The notes under the pieces: generated by a model
Seen by the model: the letters and a program-made list of their open reading frames with translations, nothing else
What the model was told of the DNA's origin: nothing
Databases searched by the model: none
Shown here: positions 1-64,000 of the stretch, piece after piece
How positions within the stretch are numbered: the first letter of the stretch is position 1
Layout: every line of letters starts with the position of its first letter
Program-made: the position numbers and the translations under genes
Source of the DNA: Yinghuangia seranimata
Lineage (GTDB): Bacteria > Actinomycetota > Actinomycetes > Streptomycetales > Streptomycetaceae
Reading direction: 5' to 3'
DNA length: 64,000 bases
NCBI RefSeq assembly: GCF_029953285.1
Contig: NZ_JASAOI010000014.1
Span: forward strand, 124,001 to 188,000

Positions 1-1487
1 GGGCGGACGGAAGCGGCCCTGTCGTCCCCACCCGATCAGGCGTGCTGCGCGGCCAGGTCCACGACAACGCCGAGGAGTTCCTCGGCGTCCCCTACGCCGC
101 GCCGCCGGTCGGCGCGCTGCGCTTCCGGGCCCCGCAGCCCGCGGCGCCGTGGCGCGGCGTCCGCGACGCGACCCGGCAGGGACCGGCCTGCGTGCAGTTC
201 GTCGACATCGGCATCGATCCGGCGCAGCCGCGCAGCGAGGACTGCCTGTCCCTCGACCTCTACCGCCCACGCTGGGCGCACCCCGGCACCCGGCTCCCGG
301 TGATCGTGTGGATCCACGGCGGCGCCTGGGTGCAGGGCACCGGCACGCAGTTCGGCGGCCGCACCACCGCGGACCTGACCGGCGCCATCGTCGTCAGCAT
401 CAACTACCGCCTGGGCGCGCTGGGTTACCTCGCCCTGCCCGGGCTGGACGCCGAGTCCCGTGAGGGCTCGGGGAACTGGGGCACGCTCGACCAGGCCGCG
501 GCGCTGCGCTGGGTCCACGACAACGCCGCCGCCTTCGGGGGCGACCCCGGCAACGTGACGGTCACCGGCCAGTCCGCCGGCAGCGGGTCGGTCTGCGCGC
601 TCCTCGCGTCGCCCGCCGCGACGGGACTGTTCTCCCACGCCGTCATGCAGTCCGGCCCCTGTGGGTTGCTCGCCGCGCGTCCGCTCGCCGGTGCGCAAGC
701 GCAGGGGCAGGCTTACGCGCAACGGGCCGGCTGTCCCGACCCCGCCGCCGCCGTGTCCTGCCTGCGCGGCGCCTCCACCGCCGCCCTCGTCTCGGCGAGC
801 GACCCCAGTGAACCGGTCGGGCCCGTGTCCGGCACCCCGACGCTTCCCGTGCAGCCGAGGGACGCGATCGCGTCCGGCCGCTGGAACAAGGTCCCGGTGG
901 TGATCGGCGGCACGCGCTCGGAGGGCCTGCTGTTCGCGCTCGGCAGCCTCGGCATGACCCCCGACCAGTACGCGGCGGCGGTGCGGACGCAGTTCGGCCC
1001 GGCGGCCGACCAGGTGCTCGCGCGCTACCCGCTCTCCGCGTACCCCGCGCCGTTCTACGCCTGGGCGGCCGTGCTCACCGACTCCGGCTGGGCCTGCGGC
1101 ACCGCCGCCACCGCGGCCGCGTTCGCCCGCCAAGTGCCGACGTACCAGTACGAGTTCGACGACCCGAACTCGCCCCCGCTGCTTGGCCTCGACATCCCCG
1201 GCGTGAACCTCGGCAACGCGCACAGCGCCGAACTGGCCTACCTGTTCGACTTCACGATGCAGGGCCGCGCGTTCACCCCCGAGCAGCAGGCGCTCGCCAC
1301 GCGGATGAAGCGCACGTGGGCGGCGTTCGCCTGGACCGGCTCGCCGAACGGGCCGGGGCTGGCCGCGTGGCCGCGGGTGGCGGCGGACGGCACGGCCGTG
1401 CTCAAGTTCCAGCCGGGCGGCGACACGGTGTTCGCCGGATTCGCCGACGAACACCAGTGCGGCTTCTGGCAGTCGTTCGGGGCCTGA
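1..1487 (+). CDS. Carboxylesterase type B family hydrolase, 5'-partial
   Basis: Alpha/beta-hydrolase of the carboxylesterase B family, expected to cleave carboxylic esters; probably exported, but the N-terminus lies outside the window. Numbering from the GTG at 42, the oxyanion motif HGGAW is at 92-96, the nucleophile Ser178 is in GQSAGS, an acidic residue is near Glu293 (TRSEG) and the catalytic His is near 393 (NAHSAE). The family block EFLGVPYAAPPVG starts at residue 12. The frame stays open without a stop to the window edge and reads VVPTRSGVLRGQV across the GTG, as expected just after a signal peptide, so that GTG is internal. It ends 13 bp before the convergent MFS gene. Confidence 0.88.
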   Translation, partial: ADGSGPVVPTRSGVLRGQVHDNAEEFLGVPYAAPPVGALRFRAPQPAAPWRGVRDATRQGPACVQFVDIGIDPAQPRSEDCLSLDLYRPRWAHPGTRLPVIVWIHGGAWVQGTGTQFGGRTTADLTGAIVVSINYRLGALGYLALPGLDAESREGSGNWGTLDQAAALRWVHDNAAAFGGDPGNVTVTGQSAGSGSVCALLASPAATGLFSHAVMQSGPCGLLAARPLAGAQAQGQAYAQRAGCPDPAAAVSCLRGASTAALVSASDPSEPVGPVSGTPTLPVQPRDAIASGRWNKVPVVIGGTRSEGLLFALGSLGMTPDQYAAAVRTQFGPAADQVLARYPLSAYPAPFYAWAAVLTDSGWACGTAATAAAFARQVPTYQYEFDDPNSPPLLGLDIPGVNLGNAHSAELAYLFDFTMQGRAFTPEQQALATRMKRTWAAFAWTGSPNGPGLAAWPRVAADGTAVLKFQPGGDTVFAGFADEHQCGFWQSFGA

Positions 1488-1500
1488 GCGTCACGTGTCG

Positions 1501-3051
1501 TCACGTCTCGGCGGCGGCCTGGTCGGCCGCCGCCGAGGCCTGCTCCGGTGCGCCGCGGCCGGCTGACGCGCTCTCCGGCGACGTGTCCACGGTCAGCAGG
1601 ACGAGGACGCCCGCCGCGACGCCGATGACGCCGCACACGACGAACACCCGGTCGAGCCCGGTGGCGAACGCGTGGTGGATCGCGTCCGCCACCGCGCCGC
1701 GCTTGTCCGCCGGCGCCGAGCCGACGATGCGCCCGGCCTGCCCGCCGCCCAGCGCCTCGGCGGTCGCGTGCGGGTCGGATCCGGCCGCCGCCGTGCCGTC
1801 GACGGAGTCCCCGACCGCCGCGCGGAACACGACGCCGACGACCGCGACGCCGAGCGCGAACCCGAGTTGCCGGAAGGTGTTGAGCGCGCCGCCCGCCATG
1901 CCGGACCGCTCGGGCGGAACCGCTGCATATGCGGCCGCTGCCATCTGCGGCATGCCCAGCCCGATGCCGGCGCCGATCAGCACCAGCCCCGGAACCAGTG
2001 TCGTCCAGTCCGACCCGGTGTCGAGGAGGGTGAGCACCAGCGACCCGGTCCCGACGAGCACGATGCCGACGCCGATGGGGTAACGCGGCGGCACTGCGGT
2101 CAGCGGCCCGCTTGCGGCCGCGGCGACGATGAACGCCGTTCCCGCCATCGGCAGCAGCGCCAGGCCGGCCTTCACCGGCCCGTACCCGAGCACCGACTGG
2201 AACCACACCGACACCTGCGGGAAGCACGAGAACGCCGCGAACTGCATGAACATGCAGCCCGCCATGATCCCCGCGAACGACGCGCGGCGGAACAGCCGCA
2301 GTTCGAGCATCGGCTGCGCGGTGCGGTACTCCACGACGACGAAGGCGACGAGCGCGGCCGCCGATCCGGCAAGCACGCCGAGCGTCAGCCCGTCGTCCCA
2401 GCCGTGCCCGCCCGCGCGGATGAGGCCGTACGTCAGGAGCCCGGCGCCCGCGGTGAAGGTGGCCGTGCCGGGCACGTCCACGCGCGCGTTCCGGTCCCCG
2501 TACGACTCGGTGATCAGCCGCAGCGTCATGGCGATGGCCAGCACCCCGACGGGCAGGTTGACCAGGAAGACGGCCTCCCAGCCGACGTGCTCGGTCAGGA
2601 CGCCGCCGAGCACCGGCCCGATCGCCGCGGCCGCGCCGGAGACGGCGCCCCACACGCCGAACGCCACACCCCGGTCCCGGCCTTCGTACGCGAGACCGAG
2701 CAGTGCCAGCGTGGTCGCGAACATCGCGGCCCCGCCAATGCCTTGGAGGGCGCGCGCCGCGATGAGGGTTCCGGTGTCGGGGGAGAACGCGCACAGCGCG
2801 GACGCCACGGTGAACAGCCCGGTGCCCCAGACGAACACCCGCTTGCGGCCGACCCGGTCGGCCAGCGAGCCGGCGCCCATGAGCACCGTGGCGAGGGCGA
2901 GCGAGTAGGCGTCCATGACCCACTGCAGGTCGGTGTAGGACGAGCCCAGGTCGTCGGCCATGTCCGGTAGCGCGACCATCGCGATCGTGATGTCGATCAG
3001 CAGCATCAAGGCGGCGGGGCTGATCGCGAGCAGAGGTCCCCACTTGCGCAC
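1501..3051 (-). CDS. MFS drug exporter, DHA2 (EmrB/QacA) family
   Basis: Proton-driven multidrug exporter of the 14-TM DHA2 family, 516 residues, inner membrane. Visible signatures are ALMLLIDITIAMVALP in TM1, LQWVMDAYSLALA in TM2 and the motif A loop GSLADRVGRKRVF at about 61-73. The chosen GTG at 3051 follows GAGGAG closely and gives the usual family N-terminus; the frame runs much further upstream, but only as antisense to padR. The gene is divergent from the PadR regulator at 3214 across 162 bp, so PadR control of the exporter is likely. The substrate cannot be read from sequence. Confidence 0.9.
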   Translation of the reverse strand: MRKWGPLLAISPAALMLLIDITIAMVALPDMADDLGSSYTDLQWVMDAYSLALATVLMGAGSLADRVGRKRVFVWGTGLFTVASALCAFSPDTGTLIAARALQGIGGAAMFATTLALLGLAYEGRDRGVAFGVWGAVSGAAAAIGPVLGGVLTEHVGWEAVFLVNLPVGVLAIAMTLRLITESYGDRNARVDVPGTATFTAGAGLLTYGLIRAGGHGWDDGLTLGVLAGSAAALVAFVVVEYRTAQPMLELRLFRRASFAGIMAGCMFMQFAAFSCFPQVSVWFQSVLGYGPVKAGLALLPMAGTAFIVAAAASGPLTAVPPRYPIGVGIVLVGTGSLVLTLLDTGSDWTTLVPGLVLIGAGIGLGMPQMAAAAYAAVPPERSGMAGGALNTFRQLGFALGVAVVGVVFRAAVGDSVDGTAAAGSDPHATAEALGGGQAGRIVGSAPADKRGAVADAIHHAFATGLDRVFVVCGVIGVAAGVLVLLTVDTSPESASAGRGAPEQASAAADQAAAET

Positions 3052-3152
3052 AGTTGCTCCTCGGGCGATGTCGGCTTTCGGAATCGGAAGGCGCGGTCCG
3101 AGGCCGAGGCTAGCGCCGGGACACCCGCCCGCACCCGGGTCTTGACAGGGGC

Positions 3153-3180
3153 TTGCATGCACTACTCTGCTGCGTATACT
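3153..3180 (+). promoter_or_regulatory. Putative padR promoter
   Basis: A TTGCAT -35-like box (3153-3158) and a TATACT -10 box (3175-3180) are separated by 16 bp, 34 bp before the padR ATG. TATACT matches five of six consensus bases. The adjacent inverted repeat starts inside the -10 box. Confidence 0.5.
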
Positions 3181-3198
3181 CGTAACCGGATATACGAG
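3179..3198. promoter_or_regulatory. Putative PadR operator
   Basis: Perfect inverted repeat CTCGTA-N8-TACGAG overlapping the end of the -10 box of padR, a geometry that suggests autorepression. A related pair of half-sites (ATACGA/TCGTAT) lies at 4017-4043 before the DrrA-like gene. PadR binding is an inference. Confidence 0.5.
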
Positions 3199-3213
3199 AG
3201 CGAGGGATCGGTC

Positions 3214-3924
3214 ATGGCGGCGCGCAAACCGAGCACGATGCTGGCCCTCGCGGTGCTGGCGCTCGTCGCCGAGCGGCCGATGCACCCGTACGAGATCGCC
3301 AGGCTGCTGCGCGAGCGCGGCAAGGACCTCAGCATCAAGATCAACTACGGCTCGCTCTACACCGTCGTGCAGGTCCAGGAGAAGAACGGCTTCATCGAGG
3401 CGGTCGGCACCGAGCGCGACGGCCGCCGCCCCGAGCGCACCGTGTACGGCCTCACCGAGGCCGGCCGCGCCGAACTCGTCGGCGGCCTCAGCGCGATCAT
3501 CGCCGAACCGGTCAACGAGTTCCCGCGCTTCGGCGGCGCCCTGTCGATCATGGGGGTGCTGCACCCCGACGAGGCACTCCGGCTCCTCGGGCTGCGGCTC
3601 GCGGCGCTGGAGACCGCGATCGAGACCGGCCGCCGCGAACTCGAGGACCTCCGGCACGTGCTGCCACGGGTGTTCGTCATCGAGGCCGAGTACGCCCTCG
3701 CCATGCAGCAGGCCGAGGCGGCGTGGGTGCGCGGCTTCGCCGAGCAGATCGCCGACGGCACCCTCGACGGCGTCGACGCGTGGCGCACGTTCCACGAAAC
3801 CGGCAGCGTGCCCCAGGACTTCGTGGTCGATCCGTCGACCGTCCACGCCTACCTGGCCCAACAGGCCGCCAAACGCGCGCAGGAAGCGGCCGAGCAGGAG
3901 CAGGACGCAGAGGAGAACGACTGA
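3214..3924 (+). CDS. PadR family transcriptional regulator
   Basis: 236-residue regulator with a PadR winged helix near the N-terminus (LALAVLALVAERPMHPYEIARLL and INYGSLYTVVQVQEKNGFIE) and a helical C-terminal dimerisation region ending in an acidic Glu/Asp-rich tail. The start is ATG 3214, after GAGGGA seven bases upstream; an in-frame ATG at 3142 would lie upstream of the -10 box and is rejected. PadR proteins usually repress drug exporters and are released by the drug. It is flanked by a divergent DHA2 exporter and a downstream DrrAB exporter, and repeat elements sharing ATACGA occur at both promoters. Confidence 0.9.
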   Translation: MAARKPSTMLALAVLALVAERPMHPYEIARLLRERGKDLSIKINYGSLYTVVQVQEKNGFIEAVGTERDGRRPERTVYGLTEAGRAELVGGLSAIIAEPVNEFPRFGGALSIMGVLHPDEALRLLGLRLAALETAIETGRRELEDLRHVLPRVFVIEAEYALAMQQAEAAWVRGFAEQIADGTLDGVDAWRTFHETGSVPQDFVVDPSTVHAYLAQQAAKRAQEAAEQEQDAEEND

Positions 3925-3939
3925 CAGAGGCATGAAGAA

Positions 3940-3977
3940 GGCCCCCGCGCGGTGCGGCAACACCGCGGACGGGGGCC
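3940..3977 (+). terminator. Hairpin terminator after padR
   Basis: A 15-bp GC stem (GGCCCCCG then CGCGGTG, with matching right arm) with a 6-nt CGGCAA loop and a 2-nt GA bulge, 15 bp after the padR stop. There is no T tract, as is common for actinomycete terminators. It separates padR from the ABC operon. Confidence 0.65.
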
Positions 3978-4016
3978 GGGAACCTCAGACCGACCTGCGG
4001 CAACAGGGACCGGCAC

Positions 4017-4043
4017 ATACGAGGTGTACCCAACTCATCGTAT
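4017..4043. promoter_or_regulatory. Putative PadR operator before the DrrAB operon
   Basis: Inverted repeat ATACGA-N15-TCGTAT in the 147-bp leader of the ABC exporter. The ATACGAG half-site also occurs in the padR promoter repeat (3179-3198). This suggests one regulator acts on both promoters; arms are short and no footprint is known. Confidence 0.4.
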
Positions 4044-4124
4044 CGCCGGGCCTCCGTCGCAGGTGCAGGGCTCCACGGCCGTCCACACGGCCGCACCTTC
4101 ACCGAGACGACAGAAGGACCCACC

Positions 4125-5227
<1,103 letters not shown>

Positions 5228-5231
<4 letters not shown>

Positions 5232-6064
5232 GCACCACCCTCGACACGCCGCACACCATCGCCCGGCCCGCGCCCGCGCCGCTGTCCGAAGCGTTCGCGC
5301 ACACCTGGTTCATGACGCAGCGCCAGTTGCGCGCGTTCCTGCGGCAGCCGGCGTACCTCGTCATCACGCTGGTACAGCCGATCATTTGGCTGTTCCTGTT
5401 CGGGGCGCTGTTCCACAAGGTCGTCGACCTGCCGGGGTTCGGCGGGGGCACCGACTCCTACATCGACTACCTGGTGCCCGGCGTCATCGTCATGAACGCG
5501 GTGTCGGCGAACATGTGGGCCGGCATGGGCATGCTCGAGGAGATCGAACGCGGGACGCTGAACGGGCTGTTGGTCACGCCCGTGCGGCGCATGGCGCTGC
5601 TGAACGCCAACATCGTCTCGCAGGCGCTGTCGACCGCGATCCAGTCGCTCGCGATCATCGGCCTCGGCGCGCTCGCCGGGGCGGACTACGCGGGCGGGGT
5701 CACCGGGCTGCTGGTGCTCGTCCTAGTGTCGTCGGTGCTGGGCTGCGTGTTCGGGGCGCTGTCCAACGCGCTGGGCATGGTCGCGGGGGAGCGCGAGACG
5801 ATCATCGGGATCAACACGTTCCTGCTGCTGCCGGCGACGTTCCTGTCGACGGCGTTCATGCCGAGCGGGCTCATGCCGCACTGGATGACGGTGGTGGCCC
5901 GGTTCAACCCGATCAACTGGGCACTCGCCGCGTCCCGCTCGGCGATGACCGCGTCGCCCGACTGGGGGAGCGTGCTCAGCCACAGCGCCGCGCTGGTGGG
6001 GCTGGCGGCCTTCGCGGTGTGGCTGTCCCTGCGGATGTTCGGCGTGTACCGCAAGTCCGTGTGA
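5228..6064 (+). CDS. ABC-2 type exporter permease (DrrB-like)
   Basis: 278-residue membrane subunit of the DrrAB-type exporter with six predicted TM helices. The N-terminal amphipathic segment QRQLRAFLRQPAYLVITLVQPIIWLFLFG is characteristic of ABC-2 permeases, as are the EEIERGTLNGLLVTPVRR loop and the FNPINWALAASR stretch. The start is the ATG overlapping the upstream stop. It should assemble with the 4125-5231 ATPase; the exported compound is unknown. Confidence 0.92.
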
Positions 6065-6173
6065 CGGGTCCGCGTGCGGGCCGCCCGCTCCCGGAAAACC
6101 ACGGGCCCGTGTCAGTGGCGCGCCCTACCCTGTAAGTGACCCACCGGTAAGGCGCACGACGAAAGGCCCGCAC

Positions 6174-9100
6174 GTGTTCGCTCTGCACGCGCTCTGGCGC
6201 GCGGACCGGACGCTGGCGGTCTGGGGCGAGGACGCCGGGGATCCTGAGACGCGTGGCGGCCTGACTCCACCGCACGACGGCACCGACGGCACAGACGCTG
6301 CCCCGGCCCTTCGATGGGCCGGGGCAGCGGTCGTGCGGGACGAGGCCGACGAGCCCGACGCGGGCCCGGCCACGCACCCGGGCGCCTGCCCGCACGAACT
6401 CCTGGCCGAGCTCGTCGGAGGCGTGGGCCCCGGCCTCGAATGGCTCGCCGGGCAGGCCGAGCGGGGCACCGCCGCACTGTGGCTGCCGACCCTCGGCGGA
6501 CACACCCCCCAGCCGTCCCCCGAACTCCCCGGCGAACCCCTCCGCGGCCCCCGCCCCGACCTCGCCCTGCGCGCATGGCGCGTCCCGGCCCTGCTCTTCG
6601 ACGCGGACGAAGCGGCCCAGCTGCTCGGCGCGCTCTACGACCCGAGACACGCGGCCTTGCGGACAGAGGTGCAGGGCGTCGGCCCGGTGGACGTGCCGTA
6701 CGGGGCATCGCTGAGGTGGCTGACGGCGGTGCACGACCTGGCGTGGACGCTGGTGGGACGGGGACACGTCCTGCCGGGGGTCGACGTGGGCACGGCCGCC
6801 GGACCTAGCGGGGACATGGGTGCTGCCGATGTCGGACCGGGCGGGGACGCGGATCCCGGCACCGGACCGGACGGGTGCGCGGACGTGGGCGCCGACACAG
6901 GACCGGACGCGGGCGCGGACGTGGACGCCGGCACAGGACCGGACGCGGGCGCGGACGTGGACGCCGGCACAGGACCGGGCGATGCCTCGGACGGCCTCCG
7001 CGAGACCCCGCGCGCGGTGGCCGCCTGGGCGCGCTGGATGCCCGCCCTGACCGAGGACGACTGGACGGCGGCTCGCGCACTGGCGGCCGCATGCCCGCCG
7101 GTCTGCCGCGCCGAGTACCGAGGCGAGACAGCCCCGGCCCCTGACGCGACCGCCCTGGTCGCCGCGCTGCTCGACGCGCTCGTCGACCGCGAGGCCCGCG
7201 CGGCCGTCGAGGGCCTCACGCTGCTGCCCCGGCGCGGGCGGGGGGTCAGGGCGCCGGAGACGGTGGTCGAGGAATGGCTCGCGGCCCTGACGACGGAGAC
7301 GGGCCGGATACGCACGCAGGGCGGAGGCGGCGGAAACCGCCCGCCCGGCGCGCGGACCGCCGCCGTGACGGCTGTGGGCGGGGAGGCCGCCCTGAGCACC
7401 GATCTGCCCATGGCCGACCCCCACAGCGATGCTCCGCAGGCCGCCCTCGGTGCTCACACGCGGCGCGATGGCAGGTCCGAAGTCGACCGACTCGCCGCCG
7501 CGTTGTCGGCGTGGCATGCGACCGAGCGGGCGCCCGTTCGACCGCTGCGGGTGTGTTTTCGGCTTGTCGAGCCGCTCGGGCCTGATCCCGCTGATCTCTT
7601 CGGGCGGCCTACCGACGACAACTGGCGGGTGGACATCCTCCTCCAGGCGACCGACGAGCCGTCGCTGCTCGTCGACGCGGCGCGGGTGTGGGGCGCTGGG
7701 CCCGTGCTCAACGTGTTCGAGCGCAAGCAGGTACGTCCGCAGGAGGCACTGCTCGCGGATCTGGAGCGGGCCGCGAGGGTGTGGCCTGCGCTTGACGCTG
7801 TGCGGCACACCGCGCGGCCCGGGGTGGTGCGGGTCGACCGGGACGGTGCGCTGGCGTTCCTCCGGGACGCCGCACCCGGGCTCGCGGCGGCCGGGTTCGG
7901 GGTGTTGCTGCCGGGCTGGTGGCGGAACCCGCCGAAGGTCGGGTTGACGTTGTCCGCCCGTACCGCCACGCCCGGCGTCGTGTCCGGCGGCAGTGTGCTG
8001 GACCAGGACGCGGTCGTGGCGTTCGAATGGCGTGCCGCGCTCGGCGACGACCAGCCCTTGACCGCCGAGGAGTTGCGCGAACTCGTCGACGCGAAGCAGC
8101 CGTTGGTGCGGTTCCGCGGCCAGTGGCTCGAGGCCGACCCGTCGGCCATCGCGGCCGCCGCGGCGTTCCTGGCCCGGCAGGGCACGGGTGTGATGACCGC
8201 GGGGGAGGTGCTTCGCGTCGCCGTCGACCCCGGGGCCGCGGTGGGCGGCCTGCCGGTGTTCGGCGTCGACGCCGACGCGTGGCTGGGCGAACTCCTCTCC
8301 GGAGCCGAGGCGTTGCGGGGGTATTCGGTGTCCCCGCCGGACTGGTTCGGTGCCGACCTGCGCCCGTACCAGCGGCACGGCCTGGACTGGCTGGCTTTCC
8401 TGTCCCGGCTCGGCGTCGGTGCGGTGCTGGCCGACGACATGGGGCTCGGCAAGACCGTACAGACGCTGGCGCTGCTGGCCGTCGAGCACGAGCAGGGGGG
8501 CGCGGGGCCGACGCTCGTCGTGTGCCCGATGTCGCTGGTCGGCAACTGGCTGCGCGAGGCGGAGCGGTTCACGCCGAAGCTGCGCACGCATGTGCACCAC
8601 GGCGCCGACCGGCTCGCCGACGACGCGCTGCGCGCCATGGCCTCCGGCGCCGACCTGGTCGTGACCACGTACGAGACCGCGCACCGGGACGCGGCCGCGC
8701 TCCGTACCGTCGCCTGGCGGCGCGTTGTCGCCGACGAGGCGCAGCACATCAAGAACATCGCCACCCGCCAGTCCCGCGCGATCCGTTCGCTGCCCGCGCG
8801 GCACCGGATCGCGTTGACCGGCACGCCGGTGGAGAACCGCCTGGCAGAGCTGCACTCCGTGCTCGACTTCGCGAACCCGGGCCTGTTCGGCACCGCCGAG
8901 CACTTCAAGGCGACGTACGCGATCGCCATCGAACGCAACGGCAGCGAAAGGGCGTTGGCGGCGCTGCGCAGGGTGGCCGCGCCGTTCGTGCTGCGCCGCC
9001 GCAAGAGCGATCCGGCGATCGCCCGCGACCTGCCCGCGAAGCAGGAGATGACGGTGCTGTGCTCGCTGAGCCACGAACAGGCCGGACTGTACCGGGCCGT

Positions 9101-9800
9101 GGTCGCCGACATGGAGCACCGCATCGCGCACACCGCCGGCATCGAGCGGCAGGGGCTGATCCTGGCGACCCTCGGGCGGCTCAAGCAGATCTGCAACCAT
9201 CCCGCGCAGTTCCTCAAGGAGTCCGGCACGCCGGTCGCGGGGCGGTCGGGCAAGGTCGAGCGGCTCGTGGCGACGCTCGAAGAGGCGCTCGCCGAGGGCG
9301 AGAAGACGCTGTGCTTCACTCAGTACGCCGCTTTCGGCGCGTTGTTGCACGGGCACTTGAGCGAACGCCTGGGCACCGAGGTGCTGTTCCTGCACGGCGG
9401 TGTCACGGGCGCGGCCCGCGCGGCGATGGTCGACCGGTTCCAGCGGCCGGACGGGCCCGGGGTGTTCCTGCTGTCGCTGAAGGCGGGCGGCACGGGCCTG
9501 AACCTCACCCAGGCCACCCAGGTGATCCACCTGGACCGGTGGTGGAACCCCGCGGTGGAGGACCAGGCGACCGACCGGGCGCACCGCATCGGCCAGGAAC
9601 GCCCGGTGCAGGTACGCAAGTTCGTGTGCGTGGGTACGGTCGAGGAACGCATCGACGCCTTGGTGTCCGCGAAGCGCGGCCTCGCCGAGGCCGTCGTCGG
9701 GCTCGACGAGGAAGGCCTGGCGGGCGAGCACTGGCTGACCGACCTGTCGGCGGACGCGCTGCGGGACCTCGTGGCGCTGGCGGAGGAGGCGGAAGCGTGA
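6174..9800 (+). CDS. SNF2-family DEAD/DEAH-box ATPase
   Basis: 1208-residue Swi2/Snf2 ATPase, a DNA or nucleoprotein translocase. The N-terminal half (to about 700) is the actinobacterial SNF2-associated region; the motor has Walker A DDMGLGKT near 752, motif II DEAQ near 852, motif III LTGTPVENR, and the C-lobe GGTGLNLT, HLDRWWNPAVEDQATDRAHRIGQ near 1120-1142. Residues about 220-266 are a low-complexity Asp/Gly/Ala linker encoded by tandem 36-bp repeats. The start is GTG 6174 after GAAAGG. Its stop overlaps the GTG of a 91-residue ORF where relatives usually carry a SWIM zinc-finger gene. Cellular role unassigned; DNA repair or transcription recycling are possible. Confidence 0.9.
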   Translation: MFALHALWRADRTLAVWGEDAGDPETRGGLTPPHDGTDGTDAAPALRWAGAAVVRDEADEPDAGPATHPGACPHELLAELVGGVGPGLEWLAGQAERGTAALWLPTLGGHTPQPSPELPGEPLRGPRPDLALRAWRVPALLFDADEAAQLLGALYDPRHAALRTEVQGVGPVDVPYGASLRWLTAVHDLAWTLVGRGHVLPGVDVGTAAGPSGDMGAADVGPGGDADPGTGPDGCADVGADTGPDAGADVDAGTGPDAGADVDAGTGPGDASDGLRETPRAVAAWARWMPALTEDDWTAARALAAACPPVCRAEYRGETAPAPDATALVAALLDALVDREARAAVEGLTLLPRRGRGVRAPETVVEEWLAALTTETGRIRTQGGGGGNRPPGARTAAVTAVGGEAALSTDLPMADPHSDAPQAALGAHTRRDGRSEVDRLAAALSAWHATERAPVRPLRVCFRLVEPLGPDPADLFGRPTDDNWRVDILLQATDEPSLLVDAARVWGAGPVLNVFERKQVRPQEALLADLERAARVWPALDAVRHTARPGVVRVDRDGALAFLRDAAPGLAAAGFGVLLPGWWRNPPKVGLTLSARTATPGVVSGGSVLDQDAVVAFEWRAALGDDQPLTAEELRELVDAKQPLVRFRGQWLEADPSAIAAAAAFLARQGTGVMTAGEVLRVAVDPGAAVGGLPVFGVDADAWLGELLSGAEALRGYSVSPPDWFGADLRPYQRHGLDWLAFLSRLGVGAVLADDMGLGKTVQTLALLAVEHEQGGAGPTLVVCPMSLVGNWLREAERFTPKLRTHVHHGADRLADDALRAMASGADLVVTTYETAHRDAAALRTVAWRRVVADEAQHIKNIATRQSRAIRSLPARHRIALTGTPVENRLAELHSVLDFANPGLFGTAEHFKATYAIAIERNGSERALAALRRVAAPFVLRRRKSDPAIARDLPAKQEMTVLCSLSHEQAGLYRAVVADMEHRIAHTAGIERQGLILATLGRLKQICNHPAQFLKESGTPVAGRSGKVERLVATLEEALAEGEKTLCFTQYAAFGALLHGHLSERLGTEVLFLHGGVTGAARAAMVDRFQRPDGPGVFLLSLKAGGTGLNLTQATQVIHLDRWWNPAVEDQATDRAHRIGQERPVQVRKFVCVGTVEERIDALVSAKRGLAEAVVGLDEEGLAGEHWLTDLSADALRDLVALAEEAEA
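6865..6972 (+). repeat. In-frame 36-bp tandem repeat in the SNF2 linker
   Basis: Two identical 36-bp units (6901-6936 and 6937-6972) follow one diverged unit (6865-6900) and a shorter degenerate one upstream. Each encodes a 12-residue block GPDAGADVDAGT. Unit length is a multiple of three, so copy-number change would keep the frame. Confidence 0.85.
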
Positions 9801-10072
9801 GCGAAGAACGCGTCGGCGGCCGTGATCTTTCCCACGGCGGATCCGGGGAACCGCACGGTGATCCGCGCGCCGAACCCGCTCCTGACGCCCCCCTTTCCGC
9901 GCTCCTGGCCGACTTCTGGGGCGGCGGCGCGCTGCCCGAACCCCCCGCTGAGCAGCGGCCGGACCCGGCGTCGGAGCGGTTGGCCGCGCCGCCCGAGGCG
10001 ATCCGCTCGGCCCGCGGAAGGAATATGGTCGATCTTCTGCGTGTGGCTTACGACGCCATGACCTCGCGGTGA
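9797..10072 (+). CDS. Small protein coupled to SNF2; possible remnant of a SWIM-protein C-terminus
   Basis: 91 codons starting at a GTG that overlaps the SNF2 stop (GTGA), which supports translation. Readable blocks are LSALLADFWGGGALPEPP and RGRNMVDLLRVAYDAM. These resemble, from memory, the C-terminal segment of SWIM zinc-finger proteins that usually follow this SNF2 gene in actinomycetes. No SWIM motif (CxCxnCxH) is present, so it may be a deletion remnant or a reduced partner. The first 30 residues are low complexity. Function unknown. Confidence 0.55.
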   Translation: MSEERVGGRDLSHGGSGEPHGDPRAEPAPDAPLSALLADFWGGGALPEPPAEQRPDPASERLAAPPEAIRSARGRNMVDLLRVAYDAMTSR

Positions 10073-10146
10073 GTGACGCCCGGGGGACACGGCAGGATCG
10101 TGTCGGGCCGCGCACGTTGCGGCCCGGGAACCGAAGGAGTTTTTTC

Positions 10147-10695
10147 ATGTCCGCCGAGTCCGTCCGAATCCGGCCGGTCCACCCCGACGACCTGGACGCG
10201 GTCGCCGCGATCTACGCCTACTACGTCGCGAACAGCGTGGCCACGTTTGACGAGGTCGCGCCGACCGCCGACGACTGGCGGGCGAAGGCGCACGACCTGT
10301 GGGGGCGCCGGCTGCCGTTCCTGGTCGCGGAGGACGACTGGCAGGTGGTCGGGTTCGCGTACGCGGGACCGTGGCGGCCGAAGCCGGCGTACCGGCACAC
10401 CGCCGAGGACACGATCTACATCTCGCCCGACCACCTCAGCAAGGGACTGGGCCGCACGCTGCTGTCCACGCTCCTGCCGCTGTGCGCCGACGCGGGCGTG
10501 CGGCGCGTCCTGGCGGTCATCGCCGACGGCGGCGACGACTCGTCGGCGAAGCTGCACCAGTCCTTCGGGTTCACCGAGGCGGGCCGGCTGACGGCGGTCG
10601 GCTTCAAGCACGAGCGCTGGCTGGACACCGTCCTCTACCAGCTGGAGCTGGCGCCGCGCGTGACGCCTGAGGCGCCGCAGGAGCCGATCGCCTGA
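10147..10695 (+). CDS. GNAT N-acetyltransferase, phosphinothricin acetyltransferase-like
   Basis: 182-residue GNAT acetyltransferase resembling the PAT/Bar branch: IRPVHPDDLDAVAAIYAYYV, SVATFDE, PFLVAEDDWQVVGFAYAG, TIYISPDHLSKGLGRTLLSTLL (acetyl-CoA pyrophosphate loop) and the late VGFKHERWLDTVLYQ. Likely acetylates a small amine such as phosphinothricin-like or methionine sulfone/sulfoximine compounds, cytoplasmic. The ATG at 10147 follows AAGGAG at good spacing; an in-frame upstream GTG at 10069 lacks support. Confidence 0.88.
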   Translation: MSAESVRIRPVHPDDLDAVAAIYAYYVANSVATFDEVAPTADDWRAKAHDLWGRRLPFLVAEDDWQVVGFAYAGPWRPKPAYRHTAEDTIYISPDHLSKGLGRTLLSTLLPLCADAGVRRVLAVIADGGDDSSAKLHQSFGFTEAGRLTAVGFKHERWLDTVLYQLELAPRVTPEAPQEPIA

Positions 10696-10723
10696 CGGGC
10701 TCTTCAAGCCGCGTCAGGCCGCG

Positions 10724-12037
10724 TCAGGCCGCGGCGAGGCGGGCCGCCGTCTCGCGTACCGCCGCGAGGGCACCCGACAGGCCGGGGTGGAGCAGCGTCC
10801 CGCCGTGTTTGACCGGGCGGCCCGCGACCAGGACCGTGTCGATGTTGCCGGGGTGCGCGGCGGTGACGACCGCGCCGACGGGGTCGTGGAAGCCGGTCAG
10901 GTTGACCGCGTCGGCGCGCAGGAGCAGCAGGTCGGCGCGCTTGCCGGGCCGCAGTGAGCCGACGGTGTCGGCGAGCCCGAGGGCGGCCGCGCCGTCGAGC
11001 GTGGCCATGCGCAGCACGTCGGCGGCGGTCAGGCGCGGGCCGCCCGCGACGTGCGCCGTGGTGAGTGCGGCGCGCATGAGCGAGAACATGTCTCCCGCGA
11101 CGGTGGTGACGACGTCGACGCCGAGCCCGGTGGTGACGCCCGCGGCTCGGAGCCGTCCGGCCATCGGCGCGCCGTGGCCCATGGACGCCTCGACGGCGGG
11201 GGCGACGGACATCGCGCCGCCGGAGTCGGCGATGCGGCGCAGCTCGTCGTCGGGCAGCGAGTTGCCGTGCACGTACAGGGTGTCCGGACCGAGGAGTCCG
11301 GCGTCGTCGAGTGCGGCGACGGGGCGCTCCGCTACCGGGCCGGCGCCGACGTGCACGGCGATGCGCATGCCGAGCTCGCGGGCGAGTCGCCAGTCCTCGA
11401 GCACGTCCTCCATCGGGCTGTACGACGGGCCGTGCGGCGCGAGCGCGAGGCTGACGAGGCCGTCGCCGCCGCGCGCGGTGTGGCGCTCGTGGGCTGCGCG
11501 GACGTCCTTGGTGTGCCGGGCGTCGGCGGCGAAGACGGGGTAGCCGTACCCGAACACCGCGCGCACGCCCGCCTCGTGGAGGCCGTCGAGGGCGGCGTCG
11601 GCGTGTTCGGGGGTGTAGAGCGCGTGGGAGAAGTCCTGGACGGTGGTGATGCCGGCGTCCAGGCATTCGAGCGCCCCGGCGAGGTTGGCGGCGTGCAGGT
11701 CGGCGGGGCGCATGCGCGGGCCGAGGCCGCCGAGCACGGTGGTCAGGTAGCCGCCGAGGTCGCTGTCGACGGCGATGGCGCGCAGGGGCGTCTGCCAGAC
11801 GTGGCGGTGGGTGTCGACGAAGCCGGGGAGCACGATGCGGTCGCGGGCGTCGACGACCTCCGCGCCGTCGGCGGGCAGGTCGGGGCCGACGGCGGTGATC
11901 GTGCCGTTCTCGACGAGGACGTCGGTGTGCGGGCGGGCGTGCGGGTGCGGCTCGGTGTCGATGACGAGGGCGTCGCGCAGCAGGACGCGCGGGGCGGCGT
12001 ACGCGGCGGGGCCGGGTGTTCCGGGCGTTTCGGGCAT
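10724..12037 (-). CDS. Amidohydrolase, TRZ/ATZ (chlorohydrolase/cytosine deaminase-like) family
   Basis: 437-residue metal-dependent hydrolase of the ATZ/TRZ deaminase group. Metal ligands visible are His77 and His79 (DTHRHVW), a His in AVHVGAG, a His in YVHGNSLPD and the Asp in GLGVDVVTT. The C-terminus LGLADTVGSLRPGKRADLLLLR is typical of the family. Probably deaminates or dechlorinates an N-heterocycle; the substrate is unknown. The ATG at 12037 follows GGAGGGG. It is divergent from a MarR regulator with a perfect palindrome between them, so it is likely the regulated enzyme. Confidence 0.85.
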   Translation of the reverse strand: MPETPGTPGPAAYAAPRVLLRDALVIDTEPHPHARPHTDVLVENGTITAVGPDLPADGAEVVDARDRIVLPGFVDTHRHVWQTPLRAIAVDSDLGGYLTTVLGGLGPRMRPADLHAANLAGALECLDAGITTVQDFSHALYTPEHADAALDGLHEAGVRAVFGYGYPVFAADARHTKDVRAAHERHTARGGDGLVSLALAPHGPSYSPMEDVLEDWRLARELGMRIAVHVGAGPVAERPVAALDDAGLLGPDTLYVHGNSLPDDELRRIADSGGAMSVAPAVEASMGHGAPMAGRLRAAGVTTGLGVDVVTTVAGDMFSLMRAALTTAHVAGGPRLTAADVLRMATLDGAAALGLADTVGSLRPGKRADLLLLRADAVNLTGFHDPVGAVVTAAHPGNIDTVLVAGRPVKHGGTLLHPGLSGALAAVRETAARLAAA

Positions 12038-12081
12038 GGGGGTCCCCTCCAGAGCGGCCGGCGACACCGGCCATTGACTTG

Positions 12082-12097
12082 CTGGAAAGCTTTCCAG
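12082..12097. promoter_or_regulatory. Putative MarR operator palindrome
   Basis: Perfect 16-bp palindrome CTGGAAAGCTTTCCAG in the 93-bp gap between the divergent amidohydrolase and marR genes. It lies just downstream of a TTGACT box and 33 bp upstream of the marR start. Size and placement fit a MarR dimer site acting on both genes. Confidence 0.65.
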
Positions 12098-12130
12098 AAA
12101 GCTATCGGGGAAATCAACTACCCTTCCCGG

Positions 12131-12634
12131 ATGAGTGCCACCGCCCCGCGCCCCGACCGCGCCGACGAGCTCATCGCCGCGTGGGAGCGCGAACTGCCCG
12201 AGGCGCTCGGCCCGACCACCGAGCTGACCAAGCGCGTCATGCTGCTGGCCGCGGCGCTGGACGCCGCCACCCGCCGGGAGCTGCCCGAACACGGGCTCAC
12301 CGGCGCCGAGTTCGACATCCTCGCGGCGCTCCGCCGGGCCGGTGCGGGGTACCGCATGAAGCCCAACGAGCTCGGCCGCGCCGTCCTGCTGTCGTCCGGC
12401 GGCACCACCAACACGCTCAACCGGCTCGCCGCGCGCGGCCTCGTCGAGCGCGCCCCCGACCCGCACGACGGGCGCAGCATGCTCATCCAGCTGACGCCGG
12501 AGGGCGTGGAGCTGGCCGAGCGCGCGGTGCTGGCCAACGCGGCGGCGCACGCCGCGGTCTTCGCGGCGGTGCCGGCGGAGGCGGTCGAGGCGGCGACGCG
12601 GGCGCTACGGGGGATCCCGCTGCCGCGCGGGTGA
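12131..12634 (+). CDS. MarR family transcriptional regulator
   Basis: 167-residue MarR protein with a winged helix (LTGAEFDILAALRRAG, ELGRAVLLSSGGTTNTLNRLAARGLVERAPDPHDGRSMLIQLTPEG). Expected to bind the palindrome at 12082-12097 as a dimer and release it on binding a ligand related to the amidohydrolase substrate. The ATG at 12131 has no Shine-Dalgarno sequence but a TACCCT hexamer ends six bases upstream, so a leaderless transcript is likely. Confidence 0.9.
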   Translation: MSATAPRPDRADELIAAWERELPEALGPTTELTKRVMLLAAALDAATRRELPEHGLTGAEFDILAALRRAGAGYRMKPNELGRAVLLSSGGTTNTLNRLAARGLVERAPDPHDGRSMLIQLTPEGVELAERAVLANAAAHAAVFAAVPAEAVEAATRALRGIPLPRG

Positions 12635-12689
12635 GCTGGAGCGGCGAGTGCGTCTGCCTTTACGGCGTGGGCGACCCGTCCGGTGTGCC

Positions 12690-13142
12690 TCACGCGGCGG
12701 TGCTGATCCGGAACACCGGGTAGCCCGGTGCGATGCCCAGCAGCGTCTCGTCGCTCGCCTTCGCGTCCACACCGTCGAAGAACACCCCGACCTCGAACTT
12801 CCGCCGCTTGAGGTAGGCGCGCAGCACCTCGGGCTTCTCGGCGTCGGCCAGCTCGACGTAGTGGAACGCCTCGACCTTCTTGCCGACCCGCAGCTCGCCG
12901 CCGTCGGTGGCGCGGAGGTTGCGCACCCACTGCGTGTGGCCGCGCGGCGCGACAAGGTAGCGCTCGCCCTCGTAGGTGAGCATGTTCACCGGGGTGGTGC
13001 GCCACTCGCCCGACTTGCGGCCGCGGACCGCGAGCACCCGGCTGCCCCACACGCTCAGGCCGCGGCGGGTCAGCCACGCGACGACGACGTTGAAGGTGTT
13101 GGTGGCGGTCTTCGGCTTGATGTAGCGGATCTGCTCGGCCAT
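12690..13142 (-). CDS. Deazaflavin (F420)-dependent nitroreductase family protein (Ddn-like)
   Basis: 150-residue split-barrel protein of the DUF385/Ddn family, which binds F420H2 (or flavin) and reduces quinones, nitro or enone compounds. Family blocks seen are LAVRGRKSGEWRTTPVNMLTYEGERYLVAPRGHTQWVRNLRA and GELRVGKKVEAF. The ATG at 13142 follows AGGAGC. It is divergent from a TetR regulator and the gap carries two matching operator-like repeats, so it is probably a TetR-controlled detoxification enzyme. Confidence 0.88.
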   Translation of the reverse strand: MAEQIRYIKPKTATNTFNVVVAWLTRRGLSVWGSRVLAVRGRKSGEWRTTPVNMLTYEGERYLVAPRGHTQWVRNLRATDGGELRVGKKVEAFHYVELADAEKPEVLRAYLKRRKFEVGVFFDGVDAKASDETLLGIAPGYPVFRISTAA

Positions 13143-13178
13143 GACGGGCTCCTGGTTTTCGTGTCCGGTGTTTCGTTT

Positions 13179-13195
13179 CGAGAGCGGCGCTCTCG
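13179..13195. promoter_or_regulatory. Putative TetR operator 1
   Basis: Inverted repeat CGAGAGC-N3-GCTCTCG, 37 bp before the Ddn-like start. Its core AGAGC-N3-GCTCT is repeated at 13235-13247. Confidence 0.6.
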
Positions 13196-13234
13196 TCTGA
13201 GAACAACTCTGCCCCATGGCCGGCGCATCACGCA

Positions 13235-13247
13235 AGAGCAGTGCTCT
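13235..13247. promoter_or_regulatory. Putative TetR operator 2
   Basis: Second copy of AGAGC-N3-GCTCT, centred 54 bp from operator 1 and about 28 bp before the -10-like hexamer of tetR. The two sites would cover the two divergent promoters. Confidence 0.6.
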
Positions 13248-13287
13248 CTTTTTTGTGCGACGTTCTCGGTTCTGTCAGACTGCCGTC

Positions 13288-13992
13288 ATGAACGCGAGCC
13301 GCACCGCCCGTGACCGCGCCCGGGCCGAGCTGACCCGGGAGATCAAAGAAGAGGCCCGCCGCCAGCTGGCCGTCGAAGGCGCGCAGCGCCTGTCGCTCCG
13401 CGCCGTCGCGCGCGAGCTCGGCATGGTCTCCTCGGCCCTCTACCGCTACTTCCCCAGCCGCGACGACCTGCTCACCCACCTGATCATCGACGCGTACGAC
13501 GGCGTCGGCGCCGCCGTCGAGGCCGCCGCCGCCCAGGCCGGCGACCACCCCCGCGCACGCTGGCGCGCCGTCAGCGTCGCCGCCCGCGACTGGGCACGCA
13601 CACACCCGCACGAGTTCGCCCTCGTGTACGGCACACCCGTGCCGGGCTACGAGGCCCCGCAGGACACCGTCGGCCCGGCCAGCCGCGTCCCGATCGCGCT
13701 GCTGACCACCGTGCGGGACGCCGCGGCGGCGGGCCTGATCACCGTCCCCGAACGTCCGCTCGCACCCGAACTCGCGGCCCAGGCCGCCGTCGTCACCGAG
13801 GCCACCGGGCTGGACGTCCCGCCGGGCGCGCTCGTCCGCACCGTCATCGCGTGGACGCAGCTGTTCGGCGCGGTCGGCTTCGAACTGTTCGGACAGCTCG
13901 TCGGCAGCATGGACCCCGCGGACGCCTTCTTCGCCGAAGCCGTCGAACGCATGGCCGACTTCATCGGCTTCCCGCCCGACGCGGGGGAATAG
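13288..13992 (+). CDS. TetR/AcrR family transcriptional regulator
   Basis: 234 residues: N-terminal TetR helix-turn-helix (LRAVARELGMVSSALYRYFPSRDDLLTHLI) and a TetR_C-type ligand domain (WRAVSVAARDWARTHPHEFALVYGTPVPGY). Likely autorepressor and repressor of the divergent Ddn-like gene through two AGAGC-N3-GCTCT sites. ATG 13288 lacks a Shine-Dalgarno sequence and has CAGACT six bases upstream, so it is a leaderless candidate. Confidence 0.92.
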   Translation: MNASRTARDRARAELTREIKEEARRQLAVEGAQRLSLRAVARELGMVSSALYRYFPSRDDLLTHLIIDAYDGVGAAVEAAAAQAGDHPRARWRAVSVAARDWARTHPHEFALVYGTPVPGYEAPQDTVGPASRVPIALLTTVRDAAAAGLITVPERPLAPELAAQAAVVTEATGLDVPPGALVRTVIAWTQLFGAVGFELFGQLVGSMDPADAFFAEAVERMADFIGFPPDAGE

Positions 13993-14094
13993 CAGGAACG
14001 CACCGCGCGCTGGGCAACGTTGGACGAGTGGATCACCTGGGCACGCCCGGGCGGACCGCCCGCCGCGAACCACCGTCTGAGGGGGGACACCGAC

Positions 14095-14613
14095 ATGACG
14101 CCGCGCCCGGCACCACAGCAGTACGACGCACTCGACCCCGCGTCCGAACCCGTCCTCGAACTGCGCCACCTGCCCATCACCCACCCCGCCGCCGACCCGC
14201 TCCTGCGCGCCCTCGAAGCCGACTACGCCGAGCGCTACGGCTCCCTGGCCGACGGCGAGATGACCCTCTTCGAACCGGACGAATTCGCCCCACCGCACGG
14301 GGCGTTCGTCCTCCTCTTCGAAGACGGCGAAGCCATAGCCGGCGGCGCCTACCGCCGCTACGACGACCACACCGCCGAACTCAAACGCATCTGGACCCAC
14401 ACCGCCCACCGCCGCCGAGGCCTCGCCCGCCGCGTCCTCGAAGCCCTGGAACACAGCGCAACCACCCGCGGCTACCACCGCCTCTACCTCACCACCGGCC
14501 CCCGCCAACCCGAAGCCGTCGGCCTGTACCTCTCCACCGGCTACACCCCCCTCTTCGACGTGGACGAACCCCCCTTCGCCCCCCTGCCGTTCGAGAAGGC
14601 CCTGGTGGCGTAG
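14095..14613 (+). CDS. GNAT family N-acetyltransferase
   Basis: 172-residue GNAT acetyltransferase. The acetyl-CoA binding region is IWTHTAHRRRGLARRVLEALEHSA (R-R-G-L-A loop) followed by YHRLYLTTGPRQPEAVGLYLSTGYTPL. The ATG at 14095 follows GAGGGGGG; an upstream GTG at 14020 is less likely. Acceptor substrate unknown. It converges on the SnoaL-like gene with a strong hairpin between. Confidence 0.85.
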   Translation: MTPRPAPQQYDALDPASEPVLELRHLPITHPAADPLLRALEADYAERYGSLADGEMTLFEPDEFAPPHGAFVLLFEDGEAIAGGAYRRYDDHTAELKRIWTHTAHRRRGLARRVLEALEHSATTRGYHRLYLTTGPRQPEAVGLYLSTGYTPLFDVDEPPFAPLPFEKALVA

Positions 14614-14716
14614 CGGTGGATCCGGGCTCCCTCGGGGCTCTCGGCAGTTGAGTTCTCACCGCGGGCGGCGCGGTGCCCTTCTGCGTGCCTGACGTCGTCG
14701 GGGAACGCCCGCGCGA

Positions 14717-14760
14717 GGCGAGGCCGCGGCCAGGGGTGCACCGCTGGTCACGGCCTCGCC
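14717..14760. terminator. Bidirectional hairpin between convergent genes
   Basis: 10-bp stem GGCGAGGCCG/CGGCCTCGCC around a 24-nt loop that itself has complementary CCAG/CTGG. It lies between the convergent GNAT and SnoaL-like genes. The rest of this 188-bp gap shows nothing recognisable. Confidence 0.5.
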
Positions 14761-14801
14761 GGGTCTGCGACGGCGTCGAGGAAGCCCTGTGGGCCGGGGG
14801 C

Positions 14802-15182
14802 TCAGACGGTGCCGAGGGGGTTGAGGAGCGCGAACCGCCAACCGCCTTCGGTGCCGCGGAGGGCGATGTTGGCGGTGGTGCCGGTCGCGGTGACCCGTTC
14901 GCCGTCGGGGGCGTCGATCTCCATCGTCCAGTCGGTGACGAGGAGGGCGGTGTCCGCGCCGACGAGCGTGTGCCGCGGGACGTTCGTCAGTCGGCCGCGG
15001 GCCGCGACGGTGCCGCTGATCTCGGCCCGCAGGGCGCCTTCGCCGGTGATGAGCTCGCCCGCCACCGTGCGCATCCCCGCCCCTGGGGTGAACAGGGCCA
15101 GGACGCCTGCGACGTCGCCGTCGTTCAGGGCGTTCTGGAAGAGGATCGGCAGCGTGGCGGGGTCGGTGATGGCGGGCAGCAT
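14802..15182 (-). CDS. SnoaL/NTF2-like (SgcJ/EcaC-type) protein
   Basis: 126-residue NTF2-fold protein: FQNALNDGDVAGVLALFTPGAGM at the N-terminus, GEGALRAEISGTVAARGRL, LLVTDWTMEIDAPDGERV and GGWRFALLNPLGT at the end. Such proteins are small cyclases, isomerases or binding proteins; no function can be assigned. ATG 15182 follows AGGACC. Divergent from an AraC regulator over 136 bp, which may control it. Confidence 0.8.
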   Translation of the reverse strand: MLPAITDPATLPILFQNALNDGDVAGVLALFTPGAGMRTVAGELITGEGALRAEISGTVAARGRLTNVPRHTLVGADTALLVTDWTMEIDAPDGERVTATGTTANIALRGTEGGWRFALLNPLGTV

Positions 15183-15318
15183 GATGTGAGGTCCTTCCGT
15201 CGGACAGGGTTGGGGTGACGGCCTCTCGGCGTGCCGCCGGGTGCGGCGTTCGCCTTCAGGCGTGCCTCCACGATGCCGTCGCGGCCGTCGGTCGGGCGAG
15301 GTAGAGTCTCGCCTCGAC

Positions 15319-16248
15319 ATGGTCGAAAGTGGACAGCGGCCCGGCATCGTCGACGTCGCGTACGACAACCCCGACCGCGTGCGCGTCGGCATCGAGGTAC
15401 TGACCTTCGACGCGCTGAAGGCACGGCTGAGGAGCTCGGTCGCCCAGCGGCCGAGCCGCGTCGACTTCCACCAGCTCATGCTGGTGCGTCGCGGTGCGGG
15501 CACGGCGATGGTCGATTTCGACACCTACCCGTGCGCCCCGGGCACGCTGCTCCACCTGCGGCCCGGGCAGGTGCAACGGCTGCCCGTCGGCGCGGAGGGG
15601 CGACCCGCGGACCTCGACGCGGTCCTGCTGCTGTTCACCGCGGACTTCCCGCTGCCGCCGCCCGCGACCCGCGACGTGCTCGACGGATTCGGCCCGGTGG
15701 CGTGGCGGCTGCCGCCCGGCGAGTTCGACGTCCTCGACCGGGCCGTGACCGAGTTGCAGACGGAGTACCGGCGGCTGCGGGACGAACGCGCCGCCGCGCC
15801 CGCGGCCCTTGCCGACACCGGCGTCGAGCTGACCGAGGCACTGCTGCGCCACCTGCTGAGGGCGCTGCTCATCCGCCTGTCGCGCCTCCCGGACCCGACC
15901 GGACACGCCGTCGCGCCTGCCGCACCCGGCGCCGACGTCTATGCGGCCTTCCGGCACGAGTTGGAGCGATCGTTCGCCGTCACCCGGTCCGTCGAGGACT
16001 ACGCGCGGCGCCTGGGCTACTCGCCTCGGACCGTCACCCGCGCCTGCCTGGCCGCCACCGGTCGAAGCGCCAAGCAACTGGCCGACGCCCGCGTCGCCTT
16101 GGAGGCGCGGCGGCTGCTCGCCCACACCGATCTGCCCGTATCCGTCATCGGCCGTGCGCTCGGCTTCACCGAGGCCACCAACTTCGGAAAGTTCTTCGTC
16201 CGCGAGACGGGCCGCACCCCTGGTGCGTTCCGCCGCGGTCAGCGATGA
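15319..16248 (+). CDS. AraC family transcriptional regulator
   Basis: 309 residues: N-terminal cupin-like sensor (FHQLMLVRRGAGTAMVDFDTYPCAPGTLLHLRPGQVQRL) and C-terminal double HTH (YARRLGYSPRTVTRACLAATGRSAKQLADARVALEARRLLAHTDLPVSVIGRALGFTEATNFGKFFVRETGRTPGAFR in sequence order). Likely an effector-responsive regulator of the divergent SnoaL-like gene or itself. ATG 15319 gives the family's usual N-terminus; a GTG upstream at 15241 is possible but would overlap the promoter. Confidence 0.88.
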   Translation: MVESGQRPGIVDVAYDNPDRVRVGIEVLTFDALKARLRSSVAQRPSRVDFHQLMLVRRGAGTAMVDFDTYPCAPGTLLHLRPGQVQRLPVGAEGRPADLDAVLLLFTADFPLPPPATRDVLDGFGPVAWRLPPGEFDVLDRAVTELQTEYRRLRDERAAAPAALADTGVELTEALLRHLLRALLIRLSRLPDPTGHAVAPAAPGADVYAAFRHELERSFAVTRSVEDYARRLGYSPRTVTRACLAATGRSAKQLADARVALEARRLLAHTDLPVSVIGRALGFTEATNFGKFFVRETGRTPGAFRRGQR

Positions 16249-16327
16249 AAGGCACGCGGATCGTCCACCTGCGCCGCCGCCCGGGGTGGTTCTTGATCGG
16301 GGGCGGGGGTTCCGGTCTGATGGCGGG

Positions 16328-17200
16328 GTGGACGGGGACGAGTGGTTGGCCGGGCGGTTCGCGGAGCACCGGCCGCAGTTGTGGGCCGTGGCCTTTCGGC
16401 TGTCGGGGTCGGCGGGGGAGGCCGATGACGCGTTGCGGGAGGCTTGGCCGCGGGTCGGGCGGGCGGCTGCGGGTGGGGGCGACGAGCTTGCGGCGTGGCT
16501 GACCGGTGTGGTTGGGCGGGTCGCGGTCGGCATGTTGCGGGATCGGGCGGGTCGGGGTGGGGAATCGGGCGACGCGCGTGTGTCGGCGGATACGCAGGAG
16601 CGCGACGGTGCCGGCCCGGAGGACGCGGGGGTTCAGGGCGACGCTGTCGGGCTTGCCATGTTGGTGGTGCTGGAGGCGCTGAGCCCGGCGGAGCGGCTGG
16701 CGTTCGTGCTGCATGACGTGTTCGGCGTGCCGGTTGAGCGGGTTGCGCCGGTTGTCGGGCGGTCGACCGCGGTGACTCGGCAGTTGGCTGGTCGGGCACG
16801 GCGTCGGGTTCGGGGTACGCCGCCTGATCCGGTTGCTGATGCCGCGTGTCAGCGGGAGGTTGTTGCGGATTTCGTTGCGGCGTTCCGTGCGGGGGAGTTC
16901 GAGGTGTTGGTGCGGCTGCTCGATCCCGATGTGGTGCTGCGGGCCGATGCGGTTGTGGTGGAGATGGGCTCGCCCGCCGAGGTTCGTGGCGCCGTTGACG
17001 TGGCGGAGATGTTCTCCGGTCGGGCGAGGGCGGCCAGGCCCGCGGTGGTCGACGGGCTGGCCGGCCTGGTGTGGGTGCAGGGCGGGGTGCCGCGCGTGGT
17101 CTTCACGTTCGTTGTGGTCGACGGCGTTGTCGCGGGGATCGATCTGGTGGGGGACGGGGGCGCGATCGGGGCGATGGAGATCGAGTTCGGGGAGGGGTAG
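16328..17200 (+). CDS. ECF41-like RNA polymerase sigma factor with SnoaL-like C-terminus
   Basis: 290-residue sigma-70 family ECF protein. Region 2 is RFAEHRPQLWAVAFRLSGSAGEADDALREAW, region 4 is EALSPAERLAFVLHDVFGVPVERVAPVVGRSTAVTRQLAGRARRRV, then a SnoaL-like domain (VVADFVAAFRAGEFEVLVRLLDPDVVLRADAVV). ECF41 factors lack a separate anti-sigma factor and use this C-terminal domain for regulation. The interdomain WLPEP motif present in the paralogue at 27325-28215 is absent. Codon use is unlike the neighbours, with many GTT, GTG and GGT codons. Start GTG 16328 is the best family fit; no clear ribosome site. Confidence 0.78.
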   Translation: MDGDEWLAGRFAEHRPQLWAVAFRLSGSAGEADDALREAWPRVGRAAAGGGDELAAWLTGVVGRVAVGMLRDRAGRGGESGDARVSADTQERDGAGPEDAGVQGDAVGLAMLVVLEALSPAERLAFVLHDVFGVPVERVAPVVGRSTAVTRQLAGRARRRVRGTPPDPVADAACQREVVADFVAAFRAGEFEVLVRLLDPDVVLRADAVVVEMGSPAEVRGAVDVAEMFSGRARAARPAVVDGLAGLVWVQGGVPRVVFTFVVVDGVVAGIDLVGDGGAIGAMEIEFGEG

Positions 17201-17229
17201 GGCTCGCGGCTTCGGTCGGAATCCGGGGC

Positions 17230-17952
17230 TCAGTCGTCCAGGAGCTTTGCGAGGAGTGCGGGCTCGTCGACCAGGGCTGCGCGGAGTTGGGCTTCCGCGA
17301 TCGGGGCGAAGGACGGGATGTCGAACTCGGTCCAGTCCAGCGGGCCCTGCGGGGGCTGCGGGTCGTACTCGAGGAACAGCTGGACGTGGCGCGCGGTCTG
17401 GGCGCCGGCGAGGCGTTCGACCAGGTGCAGGGCCATGTCGATGCCGGCCGAGACGCCCGCCGCGGTGATGACCGGGCCGTCCTCGACCCAGCGTTCGGCG
17501 ACCGGTGTCGCACCGAACCTGGCGAGGGTGCCTCGGTGCAGCCAGTGGGTGTTGGCCTTGCGTCCGGCCAGGAGTCCGGCCTCGCCGAGGAGGAGGGCGC
17601 CGGTGCAGACGGAGGCGACGATCTCGGCGGTGGCTCCCGCGGTGCGCAGGTAGCCGATCAGCTGCTCGTCGGCCATTGCGGCGATCGTCGGCTCTTCGCC
17701 GCCGGGGACGATCAGCACGTCGGGCCCGGGGACCTCGTCGAAGGTGCGTTCGGGGACGACGGCCAGCGGCGTGTCTGTTGTGTAGGGACCGCGGGTCGCG
17801 CCGACGACCACGACCTCGAACGGCAGTCCGAACCTGGGCAGCGCGGACATCACCTGGAGCGGCCCGACCAGGTCGAGGAGAGTCATGCCGGGGTAGGCGA
17901 GGAATGCGATCACGCGAGGGAGGGGTGCTGTGGGGTTCAGGGCTTCTGTCAT
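17230..17952 (-). CDS. DJ-1/PfpI family protein
   Basis: 240-residue DJ-1/PfpI-fold protein resembling isonitrile-hydratase-type members: VIAFLAYPGMTLLDLVGPLQVM, DVLIVPGGEEP and the nucleophile elbow ASVCTGALLLGEAGLLAGRKANTHW with the reactive Cys in SVCTGA. Could be an isonitrile hydratase or other thiol-dependent hydrolase, cytoplasmic. It is divergent from a GlxA-type regulator that contains a related DJ-1 domain, so a shared ligand class is plausible. Confidence 0.85.
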   Translation of the reverse strand: MTEALNPTAPLPRVIAFLAYPGMTLLDLVGPLQVMSALPRFGLPFEVVVVGATRGPYTTDTPLAVVPERTFDEVPGPDVLIVPGGEEPTIAAMADEQLIGYLRTAGATAEIVASVCTGALLLGEAGLLAGRKANTHWLHRGTLARFGATPVAERWVEDGPVITAAGVSAGIDMALHLVERLAGAQTARHVQLFLEYDPQPPQGPLDWTEFDIPSFAPIAEAQLRAALVDEPALLAKLLDD

Positions 17953-18054
17953 GTGGCCACCGTGGCGGTCGTCGTCGGGCGCATGGTGGGGGATGTCCGG
18001 GATCCTGCGAAGCCTGTCTCCCGGACACCGGCATGACGGCGCTACCGTCGCCGC

Positions 18055-19161
18055 ATGGCCCGCCTCGTTCCCCATGTCGAACCGCACGTCGAGCCGGACG
18101 CCGAGTCGTCGGTCCCGGTCGCTGCGGCGACTGACGACCCGCCGGTCCCCGTCGCGGCGCCCGACGATCCGCCCGCGCGCCGGGTCGTGCTCGTCGGCTA
18201 CGACGGCGCCGCGCTGCTGGATATCGCCTGTGTCGTCGAGACGTTCGACGCCGCCAACGTCCTCGGAGCGAGCCCGCGCTACGCCGTCGAACTCGTCGCG
18301 GTCGGGGCCCGCCCCGTCGCGTGCACGAGCGGCTTCACCCTGGCCGCGCACACCCCGTTGGAGGCCGTCACAGGCCGGATCGACACGTTGATCGTGACCG
18401 GCGGCCACGGACACGAGGAGGCCGCCGCCGACGCCCGCGTCGTCCGGCACGTCCAGCGCCTCGCCCCGGCCTGCCGCCGCGTCGCGTCCGTGTGCACCGG
18501 GGCCACGGTGCTGGCCGCGACCGGACTGCTCGACGGCCGACGGGTCACGACGCATTGGGCGTACGCGGCGGGGCTGGCGCGGCGCCATCCGGCCGTCACC
18601 GTGGATCCCGCGCCGCTGTACGTCAAGGACGGCGACGTCTACACGTCCGCCGGCGTCACCAGCGCCCTCGACCTGACGCTCGCGTTCGTCGAGGAGGACC
18701 ACGGCCCCGACATGGCGCGCATGGTCGCGCGCGGCCTGGTCACCTACCTGCAGCGTCCGGGCAACCAGGCCCAGGTCAGCATGTTCCTGTCCGGCCCGCC
18801 GCCCGAACACCCGCTCGTACGGCGGCTGGCCGCGCACATCGCCGAGCGCCCGTCCGCAGACCTGAGCCCCGCCGCGCTCGCGCGTGCCGCCGGGGTGAGC
18901 AGCCGGCACCTGAGCAGGCTGTTCGAGACGCAGCTCGGGACCACACCCGCGCGGTACGTGCGCAGCGTCCGCACCGAGACCGCCGCCCACCTGCTCTCCT
19001 CGACCGGGCTGCCGCTGGGCGCGGTGGCCCGGCGCTGCGGGTTCGGGTCGACGGAGACGATGCGGCAGGCGTTCCTCGACAACTACGGCGTGGTGCCGTC
19101 CGGGTACCGGCGGATGCACCGGGTGCGACGTCCGATTGCCGCCAGCCATCCGGCGGGCTGA
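18055..19161 (+). CDS. GlxA family transcriptional regulator (DJ-1 domain plus AraC HTH)
   Basis: 368 residues: Pro/Val/Asp-rich N-terminus (1-38), DJ-1/PfpI-like sensor (about 42-210, with SVCTGATVLAATGLLDGRRVTTHW) and AraC-type HTH (about 255-350, LARAAGVSSRHLSRLFETQLGTTPARYV and LGAVARRCGFGSTETMRQAF). The family regulates amino acid, amine or nitrile metabolism genes. Likely controls the divergent DJ-1 gene. ATG 18055 is preceded by TACCGT at six bases and no Shine-Dalgarno, a leaderless candidate. Confidence 0.9.
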   Translation: MARLVPHVEPHVEPDAESSVPVAAATDDPPVPVAAPDDPPARRVVLVGYDGAALLDIACVVETFDAANVLGASPRYAVELVAVGARPVACTSGFTLAAHTPLEAVTGRIDTLIVTGGHGHEEAAADARVVRHVQRLAPACRRVASVCTGATVLAATGLLDGRRVTTHWAYAAGLARRHPAVTVDPAPLYVKDGDVYTSAGVTSALDLTLAFVEEDHGPDMARMVARGLVTYLQRPGNQAQVSMFLSGPPPEHPLVRRLAAHIAERPSADLSPAALARAAGVSSRHLSRLFETQLGTTPARYVRSVRTETAAHLLSSTGLPLGAVARRCGFGSTETMRQAFLDNYGVVPSGYRRMHRVRRPIAASHPAG

Positions 19162-19177
19162 GCGCGACAGTGGACGC

Positions 19178-19930
19178 ATGAACGGCACCATGTCCGCCCC
19201 AGTGTCCGACACCCTGTTCGACGCGGCGCCCCAGACCGACGCGTTCGGCACGGACTGGACCGCGCTCGGCGACGAACTCGACGCCCACGGCTGTGCGTTG
19301 ACGGCCCGGCTGCTCGACGACGAGGCGTGCCGCGCGGTGACCGCGCTGTACGACGAGCCCGGCCTGTTCCGCAGCACCGTCGACATGGCCCGGCACCGCT
19401 TCGGCTCCGGCCAGTACCGCTACTTCGACCACCCGCTGCCGGACGTCGTCGCGGACCTGCGCGCCGCGCTGTACCCGCGCCTGCTGCCGATCGCCCGCAC
19501 GTGGGCGGCCCGCCTCGGCCGCCCCGCGCCGTGGCCGGACGACCTGGACGACTGGCTCGCGATGTGCCACGACGCCGGACAGCTCAGGCCCACCCCGCTC
19601 GTGCTGCGCTACGGGCCCGGCGACTGGAACGCCCTGCACCGCGACCTGTACGGCGACCTGGTCTTCCCGCTCCAGGTCGTCATCGGCCTCGACGAACCGG
19701 GCGCCGACTACACCGGCGGCGAGTTCATGCTCGTCGAACAGCGTCCGCGCGCCCAGTCGCGCGGCACCTCCGTCACACTGCCGCGCGGCCACGGTTTGGT
19801 CTTCACGACGCGCGACCGGCCGGTACGCGGCGCGCGCGGCTGGTCGGCGGCGCCGGTACGGCACGGCGTCAGCACGGTCCGCGGCGGGCGGCGGCACGCG
19901 CTGGGCCTCGTCTTCCACGACGCCACGTGA
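19178..19930 (+). CDS. 2OG-Fe(II) oxygenase (PF09859-type, DNA-alkylation repair associated)
   Basis: 250-residue Fe(II)/2-oxoglutarate dioxygenase. Iron ligands are His154 and Asp156 in HRDLYGD and a distal His near 229 (VRHGVS), with an Arg a few residues on (GGRRHALGLVFHD) suited to 2OG binding. The family is annotated as oxygenases acting on damaged DNA. The next gene, overlapping by GTGA, carries an Ada metal-binding domain, which strongly suggests alkylation repair. ATG 19178 lacks a Shine-Dalgarno and has GACAGT six bases upstream; ATG 19190 is an alternative. Confidence 0.85.
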   Translation: MNGTMSAPVSDTLFDAAPQTDAFGTDWTALGDELDAHGCALTARLLDDEACRAVTALYDEPGLFRSTVDMARHRFGSGQYRYFDHPLPDVVADLRAALYPRLLPIARTWAARLGRPAPWPDDLDDWLAMCHDAGQLRPTPLVLRYGPGDWNALHRDLYGDLVFPLQVVIGLDEPGADYTGGEFMLVEQRPRAQSRGTSVTLPRGHGLVFTTRDRPVRGARGWSAAPVRHGVSTVRGGRRHALGLVFHDAT

Positions 19931-20856
19931 CGGGCGCGGGCCGGTACACGCTGATCGGGCCGGACGGGCACGCGTACCGCAGCAGCACGCCCGGCACCGT
20001 CGGCGGCTACCGGCGCGGGCGCCTGTACGGGCGGCTCGACTGTCCGTCGGCGCTGCGCGCGATAGCGGCGGGCGGGTACGTCGCGCAGCGCGTGTTCTTC
20101 GCGGACGAGGCCACCGCCCGCGCGGCGGGGTACCGGCCGTGCGCGCGCTGCATGCCGGGGGAGTACGCGGACTGGAAGGCAGGGCGTATGGAGTGGGCGG
20201 GCGCGGACGGTACGCGGGGGCCTCGGTCGTCAGGGACGAAGCCGGTCGGCGGGCGCGCGGGCCTGGCCGCGCCTGTGAGCGGCGCCCACCCGACGGTCCT
20301 GGGCGGGGCGGTCGCGGCGTCCCCGCTCGTCCCCGGCGCGCTCGCGACGCAGGCGCGTGGGCCCGACCGCGGGATCGGCGGTCCTTCGCCGGGTGAACTC
20401 GCCACCGTTCTCCGGCTGTTGAGCCCGAAACCAGGCGTCGGGCCCACGCCGCGGACACGCGTCCGAACCGTCTCCGTCGGCCACGCACGCGACCCCCGTT
20501 CCCGCGCGTCCGCGGAAGCGTTCGTCGACGCCTGGACGTCGCCCGACCGCAGTGTCCTCGCCGTCGTGGACTGGCCCGAGGACGCCGCGTCCTGGCTCAA
20601 GGCCGCCCGGCGGCTGACCGAGCCCGAACCGGACGCCTGGGTGATCGCCGCCGGCCCCCTCGGGTGGGCGCAGCTCGCCCGCAGGCTGCGGCACAGCACC
20701 GCGTGGCGGCCGACCGACACCGTCGGCTTCGCGCCGGTCGGCACCCTGGAGACCGTCGAACTCGCCGGTCCCGGAACCCTCGCGGGTATGCGCGGCGCCA
20801 CCGAGGACGGCGGGGTCTGGCGCATCGGGCACGAGCTGATCGCGTACGACGCCTGA
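19927..20856 (+). CDS. Ada metal-binding-domain protein with unknown C-terminal extension
   Basis: 309 residues starting at a GTG overlapping the oxygenase stop. Residues 1-90 match the Ada zinc domain (YGRLDCPSALRAIAAGGYVAQRVFFADEATARAAGYRPCARCMPGEYADWK) with Cys39, Cys72 and Cys75; the position of the Ada methyl-acceptor Cys is Gly, so it should not act as an alkyl acceptor. Stand-alone relatives I recall stop at about 85-90 residues. Here a Gly/Pro-rich linker (90-175) leads to an unrecognised domain (about 180-309, SVLAVVDWPEDAASWLKAARRLTEPEPDAWVIAAGPLGWAQLARRLR in two blocks). This may be a fusion, or two genes joined in one frame. Confidence 0.72.
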   Translation: MTGAGRYTLIGPDGHAYRSSTPGTVGGYRRGRLYGRLDCPSALRAIAAGGYVAQRVFFADEATARAAGYRPCARCMPGEYADWKAGRMEWAGADGTRGPRSSGTKPVGGRAGLAAPVSGAHPTVLGGAVAASPLVPGALATQARGPDRGIGGPSPGELATVLRLLSPKPGVGPTPRTRVRTVSVGHARDPRSRASAEAFVDAWTSPDRSVLAVVDWPEDAASWLKAARRLTEPEPDAWVIAAGPLGWAQLARRLRHSTAWRPTDTVGFAPVGTLETVELAGPGTLAGMRGATEDGGVWRIGHELIAYDA

Positions 20857-20946
20857 GGCGTCCGATCCGAGACGTCGATCTTCCGGTTGTGGCGAAAGAG
20901 TGATCACCACGTCTTCGGACATGATCGGATCGCTACGCTCCCGCGC

Positions 20947-21468
20947 ATGGATCCAGCCGTTCCCCCTACGTACTCGGGCGTTCCCGCGCAGGGCGGTTCG
21001 CCGGACGGCGTCCCCTCGGGCCCGCCGTCGGGCACCGCCCCGGAACAGACCTCGCAGGCCGCTCCCGAAGCCGCGGCCGCGCCGACGGAAGGCCGCTTCC
21101 GCAGCCGGTTCCGGATCCGCAAGCCGGACATCGACAAGGCCATGGACGGCCGCGGCCTGCTGAGCGCGATCCTGCTGTTCCCGCTCCTGATGGCGGTCGT
21201 GTGGGTCGGCCAGATCATCGAGCTGATCGTGTACGCGGCGATCGCGCTGTTCTACATCGCGGCGAGCCCGTTCCTGCTCGTGGTCTACCTGTGGCGCACC
21301 TTCGGCCCGGCGCGCACGCCCGAGGAGATCGAACGGCGCGCCCGCTACCGCTCGGGCGGCAAGACGTTCCTCGGCTGCCTCGGCATCGTCGTCCTCGTCT
21401 GCGCGGTCCTGTTCGCGATCCTCGCCTGGTACGTGACGTGGGGGCCCGGCGCCGAGTCGGACTACTAG
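20947..21468 (+). CDS. Hypothetical membrane protein
   Basis: 173 residues, not recognised. A Pro/Ser/Ala-rich N-terminus (1-45) precedes a basic patch (RFRSRFRIRKPD), two close TM helices (about 70-115, LLSAILLFPLLMAVVWVGQ and LIVYAAIALFYIAASPFLL), an ARTPEEIERRARYRSGG loop and a third TM (LGCLGIVVLVCAVLFAILAW). ATG 20947 has TACGCT seven bases upstream and no Shine-Dalgarno, so it may be leaderless. Confidence 0.7.
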   Translation: MDPAVPPTYSGVPAQGGSPDGVPSGPPSGTAPEQTSQAAPEAAAAPTEGRFRSRFRIRKPDIDKAMDGRGLLSAILLFPLLMAVVWVGQIIELIVYAAIALFYIAASPFLLVVYLWRTFGPARTPEEIERRARYRSGGKTFLGCLGIVVLVCAVLFAILAWYVTWGPGAESDY

Positions 21469-21613
21469 AACCGACGGCCCGTCCCCGAGCGACCCGCGCC
21501 GGTCACCCGCCCAGCCCTCTCCGCGAGCGGCAGGCCCGCCGCTGCCCGACCCTGGAGAACAGGGTGCGCCTCGACGCGCCCGTCCCGGTCGGCGTGCGGA
21601 GGGGAGGGGCCGG

Positions 21614-22405
21614 ATGACCGCCATCCTCGTCGCCGCCTGCTCGTTCCTGATGACCCTGCTCGGCGGCTGGGTGGCGCGGCACGCCGGCGACCGGCGGCAC
21701 TTGGTCCTCGGCCTGGCGGCGGGGCTCATGCTGGGCGTCGTCGCGTTCGACCTGCTGCCGGAGTCCCTGGAGCACGCGGGCCAGGACCTGTTCGGCGTCC
21801 CCGAAGCCTTCCTCATGGCGACCGCCGGCTTCCTCGCCATGCACGTGGTCGAGCAACTGGTGGCGATCCACCGCGCGCACGAGGGGGAGTACGCCCCCCA
21901 CCGCCACCCCGGCGGTCCACCGGGCGGATGGGAGCACGACGGCTACACCAACGTGCTGGACCCGGCGACCCGCGGCGTCGGCCTGACCGCCGCCTCCGCG
22001 ATGGTGCTGCACAGCACGATGGACGGCTTCGCCATCGGCGCCGCGTTCCAGGCGGGCGGCACCGTGGGGCTGGTCGTGTCGATCGCGGTCGTGGCCCACG
22101 ACTTCGCGGACGGCTTCAACACGTACACGCTCACCCGCCTGTACGGGAACAACCGGCGCCGCGCGGCCGCCCTGCTCTTCGCCGACGCCGTCGCCCCCGT
22201 GGCCGGCGCGGCGATCACGCTCGCCTTCACCATCCCCGCCCACCTGCTCGGCCTGTACCTGGGCTTCTTCGCGGGCTTCCTGCTCTACCTCGCGACCTCC
22301 GACATCCTCCCCGAAGCCCACTCCCCCCACCCCCGCGGCGGAACCCTGGCCGCCACCATCGCCGGCACCGGCTTCATGTGGCTGGTCATCGGCCTGGCCC
22401 AATAG
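21614..22405 (+). CDS. ZIP family metal transporter
   Basis: 263-residue polytopic protein of the ZIP family (Zn/Fe-type divalent metal uptake). Diagnostic helices are MVLHSTMDGFAIGAAF (TM4 HSxxDG) and VVAHDFADGFNTYTLTRL (TM5 metal site), with a His-rich cytoplasmic loop (HRAHEGEYAPHRHPGG) before them and GFFAGFLLYLATSDILPEAH late in the protein. The direction and metal cannot be set from sequence. Confidence 0.82.
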   Translation: MTAILVAACSFLMTLLGGWVARHAGDRRHLVLGLAAGLMLGVVAFDLLPESLEHAGQDLFGVPEAFLMATAGFLAMHVVEQLVAIHRAHEGEYAPHRHPGGPPGGWEHDGYTNVLDPATRGVGLTAASAMVLHSTMDGFAIGAAFQAGGTVGLVVSIAVVAHDFADGFNTYTLTRLYGNNRRRAAALLFADAVAPVAGAAITLAFTIPAHLLGLYLGFFAGFLLYLATSDILPEAHSPHPRGGTLAATIAGTGFMWLVIGLAQ

Positions 22406-22542
22406 CCCCTGACGACCCGCACCGCGACCGAGACGTGCCGACCGCGCCGGGGCCGCGGAGCCCGGGCGATATTCGCGGGGGTGGAACGGTCGGTCGGCGT
22501 ACAGTCGGGCGGAATGCGTGCCGTCCCGTGAAGGAGTCGTTC

Positions 22543-23508
22543 ATGGCTGCCCTGCCCACCTATGCCGATGTCGAGGCCGCTGCCGGGCGGATTGCGGGGG
22601 TGGCGCATCGGACGCCGGTGTTGCGGTCGCGGCTGATCGACGAGCAGGTGGGCGCCGAACTGGTGTTCAAGTGCGAGAACCTCCAGCGGATCGGGGCGTT
22701 CAAGTTCCGGGGCGCGTACAACGCGCTGTCGAAGTTCACGCCGGAGCAGCGGCGGGCCGGGGTGGCGGCGTTCTCGTCGGGGAACCACGCGCAGGCCGTG
22801 GCGCTGTCGGCGCGGCTGCTGGGCATTCCGGCGACGATCGTCATGCCGATCGACTCCCCGGCGTCGAAGCTGGCCGCCACCAAGGGCTACGGCGCCGAGG
22901 TGATCACGTACAACCGGTACACGGAGAGCCGTGAGGACCTCGGGCGGGCGCTGGCGGAGGAACGCGGCATGACGCTGATCCCGCCGTACGACCACCACGA
23001 CGTGATCGCGGGTCAGGGCACCGCCGCCAAGGAGCTGTTCGAGGAAGTCGGGCCGCTGGAAGCGCTGTTCACCCCGTTGGGCGGCGGCGGGCTGCTGTCC
23101 GGAACCCTGTTGGCCGCCCGCGCGCTGTCCCCTGAGACGCGCGTGTACGGCGTGGAGCCCGCGGCCGGCGACGACGCCAGGCAGTCGCTCGAACGCGGCG
23201 AGATCGTCCGCATCGAGACCCCGGTGACGATCGCCGACGGCGCCCAGACCCAGTACCTGGCCGACCAGACCTTCGCGATCATCCGACGCGACGTCACGGG
23301 GATCCTGACCGCCACCGACGCCGAACTGGTCGACGCCATGCGGCTCATCGCGACCTACATGAAGCTCGTCGTCGAACCGACCGGCGCACTGGGCCTGGCC
23401 GCCGTGCGCAACGCCCTGCCCGACGACCTTCGCGGCAAGCGCGTCGGCGTCATCATCAGCGGCGGCAACGTCGGCATCGACCGGTTCGCCCAACTCCTCG
23501 CGCGCTGA
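22543..23508 (+). CDS. Threonine ammonia-lyase / serine racemase-like PLP enzyme
   Basis: 321-residue fold-type II PLP enzyme. The Schiff-base Lys54 is in AFKFRGAYNA, the SSGNHAQAVA phosphate-side Asn motif follows and the PLP-phosphate loop GGGGLLSG is near 180. It lacks the C-terminal ACT regulatory domain of biosynthetic threonine deaminase, so it may be catabolic L-threonine/L-serine dehydratase or serine racemase. ATG 22543 follows GAAGGAG at ideal spacing. Stand-alone gene. Confidence 0.88.
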   Translation: MAALPTYADVEAAAGRIAGVAHRTPVLRSRLIDEQVGAELVFKCENLQRIGAFKFRGAYNALSKFTPEQRRAGVAAFSSGNHAQAVALSARLLGIPATIVMPIDSPASKLAATKGYGAEVITYNRYTESREDLGRALAEERGMTLIPPYDHHDVIAGQGTAAKELFEEVGPLEALFTPLGGGGLLSGTLLAARALSPETRVYGVEPAAGDDARQSLERGEIVRIETPVTIADGAQTQYLADQTFAIIRRDVTGILTATDAELVDAMRLIATYMKLVVEPTGALGLAAVRNALPDDLRGKRVGVIISGGNVGIDRFAQLLAR

Positions 23509-23530
23509 CGGTGGGTGCGGGAACGGCCGG

Positions 23531-24733
23531 TCAGCCGCTGTTGGGGATGTAGGCCTCGCACGTGGAGAACGCCTGGTTCTTCACGCAGTTGAACAGCGGG
23601 TTCCACGGGCTGCTGGTGTCGAGGGCCGCCTTGGCCAGCGTGCCGGCGCACGCGTCGTCCGACAGGCCCCAGAGCGAACCGTCGGGCCAGCCGGCCTGGG
23701 TCGTGCGGTTCTGGACGACGTCGAGGCAGGCCGCCGGCGGGTCGAAGCGCTTGAGCTCGATCAGGAACCGCACGTAGTCGGGGTTCTGTTGCACGTTGGC
23801 CCGCGCGTCGAGCGTCTGCTGCGCGGCGGCCTTCGCCTGCGGCGTCGCGTTCGGGTCCTGGAGGACGACGACCGCCGCGGTGGTCATGTTGGCGATCTCC
23901 CGGAGCGCCTGCTGGACCTTCTGCTGGTCCTCCGGCGTCTTCGGCGCCGTCTTCTGGTCCTGCAGGGCCTGCAGCCCGGTGACGGTCGCATCGGCGGCGG
24001 ACCTGATCTGGGCCGCGGTCGTGGGTGAGTAGGCGTTCACGAGGCGCCGCTGCGTCCCCGAGAGGTCGCGGGCCAGCACGAGGTACTCCGTCTTGGCGTC
24101 CGGCGAGGTGTTCGGGTCGTTCGCCATCGCCAGGGCGATCGCCGAACCCTGGAGAACCCGGGTGTAGAACGCGCGGTCCTCCGGTTGGGTGTTCGCGGCC
24201 TGAATGGTCTTCAGCGTCAGATTGACGTTCGCCAGATATCCGGCGTAGGTCTCCTGCTCGAACTTCGGGGTGTTCGGGTCCTTGACCGCGGCCAGCGCCT
24301 TGGCCACGCCGTCCTGCAACCGCTGCTTGTCGGCGTCCGGCAGGTTGAGCGTCGCGATCTTCTCGGACGCCGACGTCGCGTCCTGTTGTACGAGGCCCTG
24401 CACAGGCCCCCCGGGCGTCGTCGCGGTCCCGGTCGAGGTGGTGCCCGGCGCCCCTGACGAGGGCGTGTTCGACCCTCCTGTGCCGCCCGTCTTCGGACTC
24501 TCCGTCTTCTGCGTGCCCGTCTTCGACGGGTTCGGCGTCGGCTGCGTGCCCGCCCCTCCCGTGGGACCCGGCGTGGGCTGGTTCGACGGCGGGGGAGTGT
24601 CGTCGGACGCAGCGCTCGGGGCCTGCGCGACGGCGGCGGGTGCCGCCAGGGCGGCGGTCGGGAACGCGACCGCGGCCGCCAGGCAGGACGCGCCGACGAT
24701 CCGGGGGATCCTGCGGGCTGCGGGTGTGGACAT
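23531..24733 (-). CDS. Secreted hypothetical protein
   Basis: 400 residues. Sec signal peptide (RRIPRIVGASCLAAAVAFP, Ala-rich, likely cut near AALAAPA), a Pro/Thr/Ser/Gly-rich stalk (about 40-110), then an alpha-helical Gln/Ala-rich region (about 115-330) and a C-terminal part with four Cys (PPAACLD, DDACAG, LFNCVKN, STCEAY) that may form disulfides. No domain recognised. ATG 24733 chosen for the intact signal peptide. Confidence 0.75.
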   Translation of the reverse strand: MSTPAARRIPRIVGASCLAAAVAFPTAALAAPAAVAQAPSAASDDTPPPSNQPTPGPTGGAGTQPTPNPSKTGTQKTESPKTGGTGGSNTPSSGAPGTTSTGTATTPGGPVQGLVQQDATSASEKIATLNLPDADKQRLQDGVAKALAAVKDPNTPKFEQETYAGYLANVNLTLKTIQAANTQPEDRAFYTRVLQGSAIALAMANDPNTSPDAKTEYLVLARDLSGTQRRLVNAYSPTTAAQIRSAADATVTGLQALQDQKTAPKTPEDQQKVQQALREIANMTTAAVVVLQDPNATPQAKAAAQQTLDARANVQQNPDYVRFLIELKRFDPPAACLDVVQNRTTQAGWPDGSLWGLSDDACAGTLAKAALDTSSPWNPLFNCVKNQAFSTCEAYIPNSG

Positions 24734-24879
24734 GGCGGTTCCAGGTGCGTGTGGACGTTGCTGCGTTCGCCGTCGCCGGCTCGGCCGTGTTACGGCCACC
24801 GGAGACGGATGCTCGACGGTGGACACGCGCGCCAAGTCCCACTCTTCGCCTGACGGCGACCCGTCGCAACCGCAGCACC

Positions 24880-25641
24880 TCAGGCCGGTTTGCGGGCCTC
24901 GATCAGGAACCGGGTCGTGTGGGCCACGAACGGGCCCTCGGCCTCGATCTGTTCGTGGAGGTCGCGCAGCCGGTCGCGGTACCGCTCGACGGTGAAGCCC
25001 GGCACCATCCAGATCACCTTGCGCAGGAAGTACACGACCGCGCCGATGTCGAGGAACTCGGTGCGAAGGGTCTCGAAGCGCAGGTCGACGACGTCCAGGC
25101 CGGCGGCCTCGGCGCCCGCGTGGGCGTCGTCGGGATGGCGGGCGTGGCGGACCTCGGGCGGCTGCGGGCCGAGGAAGTACTCGACGACCTCGAACACGCT
25201 TGCCGGGCCGACCTGTTGCGAGAGGTACGTGCCGCCGGGCGCCAGGACGCGGGCGATCTCGTCCCACCACACCGTGACCGGGTGGCGGCTGACGACCAGG
25301 TCGAACGCGTCCGGGCCGAACGGCAGCGGCGGCTCGTCCTCGTCGGCGACCACCACGGCGCCGAGCGGGTGCAGCAGCCGGGTGGCCTTGTCGATGTTGG
25401 GCGGCCACGACTCGGTGGCCACCGTCAGCGGCGCGAGCTTCGGCACGCCGGCCAGGACCTCGCCGCCACCGGTCTGGATGTCCAGCACCGCGTGCGCGCG
25501 CCCGATGCGCTCGCCGATGAGCTTCTGGTAGCCCCACGACGGCCGCTGCTCGGTCGCGCGGCCGTCGAGCCACGAGAAGTCCCAGCCCGCGACGGGCGCC
25601 GCGGCGGCCTCCGCCACCAGGTCGTCGAATGTCCGTGCCAT
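24880..25641 (-). CDS. SAM-dependent class I methyltransferase
   Basis: 253 residues. The SAM site is AVLDIQTGGGEVL (motif I, GxGGG) followed by VATESWPPN and the FDLVVSRHPVTVWWDEIARVLAPGGTYLSQQVG block. Substrate unknown; the family includes small-molecule methyltransferases. It lies 95 bp downstream of a DHA2 exporter on the same strand and could be read with it. ATG 25641 has CACGAT seven bases upstream and no ribosome site, so an own leaderless promoter is also likely. Confidence 0.82.
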   Translation of the reverse strand: MARTFDDLVAEAAAAPVAGWDFSWLDGRATEQRPSWGYQKLIGERIGRAHAVLDIQTGGGEVLAGVPKLAPLTVATESWPPNIDKATRLLHPLGAVVVADEDEPPLPFGPDAFDLVVSRHPVTVWWDEIARVLAPGGTYLSQQVGPASVFEVVEYFLGPQPPEVRHARHPDDAHAGAEAAGLDVVDLRFETLRTEFLDIGAVVYFLRKVIWMVPGFTVERYRDRLRDLHEQIEAEGPFVAHTTRFLIEARKPA

Positions 25642-25736
25642 GCGCCCGATCGTGCCACAACCGCCCGGTCGGGCCACCGGATCATCGGGCGACGGCGTGC
25701 TCCGGCCGCGCCGCCGGGCGGCCGGAGCACGGGTCG

Positions 25737-27236
25737 TCAGGCGACGAGGCTCGTCTCGCGTCCCGGTGTCGCGTCGGCGGACTCCGGCTGCTCGCCGCGG
25801 GTGTTGGCGGCGCGCATGGCGATCAGGGCGGCGGCGGCCAGGAAGACGGCGCCGACCAGCAGGGCGCGGGCGAAGCCGTCGGTGTACGCCTCGGCCGGCG
25901 GGCGGCCGGTCGCCATCTGGTGCGTCGTGTGCGACGTGGCGACGGCGGACAGGATCGCCAGGCCGAGCGCGCCGCCGATCTGCTGGGACGTGTTCAGCAG
26001 GGCCGCCGCGAGGCCCGCCTGGTTCGCCGGGACGCCCGCGTTGGCCGCGGTCGCCACGCCGACGAACACCGCGCCGAGGCCGACCGACATGACCACCAGG
26101 CCCGGTAGCAGGTCGGTCGCGTACGAGCCGTCGACGGGGATGCGCGAGAGCAGGTACACCCCGGCCGAGGCGATGAGCGCGCCGACCACGATCACCGGCC
26201 GCGTGCCGGTCCTGGGCACGAGCGCGGACACGATCCCGGCCGTCACGGCGACGCCCACGCAGACCGGCAGGAACGCGGCGCCGGCCTTGATCTCCGAGTA
26301 GTGCAGGACGTTCTGCATGTAGAGCGTCACGAAGAAGAACATCGACAGGAAGCCGGACATCGCGATCAGCTGCGTCACGTTGGCCGCGCCCAGCCCGCGC
26401 ACCTTGAAGACCGACAGCGGCATGAGCGGGTTGCGGACCTTCGCCTCGTTCACCACGAACGCGATCAACATCGCGGCGGACACGCCCAGTTCGGCGATCG
26501 TGCGGGCCGATCCCCAGCCCTGGTCGGGCGCCTTGACCAGTCCGAACACCAGCAGCAGGAGGCCGCCGGTCCCCAGCAGCGTGCCGAGCAGGTCGAACTC
26601 GCGCTCGGGCGCGCGGCGCCGGTCGTTCGGGAGCAGGCGCGGGATGGCGGGCAGGATGAGCGCGCACACCGGCAGGTTCACGAACATCACCCACCGCCAG
26701 CCCGGCCCCGCGGTCAGCACGCCGCCCAGGAACACGCCCACCGCGGAGGCGAGCGCGCCCGTTCCGGCCCAGGCGCCGAGCGCCTTGGTGCGGTCCCCGC
26801 CCTCGGCGAACGACGTGGTCAGCAGCGACAGCGCGGCGGGCAGCATCATCGACGCGCCGACGCCCATCGCCAGACGGGCGCCGATCAGCACCCCTGACGT
26901 GGTCGCCAAGCCGCCGACCAGCGAGGACGCCGCGAACACCGACGTCCCGGCGATCAGCACGCGCCGCCGTCCCAGCAGGTCGGCCGCGCGGCCGCCGAGC
27001 AGCATCAGGCCGCCGTAGGTGAGCAGGTAGCCGGACGGCACCCACTGCAGGCTCTGGTTGGAAAGGTGCAGGTCGTCCTGGATCGTCGGCAGCGCGATGT
27101 TCACGATCGACGCGTCGATGAAGTCGAGGAAGGCGACCGCGCACAGCAGCAGAAGCGTGAGCTTGCCGCGGCGGGTCGCCAGGAAGTCCGGTCCGGGGGA
27201 ACCGGTTTCGGTCGGGGCTGAGGCTGTGGTCGACAC
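25737..27236 (-). CDS. MFS drug exporter, DHA2 family
   Basis: 499-residue 14-TM DHA2 exporter: FLDFIDASIVNIALPTIQDDL in TM1, LQWVPSGYLLTYGGLMLLGG in TM2, motif A GRAADLLGRRRVLI and the motif C-like GVGASMMLPAALSL. ATG 27236 precedes the family N-terminus. It is 88 bp downstream of an ECF41 sigma factor on the same strand, an arrangement suggesting that the sigma factor drives the exporter. Substrate unknown. Confidence 0.9.
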   Translation of the reverse strand: MSTTASAPTETGSPGPDFLATRRGKLTLLLLCAVAFLDFIDASIVNIALPTIQDDLHLSNQSLQWVPSGYLLTYGGLMLLGGRAADLLGRRRVLIAGTSVFAASSLVGGLATTSGVLIGARLAMGVGASMMLPAALSLLTTSFAEGGDRTKALGAWAGTGALASAVGVFLGGVLTAGPGWRWVMFVNLPVCALILPAIPRLLPNDRRRAPEREFDLLGTLLGTGGLLLLVFGLVKAPDQGWGSARTIAELGVSAAMLIAFVVNEAKVRNPLMPLSVFKVRGLGAANVTQLIAMSGFLSMFFFVTLYMQNVLHYSEIKAGAAFLPVCVGVAVTAGIVSALVPRTGTRPVIVVGALIASAGVYLLSRIPVDGSYATDLLPGLVVMSVGLGAVFVGVATAANAGVPANQAGLAAALLNTSQQIGGALGLAILSAVATSHTTHQMATGRPPAEAYTDGFARALLVGAVFLAAAALIAMRAANTRGEQPESADATPGRETSLVA

Positions 27237-27324
27237 GGTGTGACTCCGGTGGTGTGTACGGAGGAAACAACGGGGGAGGGGCGGGGCGGACGGTCGGCCG
27301 GAGGAGAGGCGCCGGCCGACCGGG

Positions 27325-28215
27325 TCAGTGGAGGGAGCCGTGGAGCTTCTCGGGGTCGGCGATGACGTCGATGCGCACGATCAGGTCGTCGACGACGGTG
27401 AATCCGGCGACGCCGCCGGCCGAGTCGGCCGCGACCCCGGGGCCGCCGTTGATCGTGGCGCGCCGCGCCAGCGGCAGGAACGTGGGCGCGGTCGTCAGCA
27501 TGTGCCGCGCCACGTCCTCGGCGCCGTGCAGCGCGGGGAAGCCCGCCGGGCTCAGCCGGCCGAGGTCGAGGGTGAACGTGACGTCCGGGTGCAGCGTCGC
27601 CAGCAGTGCGTCGAAGTTGCCTTCGCGCGCGGCGGCCAGGAACGCGTCGACGACGGCGCGCTGCCGTACGACGTCGCGGTCCGGCTGCGGCGCGGTCCGG
27701 ACCCGGCGGCGCGCCCGGCTGGCCAGCTGCCGGGTCGCGGCCGGCGTGCGGTCGACGACGAGCGCGATCTCGTCGAACGGCAGTCCGAACACGTCGTGCA
27801 GGACGAACGCGAGCCGCTCGGCCGGGCCGAGCGTCTCCAGCACCACCATCAGGGCGAGTCCGACGGCGTCGACCTGGATCGCGAGCCGCTCGGGGTCGTC
27901 GTCGGGCTCGGCGCCCTGCACGATCGGCTCCGGCAGCCACGTGCCCGGATAGTCCTCGCGCCTGCTGCGCCGCGACCGCAGCATGTCGAGGCTGATGCGG
28001 CCGACGACCGTGGTCAGCCAGGCCCGCAGGTCCTCGATGCCGTCGGGACCGGTGCGGGAGACACGCAGCCAGGCCTCCTGGACGGCGTCCTCCGCCTCGG
28101 CACGCGAGCCGAGCATGCTGTAGGCGACCGTGCGCAGGTGGGGGCGCAGGCCTTCGAACCGCTCGGCGAGCCAGAGCTCGGCCTGGGCCGCCGCTGTCCC
28201 GGTTGTGGTGTCCAT
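27325..28215 (-). CDS. ECF41 family RNA polymerase sigma factor
   Basis: 296 residues with canonical ECF41 architecture: region 2 (FEGLRPHLRTVAYSMLGSRAEAEDAVQEAWLRV), the linker motif PGTWLPEPIV, region 4 (LGPAERLAFVLHDVFGLPFDEIALVVDRTPAATRQLASRARRRV) and a SnoaL-like C-terminal regulatory domain (VVDAFLAAAREGNFDALLATLHPDVTFTLD). The canonical partner is a nearby oxidoreductase or carboxymuconolactone decarboxylase, not seen here; instead a DHA2 exporter follows. ATG 28215 gives the best N-terminus. Confidence 0.9.
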   Translation of the reverse strand: MDTTTGTAAAQAELWLAERFEGLRPHLRTVAYSMLGSRAEAEDAVQEAWLRVSRTGPDGIEDLRAWLTTVVGRISLDMLRSRRSRREDYPGTWLPEPIVQGAEPDDDPERLAIQVDAVGLALMVVLETLGPAERLAFVLHDVFGLPFDEIALVVDRTPAATRQLASRARRRVRTAPQPDRDVVRQRAVVDAFLAAAREGNFDALLATLHPDVTFTLDLGRLSPAGFPALHGAEDVARHMLTTAPTFLPLARRATINGGPGVAADSAGGVAGFTVVDDLIVRIDVIADPEKLHGSLH

Positions 28216-28294
28216 GCCATGGAGACGAAGCCCGCGGGGGCGGGGTGCTGCCCACGCCGACACACACGGGCGTGGGCTGGGACCGCGTCGCCCG

Positions 28295-30964
28295 CTATTC
28301 GGTCCGCAGGTTCTCCGGCCGTACCAGGCGCCACAGCGGCGGCAGGCCGGCCAGGGTCACGGCCAGCACGGCCGCGACGCCGAGGGCGCCGACCGTGCCG
28401 ACGTACGCCCAGTCCACGGCGACGGGCCGGTGGGCGACGCCGAGCAGCAGCGCGCCGATGCCGATCCCGCCGACCGCCGCGACGCAAGTCCCGACCGCGA
28501 TGGGCACGGCGGTCTGCGCGAGCACGGACGCGGCCAGCGTGCGGCGCGGTGTGCCGAGCGCGGCCAGCGCGGCGAGCGGGCGTCGGCGTTCGCGCAACTG
28601 TTCGAGCATGGTCACCGACATGCCCACGGCGATCAGGAACAGGGTGACGGTCGCGCCGGCGAACAGGCCGCGCTCGATGTTCGCGAACGTGCCGTTCCGC
28701 CGCGTCGCGACGAACGTGTGCACGCCCGCGGCGGGGTCGAGGCGGGCGGCCGCGTTGCGGACCCGCTCCACGGCGTCGCGGTCGGCGTCCGGCGCGAGCT
28801 GCACGTACACGGAGGTGAGCGGCGGTGTCGCGGCGGGTGTGAACGCCTCGGGCGTGGCCAGGATGCCGGAGGCGGAGACGCCGTACGGGTCGGGCAGCGA
28901 CCGCGCGGGCCGGGCCGCCGCGGGAACGGCCCAGGTCAGAGACGCCCCGCCGCCGGGCGCCTGGAACTGCAGCGTCGCGCCCGGCCGGTAGTCGTCGGCG
29001 GTCGGGAAGTACGGGCCTCCGGACCCCGACGGCGCCGGCGCGGGGTCGGCCACCGTGAACGAGTCTCCGGGCGCGCACCGGTCGAGGACGGCCACGAACG
29101 CGAGCGACGCGCAGTCGCCGATGGTGACCGTCACCCCGGGGCCGCTCCGCGGTGCGTCGGGTACGGCACCGCTGGTCCGTCGGAGGCCGACCGCGGTGAG
29201 CACGCCCGGGAGGTCCCGGAACTGCCCTGCCGCTCCCGGGGCTTCGAAGAGGGTCACCTGTACGTCCGCGCGCCCGGGGTCCTCGCCGGTCGCCTGGCTG
29301 AAGTCGCCTTCCAGGCTGGTGAGCAGCATCTGCACGGCGATCGCGCCCGCCACCGCGACGGCGATCGCGTTGACCGCCCGCGTCGACGTGCCGGCGTCGG
29401 CGCGCATCCGGCGGACGCCGAGCAGCCATGGCACGGGCCCGCGCCGGACGCGGGCGGTGGCCGCCCGGACGAGCCACGGCAGGACCGCCGTCAGGCCGAC
29501 GAGCAGCAGCACGACGCCGCCGGCCACCTGGAAGCCGTTGACGTCGTCGGCGGGTCGGTCGCCGCTCAGCAGCGGCAGGAGAAGCACCAGGCCGACGGCG
29601 CCGGGCAGCAGCCGCCACCACGAACCGCGGGCTGCGGGGGTCGCGTTGCGGAGGACGCCGAGGGGTTCGACCGCGACACCGCGCAGCGCGAGGAGCGCGC
29701 CCGCGGCGGCGGTCGCGGGCAGGCCGACCGCGACGAGCACGACCAGCAGCGGATCGGGCGCGAGGTCGGCCGGGAACACGCTGGTGTCCCAGACCTCGAC
29801 GCGGCGGGCCTGCCCGCGGGCGAACAGGAACACCCCGGCGCCGACGACGAGTCCGGCCACCGCGGTGACCAGTGCCTCGGCGGCGGCGATGCGGCGGGTG
29901 GCCGGCAGGTCGGTGCCGAGCAGTCGCAGGGCGGCCATTCGCCGGTCGCGCGCGGCCGCCCCGAACCGCGTCGCGACCGCGACGAGCACGGCGACGGGGG
30001 TGAGCAGCACGGCGAGCGCGGTGGCGACGAGCAGGACGAGCTGCCCGCCGAGCGGCTCGGAGTCGAGCGCCCGGCCGAAGCCGGTGATCCTCACGCCGTG
30101 ACCCGCGACCTTGTCGGACCCGGCGTAGTAGGCGAGTTCGTGCGGTCCGCCGAGCCCTGAGTCGCCGATGGTCTGCGTGATCGCGTACGGGAGGCGCTCG
30201 CGCAGCAGGGCGCCTTCGGACGAGCGCAACAGTCGGGCGAGCGCGGGCGATACGGCCATCTCGCCGGGGGCGGGGAACGCTTTGACGCCGGGCGGCAGCG
30301 GGGGTGTGGGGCTGTCGGCCTGGAGCACGCGGCCGCGGATCGTCTTGCCGTGGAACTGCGTGTCGGGATTCATGAGCCACGCCGTGCCCGGCGGACCGGC
30401 GGTTTCGGCGTAGACCTCGTCGCGGGCGTCGCCGCGGTCGGTGACGGCCTGCAGCGCGTGCGGGACGGAGGCGGCGAGCAGCAGCAGCGCGGCGCCGAGG
30501 CCGATACCGACGGCGGTGAGCGCGGAGCGGAGCAGCACGGTTCCGCTGCCGCCCGCGAAGCGCGCGCCTAATGCGAGGTCGCGGAGCCAGAGGGCGAACA
30601 CGCCGGTGGTGCGGGGGTGTTCGGCGAGTGGGCGAGGTGCGGGGGCGGAGGTGCCAGAGGGGCCGGGGGTGCCGGGGGAACCGGCTCCCGTGGCCGCCGG
30701 GCGTTCGGCGGTGGGGGAGTTCTGCCGCGCCGCGCACTCGCCCTGGCGGGCTGCGCGACCTGCCTCACCGGGCCCGTGACCGCGCTCACCGGGCCCGCGA
30801 CCGCCCTGGCTGGGCTCGCGACCTGCCTCACCGGGCCCGCGACCGCCCTGGCCGGGCTCGTAACGGCCCTGGCTGGGTTCGCGACCGCCCCGGGGTTCGC
30901 GTCCTGCCTTACTGGGTCCGCGACCGCCTTCGCCGGGCCCGCGGCCGCTCTCGTCGGCCGTCAC
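28295..30964 (-). CDS. FtsX-like (MacB-type) ABC transporter permease
   Basis: 889-residue permease of the MacB/LolC-E type. After a Gly/Arg/Glu/Pro-rich N-terminal extension with heptad-like repeats (about 1-75), the first TM is near 110-135 (VLLRSALTAVGIGLGAALLLLAASVP), then a large extracytoplasmic loop, an FtsX core (about 220-350), a second periplasmic-type domain and a C-terminal FtsX core (LFLIAVGMSVTMLEQLRERRRPLAALAALGTPRRTL in order). GTG 30964 overlaps the ATPase stop (GTGA). Forms an exporter or mechanotransmission complex with the ATPase; substrate unknown. Confidence 0.85.
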   Translation of the reverse strand: MTADESGRGPGEGGRGPSKAGREPRGGREPSQGRYEPGQGGRGPGEAGREPSQGGRGPGERGHGPGEAGRAARQGECAARQNSPTAERPAATGAGSPGTPGPSGTSAPAPRPLAEHPRTTGVFALWLRDLALGARFAGGSGTVLLRSALTAVGIGLGAALLLLAASVPHALQAVTDRGDARDEVYAETAGPPGTAWLMNPDTQFHGKTIRGRVLQADSPTPPLPPGVKAFPAPGEMAVSPALARLLRSSEGALLRERLPYAITQTIGDSGLGGPHELAYYAGSDKVAGHGVRITGFGRALDSEPLGGQLVLLVATALAVLLTPVAVLVAVATRFGAAARDRRMAALRLLGTDLPATRRIAAAEALVTAVAGLVVGAGVFLFARGQARRVEVWDTSVFPADLAPDPLLVVLVAVGLPATAAAGALLALRGVAVEPLGVLRNATPAARGSWWRLLPGAVGLVLLLPLLSGDRPADDVNGFQVAGGVVLLLVGLTAVLPWLVRAATARVRRGPVPWLLGVRRMRADAGTSTRAVNAIAVAVAGAIAVQMLLTSLEGDFSQATGEDPGRADVQVTLFEAPGAAGQFRDLPGVLTAVGLRRTSGAVPDAPRSGPGVTVTIGDCASLAFVAVLDRCAPGDSFTVADPAPAPSGSGGPYFPTADDYRPGATLQFQAPGGGASLTWAVPAAARPARSLPDPYGVSASGILATPEAFTPAATPPLTSVYVQLAPDADRDAVERVRNAAARLDPAAGVHTFVATRRNGTFANIERGLFAGATVTLFLIAVGMSVTMLEQLRERRRPLAALAALGTPRRTLAASVLAQTAVPIAVGTCVAAVGGIGIGALLLGVAHRPVAVDWAYVGTVGALGVAAVLAVTLAGLPPLWRLVRPENLRTE
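30750..30960 (-). repeat. 21-bp-period repeats encoding the permease N-terminus
   Basis: Imperfect 21-bp units encode variants of GRGPGEA and GREPSQG over about 70 residues at the start of the FtsX-like permease. The repeat is restricted to this extension and keeps the frame. Confidence 0.7.
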
Positions 30965-31644
30965 GCGGCCCAGCCCAGCCGGTCGCGGGTGCGCCCGTCG
31001 CGTACCACGACCTCGCGGTCCGAGTAGGCGGCGACGCGTGCGTCGTGGGTGACCAGCACGACGGCGCTGCCCGTCTCGCGGGCGGCGTGGACGAGCAGCT
31101 GCATGACGCGTTCGCTGTTGAGCGAGTCGAGCGCGCCGGTGGGCTCGTCGGCGAACAGCACGCGCGGCTCGGGGGCCAACGCCCTTGCCACCGCGACGCG
31201 TTGGCCCTGCCCGCCGGACACCGTGCCCGGCTGCTTGTCGGCGATTTCGCCGACCTCGAGGCGGTCCAGCCACATGCGGGCGACCTCGTTCGCGGCGCGG
31301 CGCCGGAGCCCGTTCAGGCGCAGCGGCAGTGCGACGTTCTCCAGGCAGCTCAACTCCGGTACCAGCTGGCCGAACTGGAAGACGAACCCGAACTCGGCGC
31401 GGCGCAGGGCGCTGCGTTCGCTGTCGGACATGCCGGCGACGTCCCGTTCCCGGTAGCGCAGTTCGCCGGCGTCCGGCGGCACGATGCCGGCCAGGCAGTG
31501 CAGCAGCGTCGACTTGCCGGACCCGGACGGGCCCATGACGGCGACCACCTCGCCCGCGGATATCCGGAAGTCGGCGCCGTCGAGTGCGGTGGTGGGGCCG
31601 TACGCCTTGCGGAGCCCCGACGCGGTGAGCAGCGGCGCCGTCAC
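30961..31644 (-). CDS. ABC transporter ATPase (MacB/LolD-type)
   Basis: 227-residue ATPase: Walker A GPSGSGKST near 35-43, Q-loop FVFQFGQLVPELSCLENVALPL, signature VSGGQGQRVAVARAL, Walker B VLFADEPTGALDS and switch VTHDARVAA. FADEPTGALD is typical of the MacB/LolD/FtsE group that pairs with FtsX-like permeases. GTG 31644 overlaps the padR stop and its own stop overlaps the permease GTG, making a three-gene coupled operon. Confidence 0.92.
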   Translation of the reverse strand: MTAPLLTASGLRKAYGPTTALDGADFRISAGEVVAVMGPSGSGKSTLLHCLAGIVPPDAGELRYRERDVAGMSDSERSALRRAEFGFVFQFGQLVPELSCLENVALPLRLNGLRRRAANEVARMWLDRLEVGEIADKQPGTVSGGQGQRVAVARALAPEPRVLFADEPTGALDSLNSERVMQLLVHAARETGSAVVLVTHDARVAAYSDREVVVRDGRTRDRLGWAA

Positions 31645-32162
31645 CCGGCCACCTCCGCCGCGAGCCGGTCGAGACGGGCCTCGGTGAGCTCGAGCCAGCG
31701 CAGGTCGGCCTCGAGGTGGAAGAGCGCGTGGTCGCAGATGAGCTGGTCGGCGAGGTCGCCGTGGGTCTTGCGGTCGGTCAGCTCGCGCATGAGGCGCAGG
31801 TGCTCGGCGCGCTGCGTGTCGAGCAGGTCGGCTGCGCCGCGGCCGGTGAGCAGCGCGATGACCACCTTCGTGTAGAGGGTGCTCTGCAGGTAGGGCTCGG
31901 GCTTCTCGGGGCGGCCGAGCCACTGCTCGACGTCGGTGAGGCCCTCGGCGGTGATGGCGTACCGCTTGCGCTCGGGGCCCTCGCCGTGTTCGACGCCGTC
32001 GACCTGGACGAGGCCGTTCTTCAGCAGGCGGGAGAGGGTGGCGTACACCTGGCCGTACGCGAGCGGGCGGCTGCGGCCGAACCGGTCGTCGAAGGCCCGT
32101 TTGAGGTCGTAGCCGTGGCTCGGTCCGGCCTCGAGGAGGCCGAGGAGGGTGTGACCAATCAT
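31641..32162 (-). CDS. PadR family transcriptional regulator
   Basis: 173 residues: PadR winged helix (HTLLGLLEAGPSHGYDLKRAFDDRFGRSRPLAYGQVYATLSRLLKNGLVQVDGVEHGEGPERKRYAITAEG in sequence) and a Vir_act_alpha_C-type C-terminus. First gene of a coupled padR-ABC-FtsX operon, so probably an autoregulator of this exporter. ATG 32162 has TATAGT seven bases upstream and no ribosome site, predicting a leaderless transcript; three TATACACA repeats cover its promoter. Confidence 0.9.
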   Translation of the reverse strand: MIGHTLLGLLEAGPSHGYDLKRAFDDRFGRSRPLAYGQVYATLSRLLKNGLVQVDGVEHGEGPERKRYAITAEGLTDVEQWLGRPEKPEPYLQSTLYTKVVIALLTGRGAADLLDTQRAEHLRLMRELTDRKTHGDLADQLICDHALFHLEADLRWLELTEARLDRLAAEVAG

Positions 32163-32171
32163 GGCGGCGAC

Positions 32172-32205
32172 TATACACAGCATCTATACACACCATGTAT
32201 ACACA
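32172..32205. promoter_or_regulatory. Triple 13-bp-spaced repeat over the padR promoter
   Basis: TATACACA occurs at 32172-32179, 32185-32192 and 32198-32205, exactly 13 bp apart. The first overlaps the complement of the padR -10 hexamer TATAGT (32170-32175). Direct repeats at this position look like a PadR operator array. Confidence 0.6.
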
Positions 32206-32435
32206 CCGCGAGGAGATGCCCGGCGTGGCCGAATGGCCAAATACGGACAATCCATGACGTGTGATGATTTGGTGCCGGAGCGTGGGCCAGGCAACACCGG
32301 TGATTTTCTGTGACTGGTCCGATACATGCACTCTGCGACATATCCGCATGTCATCCCGGCGCGTCGGAATCACTCCGAATGTGACCCACGCCTCTTCACG
32401 CGGTCTTTACGCGGCTCCCGGCCGTGTGCTGCGAG
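32206..32435. other. Intergenic stretch without recognisable genes
   Basis: 230 bp of somewhat lower GC between the padR promoter and the promoter of the riboswitch transcript. I see no ORF with coding character, no tRNA-like fold and no clear repeats. It may hold upstream elements of either promoter. Confidence 0.5.
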
Positions 32436-32465
32436 TTGTCGGGGTGTGCGGCTTCTGGCTAGCGT
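32436..32465 (+). promoter_or_regulatory. Putative promoter of the riboswitch/NlpC transcript
   Basis: TTGTCG (32436-32441) and TAGCGT (32460-32465) at 18-bp spacing, about 40 bp before the start of the ydaO-type aptamer. Both hexamers fit the HrdB-type actinomycete consensus. Confidence 0.5.
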
Positions 32466-32502
32466 CCCCCCGGTTTCGCCGTCCAGGCGGAATCCCCCGA
32501 CC

Positions 32503-32683
32503 GGTACGCCGAATCCCGTCCCCGGTCGTGGGCACGTACTGCCAACCGGACGGGAGCGGGGGAACCAGGTGGTACGCCGTATCCGCGACACGCGGAACGG
32601 CTTGGGGTGAAGCCGCGCTGTGCGCGGCCGGGCAGCTCCCGCCCGAATCCGACAGCTCACCTCGCAGGCGGCAGGAGAGGACC
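32503..32683 (+). promoter_or_regulatory. Cyclic di-AMP riboswitch (ydaO/yuaA class)
   Basis: The leader contains the ydaO consensus blocks in order: CGCCGAATCCCGTC near 32507, GGGGGAACCAGG near 32560, TTGGGGTGAA near 32604, then CGAATCCGACAGCTCACC at 32644-32661 and GCAGGCGGCAGGAGAGGA to about 32681. The 5' CGCC (32507-32510) can pair with the 3' GGCG to close P1. In actinobacteria this class commonly controls cell-wall hydrolases and lowers expression when c-di-AMP is high. The aptamer's 3' GGAGAGGA lies nine bases before the NlpC/P60 ATG and doubles as its ribosome site. Confidence 0.9.
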
Positions 32684-32690
32684 CAACTTC

Positions 32691-33602
32691 ATGCTGTCCG
32701 CCACCAACGTCCGCCGCCTCGTCGCGGCCGCCGGCATCGCCGGCCTTGGCGCGGCCATCCCGGTCGTCGGCGCCGGCACCGCGGGTGCCGCCCCCCAGAG
32801 CGTCCCGCAGATCGCCCCGATGAACGCCCCCGTCGTCGACGACACCCCCGTCGCGCCGGCCCCCGTCGCGCCCGCCGCCCCGGCCGCGACCGGCACCTAC
32901 ACCGTGGTGAAGGGCGACACGCTGTCCGCGATCGCGCTCGCCAAGGACGTCGACGGCGGCTGGCCCGCGCTGTACGCGGCCAACCGCGACCAGCTGACCA
33001 GCGGTCCGGACTGGATCGACATCGGCCAGGTCCTCAAGCTCGCGGGCGTCGCCCAGGCCCCCGCCGCCGCTCCGGCCCCCGCGCCGAAGTCGCAGCCCGC
33101 CCCGCCGGCCGAGACCAAGTCCCGTACCTGGGACGACCGTTCCTCGCGCAGCGAGACCCGTGAGACGCTGACCGTCACGGCCAAGCCGTCGACGCCGAAG
33201 CCCGTCAGCAAGCCGGCCGCGTCGTCCGTCGACGCCCCGGCCGTCTCGGTCTCCGGCAAGGCCGCCGCCGCGGTCGCCTTCGCGCGCGCCCAGCTCGGCA
33301 AGCCGTACGTCTACGGCGCCGAGGGCCCGAACGCGTACGACTGCTCCGGCCTGGTCCAGGCCGCGTGGAAGGCCGCCGGCGTCTCCCTGCCGCGCGTCAC
33401 CAACGACCAGTACGCGGCGGGCCACAAGGTCTCGATCTCGAACCTGCAGCCGGGCGACCTGGTGTTCTACTACTCGGGCATCAGCCACGTGGGCATCTAC
33501 ATCGGCAACGGCCAGATCATCCACGCGCCGAACTCGCGCACCGTGGTGAAGATCGCCTCCGTCGACTCGATGCCGATCGCCGGAGCGACCCGCCCGGCCT
33601 GA
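32691..33602 (+). CDS. Secreted LysM-NlpC/P60 peptidoglycan endopeptidase
   Basis: 303 residues: signal peptide (1-34, cut after GTAGA), Pro/Ala/Val linker, LysM domain (about 69-118, YTVVKGDTLSAIA), a second Pro/Ala/Ser/Lys-rich linker and a C-terminal NlpC/P60 domain with catalytic Cys218 (AYDCSGLV), His266 (SHVGIYIG) and His278. It should cut stem-peptide bonds in peptidoglycan outside the cell, LysM supplying glycan binding. Control by the c-di-AMP riboswitch fits osmotic or turgor-linked wall remodelling. Confidence 0.93.
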   Translation: MLSATNVRRLVAAAGIAGLGAAIPVVGAGTAGAAPQSVPQIAPMNAPVVDDTPVAPAPVAPAAPAATGTYTVVKGDTLSAIALAKDVDGGWPALYAANRDQLTSGPDWIDIGQVLKLAGVAQAPAAAPAPAPKSQPAPPAETKSRTWDDRSSRSETRETLTVTAKPSTPKPVSKPAASSVDAPAVSVSGKAAAAVAFARAQLGKPYVYGAEGPNAYDCSGLVQAAWKAAGVSLPRVTNDQYAAGHKVSISNLQPGDLVFYYSGISHVGIYIGNGQIIHAPNSRTVVKIASVDSMPIAGATRPA

Positions 33603-33622
33603 CGCCCCACAACCCCCGCACG

Positions 33623-33671
33623 CCGCGCGGACGGCGGCTCGACCTCAGCTGCGAGCCCGCCGTCCGCGCGG
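33623..33671. terminator. Strong hairpin between convergent genes
   Basis: About 18-bp stem, CCGCGCGGACGGCG then CTCG paired with CGAG and CGCCGTCCGCGCGG, with a 10-nt loop and a small internal bulge. It follows the NlpC/P60 gene by 21 bp and the convergent gene ends at 33714, so it likely serves both. Confidence 0.7.
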
Positions 33672-33713
33672 TCCGGCGTTTCCGGGGGAGTCCGGTTCCG
33701 CGGTCCGCTGAAC

Positions 33714-34397
33714 TCAGGCGGTCCTGGTGAGCGGCAGACCGGCGATGACGCGGTCGCGGAGGACACCGCCGCGGACGCCGATCTCGGCGAAGTCGCCGTC
33801 CTCGGGCGTGCCGGTGACGAGGAGTTCGGGGACCAGCAGGTCGCCGAGCGGGGCTTCGGGGGTCGCGTCGGCGAGGCCGCCGATGGTGTCGACCGTGGCG
33901 AGCTCGAGGTAGGCGGGGGCGAGGGTCCTGCCGTGCAGGGTGCCGGTGATCAGGTCCGGGCAGAACTCGTTCCAGAAGATCGACACGGTGGCGCGCACGT
34001 CGCCGTGCAGCATCACCAGCTTGTCGGTCATGTCGCCGACGAAGGCGTCCACCGCGACGTCGCCGAGCACGATCAGCTTCGCGTCGCCTTCGAGGTAGAC
34101 GTCCTTCGCCCGCAGGTTCCCCAGCACGACGAGTGCGCCCGAGCCGTCGTCGATCGAGACGACGCCGCCGTCGACGGTCAGGTCGCCGTCGACGATGTAC
34201 CCGGTCGCGGCCTCGGGGGTGCCGTCCAGCCACGGCGTACGCTCGTGCTCGTCGAGCGGGAGCTCACCGGCCACCGACGCGGGCCCGGAGACGAGGATGT
34301 ACTCCTCGTCGTACAGGTTCTCGTACGTGCTCCTCGGTAGTCCCCGCCGCTCGAAGAGCTCCACCGCGGCGTCCCACTCCAGGTATTCGCTTGGCAT
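33714..34397 (-). CDS. Hypothetical protein, bactofilin-like beta-repeat
   Basis: 227 residues, no confident family. The middle contains short repeated beta-strand turns (GYIVDGDLTVDGG, SGALVVLGNLRAKD, DAKLIVLGDVAVDA, DKLVMLHGDVRATV) like a right-handed beta-helix or polymer-forming protein. No signal peptide, so cytoplasmic. ATG 34397 has TACGGT seven bases upstream and no Shine-Dalgarno. The 91-bp gap to the next minus-strand gene holds that predicted promoter. Confidence 0.72.
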   Translation of the reverse strand: MPSEYLEWDAAVELFERRGLPRSTYENLYDEEYILVSGPASVAGELPLDEHERTPWLDGTPEAATGYIVDGDLTVDGGVVSIDDGSGALVVLGNLRAKDVYLEGDAKLIVLGDVAVDAFVGDMTDKLVMLHGDVRATVSIFWNEFCPDLITGTLHGRTLAPAYLELATVDTIGGLADATPEAPLGDLLVPELLVTGTPEDGDFAEIGVRGGVLRDRVIAGLPLTRTA

Positions 34398-34488
34398 GGG
34401 CCCGACCGTAGTGCCCGCTCCCGACAGCCGTTGCGGCGGTATCGGGGCCCGCCGCACACGTGCACGGCGGGCGCACGTACGAGCCCGG

Positions 34489-35121
34489 TCAGCGGTCGAA
34501 CCACACCACCAGGCGCACCCCGTCGTCGCCGTGGACCTGGCCGAGGGCGCGCATGACATCCCATACCGGCTGCCAGGCCGACAGCGGGGGGATCGCGTCG
34601 CGGCGGCGGAGGACGACGGTGCGGAACACCCGGTCGCCGTGGGACCATTCGCGTTCTTCGGTCCACGGGCCGTACGGTTCGGCCGGGTCGCCGGAGAGGC
34701 CCAGGCTCGTGGCGACCGCGGGGCTCCACCCGGCCTTGCCGACGTTGCGCAGCTCGCCCGACTCGGTACGGACGAACTCGTGGACGCGGTCGTCCGGCGC
34801 CTCGGCGGGCTCGTCCCAGTCCACGGTGGCCAGTTCGTCCCAGCCGACCCAAGTCGCGGAGAACGCGTTCGCCTCGTCGTGGGCGCGCATCCCGTCGTAC
34901 TCCGCGCGCACCGCGTCGGAGACGTCGGCGGGCAGCCCGCGTTCGGCCGCGATCGGGCGGAAGTTGGCGAAGTTGCGTACCCCGAACAGACAGCCGAACG
35001 CGTCGTAGTCGCGGGTTCTGTACAGCTCGCCGAGCGCGATCGAGCGGCGCCAGGCGACCGGTGCGCCGGTCCGGAAGTCGCGTTTGGCGCGTTCGATGAC
35101 GCCCCTGATGTCGGTTCCCAT
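34489..35121 (-). CDS. Hypothetical protein
   Basis: 210-residue soluble protein, not recognised. Blocks include DYDAFGCLFGVRNFANFRPIAAERGLP, VGWDELATVDWDEPAEAP and VRLVVWFDR at the C-terminus. Acidic and Trp-rich, no TM or signal. ATG 35121 has CACAAT seven bases upstream and no ribosome site. Confidence 0.65.
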   Translation of the reverse strand: MGTDIRGVIERAKRDFRTGAPVAWRRSIALGELYRTRDYDAFGCLFGVRNFANFRPIAAERGLPADVSDAVRAEYDGMRAHDEANAFSATWVGWDELATVDWDEPAEAPDDRVHEFVRTESGELRNVGKAGWSPAVATSLGLSGDPAEPYGPWTEEREWSHGDRVFRTVVLRRRDAIPPLSAWQPVWDVMRALGQVHGDDGVRLVVWFDR

Positions 35122-35195
35122 GCGCCTGATTGTGCCGACGCGAAAACCGTTGGCTCCAACGGGTTTTCCGGGTCTCGCGCCGATGCGAGGTGCGG

Positions 35196-36446
35196 TCAGC
35201 GCGTCGCGTCGGCCTGGTCCGGGCCCGCGGCCGGGACGGCGTCAGGTCGGCCCGGCGGGCACGGCGGCAGCGGGGGCAGGGCCGTCGCGTCGATCGTGTA
35301 GCCCGTCGCGCGTGATGTGCCGGTCACGGGCTCGTCGGCGCGGTAACTCACCACCACGGAAGGGCCGTTCGTGTCGGCCGAGCCGTAGCGCGCGGTCAGC
35401 CTGGTGAAGGATCCGGTGCGCAGGTCGGCTGCCCAGGTGGCCTCGTGGTCGGTCCAGGTGACGAGGTCGCCCGCGACCTGGACGCCGTCGACGACGTTGC
35501 CCGGCGCGGCGGTGACGACCGCGGCCGGTTCGGTCATGCCCTCGCGCCAGGCGAACAGGGTGCGGCGGTCGGCGGCGACCCAGGCCCAGGTCACGCCGTC
35601 GCTCGACGCGTCGTGAACGCCCTTCGCGGCGCCCACCTGCGGGGGCAGGACGACGTGCGCGCCCGCGGGGTCGACGGCCTGGATCGTCCGCGCCGCACCT
35701 GGGCCGAACGCCTCGCGCCAGGCGAGGACTTCGCCCGCGAAGAAGGCGGGGGAGACGTCTCCGGCGTAGACGACGCCGTCCCGGCGTGCGGCCAGGTCGT
35801 ACAGGTGGACCTCGTCGCCCCCGCCGGGCCGGGCAGCCACCCACGCGGCTTTGCCGGCGCGGACGCGCGGGAACAGGAACGGTCCCTCGGCGCCGTTGTC
35901 GTGCGCGACGGGGAAGGGGGCGGCCGCCGACTCGCTGTCCCAGGCCAGGAGTTCCCAGCGCGTCGGGTCGGTGCGGTCGGGGTTGACGCCGAACACCAGC
36001 CAGCGGCCGTCGAATCCGGCGCCGAAGACCTGCGCGCCGGAAGGGAGCGCGTACACCGTCTGGCGCGAGCGGCCCGTGTCGCGGAACCACACCAGGTCGC
36101 GGCGGCCCGCGGCGGCGACGTCCGCGAACACCCTGGTGCCGTCCGCGGTGACCTCGACCGGGACCACGTCCTCGCCCGGCACCCCGGGTATTCGGCCGCG
36201 CTCGGCGGCGGCCTGCCAGGCGGCGGGCAGCGGCACGTCGCAGAACCGCGCGGGCGAGGCGGCCGGGACCACCGCGTCCTCCGCGGCGGAGCCGGCGGCC
36301 GGGCCGCCCGCCGCGACCGCCGCGGGCCCGGCGTCGTGTCCGGAACGCGCGGGGCTGTCGTGCCCGGGCGAACACGCGACGGCGCCGGCCAGCAGCAGGG
36401 CCAGCGCCAGGGCCGGTCCGGTCGTCCGGCGTATCGCGTGGTGCAT
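35196..36446 (-). CDS. Predicted lipoprotein, beta-propeller-like
   Basis: 416 residues. The signal peptide ends in a lipobox (LLLAGAVAC) with the lipidated Cys near residue 25, then an Ala/Gly/Ser spacer and a long region of WD/PQQ-like strands (DLVWFRDTGRSRQTVYALPSG, DGRWLVFGVNPDRTDPTRWELLAWDSES, GVTWAWVAADRRTLFAWREG) that suggests a beta-propeller anchored outside the membrane. Function unknown. ATG 36446 has GATACT seven bases upstream and no Shine-Dalgarno. Confidence 0.78.
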   Translation of the reverse strand: MHHAIRRTTGPALALALLLAGAVACSPGHDSPARSGHDAGPAAVAAGGPAAGSAAEDAVVPAASPARFCDVPLPAAWQAAAERGRIPGVPGEDVVPVEVTADGTRVFADVAAAGRRDLVWFRDTGRSRQTVYALPSGAQVFGAGFDGRWLVFGVNPDRTDPTRWELLAWDSESAAAPFPVAHDNGAEGPFLFPRVRAGKAAWVAARPGGGDEVHLYDLAARRDGVVYAGDVSPAFFAGEVLAWREAFGPGAARTIQAVDPAGAHVVLPPQVGAAKGVHDASSDGVTWAWVAADRRTLFAWREGMTEPAAVVTAAPGNVVDGVQVAGDLVTWTDHEATWAADLRTGSFTRLTARYGSADTNGPSVVVSYRADEPVTGTSRATGYTIDATALPPLPPCPPGRPDAVPAAGPDQADATR

Positions 36447-36504
36447 GCGCAGCAGTATCGCCCCCGCCAACCGGCGCGTGAACAGGCGGGGGAGCGGCGA
36501 ACGC

Positions 36505-36539
36505 GGAAGGGCCGCCGACCTTGGGTCGACGGCCCTTCC
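36505..36539 (-). terminator. Terminator of the MFS gene
   Basis: Near-perfect 15-bp hairpin GGAAGGGCCG.CGAC / GTCG.CGGCCCTTCC with a 5-nt loop, 73 bp past the stop of the minus-strand MFS gene. No T tract. Confidence 0.7.
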
Positions 36540-36611
36540 CGCTGATCCTTCTTCGAACTCCCTTCCGCGAACGGGCTTCCGAGCGCAGCCCCTCCGCGGC
36601 CTACCGGCGGC

Positions 36612-38120
36612 TCAGTGCCCGCCGCCCTGCCGGGCGTGCTTGGGGAGCAGGAACCCGAGGGCGAACGCCGCCGCCGTCAGCACCAGCGACACCAGCGCGG
36701 TCAACGCCACCGCGTCCAGCGAGTCCTGCGAGAACATCTTCGCGCCGCCGTGCCCGAAGAACACCGTGCCGAACACCGCGACACCGAGCGCCGCCGCGAG
36801 CTGCTGCATCGACTCCAGCGCGCCGGACGCCGAACCGACCTCGTGGTCCTCGACCTCGCCCATGACGATGTCGAACAGCGGCACGAAGATCAGGCCCATG
36901 CCCAGGCCGTAGACCAGGAACGGCGCGACCAGCGGCCAACTGCCCACGTGCGGCGAGACGTTGGTGAACACCGCGTACAGCGCCAGGATGCCCACCGCCA
37001 TGATCGACAGACCGATGTGCAGGATCTTCCGGCCGAGCTTGCCCATCAGCGCGCCGCTCAGACCCGAGCCGACGAACGCGCCGAGCGCCCAGGGGCCCAT
37101 CGTGAGGCTCGCCCGCATCGCGCTGAAGCCGTTGCCGAGCTGCAGGAACAGGCCCGTCGCGAGGGAGAATCCGGTGATCGCGCCGAAGAAGGCGATGACG
37201 AACAGCACGCCCGACGCGTACGAGCGCTTCTTGAAGACGCTCAGCTGCACCAGCGGAGCCTTGCCGTCCGCACTGCGCCGCAGCTGCTGGGCGACGAACC
37301 CGCCGAGGACCACGACCGCGCCGGCCAGCATCGCGAACATCCACATCGGCCAGCCCTGCTCACGGCCCTGCACCAGCGGGTAGACCAGCAGGAACATCCC
37401 GGTGCCGCCGAGGAGCATGCCCAGCGCGTCGAGCGAACGGATGCCCTCACCCGCCGCGATCGGCGGAACCGCGGGAAGCGCCTTGTGGCCGGCGATGAGC
37501 GCGAACAGGCCGAGCGGCAGGTTGATCAGGAAGATCATGCGCCATCCGGTGCCGAACAGGTCGGCGTCCACCAGGGTGCCGGCCACGATCGGGCCGAGGA
37601 TCGTCGCGATGCCGATGCACGGGCCGAACGCCGCGAACGCCTTGCCCATCTCCTGCGGCGAGAACAGGTCACGGATCAGACCGAACGTCTGCGGGATCAT
37701 CACCGCGCCGAACAGCCCCTGCACCACCCGCGCGGCGATCAGCGACTCCGGTGACCACGCCAGCGCGCACGCCAGCGAGGAGAGCACGAACCCGACCGCG
37801 CCGAACTGCATCAACCGCTTGCGGCCGAACATGTCGCCCAGCCGGCCGCCGGTCAGCAGGCCGACCGCGAGCGTCAGCGTGTACGCCGCCGCGACCCACT
37901 GCAGGCCGGTGTACGACGCGCCGAGGTCCGTACGGATCGCCGGCGCCGCGACGTTGACCACGGTCGCGTCCAGCAGGTTCATCAGGGTCGCCGCGAGGAT
38001 CGCGAACAGGCCCAGCCACTTGCGGCCGGCACCCGGGGCGGGCGCGGTGCCGCTCGTCGTCGGGGACGGTGCCGTCGTGCTCGTGGCCGGCGTGGCCGCG
38101 GACTCCAGGACTGCACTCAC
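36612..38120 (-). CDS. MFS drug exporter, DHA2 family
   Basis: 502-residue 14-TM exporter: LMNLLDATVVNVAAPAIRTDLG in TM1, LQWVAAAYTLTLAVGLLTGGRLGD with motif A GRLGDMFGRKRLM, and VVQGLFGAVMIPQTFGL. A Ser/Thr/Pro/Ala-rich 30-residue N-terminus precedes the first helix. It ends LLPKHARQGGGH. Divergent from a WYL regulator over 154 bp that carries a TTAGG/CCTAA repeat, so it is probably WYL-controlled. Substrate unknown. Confidence 0.9.
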   Translation of the reverse strand: MSAVLESAATPATSTTAPSPTTSGTAPAPGAGRKWLGLFAILAATLMNLLDATVVNVAAPAIRTDLGASYTGLQWVAAAYTLTLAVGLLTGGRLGDMFGRKRLMQFGAVGFVLSSLACALAWSPESLIAARVVQGLFGAVMIPQTFGLIRDLFSPQEMGKAFAAFGPCIGIATILGPIVAGTLVDADLFGTGWRMIFLINLPLGLFALIAGHKALPAVPPIAAGEGIRSLDALGMLLGGTGMFLLVYPLVQGREQGWPMWMFAMLAGAVVVLGGFVAQQLRRSADGKAPLVQLSVFKKRSYASGVLFVIAFFGAITGFSLATGLFLQLGNGFSAMRASLTMGPWALGAFVGSGLSGALMGKLGRKILHIGLSIMAVGILALYAVFTNVSPHVGSWPLVAPFLVYGLGMGLIFVPLFDIVMGEVEDHEVGSASGALESMQQLAAALGVAVFGTVFFGHGGAKMFSQDSLDAVALTALVSLVLTAAAFALGFLLPKHARQGGGH

Positions 38121-38232
38121 AGGGATCGCTCCTCAGCGGTCGGTTCAGCGGTCGGTTCAAGGGGGGACTCGCCCGGGAACTCGGGGGCTTGTCGCCTCCC
38201 CTCGTCTCCACTGCTTGAACTCTAGGAGGCCA

Positions 38233-38253
38233 TTAGGCAAGCTTCGTTCCTAA
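38233..38253. promoter_or_regulatory. Putative WYL-regulator operator
   Basis: Inverted repeat TTAGG-N11-CCTAA ending 21 bp before the regulator's ATG, in the divergent region shared with the DHA2 exporter. A further TAGGAGG lies just upstream (38223-38229). Confidence 0.45.
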
Positions 38254-38274
38254 AGGAAAGGGAGAGTGGAAAAC

Positions 38275-39234
38275 ATGTTGGAGACATCGGCACGACTGCT
38301 GCGTCTGCTCTCCCTGCTGCAGACCCACCGCGACTGGACCGGCACGGAACTGGCCGAGCGCCTCGACGTCACCGCGCGCACCGTGCGCAACGACGTCGAA
38401 CGGCTGCGCACGCTCGGCTATCCCGTGCACGCCACGCGCGGCGCCGCCGGCGGATACCGCCTCGGCGCCGGCGCGTCCCTTCCCCCGCTGCTGCTCGACG
38501 ACGAAGAGGCAGTCGCCGTCGCGGTCGGCCTGCGCACCGCCGCGGGCGGCACCATCGCCGGCATCGAGGAGACCTCGCTGCGCGCGCTGGCCAAGCTCGA
38601 GCAGGTGCTGCCCAACCGGCTGCGCCGCCGCGTCAACGCGCTGCAGACCTACACCGTCCCCGTGCCGGGGCAGGAAGGCCCCCGCGTCGACGCGGAGGTG
38701 CTCACGACGATCGCCGCCGCGTGCCGCGACCACGAGCGGCTGCGCTTCGACTACCGCGACTACGGCGGGACGGAGACGCTCCGGGTCGTCGAGCCGTACC
38801 GCATGGTCAACTGGGGCCGCCGCTGGTACCTGGTCGCGTGGGACACCCAGCGCGAGGACTGGCGCACCTTCCGCGTCGACCGCGTCTCGCCGCGCACCCC
38901 CACCGGGCCGCGCTTCACCCCGCGCGACCTGCCCGCCGAGGACATCGCCGAGTACGTCTCCAGCCGCGTGGCCGCCGCGCCCTGGCGGACCCGGGTGCGC
39001 GTGATCGTGCAGGCGCCCGCCGAGGAGATCACCGCGCGCGTCCCGTGGTTCGCGGGCGCGGTCGAAGCCGTCGACGAGCACACCTGCGTGTTCTCCACGG
39101 GCGCCGACAGCCCCGCGACCCTCGCGGTGTGGCTCGGCATGCTGGGCGCCGACTTCACCGTCGAGAACGCGCCCGACGTCGTCGAGGCACTGCGCGCGCT
39201 GTCCGAGCGGTACGCCCGCGCCTCCGCGAACTGA
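38275..39234 (+). CDS. WYL domain helix-turn-helix regulator
   Basis: 319 residues: N-terminal HTH_11 (ETSARLLRLLSLLQTHRDWTGTELAERLDVTARTVRNDVERLRTLGYPV in order), a WYL domain (about 135-215, RLRFDYRDYGGTETLRVVEPYRMVNWGRRWYLVAWD) and a WCX C-terminal part. WYL regulators bind ligands or nucleic acid and often control exporters. ATG 38275 gives the family N-terminus MLETSARLL; a GTG at 38266 is an alternative closer to the GGAG site. Divergent from the DHA2 exporter. Confidence 0.9.
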   Translation: MLETSARLLRLLSLLQTHRDWTGTELAERLDVTARTVRNDVERLRTLGYPVHATRGAAGGYRLGAGASLPPLLLDDEEAVAVAVGLRTAAGGTIAGIEETSLRALAKLEQVLPNRLRRRVNALQTYTVPVPGQEGPRVDAEVLTTIAAACRDHERLRFDYRDYGGTETLRVVEPYRMVNWGRRWYLVAWDTQREDWRTFRVDRVSPRTPTGPRFTPRDLPAEDIAEYVSSRVAAAPWRTRVRVIVQAPAEEITARVPWFAGAVEAVDEHTCVFSTGADSPATLAVWLGMLGADFTVENAPDVVEALRALSERYARASAN

Positions 39235-39350
39235 CCGCGCTCGTCCGGCGGTACGACGGGCGGCCCGCGTCGGCGATTCCGCCGCGGCGCCGCCCGCGCG
39301 CCGTCAGACTGGACGCGGCGGATCAGGTGGTGCGAAAGCGGGGGGTACGG

Positions 39351-39773
39351 ATGAGCGGCGACACCGTGGCGGACACCGGCGTGACCGACGTGCAGGTGGC
39401 CGTCGTCCCAAACGACGGGCTCGACGACGAGGGTGCCGAGCGCCTCATGCGCCGGCTGCGCGCCGAAATCCTCGACCTGGACGTGGAGTCCGTGCGCCCG
39501 GTCCCCGCGGGCGCGCTCCCGGTCGGCGCCAAGGCCGCCGACCCGGTGACGATCGGCGCCGTCATCGTCGCCCTCACGGTGCCCGGCGGCGTGCTGACCA
39601 GCCTCGTCGGGCTGATCCAGGACTGGCGCGCCAGGCAGACCGCGCCGCACCCGGTCGTGATCACCATCGGCGACGACACGCTCGAGCTGGCGGATGCCAC
39701 ACCGGACCAGCAGCAGGCGGTCGTCGACATGTTCCTGGCGAGGCACGGCGCGCAGCCGCCCACGGGGCCGTGA
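39351..39773 (+). CDS. EACC1-like (effector-associated constant component) protein
   Basis: 140 residues. The layout fits the EACC1 family: an N-terminal alpha/beta segment (ERLMRRLRAEILDLDVESVRPVPAGALP), a hydrophobic helix pair (DPVTIGAVIVALTVPGGVLTSLVGLIQDWRAR) and a C-terminal strand region (HPVVITIGDDTLELADATPDQQQAVVDMF). EACC1 proteins normally sit beside conflict-system effectors such as caspase- or trypsin-like proteins; none is seen next to it here. ATG 39351 follows a G-rich site. Confidence 0.65.
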   Translation: MSGDTVADTGVTDVQVAVVPNDGLDDEGAERLMRRLRAEILDLDVESVRPVPAGALPVGAKAADPVTIGAVIVALTVPGGVLTSLVGLIQDWRARQTAPHPVVITIGDDTLELADATPDQQQAVVDMFLARHGAQPPTGP

Positions 39774-39815
39774 GCCGCGGGACGGGTGCGCGCCTACCAG
39801 AGTCCGATTAAGCCG

Positions 39816-40304
39816 TTACGGGGCGCCCATGCCGTTCGACCGGACCCAGGGCGACCCGTGGCCGGACTCCGTGATCCGCGCGATGCCCCGCACGCCGCCT
39901 GCGTCCCCCGGGCAATGCGGGCTCGGGACATACCTGCTGTACACCCACTTGGACTGTCCCGCGAAGACCAGGTTGTCCGGTGAGTCCCCGTTGATGCCGT
40001 AGGTGACGCCGTTGCAGGAGTCGTAGACGCCGGTGTAGACGCGTACGTCGGTGCTGCCGCCGGTGACGTAGACCCTGCTGTAGAAGGGGTAGGGGTACAT
40101 GCTGGACTGATCGATGCAGGGCGTCAGCGCCCAGCCGTACCAGGGCGAGCCCGGGGAGCCGCCCTGATTGCGCGTGCCGCAGAGTTCGGCGTCGGCATGG
40201 GCGGTGCCGGCGCCGGCGATGGTGGCGAGGCCAGCGAGTGCGGCGGTCGCGGTGGCTAAGGCGACGGTGCGGCGAATCCGGCGATGTTGCGACAGTGCGG
40301 ACAA
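39816..40304 (-). CDS. Small secreted hypothetical protein
   Basis: 162 residues with a clear Sec signal peptide (RRIRRTVALATATAALAGLATIAG, cut near AHADA) and a Cys-containing mature part (ELCGTRNQGG, TPCIDQS, DSCNGVTYG, SPHCPGD: four Cys, two possible disulfides). No family recognised; size and Tyr/Ser/Gly content resemble actinomycete secreted inhibitor-like or surface proteins. The start is TTG 40304 preceded by ACGGGGA at good spacing. Confidence 0.72.
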   Translation of the reverse strand: MSALSQHRRIRRTVALATATAALAGLATIAGAGTAHADAELCGTRNQGGSPGSPWYGWALTPCIDQSSMYPYPFYSRVYVTGGSTDVRVYTGVYDSCNGVTYGINGDSPDNLVFAGQSKWVYSRYVPSPHCPGDAGGVRGIARITESGHGSPWVRSNGMGAP

Positions 40305-40490
40305 GACGTTCCCCGTTTCTCGGTCATTTCTGTCAACTTCGCTGGGGGCAGCGGGAGTTGAGCGGTTTCCTCATGGACCCCGCGGCCCCGACGAGGCTTA
40401 CCCACTCGAACACCCGTTCAGGCACCCGAATCGATCGGGCCCGCGAACCGTGCCCGGGAAGCCTGGTGGTGCGCGCGGTGTTGGCCAGGC

Positions 40491-41585
40491 ATGAGCGATT
40501 CGGAGCGGGACCGCGGCACCGTCGACGTGGTGGTGATCGGCGCGGGTCAGGCCGGCCTGTCGGCGGCGTACTTCCTGCACCGCGCCGGGCTGCGCTTCGT
40601 GGTGCTCGACGCCGACGAGGCGCCCGGCGGCGCGTGGCGGCATCGCTGGCCGACGCTGCTCATGGAGTCGGTGCACGGCGTCCACGAGCTGCCCGGCATG
40701 GCGTTGCCGTCGGTGGATCCGCTGCGGCCCGCGCGTGACGTCGTGCCCGCGTACTTCGCCGCCTACGAGCGCGCGATGGAGCTGGCGGTCGAGCGTCCGG
40801 TGAAGGTCGCGTCCGTCCGCTCCGAGGGCGAACTCCTCGTGGTCGCCACCGACTCCGGCACGTGGCGCGCGTCCGCGCTGGTCAACGCGACCGGCACGTG
40901 GCGGCGTCCGTTCATCCCGTACTACCCGGGCGCCGCCGACTTCCGCGGCCGGCAGCTGCACACCGCCGACTACCAGGGCCCCGACGAGTTCCGGGGCAGG
41001 CACGTGGTCGTGGTCGGCGGCGGGACGTCCGCGACGCACTTCCTCGGCGAGATCGCCGCCGCGGGCGGCACCACGACGTGGGTGACCCGCCGGCCGCCGG
41101 TGTTCCGCGACGACGAGTTCACGCCCGAGTACGGCCGCGCGGTCGTCGCCCAGGTCGAGGACCGGGTGCGGCAGGGCCTGCCGCCGCAGAGCGTCGTGTC
41201 GGTGACAGGTTTGAGCGGCCTCGCCCCCGCAGTGCGCCGCGCCCGCGAGCTGGGCGTGCTGGAGCGGTTGCCGATGTTCGACCGGATCACCCCGGACGGC
41301 GTCGCGTGGGACACCGCCGGCGCCGAGCGGGAAGTCCACGCCGACGCGATCCTGTGGGCCACCGGCTTCCGCGCCGCGCTCGACCACCTCGCGCCGCTCG
41401 GGCTGCGCGAGCCCGGCGGCGGCATCCGCATGGAGGGCACGCGCGCCGCAGCCGACCCGAGGATCCACCTGGTCGGGTACGGGCCGTCGGCGAGCACGAT
41501 CGGCGCCAACCGTGCGGGGCGCGTGGCGGTGCACGAGATCGTCGAGCTGCTGGGCGAGCGCGGGCGGGCTACCGCCGCGGCGTAG
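40491..41585 (+). CDS. FAD/NAD(P)-binding flavoprotein (flavin monooxygenase-like)
   Basis: 364 residues with two Rossmann motifs: FAD site VIGAGQAGLSAAYFLHRAG (about 15-33) and NAD(P)H site VVGGGTSATHFLGEIAAAG (about 174-192), plus ILWATGFRAALDHLAPLGL near the C-terminus. This matches short FMO/YUCCA-like or putative flavoprotein oxidoreductases that oxygenate N or S atoms or act as reductases. Partner and substrate unknown. ATG 40491 chosen; no strong ribosome site. Confidence 0.85.
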   Translation: MSDSERDRGTVDVVVIGAGQAGLSAAYFLHRAGLRFVVLDADEAPGGAWRHRWPTLLMESVHGVHELPGMALPSVDPLRPARDVVPAYFAAYERAMELAVERPVKVASVRSEGELLVVATDSGTWRASALVNATGTWRRPFIPYYPGAADFRGRQLHTADYQGPDEFRGRHVVVVGGGTSATHFLGEIAAAGGTTTWVTRRPPVFRDDEFTPEYGRAVVAQVEDRVRQGLPPQSVVSVTGLSGLAPAVRRARELGVLERLPMFDRITPDGVAWDTAGAEREVHADAILWATGFRAALDHLAPLGLREPGGGIRMEGTRAAADPRIHLVGYGPSASTIGANRAGRVAVHEIVELLGERGRATAAA

Positions 41586-41692
41586 GCCGGGCGACGTCCG
41601 TCGAGGTTCCCGTGCGGCGGTAGATGAAATTCTCAGTGCAATGTGAAATATTACTGATGGCTCGGCGGGTTCCGCCCCGCCGCGCGTTCCTC

Positions 41693-41747
41693 TATATATG
41701 CGTTTGCTATGCCGTGCGCCGTCCCGCGCACATCAGTGACATGTCAC
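41693..41747 (+). promoter_or_regulatory. AT-rich promoter region with palindromic operator
   Basis: The 185-bp gap before the DHDPS-family gene is the most AT-rich part of its surroundings. It has a TATATA -10 candidate (41693-41698) and downstream a perfect 12-bp palindrome GTGACATGTCAC (41736-41747), a position that would block elongation or initiation when bound. Regulator unknown; none is adjacent. Confidence 0.4.
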
Positions 41748-41770
41748 ATGCCATAGAAAGGTCTGTCGGA

Positions 41771-42679
41771 ATGACCGCCACCTCCTGGAGCAGCTCCCGC
41801 CCGTGGCGCGGCATCATGGTCGCCACCACCCTGCCGCTGCGCGACGACCTCTCCGTCGACTACGACGCCTACGCCGCGCACGTCCGCTGGCTCATCGACA
41901 ACGGCTGCGACGGCGTCGTCCCCAACGGCTCGCTCGGCGAGTACCAGACCCTCACCGCCGACGAGCGCCGCCGCGTCGTCGCCACCGCGGTCGAGGCGGC
42001 CGGCGACGGCGCCCGCGTCATGCCCGGCGTCTCCGCGTACGGCAGCGGCGAGGCCCGCGCGTGGGCCGAGCACGCCGCGGACGCCGGCTGCGGCTCCGTG
42101 CTGCTCCTGCCGCCCAACGCCTACCGCGCCGACGAGGCCGCCGTGCGCGCCCACTACGCCGAGGTGGCCAAGGCCGGCCTGCCGGTCGTCGCGTACAACA
42201 ACCCGATCGACACCAAGGTCGACCTGAGCCCCGCGCTGCTCGCCGACCTGCACCGGGACGGCAGCATCGTCGCCGTCAAGGAGTTCAGCGGCGACACCCG
42301 CCGCGCCTACGAGATCGGCGAACTCGCGCCCGGCCTCGACCTGTTGATCGGCGCCGACGACGTGCTGCTCGAGCTGGCGGCGGCCGGCGCGGTCGGCTGG
42401 ATCGCGGGCTACCCGAACGCCTTCCCGACCAGCTGCGCCGAGCTGTACCACGCGGCCGTCCAGGGCGACCTGGCCGCCGCGCTGCCGCTGTACAAGTCGC
42501 TGCACTCGCTGCTGCGCTGGGACTCGAAGACCGAGTTCGTGCAGTCCATCAAGCTGTCCATGGACCTCGTCGGCCGCGACGGCGGACCCACCCGCCCCCC
42601 GCGCTTCCCGCTCGCCGGCGCGGTCGAGGCCGGCGTGCGCACCGCCACCGAGCAGGCCGTCGCCAGCGGACACCGCTGA
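41771..42679 (+). CDS. Dihydrodipicolinate synthase family lyase
   Basis: 302-residue TIM-barrel Schiff-base aldolase/dehydratase of the DapA/NanA superfamily. Catalytic Lys170 (VAVKEFSGD) and Tyr142 (VVAYNNP) are present, as is the GSLGEYQTLT block. Substrate type differs from DapA; the downstream proline-iminopeptidase-like hydrolase suggests use of a cyclic imino acid or keto acid, for example hydroxyproline catabolism. ATG 41771 follows GAAAGG. It is 31 bp upstream of the peptidase, same strand, likely one operon. Confidence 0.85.
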   Translation: MTATSWSSSRPWRGIMVATTLPLRDDLSVDYDAYAAHVRWLIDNGCDGVVPNGSLGEYQTLTADERRRVVATAVEAAGDGARVMPGVSAYGSGEARAWAEHAADAGCGSVLLLPPNAYRADEAAVRAHYAEVAKAGLPVVAYNNPIDTKVDLSPALLADLHRDGSIVAVKEFSGDTRRAYEIGELAPGLDLLIGADDVLLELAAAGAVGWIAGYPNAFPTSCAELYHAAVQGDLAAALPLYKSLHSLLRWDSKTEFVQSIKLSMDLVGRDGGPTRPPRFPLAGAVEAGVRTATEQAVASGHR

Positions 42680-42710
42680 CCGGGCTCCCGACCTTCCGCG
42701 AAAGGGATCC

Positions 42711-43973
42711 ATGAACCCCGCATACGCCACCACCGACCACACGTTCACCGTCCCGCTCGACCACGCCGCGCCGGACGGGCAGACCATCGAGGTGTTCGCC
42801 CGCGAGGTCGTCGACCCGGCCCGCGTCGGTGAGGAACTCCCGTGGCTGGCCTTCCTCCAGGGCGGCCCCGGCGGCAAGTCGCCGCGCCCGTCGGTCGGCA
42901 CGCCCGGCTGGCTGGCCGAGGCGCTCAAGACCCACCGCGTGCTGCTCCTCGACCAGCGCGGCACCGGCCGCTCCACCCCGGTCACGGCGCGCGAGGCCGC
43001 GCGCACCGACCCGAAGGAGCTCGCGGACCGGCTGGCCCACCACCGTGCCGACGCGATCGTCGCCGACGCGGAGCTGATCCGGCGTCAACTGTGCGGCGAC
43101 ACACCGTGGGAGACCCTCGGGCAGAGCTACGGCGGGTTCATCACGCTGACCTACCTCTCGCAGGCGCCCGAAGGCCTGCGCGCCTGCTACGTCACCGGCG
43201 GGCTGCCCGGGCTCACGGCGACCGCGGACGAGGTGTACGCGCGGACGTACCCGCGGGTGCGCGACCGCGTGCGGGAGTTCTACGAGCGCTACCCCGAAGA
43301 CATCGCACGGGTACGGAAGATCGCCGACCTGCTCACCGCGAACGACGTACGGCTGCCCGACGGGGACCGACTCACCGCGCGGCGCTTCCGCAGCCTCGGG
43401 CTCGTCCTGGGGATGGGCGACGGGTTCGAGCGGACCCACTGGTGGCTCGACGAAGCCCTCACCTCCGACGGGGAGTTGAGCGACACCTTCCTGTACCAGG
43501 TGATGGCGCAGACCGGGCTGATCGACAACCCGCTGTTCGCCGTCGTCCACGAAGCCGTCTACGGGCAGGGCGCGGGCGCCACGGCGTGGTCGGCGCAGCG
43601 CCTCCTGGCGGACCACCCGGAGTTCGCGGACGACGCCGACCCGCTGCTCTTCACCGGCGAGATGATCTACCCCTGGATGTTCGAGGAGATCGCAGGCCTG
43701 CGGCCGTTCGCCGAGGCCGCGGAGATCCTCGCGGCCCGCACCGACTGGGCACCGCTGTACGACCCGGCCCGCCTCGCCGCCAACACCGTGCCGCTCGCGG
43801 CCGTCGTCTACCACGGCGACATGTACGTCGACGCCGAGCTCTCCCTGGAGACCGCCCGCGGCATCGGCGCGAGCAAGGTCTGGGTCACCAACGAATGGGA
43901 ACACGACGGCGGCCACGCCTCAGGCGGCCGCATCCTCGCCCGCCTCCGCGCCATGGCCGCGGGCCGCGCCTGA
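42711..43973 (+). CDS. Alpha/beta hydrolase, S33 prolyl aminopeptidase-like
   Basis: 420 residues. Oxyanion motif FLQGGPGGKS near 50, Ser139 in GQSYGG, DQRGTGRST strand-turn, and the catalytic His near 402 (GGHAS), with the acid near 370-375 (GDMYVDAEL). Family members remove N-terminal Pro from peptides or hydrolyse related amides and esters; cytoplasmic. Cotranscribed with the DHDPS-family gene. ATG 42711 follows AAAGG. Confidence 0.87.
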   Translation: MNPAYATTDHTFTVPLDHAAPDGQTIEVFAREVVDPARVGEELPWLAFLQGGPGGKSPRPSVGTPGWLAEALKTHRVLLLDQRGTGRSTPVTAREAARTDPKELADRLAHHRADAIVADAELIRRQLCGDTPWETLGQSYGGFITLTYLSQAPEGLRACYVTGGLPGLTATADEVYARTYPRVRDRVREFYERYPEDIARVRKIADLLTANDVRLPDGDRLTARRFRSLGLVLGMGDGFERTHWWLDEALTSDGELSDTFLYQVMAQTGLIDNPLFAVVHEAVYGQGAGATAWSAQRLLADHPEFADDADPLLFTGEMIYPWMFEEIAGLRPFAEAAEILAARTDWAPLYDPARLAANTVPLAAVVYHGDMYVDAELSLETARGIGASKVWVTNEWEHDGGHASGGRILARLRAMAAGRA

Positions 43974-44083
43974 CCCCGCACCGATGAGGCCGGGGGTTGG
44001 CCTGGCCCGCTGCGGCGTGGAGACCGTCGGCCGTGCACGGTCCCCTGGCCTGTCTGCTGGCGGTGGCCATCTCCCCCGGCTGT

Positions 44084-44203
44084 GGATTGTCCGCGCGGCC
44101 GGGGGGGGGGGGGGGCGCCCCGCCCGCCGGAACCCCACAACGCGGGGGGGGGGGGGGTGGGGGGGCCCAAGCCCCCCGCCGGGGGATTGTCCGCGCGGCC
44201 GGG
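44084..44203. repeat. 20-bp direct repeat flanking the G tracts
   Basis: GGATTGTCCGCGCGGCCGGG occurs at 44084-44103 and 44184-44203, exactly 100 bp apart, with the G homopolymers between. Recombination would delete the tracts. Confidence 0.8.
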
Positions 44204-44227
44204 CGCCTTGACAGGCGCCCGGCCGCG
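44194..44227 (+). terminator. Strong hairpin terminator
   Basis: Perfect 14-bp stem CGCGGCCGGGCGCC with its complement and a TTGACA loop. It follows the S33 peptidase by about 220 bp and sits before the MBL gene. Confidence 0.65.
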
Positions 44228-44346
44228 CTTACGCAACTATCGGGAGGGGGAGGCGGTGTGGAGGCGCATTGGGTGCGTTGCGTTGCCGTCCTGTCGGTGC
44301 AGCCGCAGTCCGTGCCGCAGCGGTCCGGCCGTGGCACGATCTACGC

Positions 44347-45084
44347 GTGCGCACACTGACTGTCCTGGGGACATGTGGGGCCTGGCCTGAGGCCGGGCGG
44401 AGTGCCAGTGGATTCCTGCTGGAGTACGACGGGTTCAGGGTGGTGCTCGACCTCGGGTACGCGACCGTGCCCCGGCTCCTCGAGCACCGCCCCGGCGGGG
44501 ACGTGGACGCCGTGGTCGTCACGCACGAGCACCCCGACCACTGCGCCGACCTCAGCGCACTCACCCGGGCGCGGTACTTCGCGGACGTGCGTGGCCCGCG
44601 CATCCCGCTGTACTGCACGCCTGGGGTCTTCAGCCGGGTCCAGGCGATGGAACCGACCGAAGACCTGAACGAGGTCTTCGACGTGCACGAGCTTCCGGCG
44701 AGCTATGAGGTGGGCCCGTTCCGGCTCGACTCGGCCCTGCTCCCGCACTATGTCCCGCACGCGGGGGTGCGGCTGAGCGCGCCGGGGCTGACCGTCATGT
44801 ACAGCGCCGACGCCGGGCCCGCGCCGGAACTCGCCGAACTGGCGGCGGGAGCAGACCTGTTCATCGCCGGCGTCACGTTGCAGGGGACGGTTGAGGAACA
44901 CGACGAGCCCTATCTCCTGACGACCGTGGACGCGGGCCAGTGGGCCACGCGGGCCGGTGCGAAGCGCCTGATGCTCACGCACTTCTGGCCCGGCAGCGAC
45001 CGCAAGCGCTGGGCCGACGACGCCCGGACCGGCTTCGACGGCGAGGTCGTCATCGCCGAAGAGGGCATGGTCCTGACGCTCTAG
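44347..45084 (+). CDS. MBL-fold metallo-hydrolase (RNase Z-like)
   Basis: 245-residue metallo-beta-lactamase-fold hydrolase. The zinc motif THEHPDHCADL gives His60, His62, Asp64 and His65; later ligands are in YSADAGP and LTHFWPGSD. It resembles short RNase Z/Lactonase-type actinobacterial proteins; substrate unassigned. GTG 44347 has CACGAT six bases upstream and no ribosome site, a leaderless candidate. Its TAG overlaps the stop of the convergent small gene in a CTAG. Confidence 0.87.
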   Translation: MRTLTVLGTCGAWPEAGRSASGFLLEYDGFRVVLDLGYATVPRLLEHRPGGDVDAVVVTHEHPDHCADLSALTRARYFADVRGPRIPLYCTPGVFSRVQAMEPTEDLNEVFDVHELPASYEVGPFRLDSALLPHYVPHAGVRLSAPGLTVMYSADAGPAPELAELAAGADLFIAGVTLQGTVEEHDEPYLLTTVDAGQWATRAGAKRLMLTHFWPGSDRKRWADDARTGFDGEVVIAEEGMVLTL

Positions 45085-45263
45085 CCGACGGGCGCGCACA
45101 ACGGACACCGGCACGGCGGCCACACCGCGGGCGAAAGCGGTGTGGCCGCAAGGATGTCGCGGTAGCGGGTGACGCTCTGCGGGTCCCCGCGCGCGATCTC
45201 GACGCCGTCCGGCGTGCGGTCGTACGCGCGGAGGGTCATCCGGCTCGCCCGGTTCTCGTCCAT
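45081..45263 (-). CDS. Small Cys-containing hypothetical protein
   Basis: 60 residues starting at ATG 45263 behind a good GGAGG site. The C-terminus reads CRCPLCAPVG, a possible metal-binding knuckle, after an RTPDGVEIARGDPQSVTRYRDILAA segment. Its stop is shared in CTAG with the MBL gene. Divergent from the XRE-DUF5753 regulator, so it may belong to that small regulatory locus. Confidence 0.6.
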   Translation of the reverse strand: MDENRASRMTLRAYDRTPDGVEIARGDPQSVTRYRDILAATPLSPAVWPPCRCPLCAPVG

Positions 45264-45284
45264 GTCAGCCTCCCGAGTGACGGT

Positions 45285-45352
45285 TTCGCTACAGAGCGAA
45301 CACGGGTCGGGATAGCTTGGAAATGGCCGATAACGACGCTCGGATTTCCGAG
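45285..45352. promoter_or_regulatory. Two palindromes in the divergent XRE promoter region
   Basis: TTCGCT-N4-AGCGAA (45285-45300) and CTCGGA-TT-TCCGAG (45339-45352) lie in the 100 bp between the small Cys protein and the XRE regulator. The second abuts the XRE ribosome site. They are candidate autoregulatory sites. Confidence 0.45.
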
Positions 45353-45363
45353 GGGTGGCAGAC

Positions 45364-46188
45364 ATGACCGCGGAAAAGGACATCGACCCCGACGAGTCGC
45401 CCTGGCACCTGCTGGCCTATGAACTGCGGGAACACCGCAAAACCGCCGGGATGACGCAGGCGCAACTGGCCACCCGGGCACACTCCTCCGAGAGTCATGT
45501 GGGGTCGGTGGAGACGGTTCACCGCCGTCCGCAGCTCGACACGATCCGGGCCTACGACAACGTGCTCAACGCCCGGGGGCGCCTGCTGCGGCTGTATCGG
45601 ATGGCACGCAGAGCGACGCAGGGGCTGCCCGCGTGGTTTGCCGGATACACCAAGGCCGAGGAAGCCGCCTCGCGGATCCGGACCTACGAACCGCAGGTCG
45701 TCCCAGGGCTCTTGCAGGTGGAGGGCTACGCGCGCGAGCTGTTCCGCCAGGTCCGCACACCGCCGGACGAGATCGACGACCTCGCCGCCACACGGCTGCT
45801 GCGGCAGGAGATCTTCACGCGGTCGAAGCCGCCGGACTACTGGGCGGTGCTCGACGAAGCGGCTTTGCAGCGACTGGCGTTCGTGCCGTCACCGGTGGCG
45901 GTGGAACAACTGACGCATCTGCTCAAGGTGAGCGAACTCGCCAACGTGACCGTCGAGGTGCTTCCGGTCGACTGCGGTCTTCACGCATGCATGAATGGCG
46001 GATTTGTGCTGCTCACAGTTCCCGAGCGCGGGGAAGTCGCCTATGAGGAGGGCGTAGGCGAAGGGCGCCTCATCGCCGACGATCAGGCGGTGGACAAAAT
46101 CGAGCGCCGATACGATCTGTTGCGCGCCGAGACCCTGTCGCCGCGTCGCTCCGCACAGTACATGCGCGATGTATTGGAGAACCTGTGA
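45364..46188 (+). CDS. XRE family regulator with DUF5753
   Basis: 274 residues: N-terminal XRE HTH (LLAYELREHRKTAGMTQAQLATRAHSSESHVGSVETVHRRP) and DUF5753 (about 90-270, TYEPQVVPGLLQVEGYARELFR, AVLDEAALQR). This type pairs with DUF397 proteins, as in the WhiJ-like developmental regulators of Streptomyces, where the small partner modulates the repressor. ATG 45364 follows GAGGGG; GTG 45355 is less likely. Its TGA overlaps the GTG of the DUF397 gene. Confidence 0.93.
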   Translation: MTAEKDIDPDESPWHLLAYELREHRKTAGMTQAQLATRAHSSESHVGSVETVHRRPQLDTIRAYDNVLNARGRLLRLYRMARRATQGLPAWFAGYTKAEEAASRIRTYEPQVVPGLLQVEGYARELFRQVRTPPDEIDDLAATRLLRQEIFTRSKPPDYWAVLDEAALQRLAFVPSPVAVEQLTHLLKVSELANVTVEVLPVDCGLHACMNGGFVLLTVPERGEVAYEEGVGEGRLIADDQAVDKIERRYDLLRAETLSPRRSAQYMRDVLENL

Positions 46189-46367
46189 GCACAGTTCGGG
46201 CCGTGTGGCGGAAGTCCAGCTATAGCGGCAACACGCAAGGCAACTGCGTCGAGGCGGCGCTCCTCGTCGAAGGCGTCGGCGTCCGCGACAGCAAAGCCCC
46301 CCTCCTCGGCGACCTGACCGTCGAGGCCCGCTCCTGGGCCTCGTTGGTCACCGGCCTCAAGCGCTAG
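46185..46367 (+). CDS. DUF397 domain protein
   Basis: 60-residue DUF397 protein: WRKSSYSGNTQGNCVEAA, GVGVRDSKAP and the C-terminal W.SLVTGLKR. Coupled to the XRE-DUF5753 regulator by a GTGA overlap; expected to bind or modulate it. Its stop overlaps the convergent secreted protein's stop in a CTAG. Confidence 0.93.
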   Translation: MSTVRAVWRKSSYSGNTQGNCVEAALLVEGVGVRDSKAPLLGDLTVEARSWASLVTGLKR

Positions 46368-48175
46368 AACGCCGCGCAGGTCGCCGTCGTCGACAGGCTG
46401 CTCGAGCCGTACGCGTTGATGGCGGCGATCCGGTACTGGTACGCGTGCGAGGGCGTCAGCAGCCCTACCGCCGCGACCTTCGACGAGAACGGGCCGAAAT
46501 TGCGGTCCCCGCCCGTCGCGACGTCGTGCTCGTAGACCTGCCAGTACACGTCCGGCTGAGAGTCGTTCCACGTCACCCGGCACGTGCCGGAGTCGAACCG
46601 CGAGGCCTGGACTCCCGTCGGCGTCGAGAGGTATGCAGTCGCTGACACGACCGACGTCCACGCGCTCTTGGCCCCCGACCAGGCCGACGAGTAGATCTGC
46701 AACTCGTAGGTGTGGTTGGGCACCAGGCCGGTCGCCGTCCACTCGGTCGCGTCCGGGGTGAACCACACCAGGTCGCTCCACGCCCCGCCTGCGGTCGCGT
46801 CGCGCCAGTGGCCCACGTACGACCACGCGCCCGGCGTCGGTGCCGTCCAGGTCGCCTTGAGCCGCGCGCCGGCCTGCGCGGTGAACGTCAGGTTCTTCGG
46901 GGCAGGCGCCGCAACGGTGTTGTCCGTGCAGTAGGCCGCCGGGCTCATCGTCCAGTCGCCGCCGATCGGCGGCTTCGTCGGCGCGATGTACGCGCCGCCC
47001 TGCGCGCTCGTCGGCAGCGTCATCTGCGCGAACCTCGGCCGGTAGACGTTCGCCTGCCAGTTGCTCTGTTCGGCGCACGCGCTGTCCACGTACTGCGAGT
47101 TGACGTTGTACGAGACGACGATGGTGTTGCCGCTGGTCAGGTACGGCACGATCCGGTAGCCGTACGTCCAGTTGCCCCAGTCGGTCGTGGTCTCCGGGGT
47201 CATGTAGAGCACGGTCTTGTTGCCGCCGGTGAACCCGGTGGGCGTCGACGAGAAGTAGGCCTCCATGTTGCCGGCCAGGCCGCCCGTCAGACCCTGCGTC
47301 AGCAGCACGTACCGGCCGCCGACGTACGTCACTGAGAACGCCTCGGCCACTCCGTTCATCATCCGCGTCGAAGCCGACGCGGAGGTGCTCCAGCCGCCGC
47401 CCGTCCAGTAGTTCCACGTCGCCGAGAAGTTCCCCTTCGGCACGCGGGCCAGGTGCAGCCACTTGTTGAGCGTGCCGCCGACCTTCTCGTATTCGGTGCC
47501 GTAGATGTACGTGTAGTTCGCGTCGCTGACGAGCGCGGTGCCCCACAGCGTGCAGTGCGTCCCCGGCACGCAGTCGTACGGCGACGGGATCGACACCTTG
47601 GTGTACGTGGTCGGGTCGGTGATCGACGCGACCGGCATCGCGACCAGCTCGACGCCGTTGACCTGGAATCCGAAGCCGCCCGACCCGGCCTGCTGGATGC
47701 GCTGGTAGAACTTGTAGACCGTGCCCCCGACCTGCATCTGGTCGGCGCCCCACAGCCATTCGCCCGAGGCCGCCGCGTTGACCAGCTGGGTGCGTTGCCC
47801 GTTCGCGTTCGCCGGGCCGACGACGGTCGACATCGACGAACCGTTCTGGACCACCATCGAGTTGTGCAGGAAGTACGACTGGAAAGGCCGCCGGTGGCCG
47901 CTGGTGTCGACGGTTCCGTAGTAGGTGTCGCTGAAGAACCACAGCACGCGCCCGTCCGACAGCTTCAGCGACTCCGAGCCGTCGCCGCCGCTCCACTGTC
48001 CGGATGTGTTGCCGTAGTTCTGGAACTGGTTGGTGAGCGACGTGTACGGCGTCACCGGGATCGCGGCGTGCGCCGACGGGGTGGCCCACGGGCCGACGAG
48101 CAGCAGCAGGACCGCGAACAGCAGCCCCGCGAGGCGTCGCGGACTGGTCAGGGGACGGTGGACCACGGTCTTCAA
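46364..48175 (-). CDS. Large secreted protein, DUF4185-like N-terminus with C-terminal Fn3-like repeats
   Basis: 603 residues. Signal peptide (RLAGLLFAVLLLLVGPWAT, cut near SAHAA), a beta-rich region with a five-bladed-propeller look (VLWFFSDTYYGTVDTSGHRRPF, GEWLWGADQMQVGGTVYKF, WNYWTGGGWS) resembling DUF4185/DUF5005 carbohydrate-related proteins, and two fibronectin III-like modules from about 430 (APKNLTFTAQAGARLKATWTAP; TPTGVQASRFDSGTCRVTWNDS). Likely extracellular polysaccharide binding or hydrolysis; no catalytic residue assigned. TTG 48175 sits five bases after GGAGG; GTG four codons later is the alternative. Confidence 0.78.
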   Translation of the reverse strand: MKTVVHRPLTSPRRLAGLLFAVLLLLVGPWATPSAHAAIPVTPYTSLTNQFQNYGNTSGQWSGGDGSESLKLSDGRVLWFFSDTYYGTVDTSGHRRPFQSYFLHNSMVVQNGSSMSTVVGPANANGQRTQLVNAAASGEWLWGADQMQVGGTVYKFYQRIQQAGSGGFGFQVNGVELVAMPVASITDPTTYTKVSIPSPYDCVPGTHCTLWGTALVSDANYTYIYGTEYEKVGGTLNKWLHLARVPKGNFSATWNYWTGGGWSTSASASTRMMNGVAEAFSVTYVGGRYVLLTQGLTGGLAGNMEAYFSSTPTGFTGGNKTVLYMTPETTTDWGNWTYGYRIVPYLTSGNTIVVSYNVNSQYVDSACAEQSNWQANVYRPRFAQMTLPTSAQGGAYIAPTKPPIGGDWTMSPAAYCTDNTVAAPAPKNLTFTAQAGARLKATWTAPTPGAWSYVGHWRDATAGGAWSDLVWFTPDATEWTATGLVPNHTYELQIYSSAWSGAKSAWTSVVSATAYLSTPTGVQASRFDSGTCRVTWNDSQPDVYWQVYEHDVATGGDRNFGPFSSKVAAVGLLTPSHAYQYRIAAINAYGSSSLSTTATCAAF

Positions 48176-48251
48176 CGCAACCTCCGGGGCGGCTGGGGCC
48201 CCGCAACACCTACCAGGGGCAGGCCCCGGCCGGAAGCGTGGCGCGCTGTTT

Positions 48252-48285
48252 GGCCGGTTCCGCCGTGGCACGGCGAAAACCGGCC
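48252..48285 (-). terminator. Terminator of the importer operon
   Basis: Two-step hairpin: outer GGCCGGTT/AACCGGCC and inner CGCCG-TGGCA-CGGCG, eight bases past the stop of the last importer gene on the minus strand. Confidence 0.7.
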
Positions 48286-48292
48286 GCCCGAA

Positions 48293-49126
48293 TCATCCCG
48301 CCATACCCGGCAACACCGGTACTGCGTCCAGCAGTTCCCTCGTGTACGGGTGCGTCGGCCGGGCCAGCACGTCACCCGTCAGGCCCTGCTCGACCACCGA
48401 ACCGTCCTTCAGAACCAGCACCCGGTCGCACAGCCGCTGCACGACACCGAGGTCGTGCGACACCAGCACCAGGGCGAGTCCGAGCCGGACGGCCAGCTCC
48501 TCCAGCAGGTCCAGGACCTGCGCGCGCACCGAGACGTCCAGCGCGCTGACCGGCTCGTCCGCCACCAACACCGTCGGGCTCGGCGCGAGGGCGCGGGCGA
48601 TCGCGATGCGCTGGCGCTGCCCGCCGGAGAACTCGTGGGGGTAGCGGCGCAGGACGTCCGACTCCAGGCCCACCGCGGCGAGCACCTCGACGACGCGGGC
48701 GGCGTGGTCGCCGTCGACGCCGAGGCACTCCAAAGGCTCGGCGACGATGTCCCGCACGCGGGCCCGCGGGTCGAGCGAGCCCATCGGGTCCTGGAGCACC
48801 ACCTGCACCTCGCGCCGGAACCAGACGAGATCGCGCGGCCGCCGCGACGCGCGCACCTCCCGGCCGCGGAACAGCACCCGTCCGGAATCCGGCCGGTCGA
48901 GGCCGAGGAGCAGCCGCAGCAGCGTCGACTTGCCCGCCCCGGACTCGCCGACCACGCCCAACGCACCGCCCTCGGGCAGGACGAGGTCGACCCCGCGCAA
49001 CGCGTCCCGCACGGGCGCAGGCCCGCGCAACGAGCGCCGGGGGAGCCGGTAGGAGCGGGACAGGCCATGGGCCTGGAGGAGCGGCGGCGTGGCTCCGACC
49101 TCTGGTGTGGTTTCTGCGTGGGTCAC
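48293..49126 (-). CDS. Peptide/nickel-type ABC importer ATPase (DppF/OppF-like)
   Basis: 277 residues: Walker A GESGAGKST near 66, Q-loop VVLQDPMGSLDPR, signature FSGGQRQRIAIARAL, Walker B VLVADEPVSALDVS, switch SHDLGVV and the typical C-terminus HPYTRELLDAVPVL (the 4Fe-4S type Cys motif of some DppD/F is absent). GTG 49126 overlaps the stop of the permease-ATPase fusion. Last gene of the importer operon; it forms the second ATPase of the complex. Confidence 0.92.
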   Translation of the reverse strand: MTHAETTPEVGATPPLLQAHGLSRSYRLPRRSLRGPAPVRDALRGVDLVLPEGGALGVVGESGAGKSTLLRLLLGLDRPDSGRVLFRGREVRASRRPRDLVWFRREVQVVLQDPMGSLDPRARVRDIVAEPLECLGVDGDHAARVVEVLAAVGLESDVLRRYPHEFSGGQRQRIAIARALAPSPTVLVADEPVSALDVSVRAQVLDLLEELAVRLGLALVLVSHDLGVVQRLCDRVLVLKDGSVVEQGLTGDVLARPTHPYTRELLDAVPVLPGMAG

Positions 49127-50904
49127 GGGTTCACCGCCATGTGCTCGGGCGCGTTGCCTGTCGGATCGAACGCCGTCGCCCTCGCCGCCGCCAGCAGGTC
49201 CTTCGTGTACGGCTCGCGCGGTGCCCGCACTACCTCCTCCGTCGTGCCCTCCTCGATCAGCCGGCCGCCGCGCATGACGGCGACGCGGTCGGCGACACCC
49301 GCCACCACCGCGAGGTCGTGCGTGATGAAGAGCAGCGCCGTCTCCTCCTCCCGGGTCAGCTCGTCCAGCAGTCCGAGGATCTCCCGCTGTACCGTGACGT
49401 CCAGGGCGGTGGTCGGCTCGTCGGCGATCAGCACCGCGGGGCGGCAGGCCAGGGCGATCGCGATGCCGACCCGCTGCCGCTGCCCGCCAGACAGCTGGTG
49501 CGGCCAGGACCGCACCGCGTGCTCCGGGTCGGGGAGGCCCACCCGCCGGACCAGTTCGACGGCCTCGGCGGCGGCCTGGCGGCGCGTCATGCCCCGGTGC
49601 AGGCGCAGCGGTTCGGCGATCTGCGCGCCCACCCGCCGCAGCGGGTCCAGCGCTGTCGACGGCTCCTGGAACACCACCGCGACCTGGTCGCCGCGCACCC
49701 TCGCCAGCTCGCGTTCGCGCAGCCCCAGCAGCTCCCGCCCGGCCAAGCGGATACTCCCCGACGCCTCCGCGCCGTCCGGGAGCAGCCCCGGCACCGCCAG
49801 CGCGGTCAGCGACTTGCCGGACCCGGACTCCCCGATCAGGCCCACGCGTTCGCCGGGCGCGAGGGACAGGTCGACCTCGTCCACGACCGTGCGGCCGTTG
49901 ATGCGGACGGTCAGGCCGCGGATGTCGAGCACCGGGAGCACCGCGTCGCCCGCCAGCCCGGTCGATGAATGGTCGACCGCCGCGCCGGCGGCACCTGCGG
50001 CCTGGGCGCCGCCACCCACCCGCCCGGCCGACCCGGCCCCGACAGCAGCCCCCGAACCCGCTTTTGCTCCACGCACCTTCGGGTCGGTCGCGTCCCGCAG
50101 CGCGTCGCCCAGCAGGTTGAACCCGAGCACCGACAGGGCGACCGCCAGGCCCGGCCACACGACCAGCAGCGGCCGCGCCTCGATGTAGGGCTGCTGGTCG
50201 TACAGCATGCGGCCCCACGACACGGCCGGCGCCGGGCTGCCGTACCCCAGATAGGCGAGCATCGCCTCGGTCAGCGACGCCACCGACATCACCAGCGACA
50301 GCTGCACGATCAGCGTCGAGGCGATGTTCGGCAGCACGTGCCGCCGCACGGTGCGCCACGTGCCCGAGCCGGCCGCCGTCGCCGCGAGCACGTAGTCGGT
50401 GCCGCGCACCCGGTCGATCTCCGCGCGGGCGACCCGCGCGACGTGCACGCCGGACGCGATGCCGACCGCCGTCGCCGCCGTCCACAGCGAACCTCCGAAG
50501 ACCGCCGCGAGGATCATCGCGGTCAGCAGCGCCGGGAACGCGATGACCACGTCCACGAGTTGGGCGACCGACGCGGACACCCAACGCGTCGGCAGCGTCG
50601 CCGCCAACGCCAGGGCCACCCCGACCACACTCGCGATCGCGGTCGCCAGCACCGCCACGGCCAGCGTCTCCCGGGCGCCCGCGAGCAGCAGGCTGAACTG
50701 GTCGCGGCCGAGCATGTCGGTGCCCAGCAGGTGGCCGTCGCGCAGCGGCAGCACCCAGCGGGCCTTCAGGTCGGTCGTCGCGGGGTCGTACGGCGTCCAC
50801 ACCCACGACACGCCCGCCGCGACCACCAGCGTCCCGACCAGCACCAGGCCGAGCAGCCCGTTCCGGTCCCGCAGCAGCGCCCGCCACCAGGTCGTGCCGG
50901 TCAC
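49123..50904 (-). CDS. ABC importer permease-ATPase fusion (DppC-DppD)
   Basis: 593 residues joining two subunits. Residues 1-275 are a DppC-type permease (six TM, HLLGTDMLGRDQFSLLLAGAR, EAMLAYLGYGSPAPAVSWGRML, the EAA loop near 180); after an Ala/Gly-rich linker (about 280-315) comes a DppD ATPase (Walker A GESGSGKS, VVFQEPSTALDPLRRV, LSGGQRQRVGIAIAL, LIADEPTTALDVT, ITHDLAVVAGVADRVAVM). GTG 50904 overlaps the DppB-type stop. The fusion fixes 1:1 permease to ATPase. Confidence 0.9.
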   Translation of the reverse strand: MTGTTWWRALLRDRNGLLGLVLVGTLVVAAGVSWVWTPYDPATTDLKARWVLPLRDGHLLGTDMLGRDQFSLLLAGARETLAVAVLATAIASVVGVALALAATLPTRWVSASVAQLVDVVIAFPALLTAMILAAVFGGSLWTAATAVGIASGVHVARVARAEIDRVRGTDYVLAATAAGSGTWRTVRRHVLPNIASTLIVQLSLVMSVASLTEAMLAYLGYGSPAPAVSWGRMLYDQQPYIEARPLLVVWPGLAVALSVLGFNLLGDALRDATDPKVRGAKAGSGAAVGAGSAGRVGGGAQAAGAAGAAVDHSSTGLAGDAVLPVLDIRGLTVRINGRTVVDEVDLSLAPGERVGLIGESGSGKSLTALAVPGLLPDGAEASGSIRLAGRELLGLRERELARVRGDQVAVVFQEPSTALDPLRRVGAQIAEPLRLHRGMTRRQAAAEAVELVRRVGLPDPEHAVRSWPHQLSGGQRQRVGIAIALACRPAVLIADEPTTALDVTVQREILGLLDELTREEETALLFITHDLAVVAGVADRVAVMRGGRLIEEGTTEEVVRAPREPYTKDLLAAARATAFDPTGNAPEHMAVNP

Positions 50905-51854
50905 GACGCCGTCTCCCGCAGCCGCGGGTCGATCAGCCGCTGCGCGACGTCGACCAGGAACCCGACCGCCAGCACCACCGCGACGACCACCAGCACCTCG
51001 CCCTGCACCTTGACCATGTCGCGGTTGCCGACGTCCGCGACCAGCATCGAGCCCACCCCCGGCAGCGCGAACACCTTCTCCACCACGACCGCGCCCACCA
51101 GCAGCGCCGCCACCTGCACGCCGAGGACCGACAGCACCGGGCCCGCCGCGTTCCGCAGCCCGTGCCGCCACAGCGCCCCCGCCCGCGTGCGCCCCGAGGC
51201 CCGGGCCGTGCGCAGGAAGTCCCGGCCGAGGACGTCGAGCGCCGCAGAGCGCACGAACCGCAGCAGCACCGCGCCCTCGGACAGCGCCAGGGTCACCACG
51301 GGCAGGACCAGGCTGCGCGCGGCCTCTCCCGGCGCGGACCACCCTTCGACGGGGAAGCCCTGGGCGGGCAGCAGCCGCGCCTCGACGGCGAACACCGTGA
51401 CCAGCAGCAGGCCCACCCACAGCGTCGGCAGCGCGATGCCGAGCTGTCCGACGGTGCTGATGCCGGTGCCGAGCCGGGTCCGGTGCCGCAACGCCGCAAG
51501 CACGCCGAGCGGCACCGCGCCGGCCAGCGCGAGAGCCAGCGCGGCGAGCACGAGCGGGCCGGTCACCCGCAGTTTTTCGCCCAGCTCCGCCGTGACCGAC
51601 GTCCCGTTGAGCTGCGAACGCCCCAGGTCGCCGTGCAGCACCCCGCCGAGCCACGACCGGTACTGCTCCGCCAACGACCGGTCCAGACCCAACTCGTGGC
51701 GGATCGCCCGCAGTTGCGCGGGATCAGCAGTGATCCCGCCGCGTGCCGCGGCCGCGTCCCCGGGGAGCAGTCGCAGCAGCGCGAACGCGAGCAGGCTGGC
51801 CAGGAAGAGCGCGAGGACGAGCAGGGCGAGGCGGCGCACCACGAACACCGTCAT
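50901..51854 (-). CDS. ABC importer permease (DppB-like)
   Basis: 317-residue binding-protein-dependent transport permease: N-terminal TM VVRRLALLVLALFLASLLAFALLRLLPGD, TADPAQLRAIRHELGLDRSLAEQYRSWL, and the C-terminal VVVEKVFALPGVGSMLVADVGNRD block typical of DppB. ATG 51854 overlaps the stop of the preceding ORF (ATGA). Pairs with the permease half of the fused protein. Confidence 0.92.
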   Translation of the reverse strand: MTVFVVRRLALLVLALFLASLLAFALLRLLPGDAAAARGGITADPAQLRAIRHELGLDRSLAEQYRSWLGGVLHGDLGRSQLNGTSVTAELGEKLRVTGPLVLAALALALAGAVPLGVLAALRHRTRLGTGISTVGQLGIALPTLWVGLLLVTVFAVEARLLPAQGFPVEGWSAPGEAARSLVLPVVTLALSEGAVLLRFVRSAALDVLGRDFLRTARASGRTRAGALWRHGLRNAAGPVLSVLGVQVAALLVGAVVVEKVFALPGVGSMLVADVGNRDMVKVQGEVLVVVAVVLAVGFLVDVAQRLIDPRLRETAS

Positions 51855-52420
51855 GCCTGGGACCGCCCCGGGGCAGGCTCCGCCGACCACACGACGGTGC
51901 GCCGCGCCGACCGCCGCCCGAACCAGGACGGGCGCGCGCGAAGCGGTCCGGGCGGGGGCACGGCGGTGGAGCGCGGTGCATGGAAGGGTGCGTCGTCGCG
52001 TACAGGCTCGTCGCGGCCGGGATGTGGTTCGCGGCGGGCTTCATCGGGTCGTGGGCGGGCTGCTGCCCACACGCGGCCGCCCCCACCGTCCAGCCGGGCG
52101 TACGGGGCCGCGTGGGGTGCCGGGGCGGCGTCCTCGTCGGCCCCGGCACTCGCGACGACGACCCCGAACGCGCGGGCGACGGCGATCAGGCCCGGCGTGG
52201 CGAACTCGAGGAGCGCGTGGAGGACGCCCTCGCCGCGCGCGGCCGCGACCGGCGGTGCGGCCTCAGCCTCGCGGAACCTGCCGCGCCCTCCGAAGCCGCC
52301 GCGTCTCAAGAACCCGGCGAGCGCGCCGGGCCCGCCACCGCTGCGTGCCGCGTCACCCGCTATCCGGGGCGGCGGCACCTTCCCGCCGCGTCCGCCGAAC
52401 CCGGCCGATCGTCCCGTCAC
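51851..52420 (-). CDS. Unrecognised ORF coupled between binding protein and permease
   Basis: 189 codons filling exactly the gap between the binding-protein gene and DppB-type permease, with a GTGA overlap upstream and an ATGA overlap downstream. It encodes a Gly/Arg-rich start, one hydrophobic stretch (LHALLEFATPGLIAVARAFGVVVASAG, about 68-94) and a Pro/Arg/Asp-rich tail. No homologue recognised. The exact 4-nt overlaps and G/C-rich third positions support coding, but the tail is low complexity and opposite-strand ORFs also exist. It may be an accessory small membrane subunit, or non-coding sequence. Confidence 0.45.
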   Translation of the reverse strand: MTGRSAGFGGRGGKVPPPRIAGDAARSGGGPGALAGFLRRGGFGGRGRFREAEAAPPVAAARGEGVLHALLEFATPGLIAVARAFGVVVASAGADEDAAPAPHAAPYARLDGGGGRVWAAARPRPDEARREPHPGRDEPVRDDAPFHAPRSTAVPPPGPLRARPSWFGRRSARRTVVWSAEPAPGRSQA

Positions 52421-53997
52421 TTCACGATCCCCACGCCCGCCAGCGGCAGACGGCTGCTCGTGTAGTGCTGCGGCGCCCCGGACACGCCCTTGCGCACCAC
52501 GGTCAGCGTCTGGGCCTGGAACAGCCAGTCCGCCGCGGCGTCCTCCGACGCCTGGCGGCCGACCTTGCCCAGCAGGTCCACCCGGGTCTTCTCGTCCGGC
52601 GCGACGGTGGCCTGGGCGAACCAGTCCTGGACCTGCTTGTTGTCGTAGCCGAAGTAGTAGCCGGGGTTCGCGTAGTTGCCCAGGTCGCGGGCCTCGGCGT
52701 GGTTGACCAGACTCAGGTCGTAGTCCTTGTTGGTGTACACCTCGGTCAGCCAGGCGGTGAACTCCTGCTGCCTGACCGTCAGTTCGATGCCGGCCTTTTT
52801 GAAGTCGGAGACGAGGACGTCGCCGATCGCCGCCGGATAGATGCTCGGGATTTTCAGGGTCAGCTTGAGCCCGTCCGGGTAGCCCGCCGCGGCGAGCGCC
52901 TGCTTCGCCGCCGCCGGGTCGTAGCCGTCCACCGAGGTCAGGTCCTGGTACCACGGGTCGGACGTCGGCACAGGGCCGCCGACCCGGACCCCCGCCCCGC
53001 CCAGCGCCTGGATGAGCGCGGCCTTGTCGACCGCCCGGCGCAGCGCGTGCCGTACCGCAGGGTTGTTCAGCGGCGCCTTGGCGTTGTTGAACGCGAGCGT
53101 GTACTTGTCCGTCGTCGTGCCGCGCAGCACGGTGAAGCCCGCGTTGCCGGTGAACGGCTGGAGCAGGGTCGCGTCGGCGCTGGTCTGGACGTCGGTCTGC
53201 CCGGTCGACTCCGCGTTGTCGGCCGCGTTGCGGTCGGTGATGTACCGCAGCACCACCTTGGCCGACCTGGCCTTCGGCCCCGGCCCCTGGTACGCGTCGT
53301 TGCGCACCAGCGTGATCGCCGAACCCCGCTGCCAGGTCTCCAGCTTGAACGGCCCGGAGCCGTTCTCCGCGGCGTCCAGCTTCGTGAAGTCGGTGCCCTT
53401 CTTGTAGACGACGGCGGCGCGTTGGGTCAGCGCCCACGTCAGGTCGTTGTCGCGCTGTTTGAGGGTCAGGACGACGGTGCCGGGGTCGGGCGCCGCGGCG
53501 TTCGCGATCGAGCCGAGCGTCTTGGCGTTCGGCTGCTTGGAGCCGGGCGCCGTGGCCTGCCGCAGCGACCACACCACGTCGTCGGCGGTGAGCGGCGAAC
53601 CGTCGTGGAACGCCGCGCCCTTGGCCAGGTGGAAGGTGTAGGTCAGGCCGTCGGCGGACGTCTCGTACGACGCGGCCAGCGCCGGCACGATCTTGTTGTC
53701 CGCGTTGGTGTCGACGGTCAGCAGCCCCTGGTACACGTTGTCCAGCAGCAGCTGTTCCAGCGCCGCGCCGGCCGTCGTGGTGAGGTTCAGGCTGGTCGGT
53801 TCGAGGACGAGCCGGACGTTGACGGTGGCGTTGGGGTTGAGCGCCGAGTCGGGCGCGGCGGACGCGGCGCTCGTCTGACCGGGCACGCCCGCGCTCGGGT
53901 TCGCGGGATCGTCCGACGAACCGCCGGTGCCGCACGCGGCGGTCGCCAGGCCGGTGAGCACGAGGGCGGTCGCGAGACGGGGTATGGAGCGGCGCAT
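52417..53997 (-). CDS. Extracellular solute-binding lipoprotein, family 5 (peptide/opine-type)
   Basis: 526 residues. Lipobox signal (LVLTGLATAACGTGG) with lipidated Cys near 22, then an SBP_bac_5 domain: LLLDNVYQGLLTVD, PALAASYETSADGLTYTFHLAKGAAFHDGSPLTADDVVWSLRQA in order, and ALRRAVDKAALIQALGG. It captures the importer's substrate, usually a di- or oligopeptide, nickel chelate or opine-like amino acid. The operon context suggests an organosulfur compound, which is inference. A 120-bp gap separates it from the hydrolase gene. Confidence 0.92.
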   Translation of the reverse strand: MRRSIPRLATALVLTGLATAACGTGGSSDDPANPSAGVPGQTSAASAAPDSALNPNATVNVRLVLEPTSLNLTTTAGAALEQLLLDNVYQGLLTVDTNADNKIVPALAASYETSADGLTYTFHLAKGAAFHDGSPLTADDVVWSLRQATAPGSKQPNAKTLGSIANAAAPDPGTVVLTLKQRDNDLTWALTQRAAVVYKKGTDFTKLDAAENGSGPFKLETWQRGSAITLVRNDAYQGPGPKARSAKVVLRYITDRNAADNAESTGQTDVQTSADATLLQPFTGNAGFTVLRGTTTDKYTLAFNNAKAPLNNPAVRHALRRAVDKAALIQALGGAGVRVGGPVPTSDPWYQDLTSVDGYDPAAAKQALAAAGYPDGLKLTLKIPSIYPAAIGDVLVSDFKKAGIELTVRQQEFTAWLTEVYTNKDYDLSLVNHAEARDLGNYANPGYYFGYDNKQVQDWFAQATVAPDEKTRVDLLGKVGRQASEDAAADWLFQAQTLTVVRKGVSGAPQHYTSSRLPLAGVGIVK

Positions 53998-54117
53998 GGT
54001 GGACTGATCTCCTTGCGAGTGGGTGCGCGGATGCGCGGGGGGATGGTGGAGAGGAAGCCGCGCGGGCGGGACGCCGGTGCGGAGACGGGGTGCGAGGGCC
54101 GGCGGAGCCGGGCCGGG

Positions 54118-54996
54118 TCAGTCGGTGGTGTGGGTGCGGACGAACGCCCCGAACTCGGCGTACACGTCGGCCCGGTCGGTCTCGGCCAGGACGTTGTGCC
54201 GGTCCTCGGGGAAGACCCGGGCGCGCGCGTCGGGCAGCCGGGCGGCGGTCGCCTCGACGGCCGCGGCGGGGGCCAGGTCGTCGGCGCCGCCGTGGAGGAA
54301 CAGCACGGGCAGCGTCACCCGGCCCGACGCGACCGCGTCGGCGATGCGCCTTCCGGCGGCCTCCAGCGCGTCGAGGGTCTCGTAGCGCAGGCCGCCGTCC
54401 CACACCAGCGGGTCGTTGCGGACCTGTTCGGCGTACGCGGCGTCGCCGCACAGCTCGGACGGGTCCTTGCGCAGGTCCATCGGGTCGATGCCGTGCTCGT
54501 CGAGGAGCGCGCGCAGGCCGCCCTTGGGGCCCGCGTCCGGATCGCCCATGCCGACGCTCGCACCCGCCAGGACGAGCGCGCGTGCGTGCGCTGCCGCCGG
54601 GCGTTCCGCCGCAAGTAGCAGGGAGACGGCGGAGCCCAGTGAGTGACCCGCGATCACCAGGGGAACCCCCGGACGCTCGGCGGCGATCCGGGCCAGCACC
54701 AGTTCGGCGTCGTCCGCGACCGCGTCGACGCTCTCCACCAGCACGCGCGTGCCGTCGCTGAGCCCGTGCCCGATGTGGTCGGGCGCCCACAGCTCCACGC
54801 CGTCCGCGGTCAGGTGCTCGGCGAGCGGGCCGTACAGCCCCGCGTACTCGCCCAGGCCGTGCAGGAACAGCACGACCGCTGCGGGCTCGGCGTCGGCCGG
54901 GCTCCACACGCGCACGTGGACCTGGCCGCGGGCGCCGGTCAGGCGCTCCTCGCGCGGCGTCGCGTGCGCCGGCCGACCTGTGTGATGAACCGTCAT
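54118..54996 (-). CDS. Alpha/beta hydrolase (monoacylglycerol lipase-like)
   Basis: 292-residue hydrolase_4-type protein. HGLGEYAGLY near 46, nucleophile Ser119 in GHSLGS, the acid in LHGGADDLAP and the His in EDRHNVLAE. Cytoplasmic. The ATG overlaps the stop of the 2OG-MetY fusion gene (ATGA), so it is part of that operon. Substrate likely an ester or amide entering through the importer, not necessarily a lipid. Confidence 0.88.
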   Translation of the reverse strand: MTVHHTGRPAHATPREERLTGARGQVHVRVWSPADAEPAAVVLFLHGLGEYAGLYGPLAEHLTADGVELWAPDHIGHGLSDGTRVLVESVDAVADDAELVLARIAAERPGVPLVIAGHSLGSAVSLLLAAERPAAAHARALVLAGASVGMGDPDAGPKGGLRALLDEHGIDPMDLRKDPSELCGDAAYAEQVRNDPLVWDGGLRYETLDALEAAGRRIADAVASGRVTLPVLFLHGGADDLAPAAAVEATAARLPDARARVFPEDRHNVLAETDRADVYAEFGAFVRTHTTD

Positions 54997-57422
54997 GAGC
55001 GGGCCTCCGCGGCCGAGTCGAGGCCGCGACGCAGGTCGGCGAGGAGGTCGCCGATGCCTTCGAGGCCGATGGACAACCGGACGAGCCCGGGGGAGACCCC
55101 GGCGAGACGCTGCTGCCCGGCGTCCAACTGCGCGTGCGTCGTGGACGCGGGATGGATCGCCAGGCTGCGCGCGTCGCCGATGTTGGCCAAGTGGCTGAAC
55201 AACCGCAAGCCCTCCACGAACCGGCGGCCCGCCTCGGCACCGCCCGCCAGGTCGACGGCCAGCACCGCGCCCGCGCCGCGCGGCAGATACCGCTTGGCCG
55301 CCGCGTGCCACGGGCTCGACGGCAGGCTGGGGTGGTCCACCCGCTGGACACCGGGCCGCGCCGCCAGCCACGCCGCGACCGTCGCGGCGTTCTCGGTGTG
55401 CCGGGTGATCCGCAGCGACAGCGTCTCCAGGCCCTGGAGCAGCAGGAAGCTGTTGAGCGGCGACACCGCCGGGCCGAGGTCGCGCAGCAGCCGCACCCGC
55501 AGGCGCAGCGCGTACGCCACGCCGTCCGCGCCGAACCGCTCCCAGAACGCCAGGCCGTGGTACGTCGGATCAGGTGCCGTCAGCCCCGGCCACCGCTCCG
55601 GTGCCGCGCCGAAGTCGAACCGGCCGCCGTCCACGACGACGCCGCCGATCGCGGTGCCGTGCCCGCCGAGGAACTTGGTCGTCGAATGCACGACGATGTC
55701 GGCGCCGTGTTCGAGCGGCCGCAGCAGGTAGGGCGTGGGCACGGTGTTGTCGACGACCAGCGGGACGCCGGCCTCGTGCGCGACCTCGGCGACGGCCGCG
55801 ATGTCGAGGACGTTGCCGCGCGGATTGCCGATGCTCTCGCCGAACAGCGCCCGGGTCTGCGGCCGGACGGCGGCGCGCCACGCGCCGACGTCGTCGGGGT
55901 CGTCGACGAACGACACCGCGACGCCCAGGTCCGCGAAGGTGTGTTCGAGGAGCGTGCGGGTCCCGCCGTACAGCGACGCCGCCGCGACGACGTGGTCGCC
56001 GGCGCGGGCGAGGTTGAGCAGCGCCAGCGTGGTCGCGGCCTGGCCGCTGCCGACCGCGACGGCCGCCGTTCCGCCCTCCAGCGCGGCGATGCGCTCCTCG
56101 ACGACGGACGTGGTCGGGTTGGACAGCCGGGTGTAGGCGTGCGTCTTCAGGTCGGTGAGCGCGAACGCGTCGGCGGCGTGCGCGGCATCGCGGAACACGT
56201 AGCTGCTGGTCAGGTAGACCGGGACGGCGCGGGCGCCGGTCGCGGGGTCGGGGCGGGCCCCGGCGTGCACCTGGAGGGTGTCGAACGACAGTGTGGGACG
56301 GCCGGGTTCGGGCTCCTCAAGCGGCTCGGGCGGCGCTGCCGCCGTGGACCCGGCCGCTGCGGGCACCAGGTCCGACCACCACCGCTCCACCACCCGAGGG
56401 TGCGAACGCAGCCAGCCCAGCAGCGCGTTCTCGCCGTACGCCGGCTTGAGCGGGTTGTCCGGGTCCTCCGTCACCCCGTCCGCCTCGGCCGCCAACGCGG
56501 CCGGGAGCGTGAGGGGTTCGACGACCGCGTCCAGACGCGGGCCGAGGAAGAACGGCAGCGAGTAGCGGTCCACGCCGGACGGCGGGGCGACCACGCGGTG
56601 CCGGGTGGCACGCAGGTAGCCGCGCGTCGCGATCTCCAGCATCTCGCCGATGTTGAACACGAACGAGTCCGGCAGCGGCGCCGCGTCGATCCACGAGCCG
56701 TCGCGCGCCTGCACCTGGAGACCGCCGACGTCGTCCTGCTGGAGCAGCGCGAGGTAGCCGTAGTCCTTGTGCGCGCCCACCCCCTGCTCGACGTCCGCCG
56801 CCGGGCGCCCCGGGTAGTGCACGACCTTGACGTGCACGGCCGCCTCGTCGTCGAACCAGCGGTCGAAGTAGCCGTCGTCCTGCCCGAGCGCGGCGGCCAG
56901 CGCGCGCAGGACCTCGCGGCTGACCCGCAGCGCCTCGGCCTGCCAGCGCAGCACGACGTCCTTGAGCGCCGGCAGGGCGGTCGGCCACTGGTTCGGGCCG
57001 ACCAGGCGCAGGTACGCCGGATCGTCCGGGCCGAGGTCGAGCGCCGGGCGCTCGGGGCCGATGTCCAGCTGCTCGCGCCAGTCGGGGCCGCCCGCGGTGT
57101 ACTCGGTGCCGGTGCGCGTGTAGCCGCGGAACTGCGGGGACCGCACGTTCTCGATCTCCAGGCGCTGTTCCTCGGGGAGCGCGAAGAACTCGCGGGCCAC
57201 GTCGTACGCCTGGCGGCGCAGCGCCGGGTCGACGCCGTGGCCGACCACGTAGAAGAAGCCGATCTCGCGGGCGGCGCGGCGTAGTTCGTCGAGCAGGGCG
57301 GCGCGCTCGGCGGCGGGGCCGCGGAAGCGCGAGATGTCGATCACCGGCAGTGCGGCCGGCGCCGGGGCGGGCGCGGCCGGGTCGGCGGAGGGCGTGCTGG
57401 GACGGGGGGCGACGGTCGTCAT
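54993..57422 (-). CDS. Fusion: IPNS-like Fe(II)/2OG oxygenase plus O-acetylhomoserine sulfhydrylase
   Basis: 809 residues joining two enzymes. Residues about 24-350 are an isopenicillin-N-synthase-family dioxygenase: DIOX_N start LPVIDISRFRG, iron ligands His218 and Asp220 (AHKDYGYL) and His275 (RATRHRV), and 2OG-anchoring Arg286/Ser288 (DRYSLPFF). After a Pro/Glu/Ala linker (about 352-376) comes a full-length MetY: FDTLQVHAGARPDP, SGQAATTLALLNLA, NTVPTPYLLRP and PLP Lys583 (HSTTKFLGGHGTA). All catalytic residues are intact, so both halves should work. The MetY half closely resembles the standalone MetY at 61322. Context: organosulfur uptake operon; see findings. Confidence 0.93.
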   Translation of the reverse strand: MTTVAPRPSTPSADPAAPAPAPAALPVIDISRFRGPAAERAALLDELRRAAREIGFFYVVGHGVDPALRRQAYDVAREFFALPEEQRLEIENVRSPQFRGYTRTGTEYTAGGPDWREQLDIGPERPALDLGPDDPAYLRLVGPNQWPTALPALKDVVLRWQAEALRVSREVLRALAAALGQDDGYFDRWFDDEAAVHVKVVHYPGRPAADVEQGVGAHKDYGYLALLQQDDVGGLQVQARDGSWIDAAPLPDSFVFNIGEMLEIATRGYLRATRHRVVAPPSGVDRYSLPFFLGPRLDAVVEPLTLPAALAAEADGVTEDPDNPLKPAYGENALLGWLRSHPRVVERWWSDLVPAAAGSTAAAPPEPLEEPEPGRPTLSFDTLQVHAGARPDPATGARAVPVYLTSSYVFRDAAHAADAFALTDLKTHAYTRLSNPTTSVVEERIAALEGGTAAVAVGSGQAATTLALLNLARAGDHVVAAASLYGGTRTLLEHTFADLGVAVSFVDDPDDVGAWRAAVRPQTRALFGESIGNPRGNVLDIAAVAEVAHEAGVPLVVDNTVPTPYLLRPLEHGADIVVHSTTKFLGGHGTAIGGVVVDGGRFDFGAAPERWPGLTAPDPTYHGLAFWERFGADGVAYALRLRVRLLRDLGPAVSPLNSFLLLQGLETLSLRITRHTENAATVAAWLAARPGVQRVDHPSLPSSPWHAAAKRYLPRGAGAVLAVDLAGGAEAGRRFVEGLRLFSHLANIGDARSLAIHPASTTHAQLDAGQQRLAGVSPGLVRLSIGLEGIGDLLADLRRGLDSAAEARS

Positions 57423-57570
57423 GACGGTTCCTCGTGCGGCGAGTCAGCGCGATATGCCGGTACGCCGACGGGAGTTCCGCGGCGGGGGCATCGGACGGCT
57501 CGTATGCCGGGCACCGCGGACCCCGTACCCCCGGAACGCGGGGGCGGGGGCGGCGGTGCGCGGACGCGCG

Positions 57571-57657
57571 TCAGCGACAGATCTGGTCGAAGTGGTCGGC
57601 GCGGCGCCCGGCCCAGAACGGGTCGAGGAGCGCGGACAGGATCTGTGGCGAGGCCAT
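57571..57657 (-). CDS. Short leader-type ORF upstream of the 2OG-MetY fusion
   Basis: 28 codons from ATG 57657, beginning MASPQILSALLDPFWAGRR and ending ADHFDQICR before TGA. A short ORF ending in Ile-Cys-Arg, 148 bp upstream of a sulfur-amino-acid gene, matches the pattern of actinobacterial leader peptides that sense cysteinyl-tRNA. No Shine-Dalgarno is visible. It could instead be a small regulatory protein; too short for family tests by eye. Confidence 0.5.
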   Translation of the reverse strand: MASPQILSALLDPFWAGRRADHFDQICR

Positions 57658-57695
57658 GGCGGCGATGAAAGCACGTGCGGAGCGCCGTCGTCCAC

Positions 57696-57715
57696 TTGTG
57701 AACACGGTGCTAACA
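57696..57715. promoter_or_regulatory. Bipartite motif, copy 1 (shared with the metY locus)
   Basis: TTGTGAACAC at 57696-57705 followed, after three bases, by GCTAACA to 57715. Seventeen of twenty positions match the copy at 60987-61006. It lies 38 bp upstream of the leader ORF, inverted relative to that transcript. Confidence 0.5.
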
Positions 57716-57744
57716 GGCGGGGGTGCCCGGAGCGCCCGCGCGGG

Positions 57745-58689
57745 TCAGCCGCCGGCCACACGTCCCGGGAACGCCCCGGCCTCCGCGCGCTCGGTCAACC
57801 GGTCGATCACGAGCGCGAGCGGCGGCCAGTCGCGGTGTCCGAGGCGGGTCACGGCGTACGCGCGCATGTACACGGCCGGATCCTCGAGCGGTACGACCCG
57901 CACCCCGGCGGTCGTCGGGCGGTCCTGCGGGAGCAGGCCCACGCCCAGGCCCGCGGTGATCAGCTCCTCGACCAGGTCGAGGCTGTCCGCGCGGTGCGTG
58001 ACGTGGGGTGTGAAGTCCGCCAGCGCGCCGATCCTGCGGGCCACTTCCTCGTCGGCGGTGTTGCGCGAGTTGACGATCCACTCGCGCTCCCGGAAGCGCG
58101 CGAACAGCTCGGGCGAGGTCCGCGCCCCGGCGCACGCGGCGGCCTCCTCCGCCGGGACGCCGAGGCCCCACCGGGTCCGCCACAGCGGCGTCACCGCGAG
58201 CGCGGGGTCGGGCGGCGCGGGGGACAGGTTGTAGTCGTAGACCAGCGCCAGGTCGACCTCGTCGGCGGCCAGCATGCCGAGCGCCTCGGCCGGCTCGTGC
58301 TCGCGCACCAGGACGTGCACGCGCGGGTGGCTGCCGGAGAGCTCCCGCAGCACCGGCAGCAGGCTCCCGCTGACCGCCGTCTGGAAGCCGCCCACCCGTA
58401 CCGTGCCGTTCGGCTCGGCGGTCGGCCCCAGGTCGCGGCGCGCGGCCTCGACGGCGGCCAGGATCGTCACCGCGTGCTCGGCCAGCCGCCGCCCGTACGG
58501 GGTCAGCCGCACCCGGCGCCCGTCCGGCTCGAACAGCGGCGCGCCCATCTCGTGCGCGAGCACCGCGAGCTGCTGCGACACCGTGGAGGTGGTGGTGTGC
58601 ATCACCTCCGCGACGGCGCGCATCGACCCCAGGCGCTCCAGCTCGGCCAGCATCTCCAGGCGGCGGGTCTCCATCTCCCTATTGTCCAT
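57745..58689 (-). CDS. LysR family transcriptional regulator
   Basis: 314 residues: LysR HTH (RRLEMLAELERLGSMRAVAEVMHTTTSTVSQQLAVLAHEMGAPLFEPDGRRVRLTPYG in sequence) and substrate domain (GTVRVGGFQTAVSGSLLPVLREL, ITAGLGVGLLPQDRP). ATG 58689 overlaps the LysR box; ATG 58674 (METRRLEM) would place the box upstream of the gene and is a good alternative. Divergent from an EamA exporter, the classic LysR target layout; it also lies directly upstream of the 2OG-MetY operon on the same strand. Confidence 0.88.
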   Translation of the reverse strand: MDNREMETRRLEMLAELERLGSMRAVAEVMHTTTSTVSQQLAVLAHEMGAPLFEPDGRRVRLTPYGRRLAEHAVTILAAVEAARRDLGPTAEPNGTVRVGGFQTAVSGSLLPVLRELSGSHPRVHVLVREHEPAEALGMLAADEVDLALVYDYNLSPAPPDPALAVTPLWRTRWGLGVPAEEAAACAGARTSPELFARFREREWIVNSRNTADEEVARRIGALADFTPHVTHRADSLDLVEELITAGLGVGLLPQDRPTTAGVRVVPLEDPAVYMRAYAVTRLGHRDWPPLALVIDRLTERAEAGAFPGRVAGG

Positions 58690-58707
58690 GATTCGTGAAC
58701 GGATCAT
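58688..58707. promoter_or_regulatory. Putative LysR box
   Basis: ATGAT-N10-ATCAT, fitting the LysR T-N11-A rule, in the divergent lysR/eamA region about 50 bp before the EamA start. Expected to be the main recognition site. Confidence 0.6.
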
Positions 58708-58757
58708 CAATAATCAGCACGTGGACGCGAATGATCGTTCGGCGGTCTACTCGGGGC

Positions 58758-59729
58758 ATGACGACGAAAGAAGCGGTGTCGGGGACCCGCACGGCCCGGC
58801 CCGCCCTCGGCGGCGCCCAGGGCGGGGCGCTCATGGCCGTGGGCGCCATGCTCTGCGTGCAGACCGGGCTGGCCGTGTCGGTGCAGCTCTTCGACCGAAT
58901 AGGCCCGCTGGGCGCGACCTGGCTGCGCCTCATGTGCGCGGGCGTGATCCTGCTCGTCCTGGTCCGGCCCAAGCCCTCCGACTTCGCCCGCCGCGACCTG
59001 CTCGCCTGCATGGGCCTCGGCGTCGTCACCGCCGGCATGATGCTGCTCTTCATGAGCGCCGCCGCGCGGATCCCACTCGGCACCGCCAGCGCGCTGGAGT
59101 TCCTCGGCCCGCTCGGCGTCTCCCTGTACGCGGCCCGCGGCCGGGCCCGGATCTGGGCGCTGCCCGCCGCGGCCGGCGTCGTCCTGCTCACCGAGCCGTG
59201 GCACGGCGGCGTCGACGGGGTCGGCGTCGCCTGCGCGCTGGGCGCGGCCGTCGGCTGGGCCGGCTACATCCTGCTGACGCAGCACGTCGGCGACAAGGTC
59301 ACCGGGCTCAAGGGCCTCGCCGTGTCGCTGCCCACCGCGGCGGTCGTCGCCACCTTCGTCGCCGCGCCCACCGAGGCGGGCGACCTGACCTGGCAGCTGC
59401 TCGGCATCGGGCTGGCGCTCGCGGTGCTGCACCCCGTCCTGCCGTTCAGCCTCGAGGTGGCCGCGCTGCGGCGGCTGGCCGCCAACGCGTTCGGCGTGCT
59501 GATGAGCGTGGAGCCGGCCATCGCGGTCGTCATCGGCCTGGTGATCCTCGGCCAGGTGCCGGGTCCGCTGTCCGTGGTGGGCGTCCTGCTCGTGGTCGGC
59601 GCGGGGATGGCGGCGACGCGCGGCGGGGCCCGGGACTCGGCCGCGGCCTCCGTGGACGTCCAGACCGACCTGCCGGCCGCGCTGCCGCGTCCGGCCGACG
59701 GCAACAGGCGGCCCGCGTACGTCGATTAG
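58758..59729 (+). CDS. EamA (DMT) family amino acid/metabolite exporter
   Basis: 323 residues with ten TM helices in two EamA repeats: [39 protein letters not shown] opening, [18 protein letters not shown], and [37 protein letters not shown] in the second half. Closest in type to RhtA/YddG-like homoserine, threonine or aromatic amino acid exporters. In a region of homoserine-derived metabolism, export of homoserine or a sulfur amino acid is plausible. ATG 58758 chosen over an upstream ATG at 58695 inside the LysR box region. Confidence 0.87.
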
Positions 59730-59756
59730 CATGCCATCCGACCCGAGGAGGCCGGA

Positions 59757-60977
59757 GTGGCACACGCGGACCACAGCGAAGAGCCCCGGAGCGACGGCCC
59801 GTTGGCGGGCGTGACCGTCGTCAGCCTCGAACAGGCCGTGTCCGCACCGATGTGCACGCGCACCCTCGGGGACTTCGGCGCCCGCGTCATCAAGGTCGAG
59901 CACCCGCGCGGCGGCGACTTCGCCCGCCACTACGACGACGTCGTGCACGGCCAGGCCGCGCACTTCGTGTGGCTCAACCGCGGCAAGGAGTCGGTCGCGC
60001 TCGACGTCAAGGACCCCGGCGGCGTCGCCGTCCTGCACCGCCTCCTCGGGCGCGCCGACGTCCTCGTCTCCAACCTCGCCCCGGGCGCCGCCGGCAGGCT
60101 CGGGCTCGGCCGCGACGCCCTCGCCGCACGCCACCCCGACCTGATCGCCGTCGAGATCGACGGCTACGGCGCCGGGGGACCGCTCTCCGGCAAACGCGCC
60201 TACGACCTGCTGGTGCAGGCCGAGTCCGGGGCGTGCTCGATCACCGGCCACCCGGGCGCGCCGGCCAAGCCCGGGCCGCCGATGGCCGACGTGTGCACCG
60301 GCCTGTACGGGGCGATCTCGGTCCTCGCGCTGCTGGCCGGGCGCGGACGCGGGCGACCCGTGGACCCGACCGTGTCGGTGAGCATGTTCGACACCATGGC
60401 CGAACTCATGGGCTACGCGCTCACCTACACCCGGCACACCGGCGTCGACCAGGAGCCGCGCGGCATGGGCTCGCCCGCGGTCGCCCCGTACGGCGCCTAC
60501 CCGACCGCCGACGGCCACACCGTCGTCCTCGGCACCACCAACGACCGCGAATGGCAGCGCCTGGCCGACGAGTTGCTGGAACGCCCCGGCCTGGCCGCCG
60601 ACCCGCGCTACACCGCCAACGCCGACCGCGTCCGGCACCGCGACGCGCTGGACGAGGCCATCGCCGCATGGTGCGCCCGCCACAAGCTGGCCGACATCCA
60701 GGCCCGCGCCGACGCGGCCGGCATCGGCAACTCCCGCTACAACACGCCGAGCGACGTCCTCGCCCACCCGCACCTCGCGGCCCGCGGCCGCTGGCAGACC
60801 GTCGCCACGCCGGGCGGCGACGTACCGGCGCTGCTGCCGCCGCCGGTGATCCCCGGCTACACCCCGCCCATGGGCGCGATCCCGGCCCTGGGCGAGCACA
60901 CCGCAGCCGTTCTGGCCGAACTGGGCTACGACGACGCCGAGATCGCCGACCTGCGGACCCGCGGAGCGATCGGCTGA
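59757..60977 (+). CDS. CaiB/BaiF (family III) CoA-transferase
   Basis: 406 residues of the family III CoA-transferase type: LAGVTVVSLEQAVSAPMCTRTLGDFGARVIKVE, RGKESVALDVKDPGG, SNLAPGAAGRLGLG, catalytic Asp178 (PPMADVCTGLYGA) and the NGRWQ-like end RGRWQTVATPGG. Transfers CoA between carboxylates; substrate unknown. GTG 59757 follows GAGGAGG. It starts 27 bp after the EamA gene, so cotranscription is likely. Confidence 0.87.
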   Translation: MAHADHSEEPRSDGPLAGVTVVSLEQAVSAPMCTRTLGDFGARVIKVEHPRGGDFARHYDDVVHGQAAHFVWLNRGKESVALDVKDPGGVAVLHRLLGRADVLVSNLAPGAAGRLGLGRDALAARHPDLIAVEIDGYGAGGPLSGKRAYDLLVQAESGACSITGHPGAPAKPGPPMADVCTGLYGAISVLALLAGRGRGRPVDPTVSVSMFDTMAELMGYALTYTRHTGVDQEPRGMGSPAVAPYGAYPTADGHTVVLGTTNDREWQRLADELLERPGLAADPRYTANADRVRHRDALDEAIAAWCARHKLADIQARADAAGIGNSRYNTPSDVLAHPHLAARGRWQTVATPGGDVPALLPPPVIPGYTPPMGAIPALGEHTAAVLAELGYDDAEIADLRTRGAIG

Positions 60978-60986
60978 GCCCGCGAG

Positions 60987-61006
60987 TTGTGAACACCGCG
61001 CGAACA
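60987..61006. promoter_or_regulatory. Bipartite motif, copy 2 (metY locus)
   Basis: TTGTGAACAC at 60987-60996 then GCGAACA at 61000-61006, matching the copy at 57696-57715 in 17 of 20 positions. It lies 71 bp upstream of the metY leader ORF. Confidence 0.5.
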
Positions 61007-61065
61007 CCCTGTTGCGCGATCCGCGACACGCCGGAAAACGCCTGGTCGGCGCCGGTCGCGCCGCC

Positions 61066-61071
61066 TACGCT
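61066..61071 (+). promoter_or_regulatory. Putative -10 box of the metY leader transcript
   Basis: TACGCT ends six bases before the leader ATG, which would put transcription start at or next to the A of ATG (leaderless). No convincing -35 box. Confidence 0.5.
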
Positions 61072-61077
61072 CACGGC

Positions 61078-61158
61078 ATGCCTCAGCCGTTGCTCGTCGC
61101 CCGCCGCCACGTGGACCTCGCCCGCGTGACGAGCATGGCGTGTCGTACGAGCCGCTGA
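61078..61158 (+). CDS. Putative leader peptide (cysteine attenuation type)
   Basis: 26-residue ORF reading MPQPLLVARRHVDLARV then TSMACRTSR. The LVxRRHVDLxRVxSxxCR pattern is the actinobacterial putative leader peptide family placed upstream of sulfur assimilation genes; the Cys codon (TGT, residue 22) is the presumed sensor. A hairpin follows the stop by 13 bases and metY starts 163 bp downstream. Function as attenuator is inference from the family. Confidence 0.85.
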   Translation: MPQPLLVARRHVDLARVTSMACRTSR

Positions 61159-61171
61159 CGGCGACCGCGAT

Positions 61172-61202
61172 GCCCTGACGGCCCCCGAGGGTTCCGTCGG
61201 GC
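61172..61202 (+). promoter_or_regulatory. Candidate attenuator hairpin after the metY leader
   Basis: GCCC-T-GACGG paired with CCGTC-GGGC, one bulged T and a 13-nt loop with complementary CCC/GGG. It is close enough to the leader stop that a stalled ribosome could change its folding. Confidence 0.45.
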
Positions 61203-61321
61203 CGCGCCGCCCCCGTTTCGCCGACCAGCTGTCGGCCCCACCGCTTCCGCCCCCGCCGCGCGACGCCGAACAGGCGTGCGCCGCCGGAGCGTTCCCGCAC
61301 CACGCCCCCGCAGGAGTTCCC

Positions 61322-62674
61322 ATGACCGTCGACGCCACCGTCGAAAGCCCGGCCGACCTCGCCGCCGCGTCCACCGACCCGTCCGCCTGGGCGTTCGAGA
61401 CCCGGCAGATCCACGCCGGAGCCGCCCCCGACCCGGCGACCGGGGCCCGGGCCGTCCCCGTGTACCAGACCACCTCGTTCGTCTTCCGCGACACCGACCA
61501 CGCCGCCGGGCTGTTCGACCTGTCGCAGGAAGGCCACATCTACACCCGCATCCACAACCCCACCACCGACGCCCTCGAACAGCGCGTCGCCTCGCTGGAA
61601 GGCGGCGTCGCCGCGGTCGCCACCGCGTCCGGGCAGGCCGCGACGACCCTCGCGGTGCTCAACCTCGCCGGCGCGGGCGACCACATCGTCTCCAGCGCCT
61701 CGCTGTACGGCGGCACCTACAACCTCTTCCACTGGACGCTGCCCAAGCTCGGCGTCGAGGTGACCTTCGTCGAGGACCCCGACGACCCCGAGGCGTGGCG
61801 CGCGGCGATCCGGCCCGAGACGAAGCTGCTGTTCGGCGAGACGCTCGGCAACCCGCGCGGCAACGTCCTCGACATCGCGGCCGTCGCCGGCATCGCCCAC
61901 GAGGCGGGCGTCCCGCTGGTCGTCGACAACACCGTGCCCACGCCCTACCTGCTGCGCCCGATCGAGCACGGCGCCGACGTCGTCGTGCACTCGGCGACCA
62001 AGTTCCTCGGCGGGCACGGCACCGCGATCGGCGGCGTCGTGGTCGACGCCGGGACCTTCGACTTCGGCGCGCACCCCGACCGGTTCCCCGGGTTCACCGC
62101 GGCCGACGAGAGCTACGGGGGCCTGCGCTACTGGCCGGACCTGGGCGCGGGGGCGTACGCGGCCAAGCTCCGCGTCCAACTGCTGCGCGACGTCGGCGCG
62201 TCCATCGCACCGCTGACCAGCTTCCTCATCCTGCAGGGACTGGAGACCCTGTCGCTGCGCCTGGAACGGCACGTCGCCAACGCGTCCGCGATCGCCCGCT
62301 GGCTCGCCGACCGCGACGACGTCGAACGCGTGCACTACGCCGGACTGCCCGACAGCCGCTGGTACGACGCCGCCGCGCGCTACCTCCCGCGCGGCGCCGG
62401 CGCCATCGTCGCGTTCGAACTCAAGGGCGGCGTCGAGGCCGGCCGGCGGTTCGTCGACGCGCTGACCCTGTTCAGCCACCTCGCCAACATCGGCGACGTG
62501 CGCAGCCTCGTCATCCACCCCGCCTCCACGACGCACGCGCAGCTCACCCCCGAGCAGCAGGCCGCCACCGGCGTGACGCCCGGCCTGGTACGGCTGTCCG
62601 TCGGCATCGAGGACCTCGACGACCTGACCGCCGACCTCGAAGCCGGGTTCGCCGCGGCCCGCGCGACCGCGTAA
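61322..62674 (+). CDS. metY: O-acetylhomoserine sulfhydrylase
   Basis: 450-residue Cys/Met-metabolism PLP enzyme that makes homocysteine (or methionine with methanethiol) from O-acetylhomoserine and sulfide. Blocks: FETRQIHAGAAPDPATGARAVPVYQTTSFVFRD in order, SGQAATTLAVLNLAGAGDH, PLP Lys227 (HSATKFLGGHGTA), and the VIHPASTTHAQL C-terminal arginine-side region. ATG 61322 follows GGAG. It is nine bases upstream of metX, and a leader peptide and shared motif precede it. A second copy is the C-terminal half of the fusion at 54993-57422. Confidence 0.95.
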   Translation: MTVDATVESPADLAAASTDPSAWAFETRQIHAGAAPDPATGARAVPVYQTTSFVFRDTDHAAGLFDLSQEGHIYTRIHNPTTDALEQRVASLEGGVAAVATASGQAATTLAVLNLAGAGDHIVSSASLYGGTYNLFHWTLPKLGVEVTFVEDPDDPEAWRAAIRPETKLLFGETLGNPRGNVLDIAAVAGIAHEAGVPLVVDNTVPTPYLLRPIEHGADVVVHSATKFLGGHGTAIGGVVVDAGTFDFGAHPDRFPGFTAADESYGGLRYWPDLGAGAYAAKLRVQLLRDVGASIAPLTSFLILQGLETLSLRLERHVANASAIARWLADRDDVERVHYAGLPDSRWYDAAARYLPRGAGAIVAFELKGGVEAGRRFVDALTLFSHLANIGDVRSLVIHPASTTHAQLTPEQQAATGVTPGLVRLSVGIEDLDDLTADLEAGFAAARATA

Positions 62675-62683
62675 GGCCGCGCC

Positions 62684-63799
62684 GTGACCACCGCACCACC
62701 CCGGCTCGCCGCCCGGCGCACGATCGTCCTCGACCGGCCGCTGCGCCTGGAGTGCGGGGCCGAACTGCCGGACGTGCGCGTCGCGTACGAGACCTGGGGC
62801 ACCCCCGCGCCCGACCTGTCCAACGCCGTGCTCGTGCTGCACGCCCTCACCGGCGACAGCCACGTGGCGGGCGACGCGGGGCCCGGGTTCCCGACCGCCG
62901 GGTGGTGGGACGGACTCGTCGGGCCCGGCCGCGTGCTGGACACCGACCGGTGGTTCGTCGTCGCCCCGAACGTCCTCGGCGGCTGCCGCGGGACGACCGG
63001 CCCCGCCTCACCCGCCCCCGACGGGCGGCCGTGGGGCAGCCGGTTCCCGCGGCTGACGATCCGCGACCAGGTCGCCGCCGAGACGGCGTTCGCCAATACG
63101 CTCGGCGTCGGCCGGTGGGCGGCCGTCGTCGGCGGGTCCATGGGCGGCATGCGCGCGCTGGAGTGGGCGGTCACCCACCCGCACCGGGTCGGCGCGCTCT
63201 TCCTCGTCGCGTGCGGCGCCGCCGCGAGCGCCGAGCAGATCGCCTGGTGCGCGACGCAGACGCACGCGGTACGCGGCGACCCGGGCTGGCACGGCGGCGA
63301 CTACCACCACCTGCCGCCCGACGCCGGCCCCTGGCGCGGCCTCGGGCTGGCGCGCCGCATCGCGCACATCACCTACCGCAGCGAGGCCGAACTCCAGGCC
63401 CGCTTCGGGCGCGACCGGCAGCCCGACGACGCGCCGCCGGGGCGGTACGCCGTCGAGTCGTACCTCGACCACCACGCGGCCAAACTGACCGCGCGGTTCG
63501 ACGCCGGCAGCTACGTGGTCCTCACCGAGGCCATGAACAGCCACGACGTGGGGCGCGGCCGAGGCGGCGTCGCCGACGCGCTGGCCCGGATCACGGCGCC
63601 GACCACCGTCGCGGCGGTGTCCAGCGACCGGCTCTACCCGCCCGCGCAGCAGCGCGCGCTGGCGGCGACGATCCCGACCGCGGGGCCGCTGCGGTGGGTG
63701 GACTCGCCGTACGGGCACGACGGCTTCCTGATCGAACTCGACCAGGTGGCGCCGCTCGTGGCCGAGACCCTGGCCGTGACGCGGGCCCGGGCGGCCTGA
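62684..63799 (+). CDS. metX: Homoserine O-acetyltransferase
   Basis: 371-residue alpha/beta-hydrolase-fold acyltransferase that activates homoserine with acetyl-CoA. Nucleophile Ser152 (GGSMGGM), Asp315 (SSDRLYPP) and His345 (YGHDGF) form the triad; LHALTGDSHVAG and PNVLGGCRGTTGP are family hallmarks. GTG 62684 lies nine bases after the metY stop, one operon. Supplies O-acetylhomoserine to MetY and, by inference, to the fused MetY. Confidence 0.95.
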   Translation: MTTAPPRLAARRTIVLDRPLRLECGAELPDVRVAYETWGTPAPDLSNAVLVLHALTGDSHVAGDAGPGFPTAGWWDGLVGPGRVLDTDRWFVVAPNVLGGCRGTTGPASPAPDGRPWGSRFPRLTIRDQVAAETAFANTLGVGRWAAVVGGSMGGMRALEWAVTHPHRVGALFLVACGAAASAEQIAWCATQTHAVRGDPGWHGGDYHHLPPDAGPWRGLGLARRIAHITYRSEAELQARFGRDRQPDDAPPGRYAVESYLDHHAAKLTARFDAGSYVVLTEAMNSHDVGRGRGGVADALARITAPTTVAAVSSDRLYPPAQQRALAATIPTAGPLRWVDSPYGHDGFLIELDQVAPLVAETLAVTRARAA

Positions 63800-63815
63800 C
63801 CCGGGGCCGCTTTGC

Positions 63816-64000
63816 TCAGATGTATTTGGTCTCCTCGACGCCCCGGGACCGCGCGTCTTCCAGCAGCGCCCGCGCTTCCAGGGTGAGCGGCCGCCGCGCC
63901 CATGCGAACGCCATCGTGCGGATCAACGGCGGTGAGAGCGAACGGACCGCGACCAAGGAGGCGAAGCGGTCGGCCAGATCGCGGTACCACAGCAGCGAGC
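63816..64000 (-). CDS. Partial CDS, 5' end beyond the window; possibly LysR-type C-terminus
   Basis: 61 codons of an open minus-strand frame ending TKYI at TGA 63816, running off the right edge. Readable parts are SLLWYRDLADRFASLVAVRS and RRPLTLEARALLEDARSRG. Codon bias is typical of the window's genes. The tail resembles the end of a LysR substrate-binding domain, but the family is uncertain. It converges on metX. Confidence 0.55.
   Translation of the reverse strand, partial: SLLWYRDLADRFASLVAVRSLSPPLIRTMAFAWARRPLTLEARALLEDARSRGVEETKYI

Follow-up and report, generated by a model that had tools for sequence, protein, structure and literature searches.

Regulatory arrest peptides such as TnaC and SecM are known to monitor tryptophan or protein export; in TnaC, a Trp residue lies 12 residues before the arrest site. 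Canestrari et al. are said to have reported, in 2020, polycysteine leaderless short ORFs of mycobacteria. In the available parts of the papers concerned, such mycobacterial ORFs are described (PMC9031893), as are earlier candidates for mycobacterial Cys short ORFs (PMC4633059, PMC1262725), the metN leader peptide of Streptomyces lividans, a short leaderless ORF that contains Cys codons and precedes a sulfur gene (PMC8079986, which also gives TAnnnT as the –10 consensus of leaderless genes), and the actinobacterial arrest peptides ApcA and ApdA, located upstream of yidC2 and secDF2 (PMC10987492).

The window analysed here, a stretch of 64,000 nucleotides from Yinghuangia seranimata, contains two loci at which an earlier note had placed short leader ORFs; both ORFs were found where it had put them, and both look like leader ORFs (Table 1). 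Leader 1, located 163 nt upstream of metY, was confirmed as belonging to the known actinobacterial leader family, since its score against the cis_reg_atten model NF042934 was 27.7 bits (cut-off 27), although a search of the genome gave 26.2 bits, just below that value; against NF042936 (Ms4527A) it scored 31.2 bits, below the cut-off of 45. Leader 2 matched no model in NCBIfam (up to E = 10) or Pfam. The suggestion that it may represent a new type was supported, as NCBIfam has no model for leader 2 or five of its relatives; in particular, none of the six matched NF042934, Ms4527A or Ms5788A (up to E = 10).

Table 1. Coordinates of the features at the two leader-bearing loci of the window.
Feature	Position	Strand	Remarks
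Leader 2 ORF	57657..57571	-	MASPQILSALLDPFWAGRRADHFDQICR, stop; 28 aa; FW..RR..HFDQ.C family, by relatives
Leader 2 sensor codon TGT (Cys27)	57579-57577	-	read from sequence
Spacer from leader 2 to fusion gene, 148 nt	57423..57570	-	SD-like GAGG at 57433-57430
Extended –10-like TGC-TTTCAT	57665..57673	-	7 nt 5′ of leader 2 ATG; not canonical TAnnnT
Fusion gene, 809 aa	57422-54993	-	2OG-Fe(II) oxygenase (aa 25-295) and MetY-type O-acetylhomoserine sulfhydrylase (aa 381-801)
Alpha/beta hydrolase	54118..55371	-	listed ORF opens inside fusion gene
SBP_bac_5 solute-binding protein of ABC importer	52417..53997	-	
ABC permeases and ATPases	48293..51890	-	named by reading translations; ORF calls overlap; homologues downstream of relatives
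Leader 1 ORF	61078..61158	+	MPQPLLVARRHVDLARVTSMACRTSR, stop; 26 aa; HVDL family, NF042934
Leader 1 sensor codon TGT	61141..61143	+	read from sequence; 4 codons between Cys and stop
–10 hexamer TACGCT (TAnnnT)	61066..61071	+	6 nt 5′ of leader 1 ATG; leaderless-like architecture
metY	61322..62674	+	PRK07812, 787.7 bits
metX	62684-63799	+	next after metY; MetX_acetyl_MTB, 523 bits

Leader 2 precedes a sulfur-gene operon whose first gene encodes a fusion protein; its two halves match DIOX_N/2OG-FeII_Oxy and Cys_Met_Meta_PP, and in locus L007 the 2OG oxygenase and MetY are separate genes. The true start of the alpha/beta hydrolase gene is probably later than that listed; a homologue lies behind the fusion in loci L098, L099 and L108-L110. 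In loci from Frankia and Protofrankia, the leader is followed by a homologue of the SBP_bac_5 protein as the first labelled gene.

Leader 2 belongs to a family of very short leader peptides that seems not to have been described before, present in several actinobacterial groups, with the core L[DE]PFWxxRRxxHFDQxC. Conservation in related loci had been set beforehand as the test, and was found: matches were present in 33 of 150 genomes of the same family, in 56 of 394 of the same class and at 36 named loci, with the relatives not phylogenetically independent. A literature text search with the motif strings of the family gave no match, and the available portions of PMC9094748, PMC13236596 and PMC9386245 hold nothing on it. 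Of the same-family and same-class matches, a part was used as loci (the same-class search gave loci for 30 places, of which a further 16 were taken). Rows L002 (a weak match in the genome of the window), L032 (the window over again), L045-L049 (from a set of 18 matches, these 5 judged spurious on reading) and L077 (motif outside the position window, with core and TGT the same as in the family) were dropped; 127 loci with the motif rendered 97 unique leaders. The distance from Trp to Cys was 12 codons in all 97, while the pattern permitted 11-13. Residues L, W, R and F are conserved, and strong conservation reaches as far as 16 residues ahead of the Cys codon. The core is kept over 45 distinct sequences. 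The terminal Ile-Cys-Arg, proposed earlier as the conserved element, did not hold up, since the residue preceding Cys varies among relatives and 0-13 codons follow it. Plasmid searches returned an extra member on a Streptomyces chartreusis plasmid, again with TGT as the sensor codon; besides this, each gave one weak match that was taken for chance.

A downstream gene could be assigned for 91 of the 97 unique leaders. In 42 cases it was sulfur-related (2OG oxygenase with MetY, LLM monooxygenase, cysteine dioxygenase or TauE; the window operon is included here), while the other 49 leaders precede genes with no known role in sulfur metabolism, namely 8 ABC binding proteins and 41 OmpR-type regulators. 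One 2OG gene, followed through 30 loci, was preceded by the new leader in 6, by an HVD-type leader in 23 and by neither in 1. The two kinds of leader therefore look interchangeable. This swap, together with the common UGU codon, lends indirect support to the earlier proposal that the two window loci may respond to cysteine in parallel.

UGU and UGC are both read by one tRNA. The sensor Cys codon was TGT in 97 of 97 unique leaders and in all 45 distinct core sequences; in the downstream homologous genes, by comparison, TGT made up 10 of 65 Cys codons. The invariance of Asp and Cys is in part a product of the selection pattern, which demanded both (W/Y, R/Q and F/Y were allowed); that of TGT over TGC is not. 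As an internal control, a Cys located one codon ahead of the sensor was TGC in six of six distinct cores; similarly, HVDL leaders had TGT at the sensor in 33 of 33 cases and TGC at an extra Cys ahead of it in 15 of 16. TGT also occurs outside the sensor, since a Cys directly behind it was TGC in 22 leaders and TGT in 12. The maintenance of a single uncommon Cys codon means that the family probably reports cysteine shortage.

With regard to the start of translation, TGCTTTCAT sits 7 nt 5′ of the leader 2 ATG, a spacing kept in relatives, although a canonical TAnnnT is absent; no sigma-70 consensus was found ahead of leader 2. The position of TGC-TTTCAT suggests a leaderless mRNA. A T....T hexamer 6-7 nt ahead of the chosen start codon was present in 75 of 97 leaders, compared with 9.6% in shuffled upstream sequence. 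It was absent in 21, among them TauE and some regulator leaders, in which an SD-like stretch was seen by eye; a uniformly leaderless start was thus rejected as a rule of the family.

We think it probable, with moderate confidence, that leader 2 is translated and acts in cis as a cysteine leader, in which a pause at UGU upon shortage of Cys-tRNA derepresses the sulfur operon. The ribosome would translate leader 2 from an mRNA whose 5′ end is probably the leader AUG; when charged tRNA-Cys is scarce, it would pause at the single UGU codon, probably aided by the nascent chain L[DE]PFWxxRRxxHFDQx within the exit tunnel, and the paused ribosome would alter the downstream RNA such that the 2OG-MetY fusion, the hydrolase and the ABC importer are expressed. 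With ample cysteine the ribosome would run off and expression would stay low. Leader 1 would exert the same control over metY-metX via the known HVDL peptide. Several points go against this reading: a classical attenuator would be expected to have more than a single Cys codon, 49 of the 91 assigned leaders precede genes with no known role in sulfur metabolism, TGT also occurs directly behind the sensor, and switching on cysteine dioxygenase while cysteine is short would be odd physiology.

An alternative is a TnaC-like arrest at high levels of a free metabolite, either cysteine or some other sulfur compound, with the Cys codon serving as arrest site only. Induction by excess cysteine would suit the dioxygenase, rhodanese and TauE contexts, and conservation up to 16 residues before Cys at a fixed spacing, with variable N-terminal length and tail, speaks for it as well. 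We nevertheless regard it as unlikely, since an invariant UGU, never UGC, points to decoding, HVD-type leaders substitute on one 2OG gene, and mycobacterial Cys leaders are described, in the available part of PMC9031893, as cysteine-availability-dependent attenuators. That the ORF encodes a small functional protein with no regulatory role would account for a conserved peptide, but is very improbable given the variable lengths before Trp (7-31 codons, by chosen starts) and after Cys (0-13 codons) and the differing downstream genes. A chance ORF over a promoter or operator, its peptide without function, has a negligible probability. The ending of leader 2 alone is not decisive, because 48 of 162 window ORFs of 20-60 aa have a Cys within their last 8 residues; a Cys-Arg ending occurs in two of these 162, the leader 2 frame among them. 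Conservation in relatives makes leader 2 more than chance: matches extend to 56 of 394 class genomes, and substitution is codon-like (heterozygosity 0.254, 0.229 and 0.370 at codon positions 1-3).

It is also quite improbable that RNA structure alone accounts for the retention of UGU and the codons around it, the leader acting as an RNA switch without cysteine sensing. For the main reading, the structural part of the attenuator idea found no support in the window: RNA folding was no better than that of shuffles at either locus (z = –0.62 for the leader 2 spacer, –0.56 for the other), no terminator-like site was found at 57000-61600, nor an intrinsic terminator after the leader 2 ORF, as in a classical transcription attenuator. 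Rfam models detected nothing over the window except a c-di-AMP riboswitch. An RNA switch gains some support from the cysteine dioxygenase branch, where pairing of the leader D-Q-x codons with the Shine-Dalgarno of the next gene, apparently restricted to this branch, is partly shown: over 23 loci, 136 of the 161 cells for leader positions C-7 to C-1 were paired with the SD (mean of shuffles 126.9, p = 0.0003), and over 16 distinct leader-SD pairs 89 of 112 (mean 84.4, p = 0.032). The dioxygenase loci number 25, but L088 and L093 pair in another register and were excluded. The Streptomyces regulator branch likewise has a long-range consensus fold, but with changes on both sides in 2 of 27 pairs and a covariation term of +0.23. 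Moreover, pairing partners differ between gene contexts while UGU is constant in 97 leaders, and third positions are free at conserved residues, with Arg-9 in all four CGN codons. Perfect 8-bp leader-SD complements were seen in L042 and L059; these and the Streptomyces fold suggested pairing as a general switch, which was rejected after permutation over 11 context groups (p = 0.075). For the 2OG, TauE and Streptomyces regulator groups, no difference in opening energies was seen between real and shuffled leaders. An attenuator of four segments, considered for the Streptomyces branch in view of CGCGCG repeats in A4, was discarded on the basis of shortened consensus folds and opening energies. 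That leader-SD pairing is not general also counts against the main reading.

Returning to the cysteine leader, a broader proposal is put forward tentatively, as one that may well prove wrong: FWxxRRxxHFDQxC would be a nascent-chain-assisted stalling peptide of an origin separate from that of HVDL, sensing cysteine supply at an obligatory UGU and governing a cysteine regulon that spans orders of actinobacteria and takes in sulfur scavenging, sulfite export, cysteine dioxygenase and an OmpR-type regulator, its coding sequence acting as an anti-Shine-Dalgarno strand in at least one branch. If so, a second, unrelated peptide type would exist beside the known cysteine leaders, and genes without a common annotation would be tied together, including an orphan OmpR-type regulator of Streptomyces, a possible controller of a wider sulfur response. 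That UGU is so strictly preferred to UGC raises a testable question, namely how one codon could sense aminoacylation and whether the nascent chain confers the sensitivity. The family can already be used to annotate regulation where NCBIfam has no model.

As in Cys leader peptides, the short ORF of leader 2 lies ahead of sulfur genes and has a conserved sensor Cys codon close to its end. The core of the new family is absent from the S. lividans metN leader MSTTSDRTPATEATTTPGARCMCRRMCAF, as given in the available part of its source. The mycobacterial polycysteine ORFs resemble the family in being short, in having Cys codons near the stop and in preceding sulfur operons, as well as in start architecture, leaderless-like by appearance in 75 of the 97 leaders of the family; they differ in that the family has one invariant Cys codon and a long conserved peptide before it instead of the run of Cys codons that marks polycysteine ORFs, leader 2 itself having a single one. 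With the arrest peptides TnaC, SecM, ApcA and ApdA the family has in common a conserved segment (residues L, W, R and F) at a fixed distance from a fixed codon, and the Trp of TnaC, 12 residues ahead of its arrest site, recalls the Trp-to-Cys spacing of the family. The HVDL-type leaders (NF042934, NF042936 Ms4527A and NF042933 Ms5788A) carry RHVDLxRV where the new family has PFWxxRRxxHFDQ, and in the window Asp and Cys lie 9 codons apart in leader 1 but 3 in leader 2; in both families, nonetheless, a short ORF encodes a conserved peptide that has one sensor Cys, with TGT as its codon.

The earlier note had placed a short ORF upstream of each of the two MetY genes in the window, and both were found where it had put them (see the table). 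Leader 1, 5′ of metY, is ordinary: when compared with the NCBIfam model of the known actinobacterial HVDL leaders (NF042934) it scored 27.7 bits, a narrow pass over the cut-off of 27, and against Ms4527A it scored 31.2 bits, below the cut-off of 45. When NF042934 was run on the window's own genome, 8 places were matched (E ≤ 0.01), leader 1 being recorded there at 26.2 bits, slightly below the cut-off. The placement of the TAnnnT hexamer ahead of its ATG would correspond to that of a leaderless transcript, TAnnnT being described as the consensus of such transcripts (PMC8079986). Leader 2 precedes a gene encoding a 2OG-MetY fusion, downstream of which lie a hydrolase and then an ABC importer. 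Since 2OG oxygenase and MetY are adjoining separate genes at a related locus (L007), the window protein is probably a fusion of neighbours within one sulfur operon.

Features located in the window
Feature	Position	Strand	Remarks
Leader 1	61078-61158	+	MPQPLLVARRHVDLARVTSMACRTSR; upstream of metY-metX
TAnnnT hexamer	61066-61071	+	end 6 nt from leader 1 ATG
Leader 2	57657..57571	-	MASPQILSALLDPFWAGRRADHFDQICR; 148 nt upstream of fusion gene
Fusion, 2OG-Fe(II) oxygenase + MetY-type enzyme in one protein	54993-57422	-	
c-di-AMP riboswitch RF00379	32497-32684	+	62.1 bits, gathering score 38

The suggestion that leader 2 might be a new leader type is supported: neither NCBIfam nor Pfam has a model that it matches, and it belongs to a real family, whose conservation in related loci was the check that the note had named. 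A peptide search matched 33 of 150 same-family genomes (E ≤ 0.01), and a core profile (E ≤ 0.001) 56 of 394 class genomes, in the bacterial families labelled f1, f3, f79, f90 and f99; f3, home of the TauE loci, appears to be mycobacterial. The phylum search gave matches in 18 of 396 genomes, 13 judged genuine and 5 spurious, while one scan of named genomes yielded 36 loci, distributed over Yinghuangia, Embleya, Streptomyces, Actinacidiphila, Frankia, Protofrankia, Pseudonocardia and Actinopolymorpha, and also in metagenome-assembled genomes (including one Frankiaceae and one Corynebacteriales). Streptomyces chartreusis carries an unannotated member with the Cys codon TGT on a linear plasmid (L204, 5001-5063), and ABC ATPase homology lies ∼2.6 kb 3′ of it. 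Leaders with Cys runs have been predicted earlier (PMC1262725, PMC4633059), and are cysteine-responsive attenuators according to Canestrari et al. 2020, as described in PMC9031893. No earlier description of the motif strings or of the leader 2 family was found within the one literature collection searched; the family is apparently undescribed so far.

The residues conserved among 45 distinct cores are L, P/A, F, W, R, R/Q, F, D, Q/R/E and C, and the Trp-to-Cys spacing is 12 codons in all 97 unique leaders. Since third codon positions are the freest (heterozygosity 0.254, 0.229 and 0.370 at positions 1–3 in the 45 cores) and the invariant Arg is encoded by all four CGN codons, the substitution pattern is coding behaviour. 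An exception is the conserved Cys codon near the leader end, here the sensor codon, which was TGT in 97/97 leaders, versus 10/65 in homologous downstream genes. Usage at the Phe codon (TTC in 96/97) and the Asp codon (GAC in 91/97) was like the background (680/699 and 1746/1877, respectively). A Cys one codon before the sensor was TGC in 6/6 distinct cores; immediately after it, TGC was used in 22 leaders and TGT in 12. The HVDL sample comprised 38 loci, which, with 3 outside the pattern and 1 repeat set aside, gave 34 distinct leaders, one of them without Cys; the sensor Cys, picked by position, was TGT in 33/33, and an extra Cys ahead of it was TGC in 15/16. One tRNA-Cys, with anticodon GCA, decodes both UGU and UGC, so UGU is the wobble-read and presumably slower codon; that it is strictly retained suggests selection at decoding.

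A T....T hexamer 6–7 nt before the start codon was present in 75 of the 97 leaders, against 9.6% with shuffled upstream sequence; it is often preceded by TGn (TGC-TTTCAT at window leader 2), and is the canonical TAnnnT in just 15. With the start codon at this distance, the spacing would fit an mRNA starting at the leader. By eye, an SD-like stretch replaces the hexamer in the TauE leaders and in some of the regulator leaders. A recurrent TGTGCT/TCTGCT...AT-like element, without the A of the canonical -10, was also noted 6–7 nt 5′ of the start codon (e.g. L020, L038, L126), and may reflect another sigma factor or an activator.

A downstream gene and its start were assigned for 91 of the 97 leaders; six were left out, because the stretch was too short (L061, L092), the match was split (L069) or there was no label (L008, L112, L142). 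The genes encode an OmpR-type winged-helix protein without receiver (41 of 91), cysteine dioxygenase (25), a peptide-type ABC binding protein (8), TauE/SafE (8), 2OG oxygenase with MetY, fused or separate (6), and LLM monooxygenase (3). As the reference proteins came from these same loci and the window, the labels are descriptive and give no enrichment test; on examples, Pfam confirmed CDO_I, Rhodanese, TauE, Trans_reg_C and SBP_bac_5. The gene is clearly sulfur-related at 42 of the 91 loci; at 49 a sulfur role is not known. Longer stretches of the LLM monooxygenase loci revealed 2OG and MetY further on, and a rhodanese lay 3′ of cysteine dioxygenase wherever sequence was read. In this dioxygenase context, turning on an enzyme that degrades cysteine when cysteine is short would be plausible only if the substrate is another thiol or the control is reversed. 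The receiver-less OmpR-type DNA-binding protein was seen behind the leader in many Streptomycetaceae and Frankia-type genomes (L010-L018, L022, L023, L025-L029, L031, L033-L041, L082, L085, L087). It may be under cysteine control and govern a broader sulfur response. At L008 the leader adjoins a divergent MetY-like gene; this leader is possibly an orphan after gene loss.

A pairing test asked whether the leader sequesters the SD of the gene that follows. For the dioxygenase branch (23 of 25 loci used), the D-Q-x codons (C-7 to C-1, counted back from the sensor codon) paired with the SD in 136/161 cells (shuffled mean 126.9; P = 0.0003), or in 89/112 when 16 distinct pairs were taken (shuffled mean 84.4; P = 0.032). 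Position C-3 showed four Watson-Crick pair types (TA, AT, GC, CG) and was unpaired in 7 of 23 loci. Across all 11 groups the pairing was not significant (P = 0.075). Opening energies, covering 55 of 91 loci (≤8 per group, long spacers excluded), were higher for real than for shuffled leaders at most dioxygenase loci and some LLM/ABC loci (L083, L091, L117); no such rise over the shuffled leaders was seen for 2OG, TauE or Streptomyces regulator loci. Long-range pairs link the Phe-Asp codons to the SD in the Streptomyces fold, but compensatory change is nearly absent: it affects 2 of the fold's 27 pairs, and the covariation term is +0.23. The window leader regions folded no better than their shuffles (z = -0.62 and -0.56, the second fold starting 2 nt into the ORF), and a search for terminator-like sites at these leaders found none. 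Rho-dependent termination, as proposed for mycobacterial cys leaders (PMC1262725), is a candidate expression platform in the window.

A 2OG-domain homologue was found in 84 of 150 family genomes (E ≤ 1e-60). At the 30 loci among the matches listed, the new leader stood upstream of the 6 closest homologues (identity 71% or more), an HVDL-pattern leader upstream of 12 and an HVDY or HVDH variant upstream of 11; one (L170) had no recognisable leader. At L004 and L005 both leader types occur <3 kb apart, similar to the window. That either leader is found on one gene family argues, from gene context, that the new leader and the HVDL-type leaders would give the same kind of control. The leader 2 family most likely works in a similar way to the HVDL cysteine leaders, but is not a member of that family.
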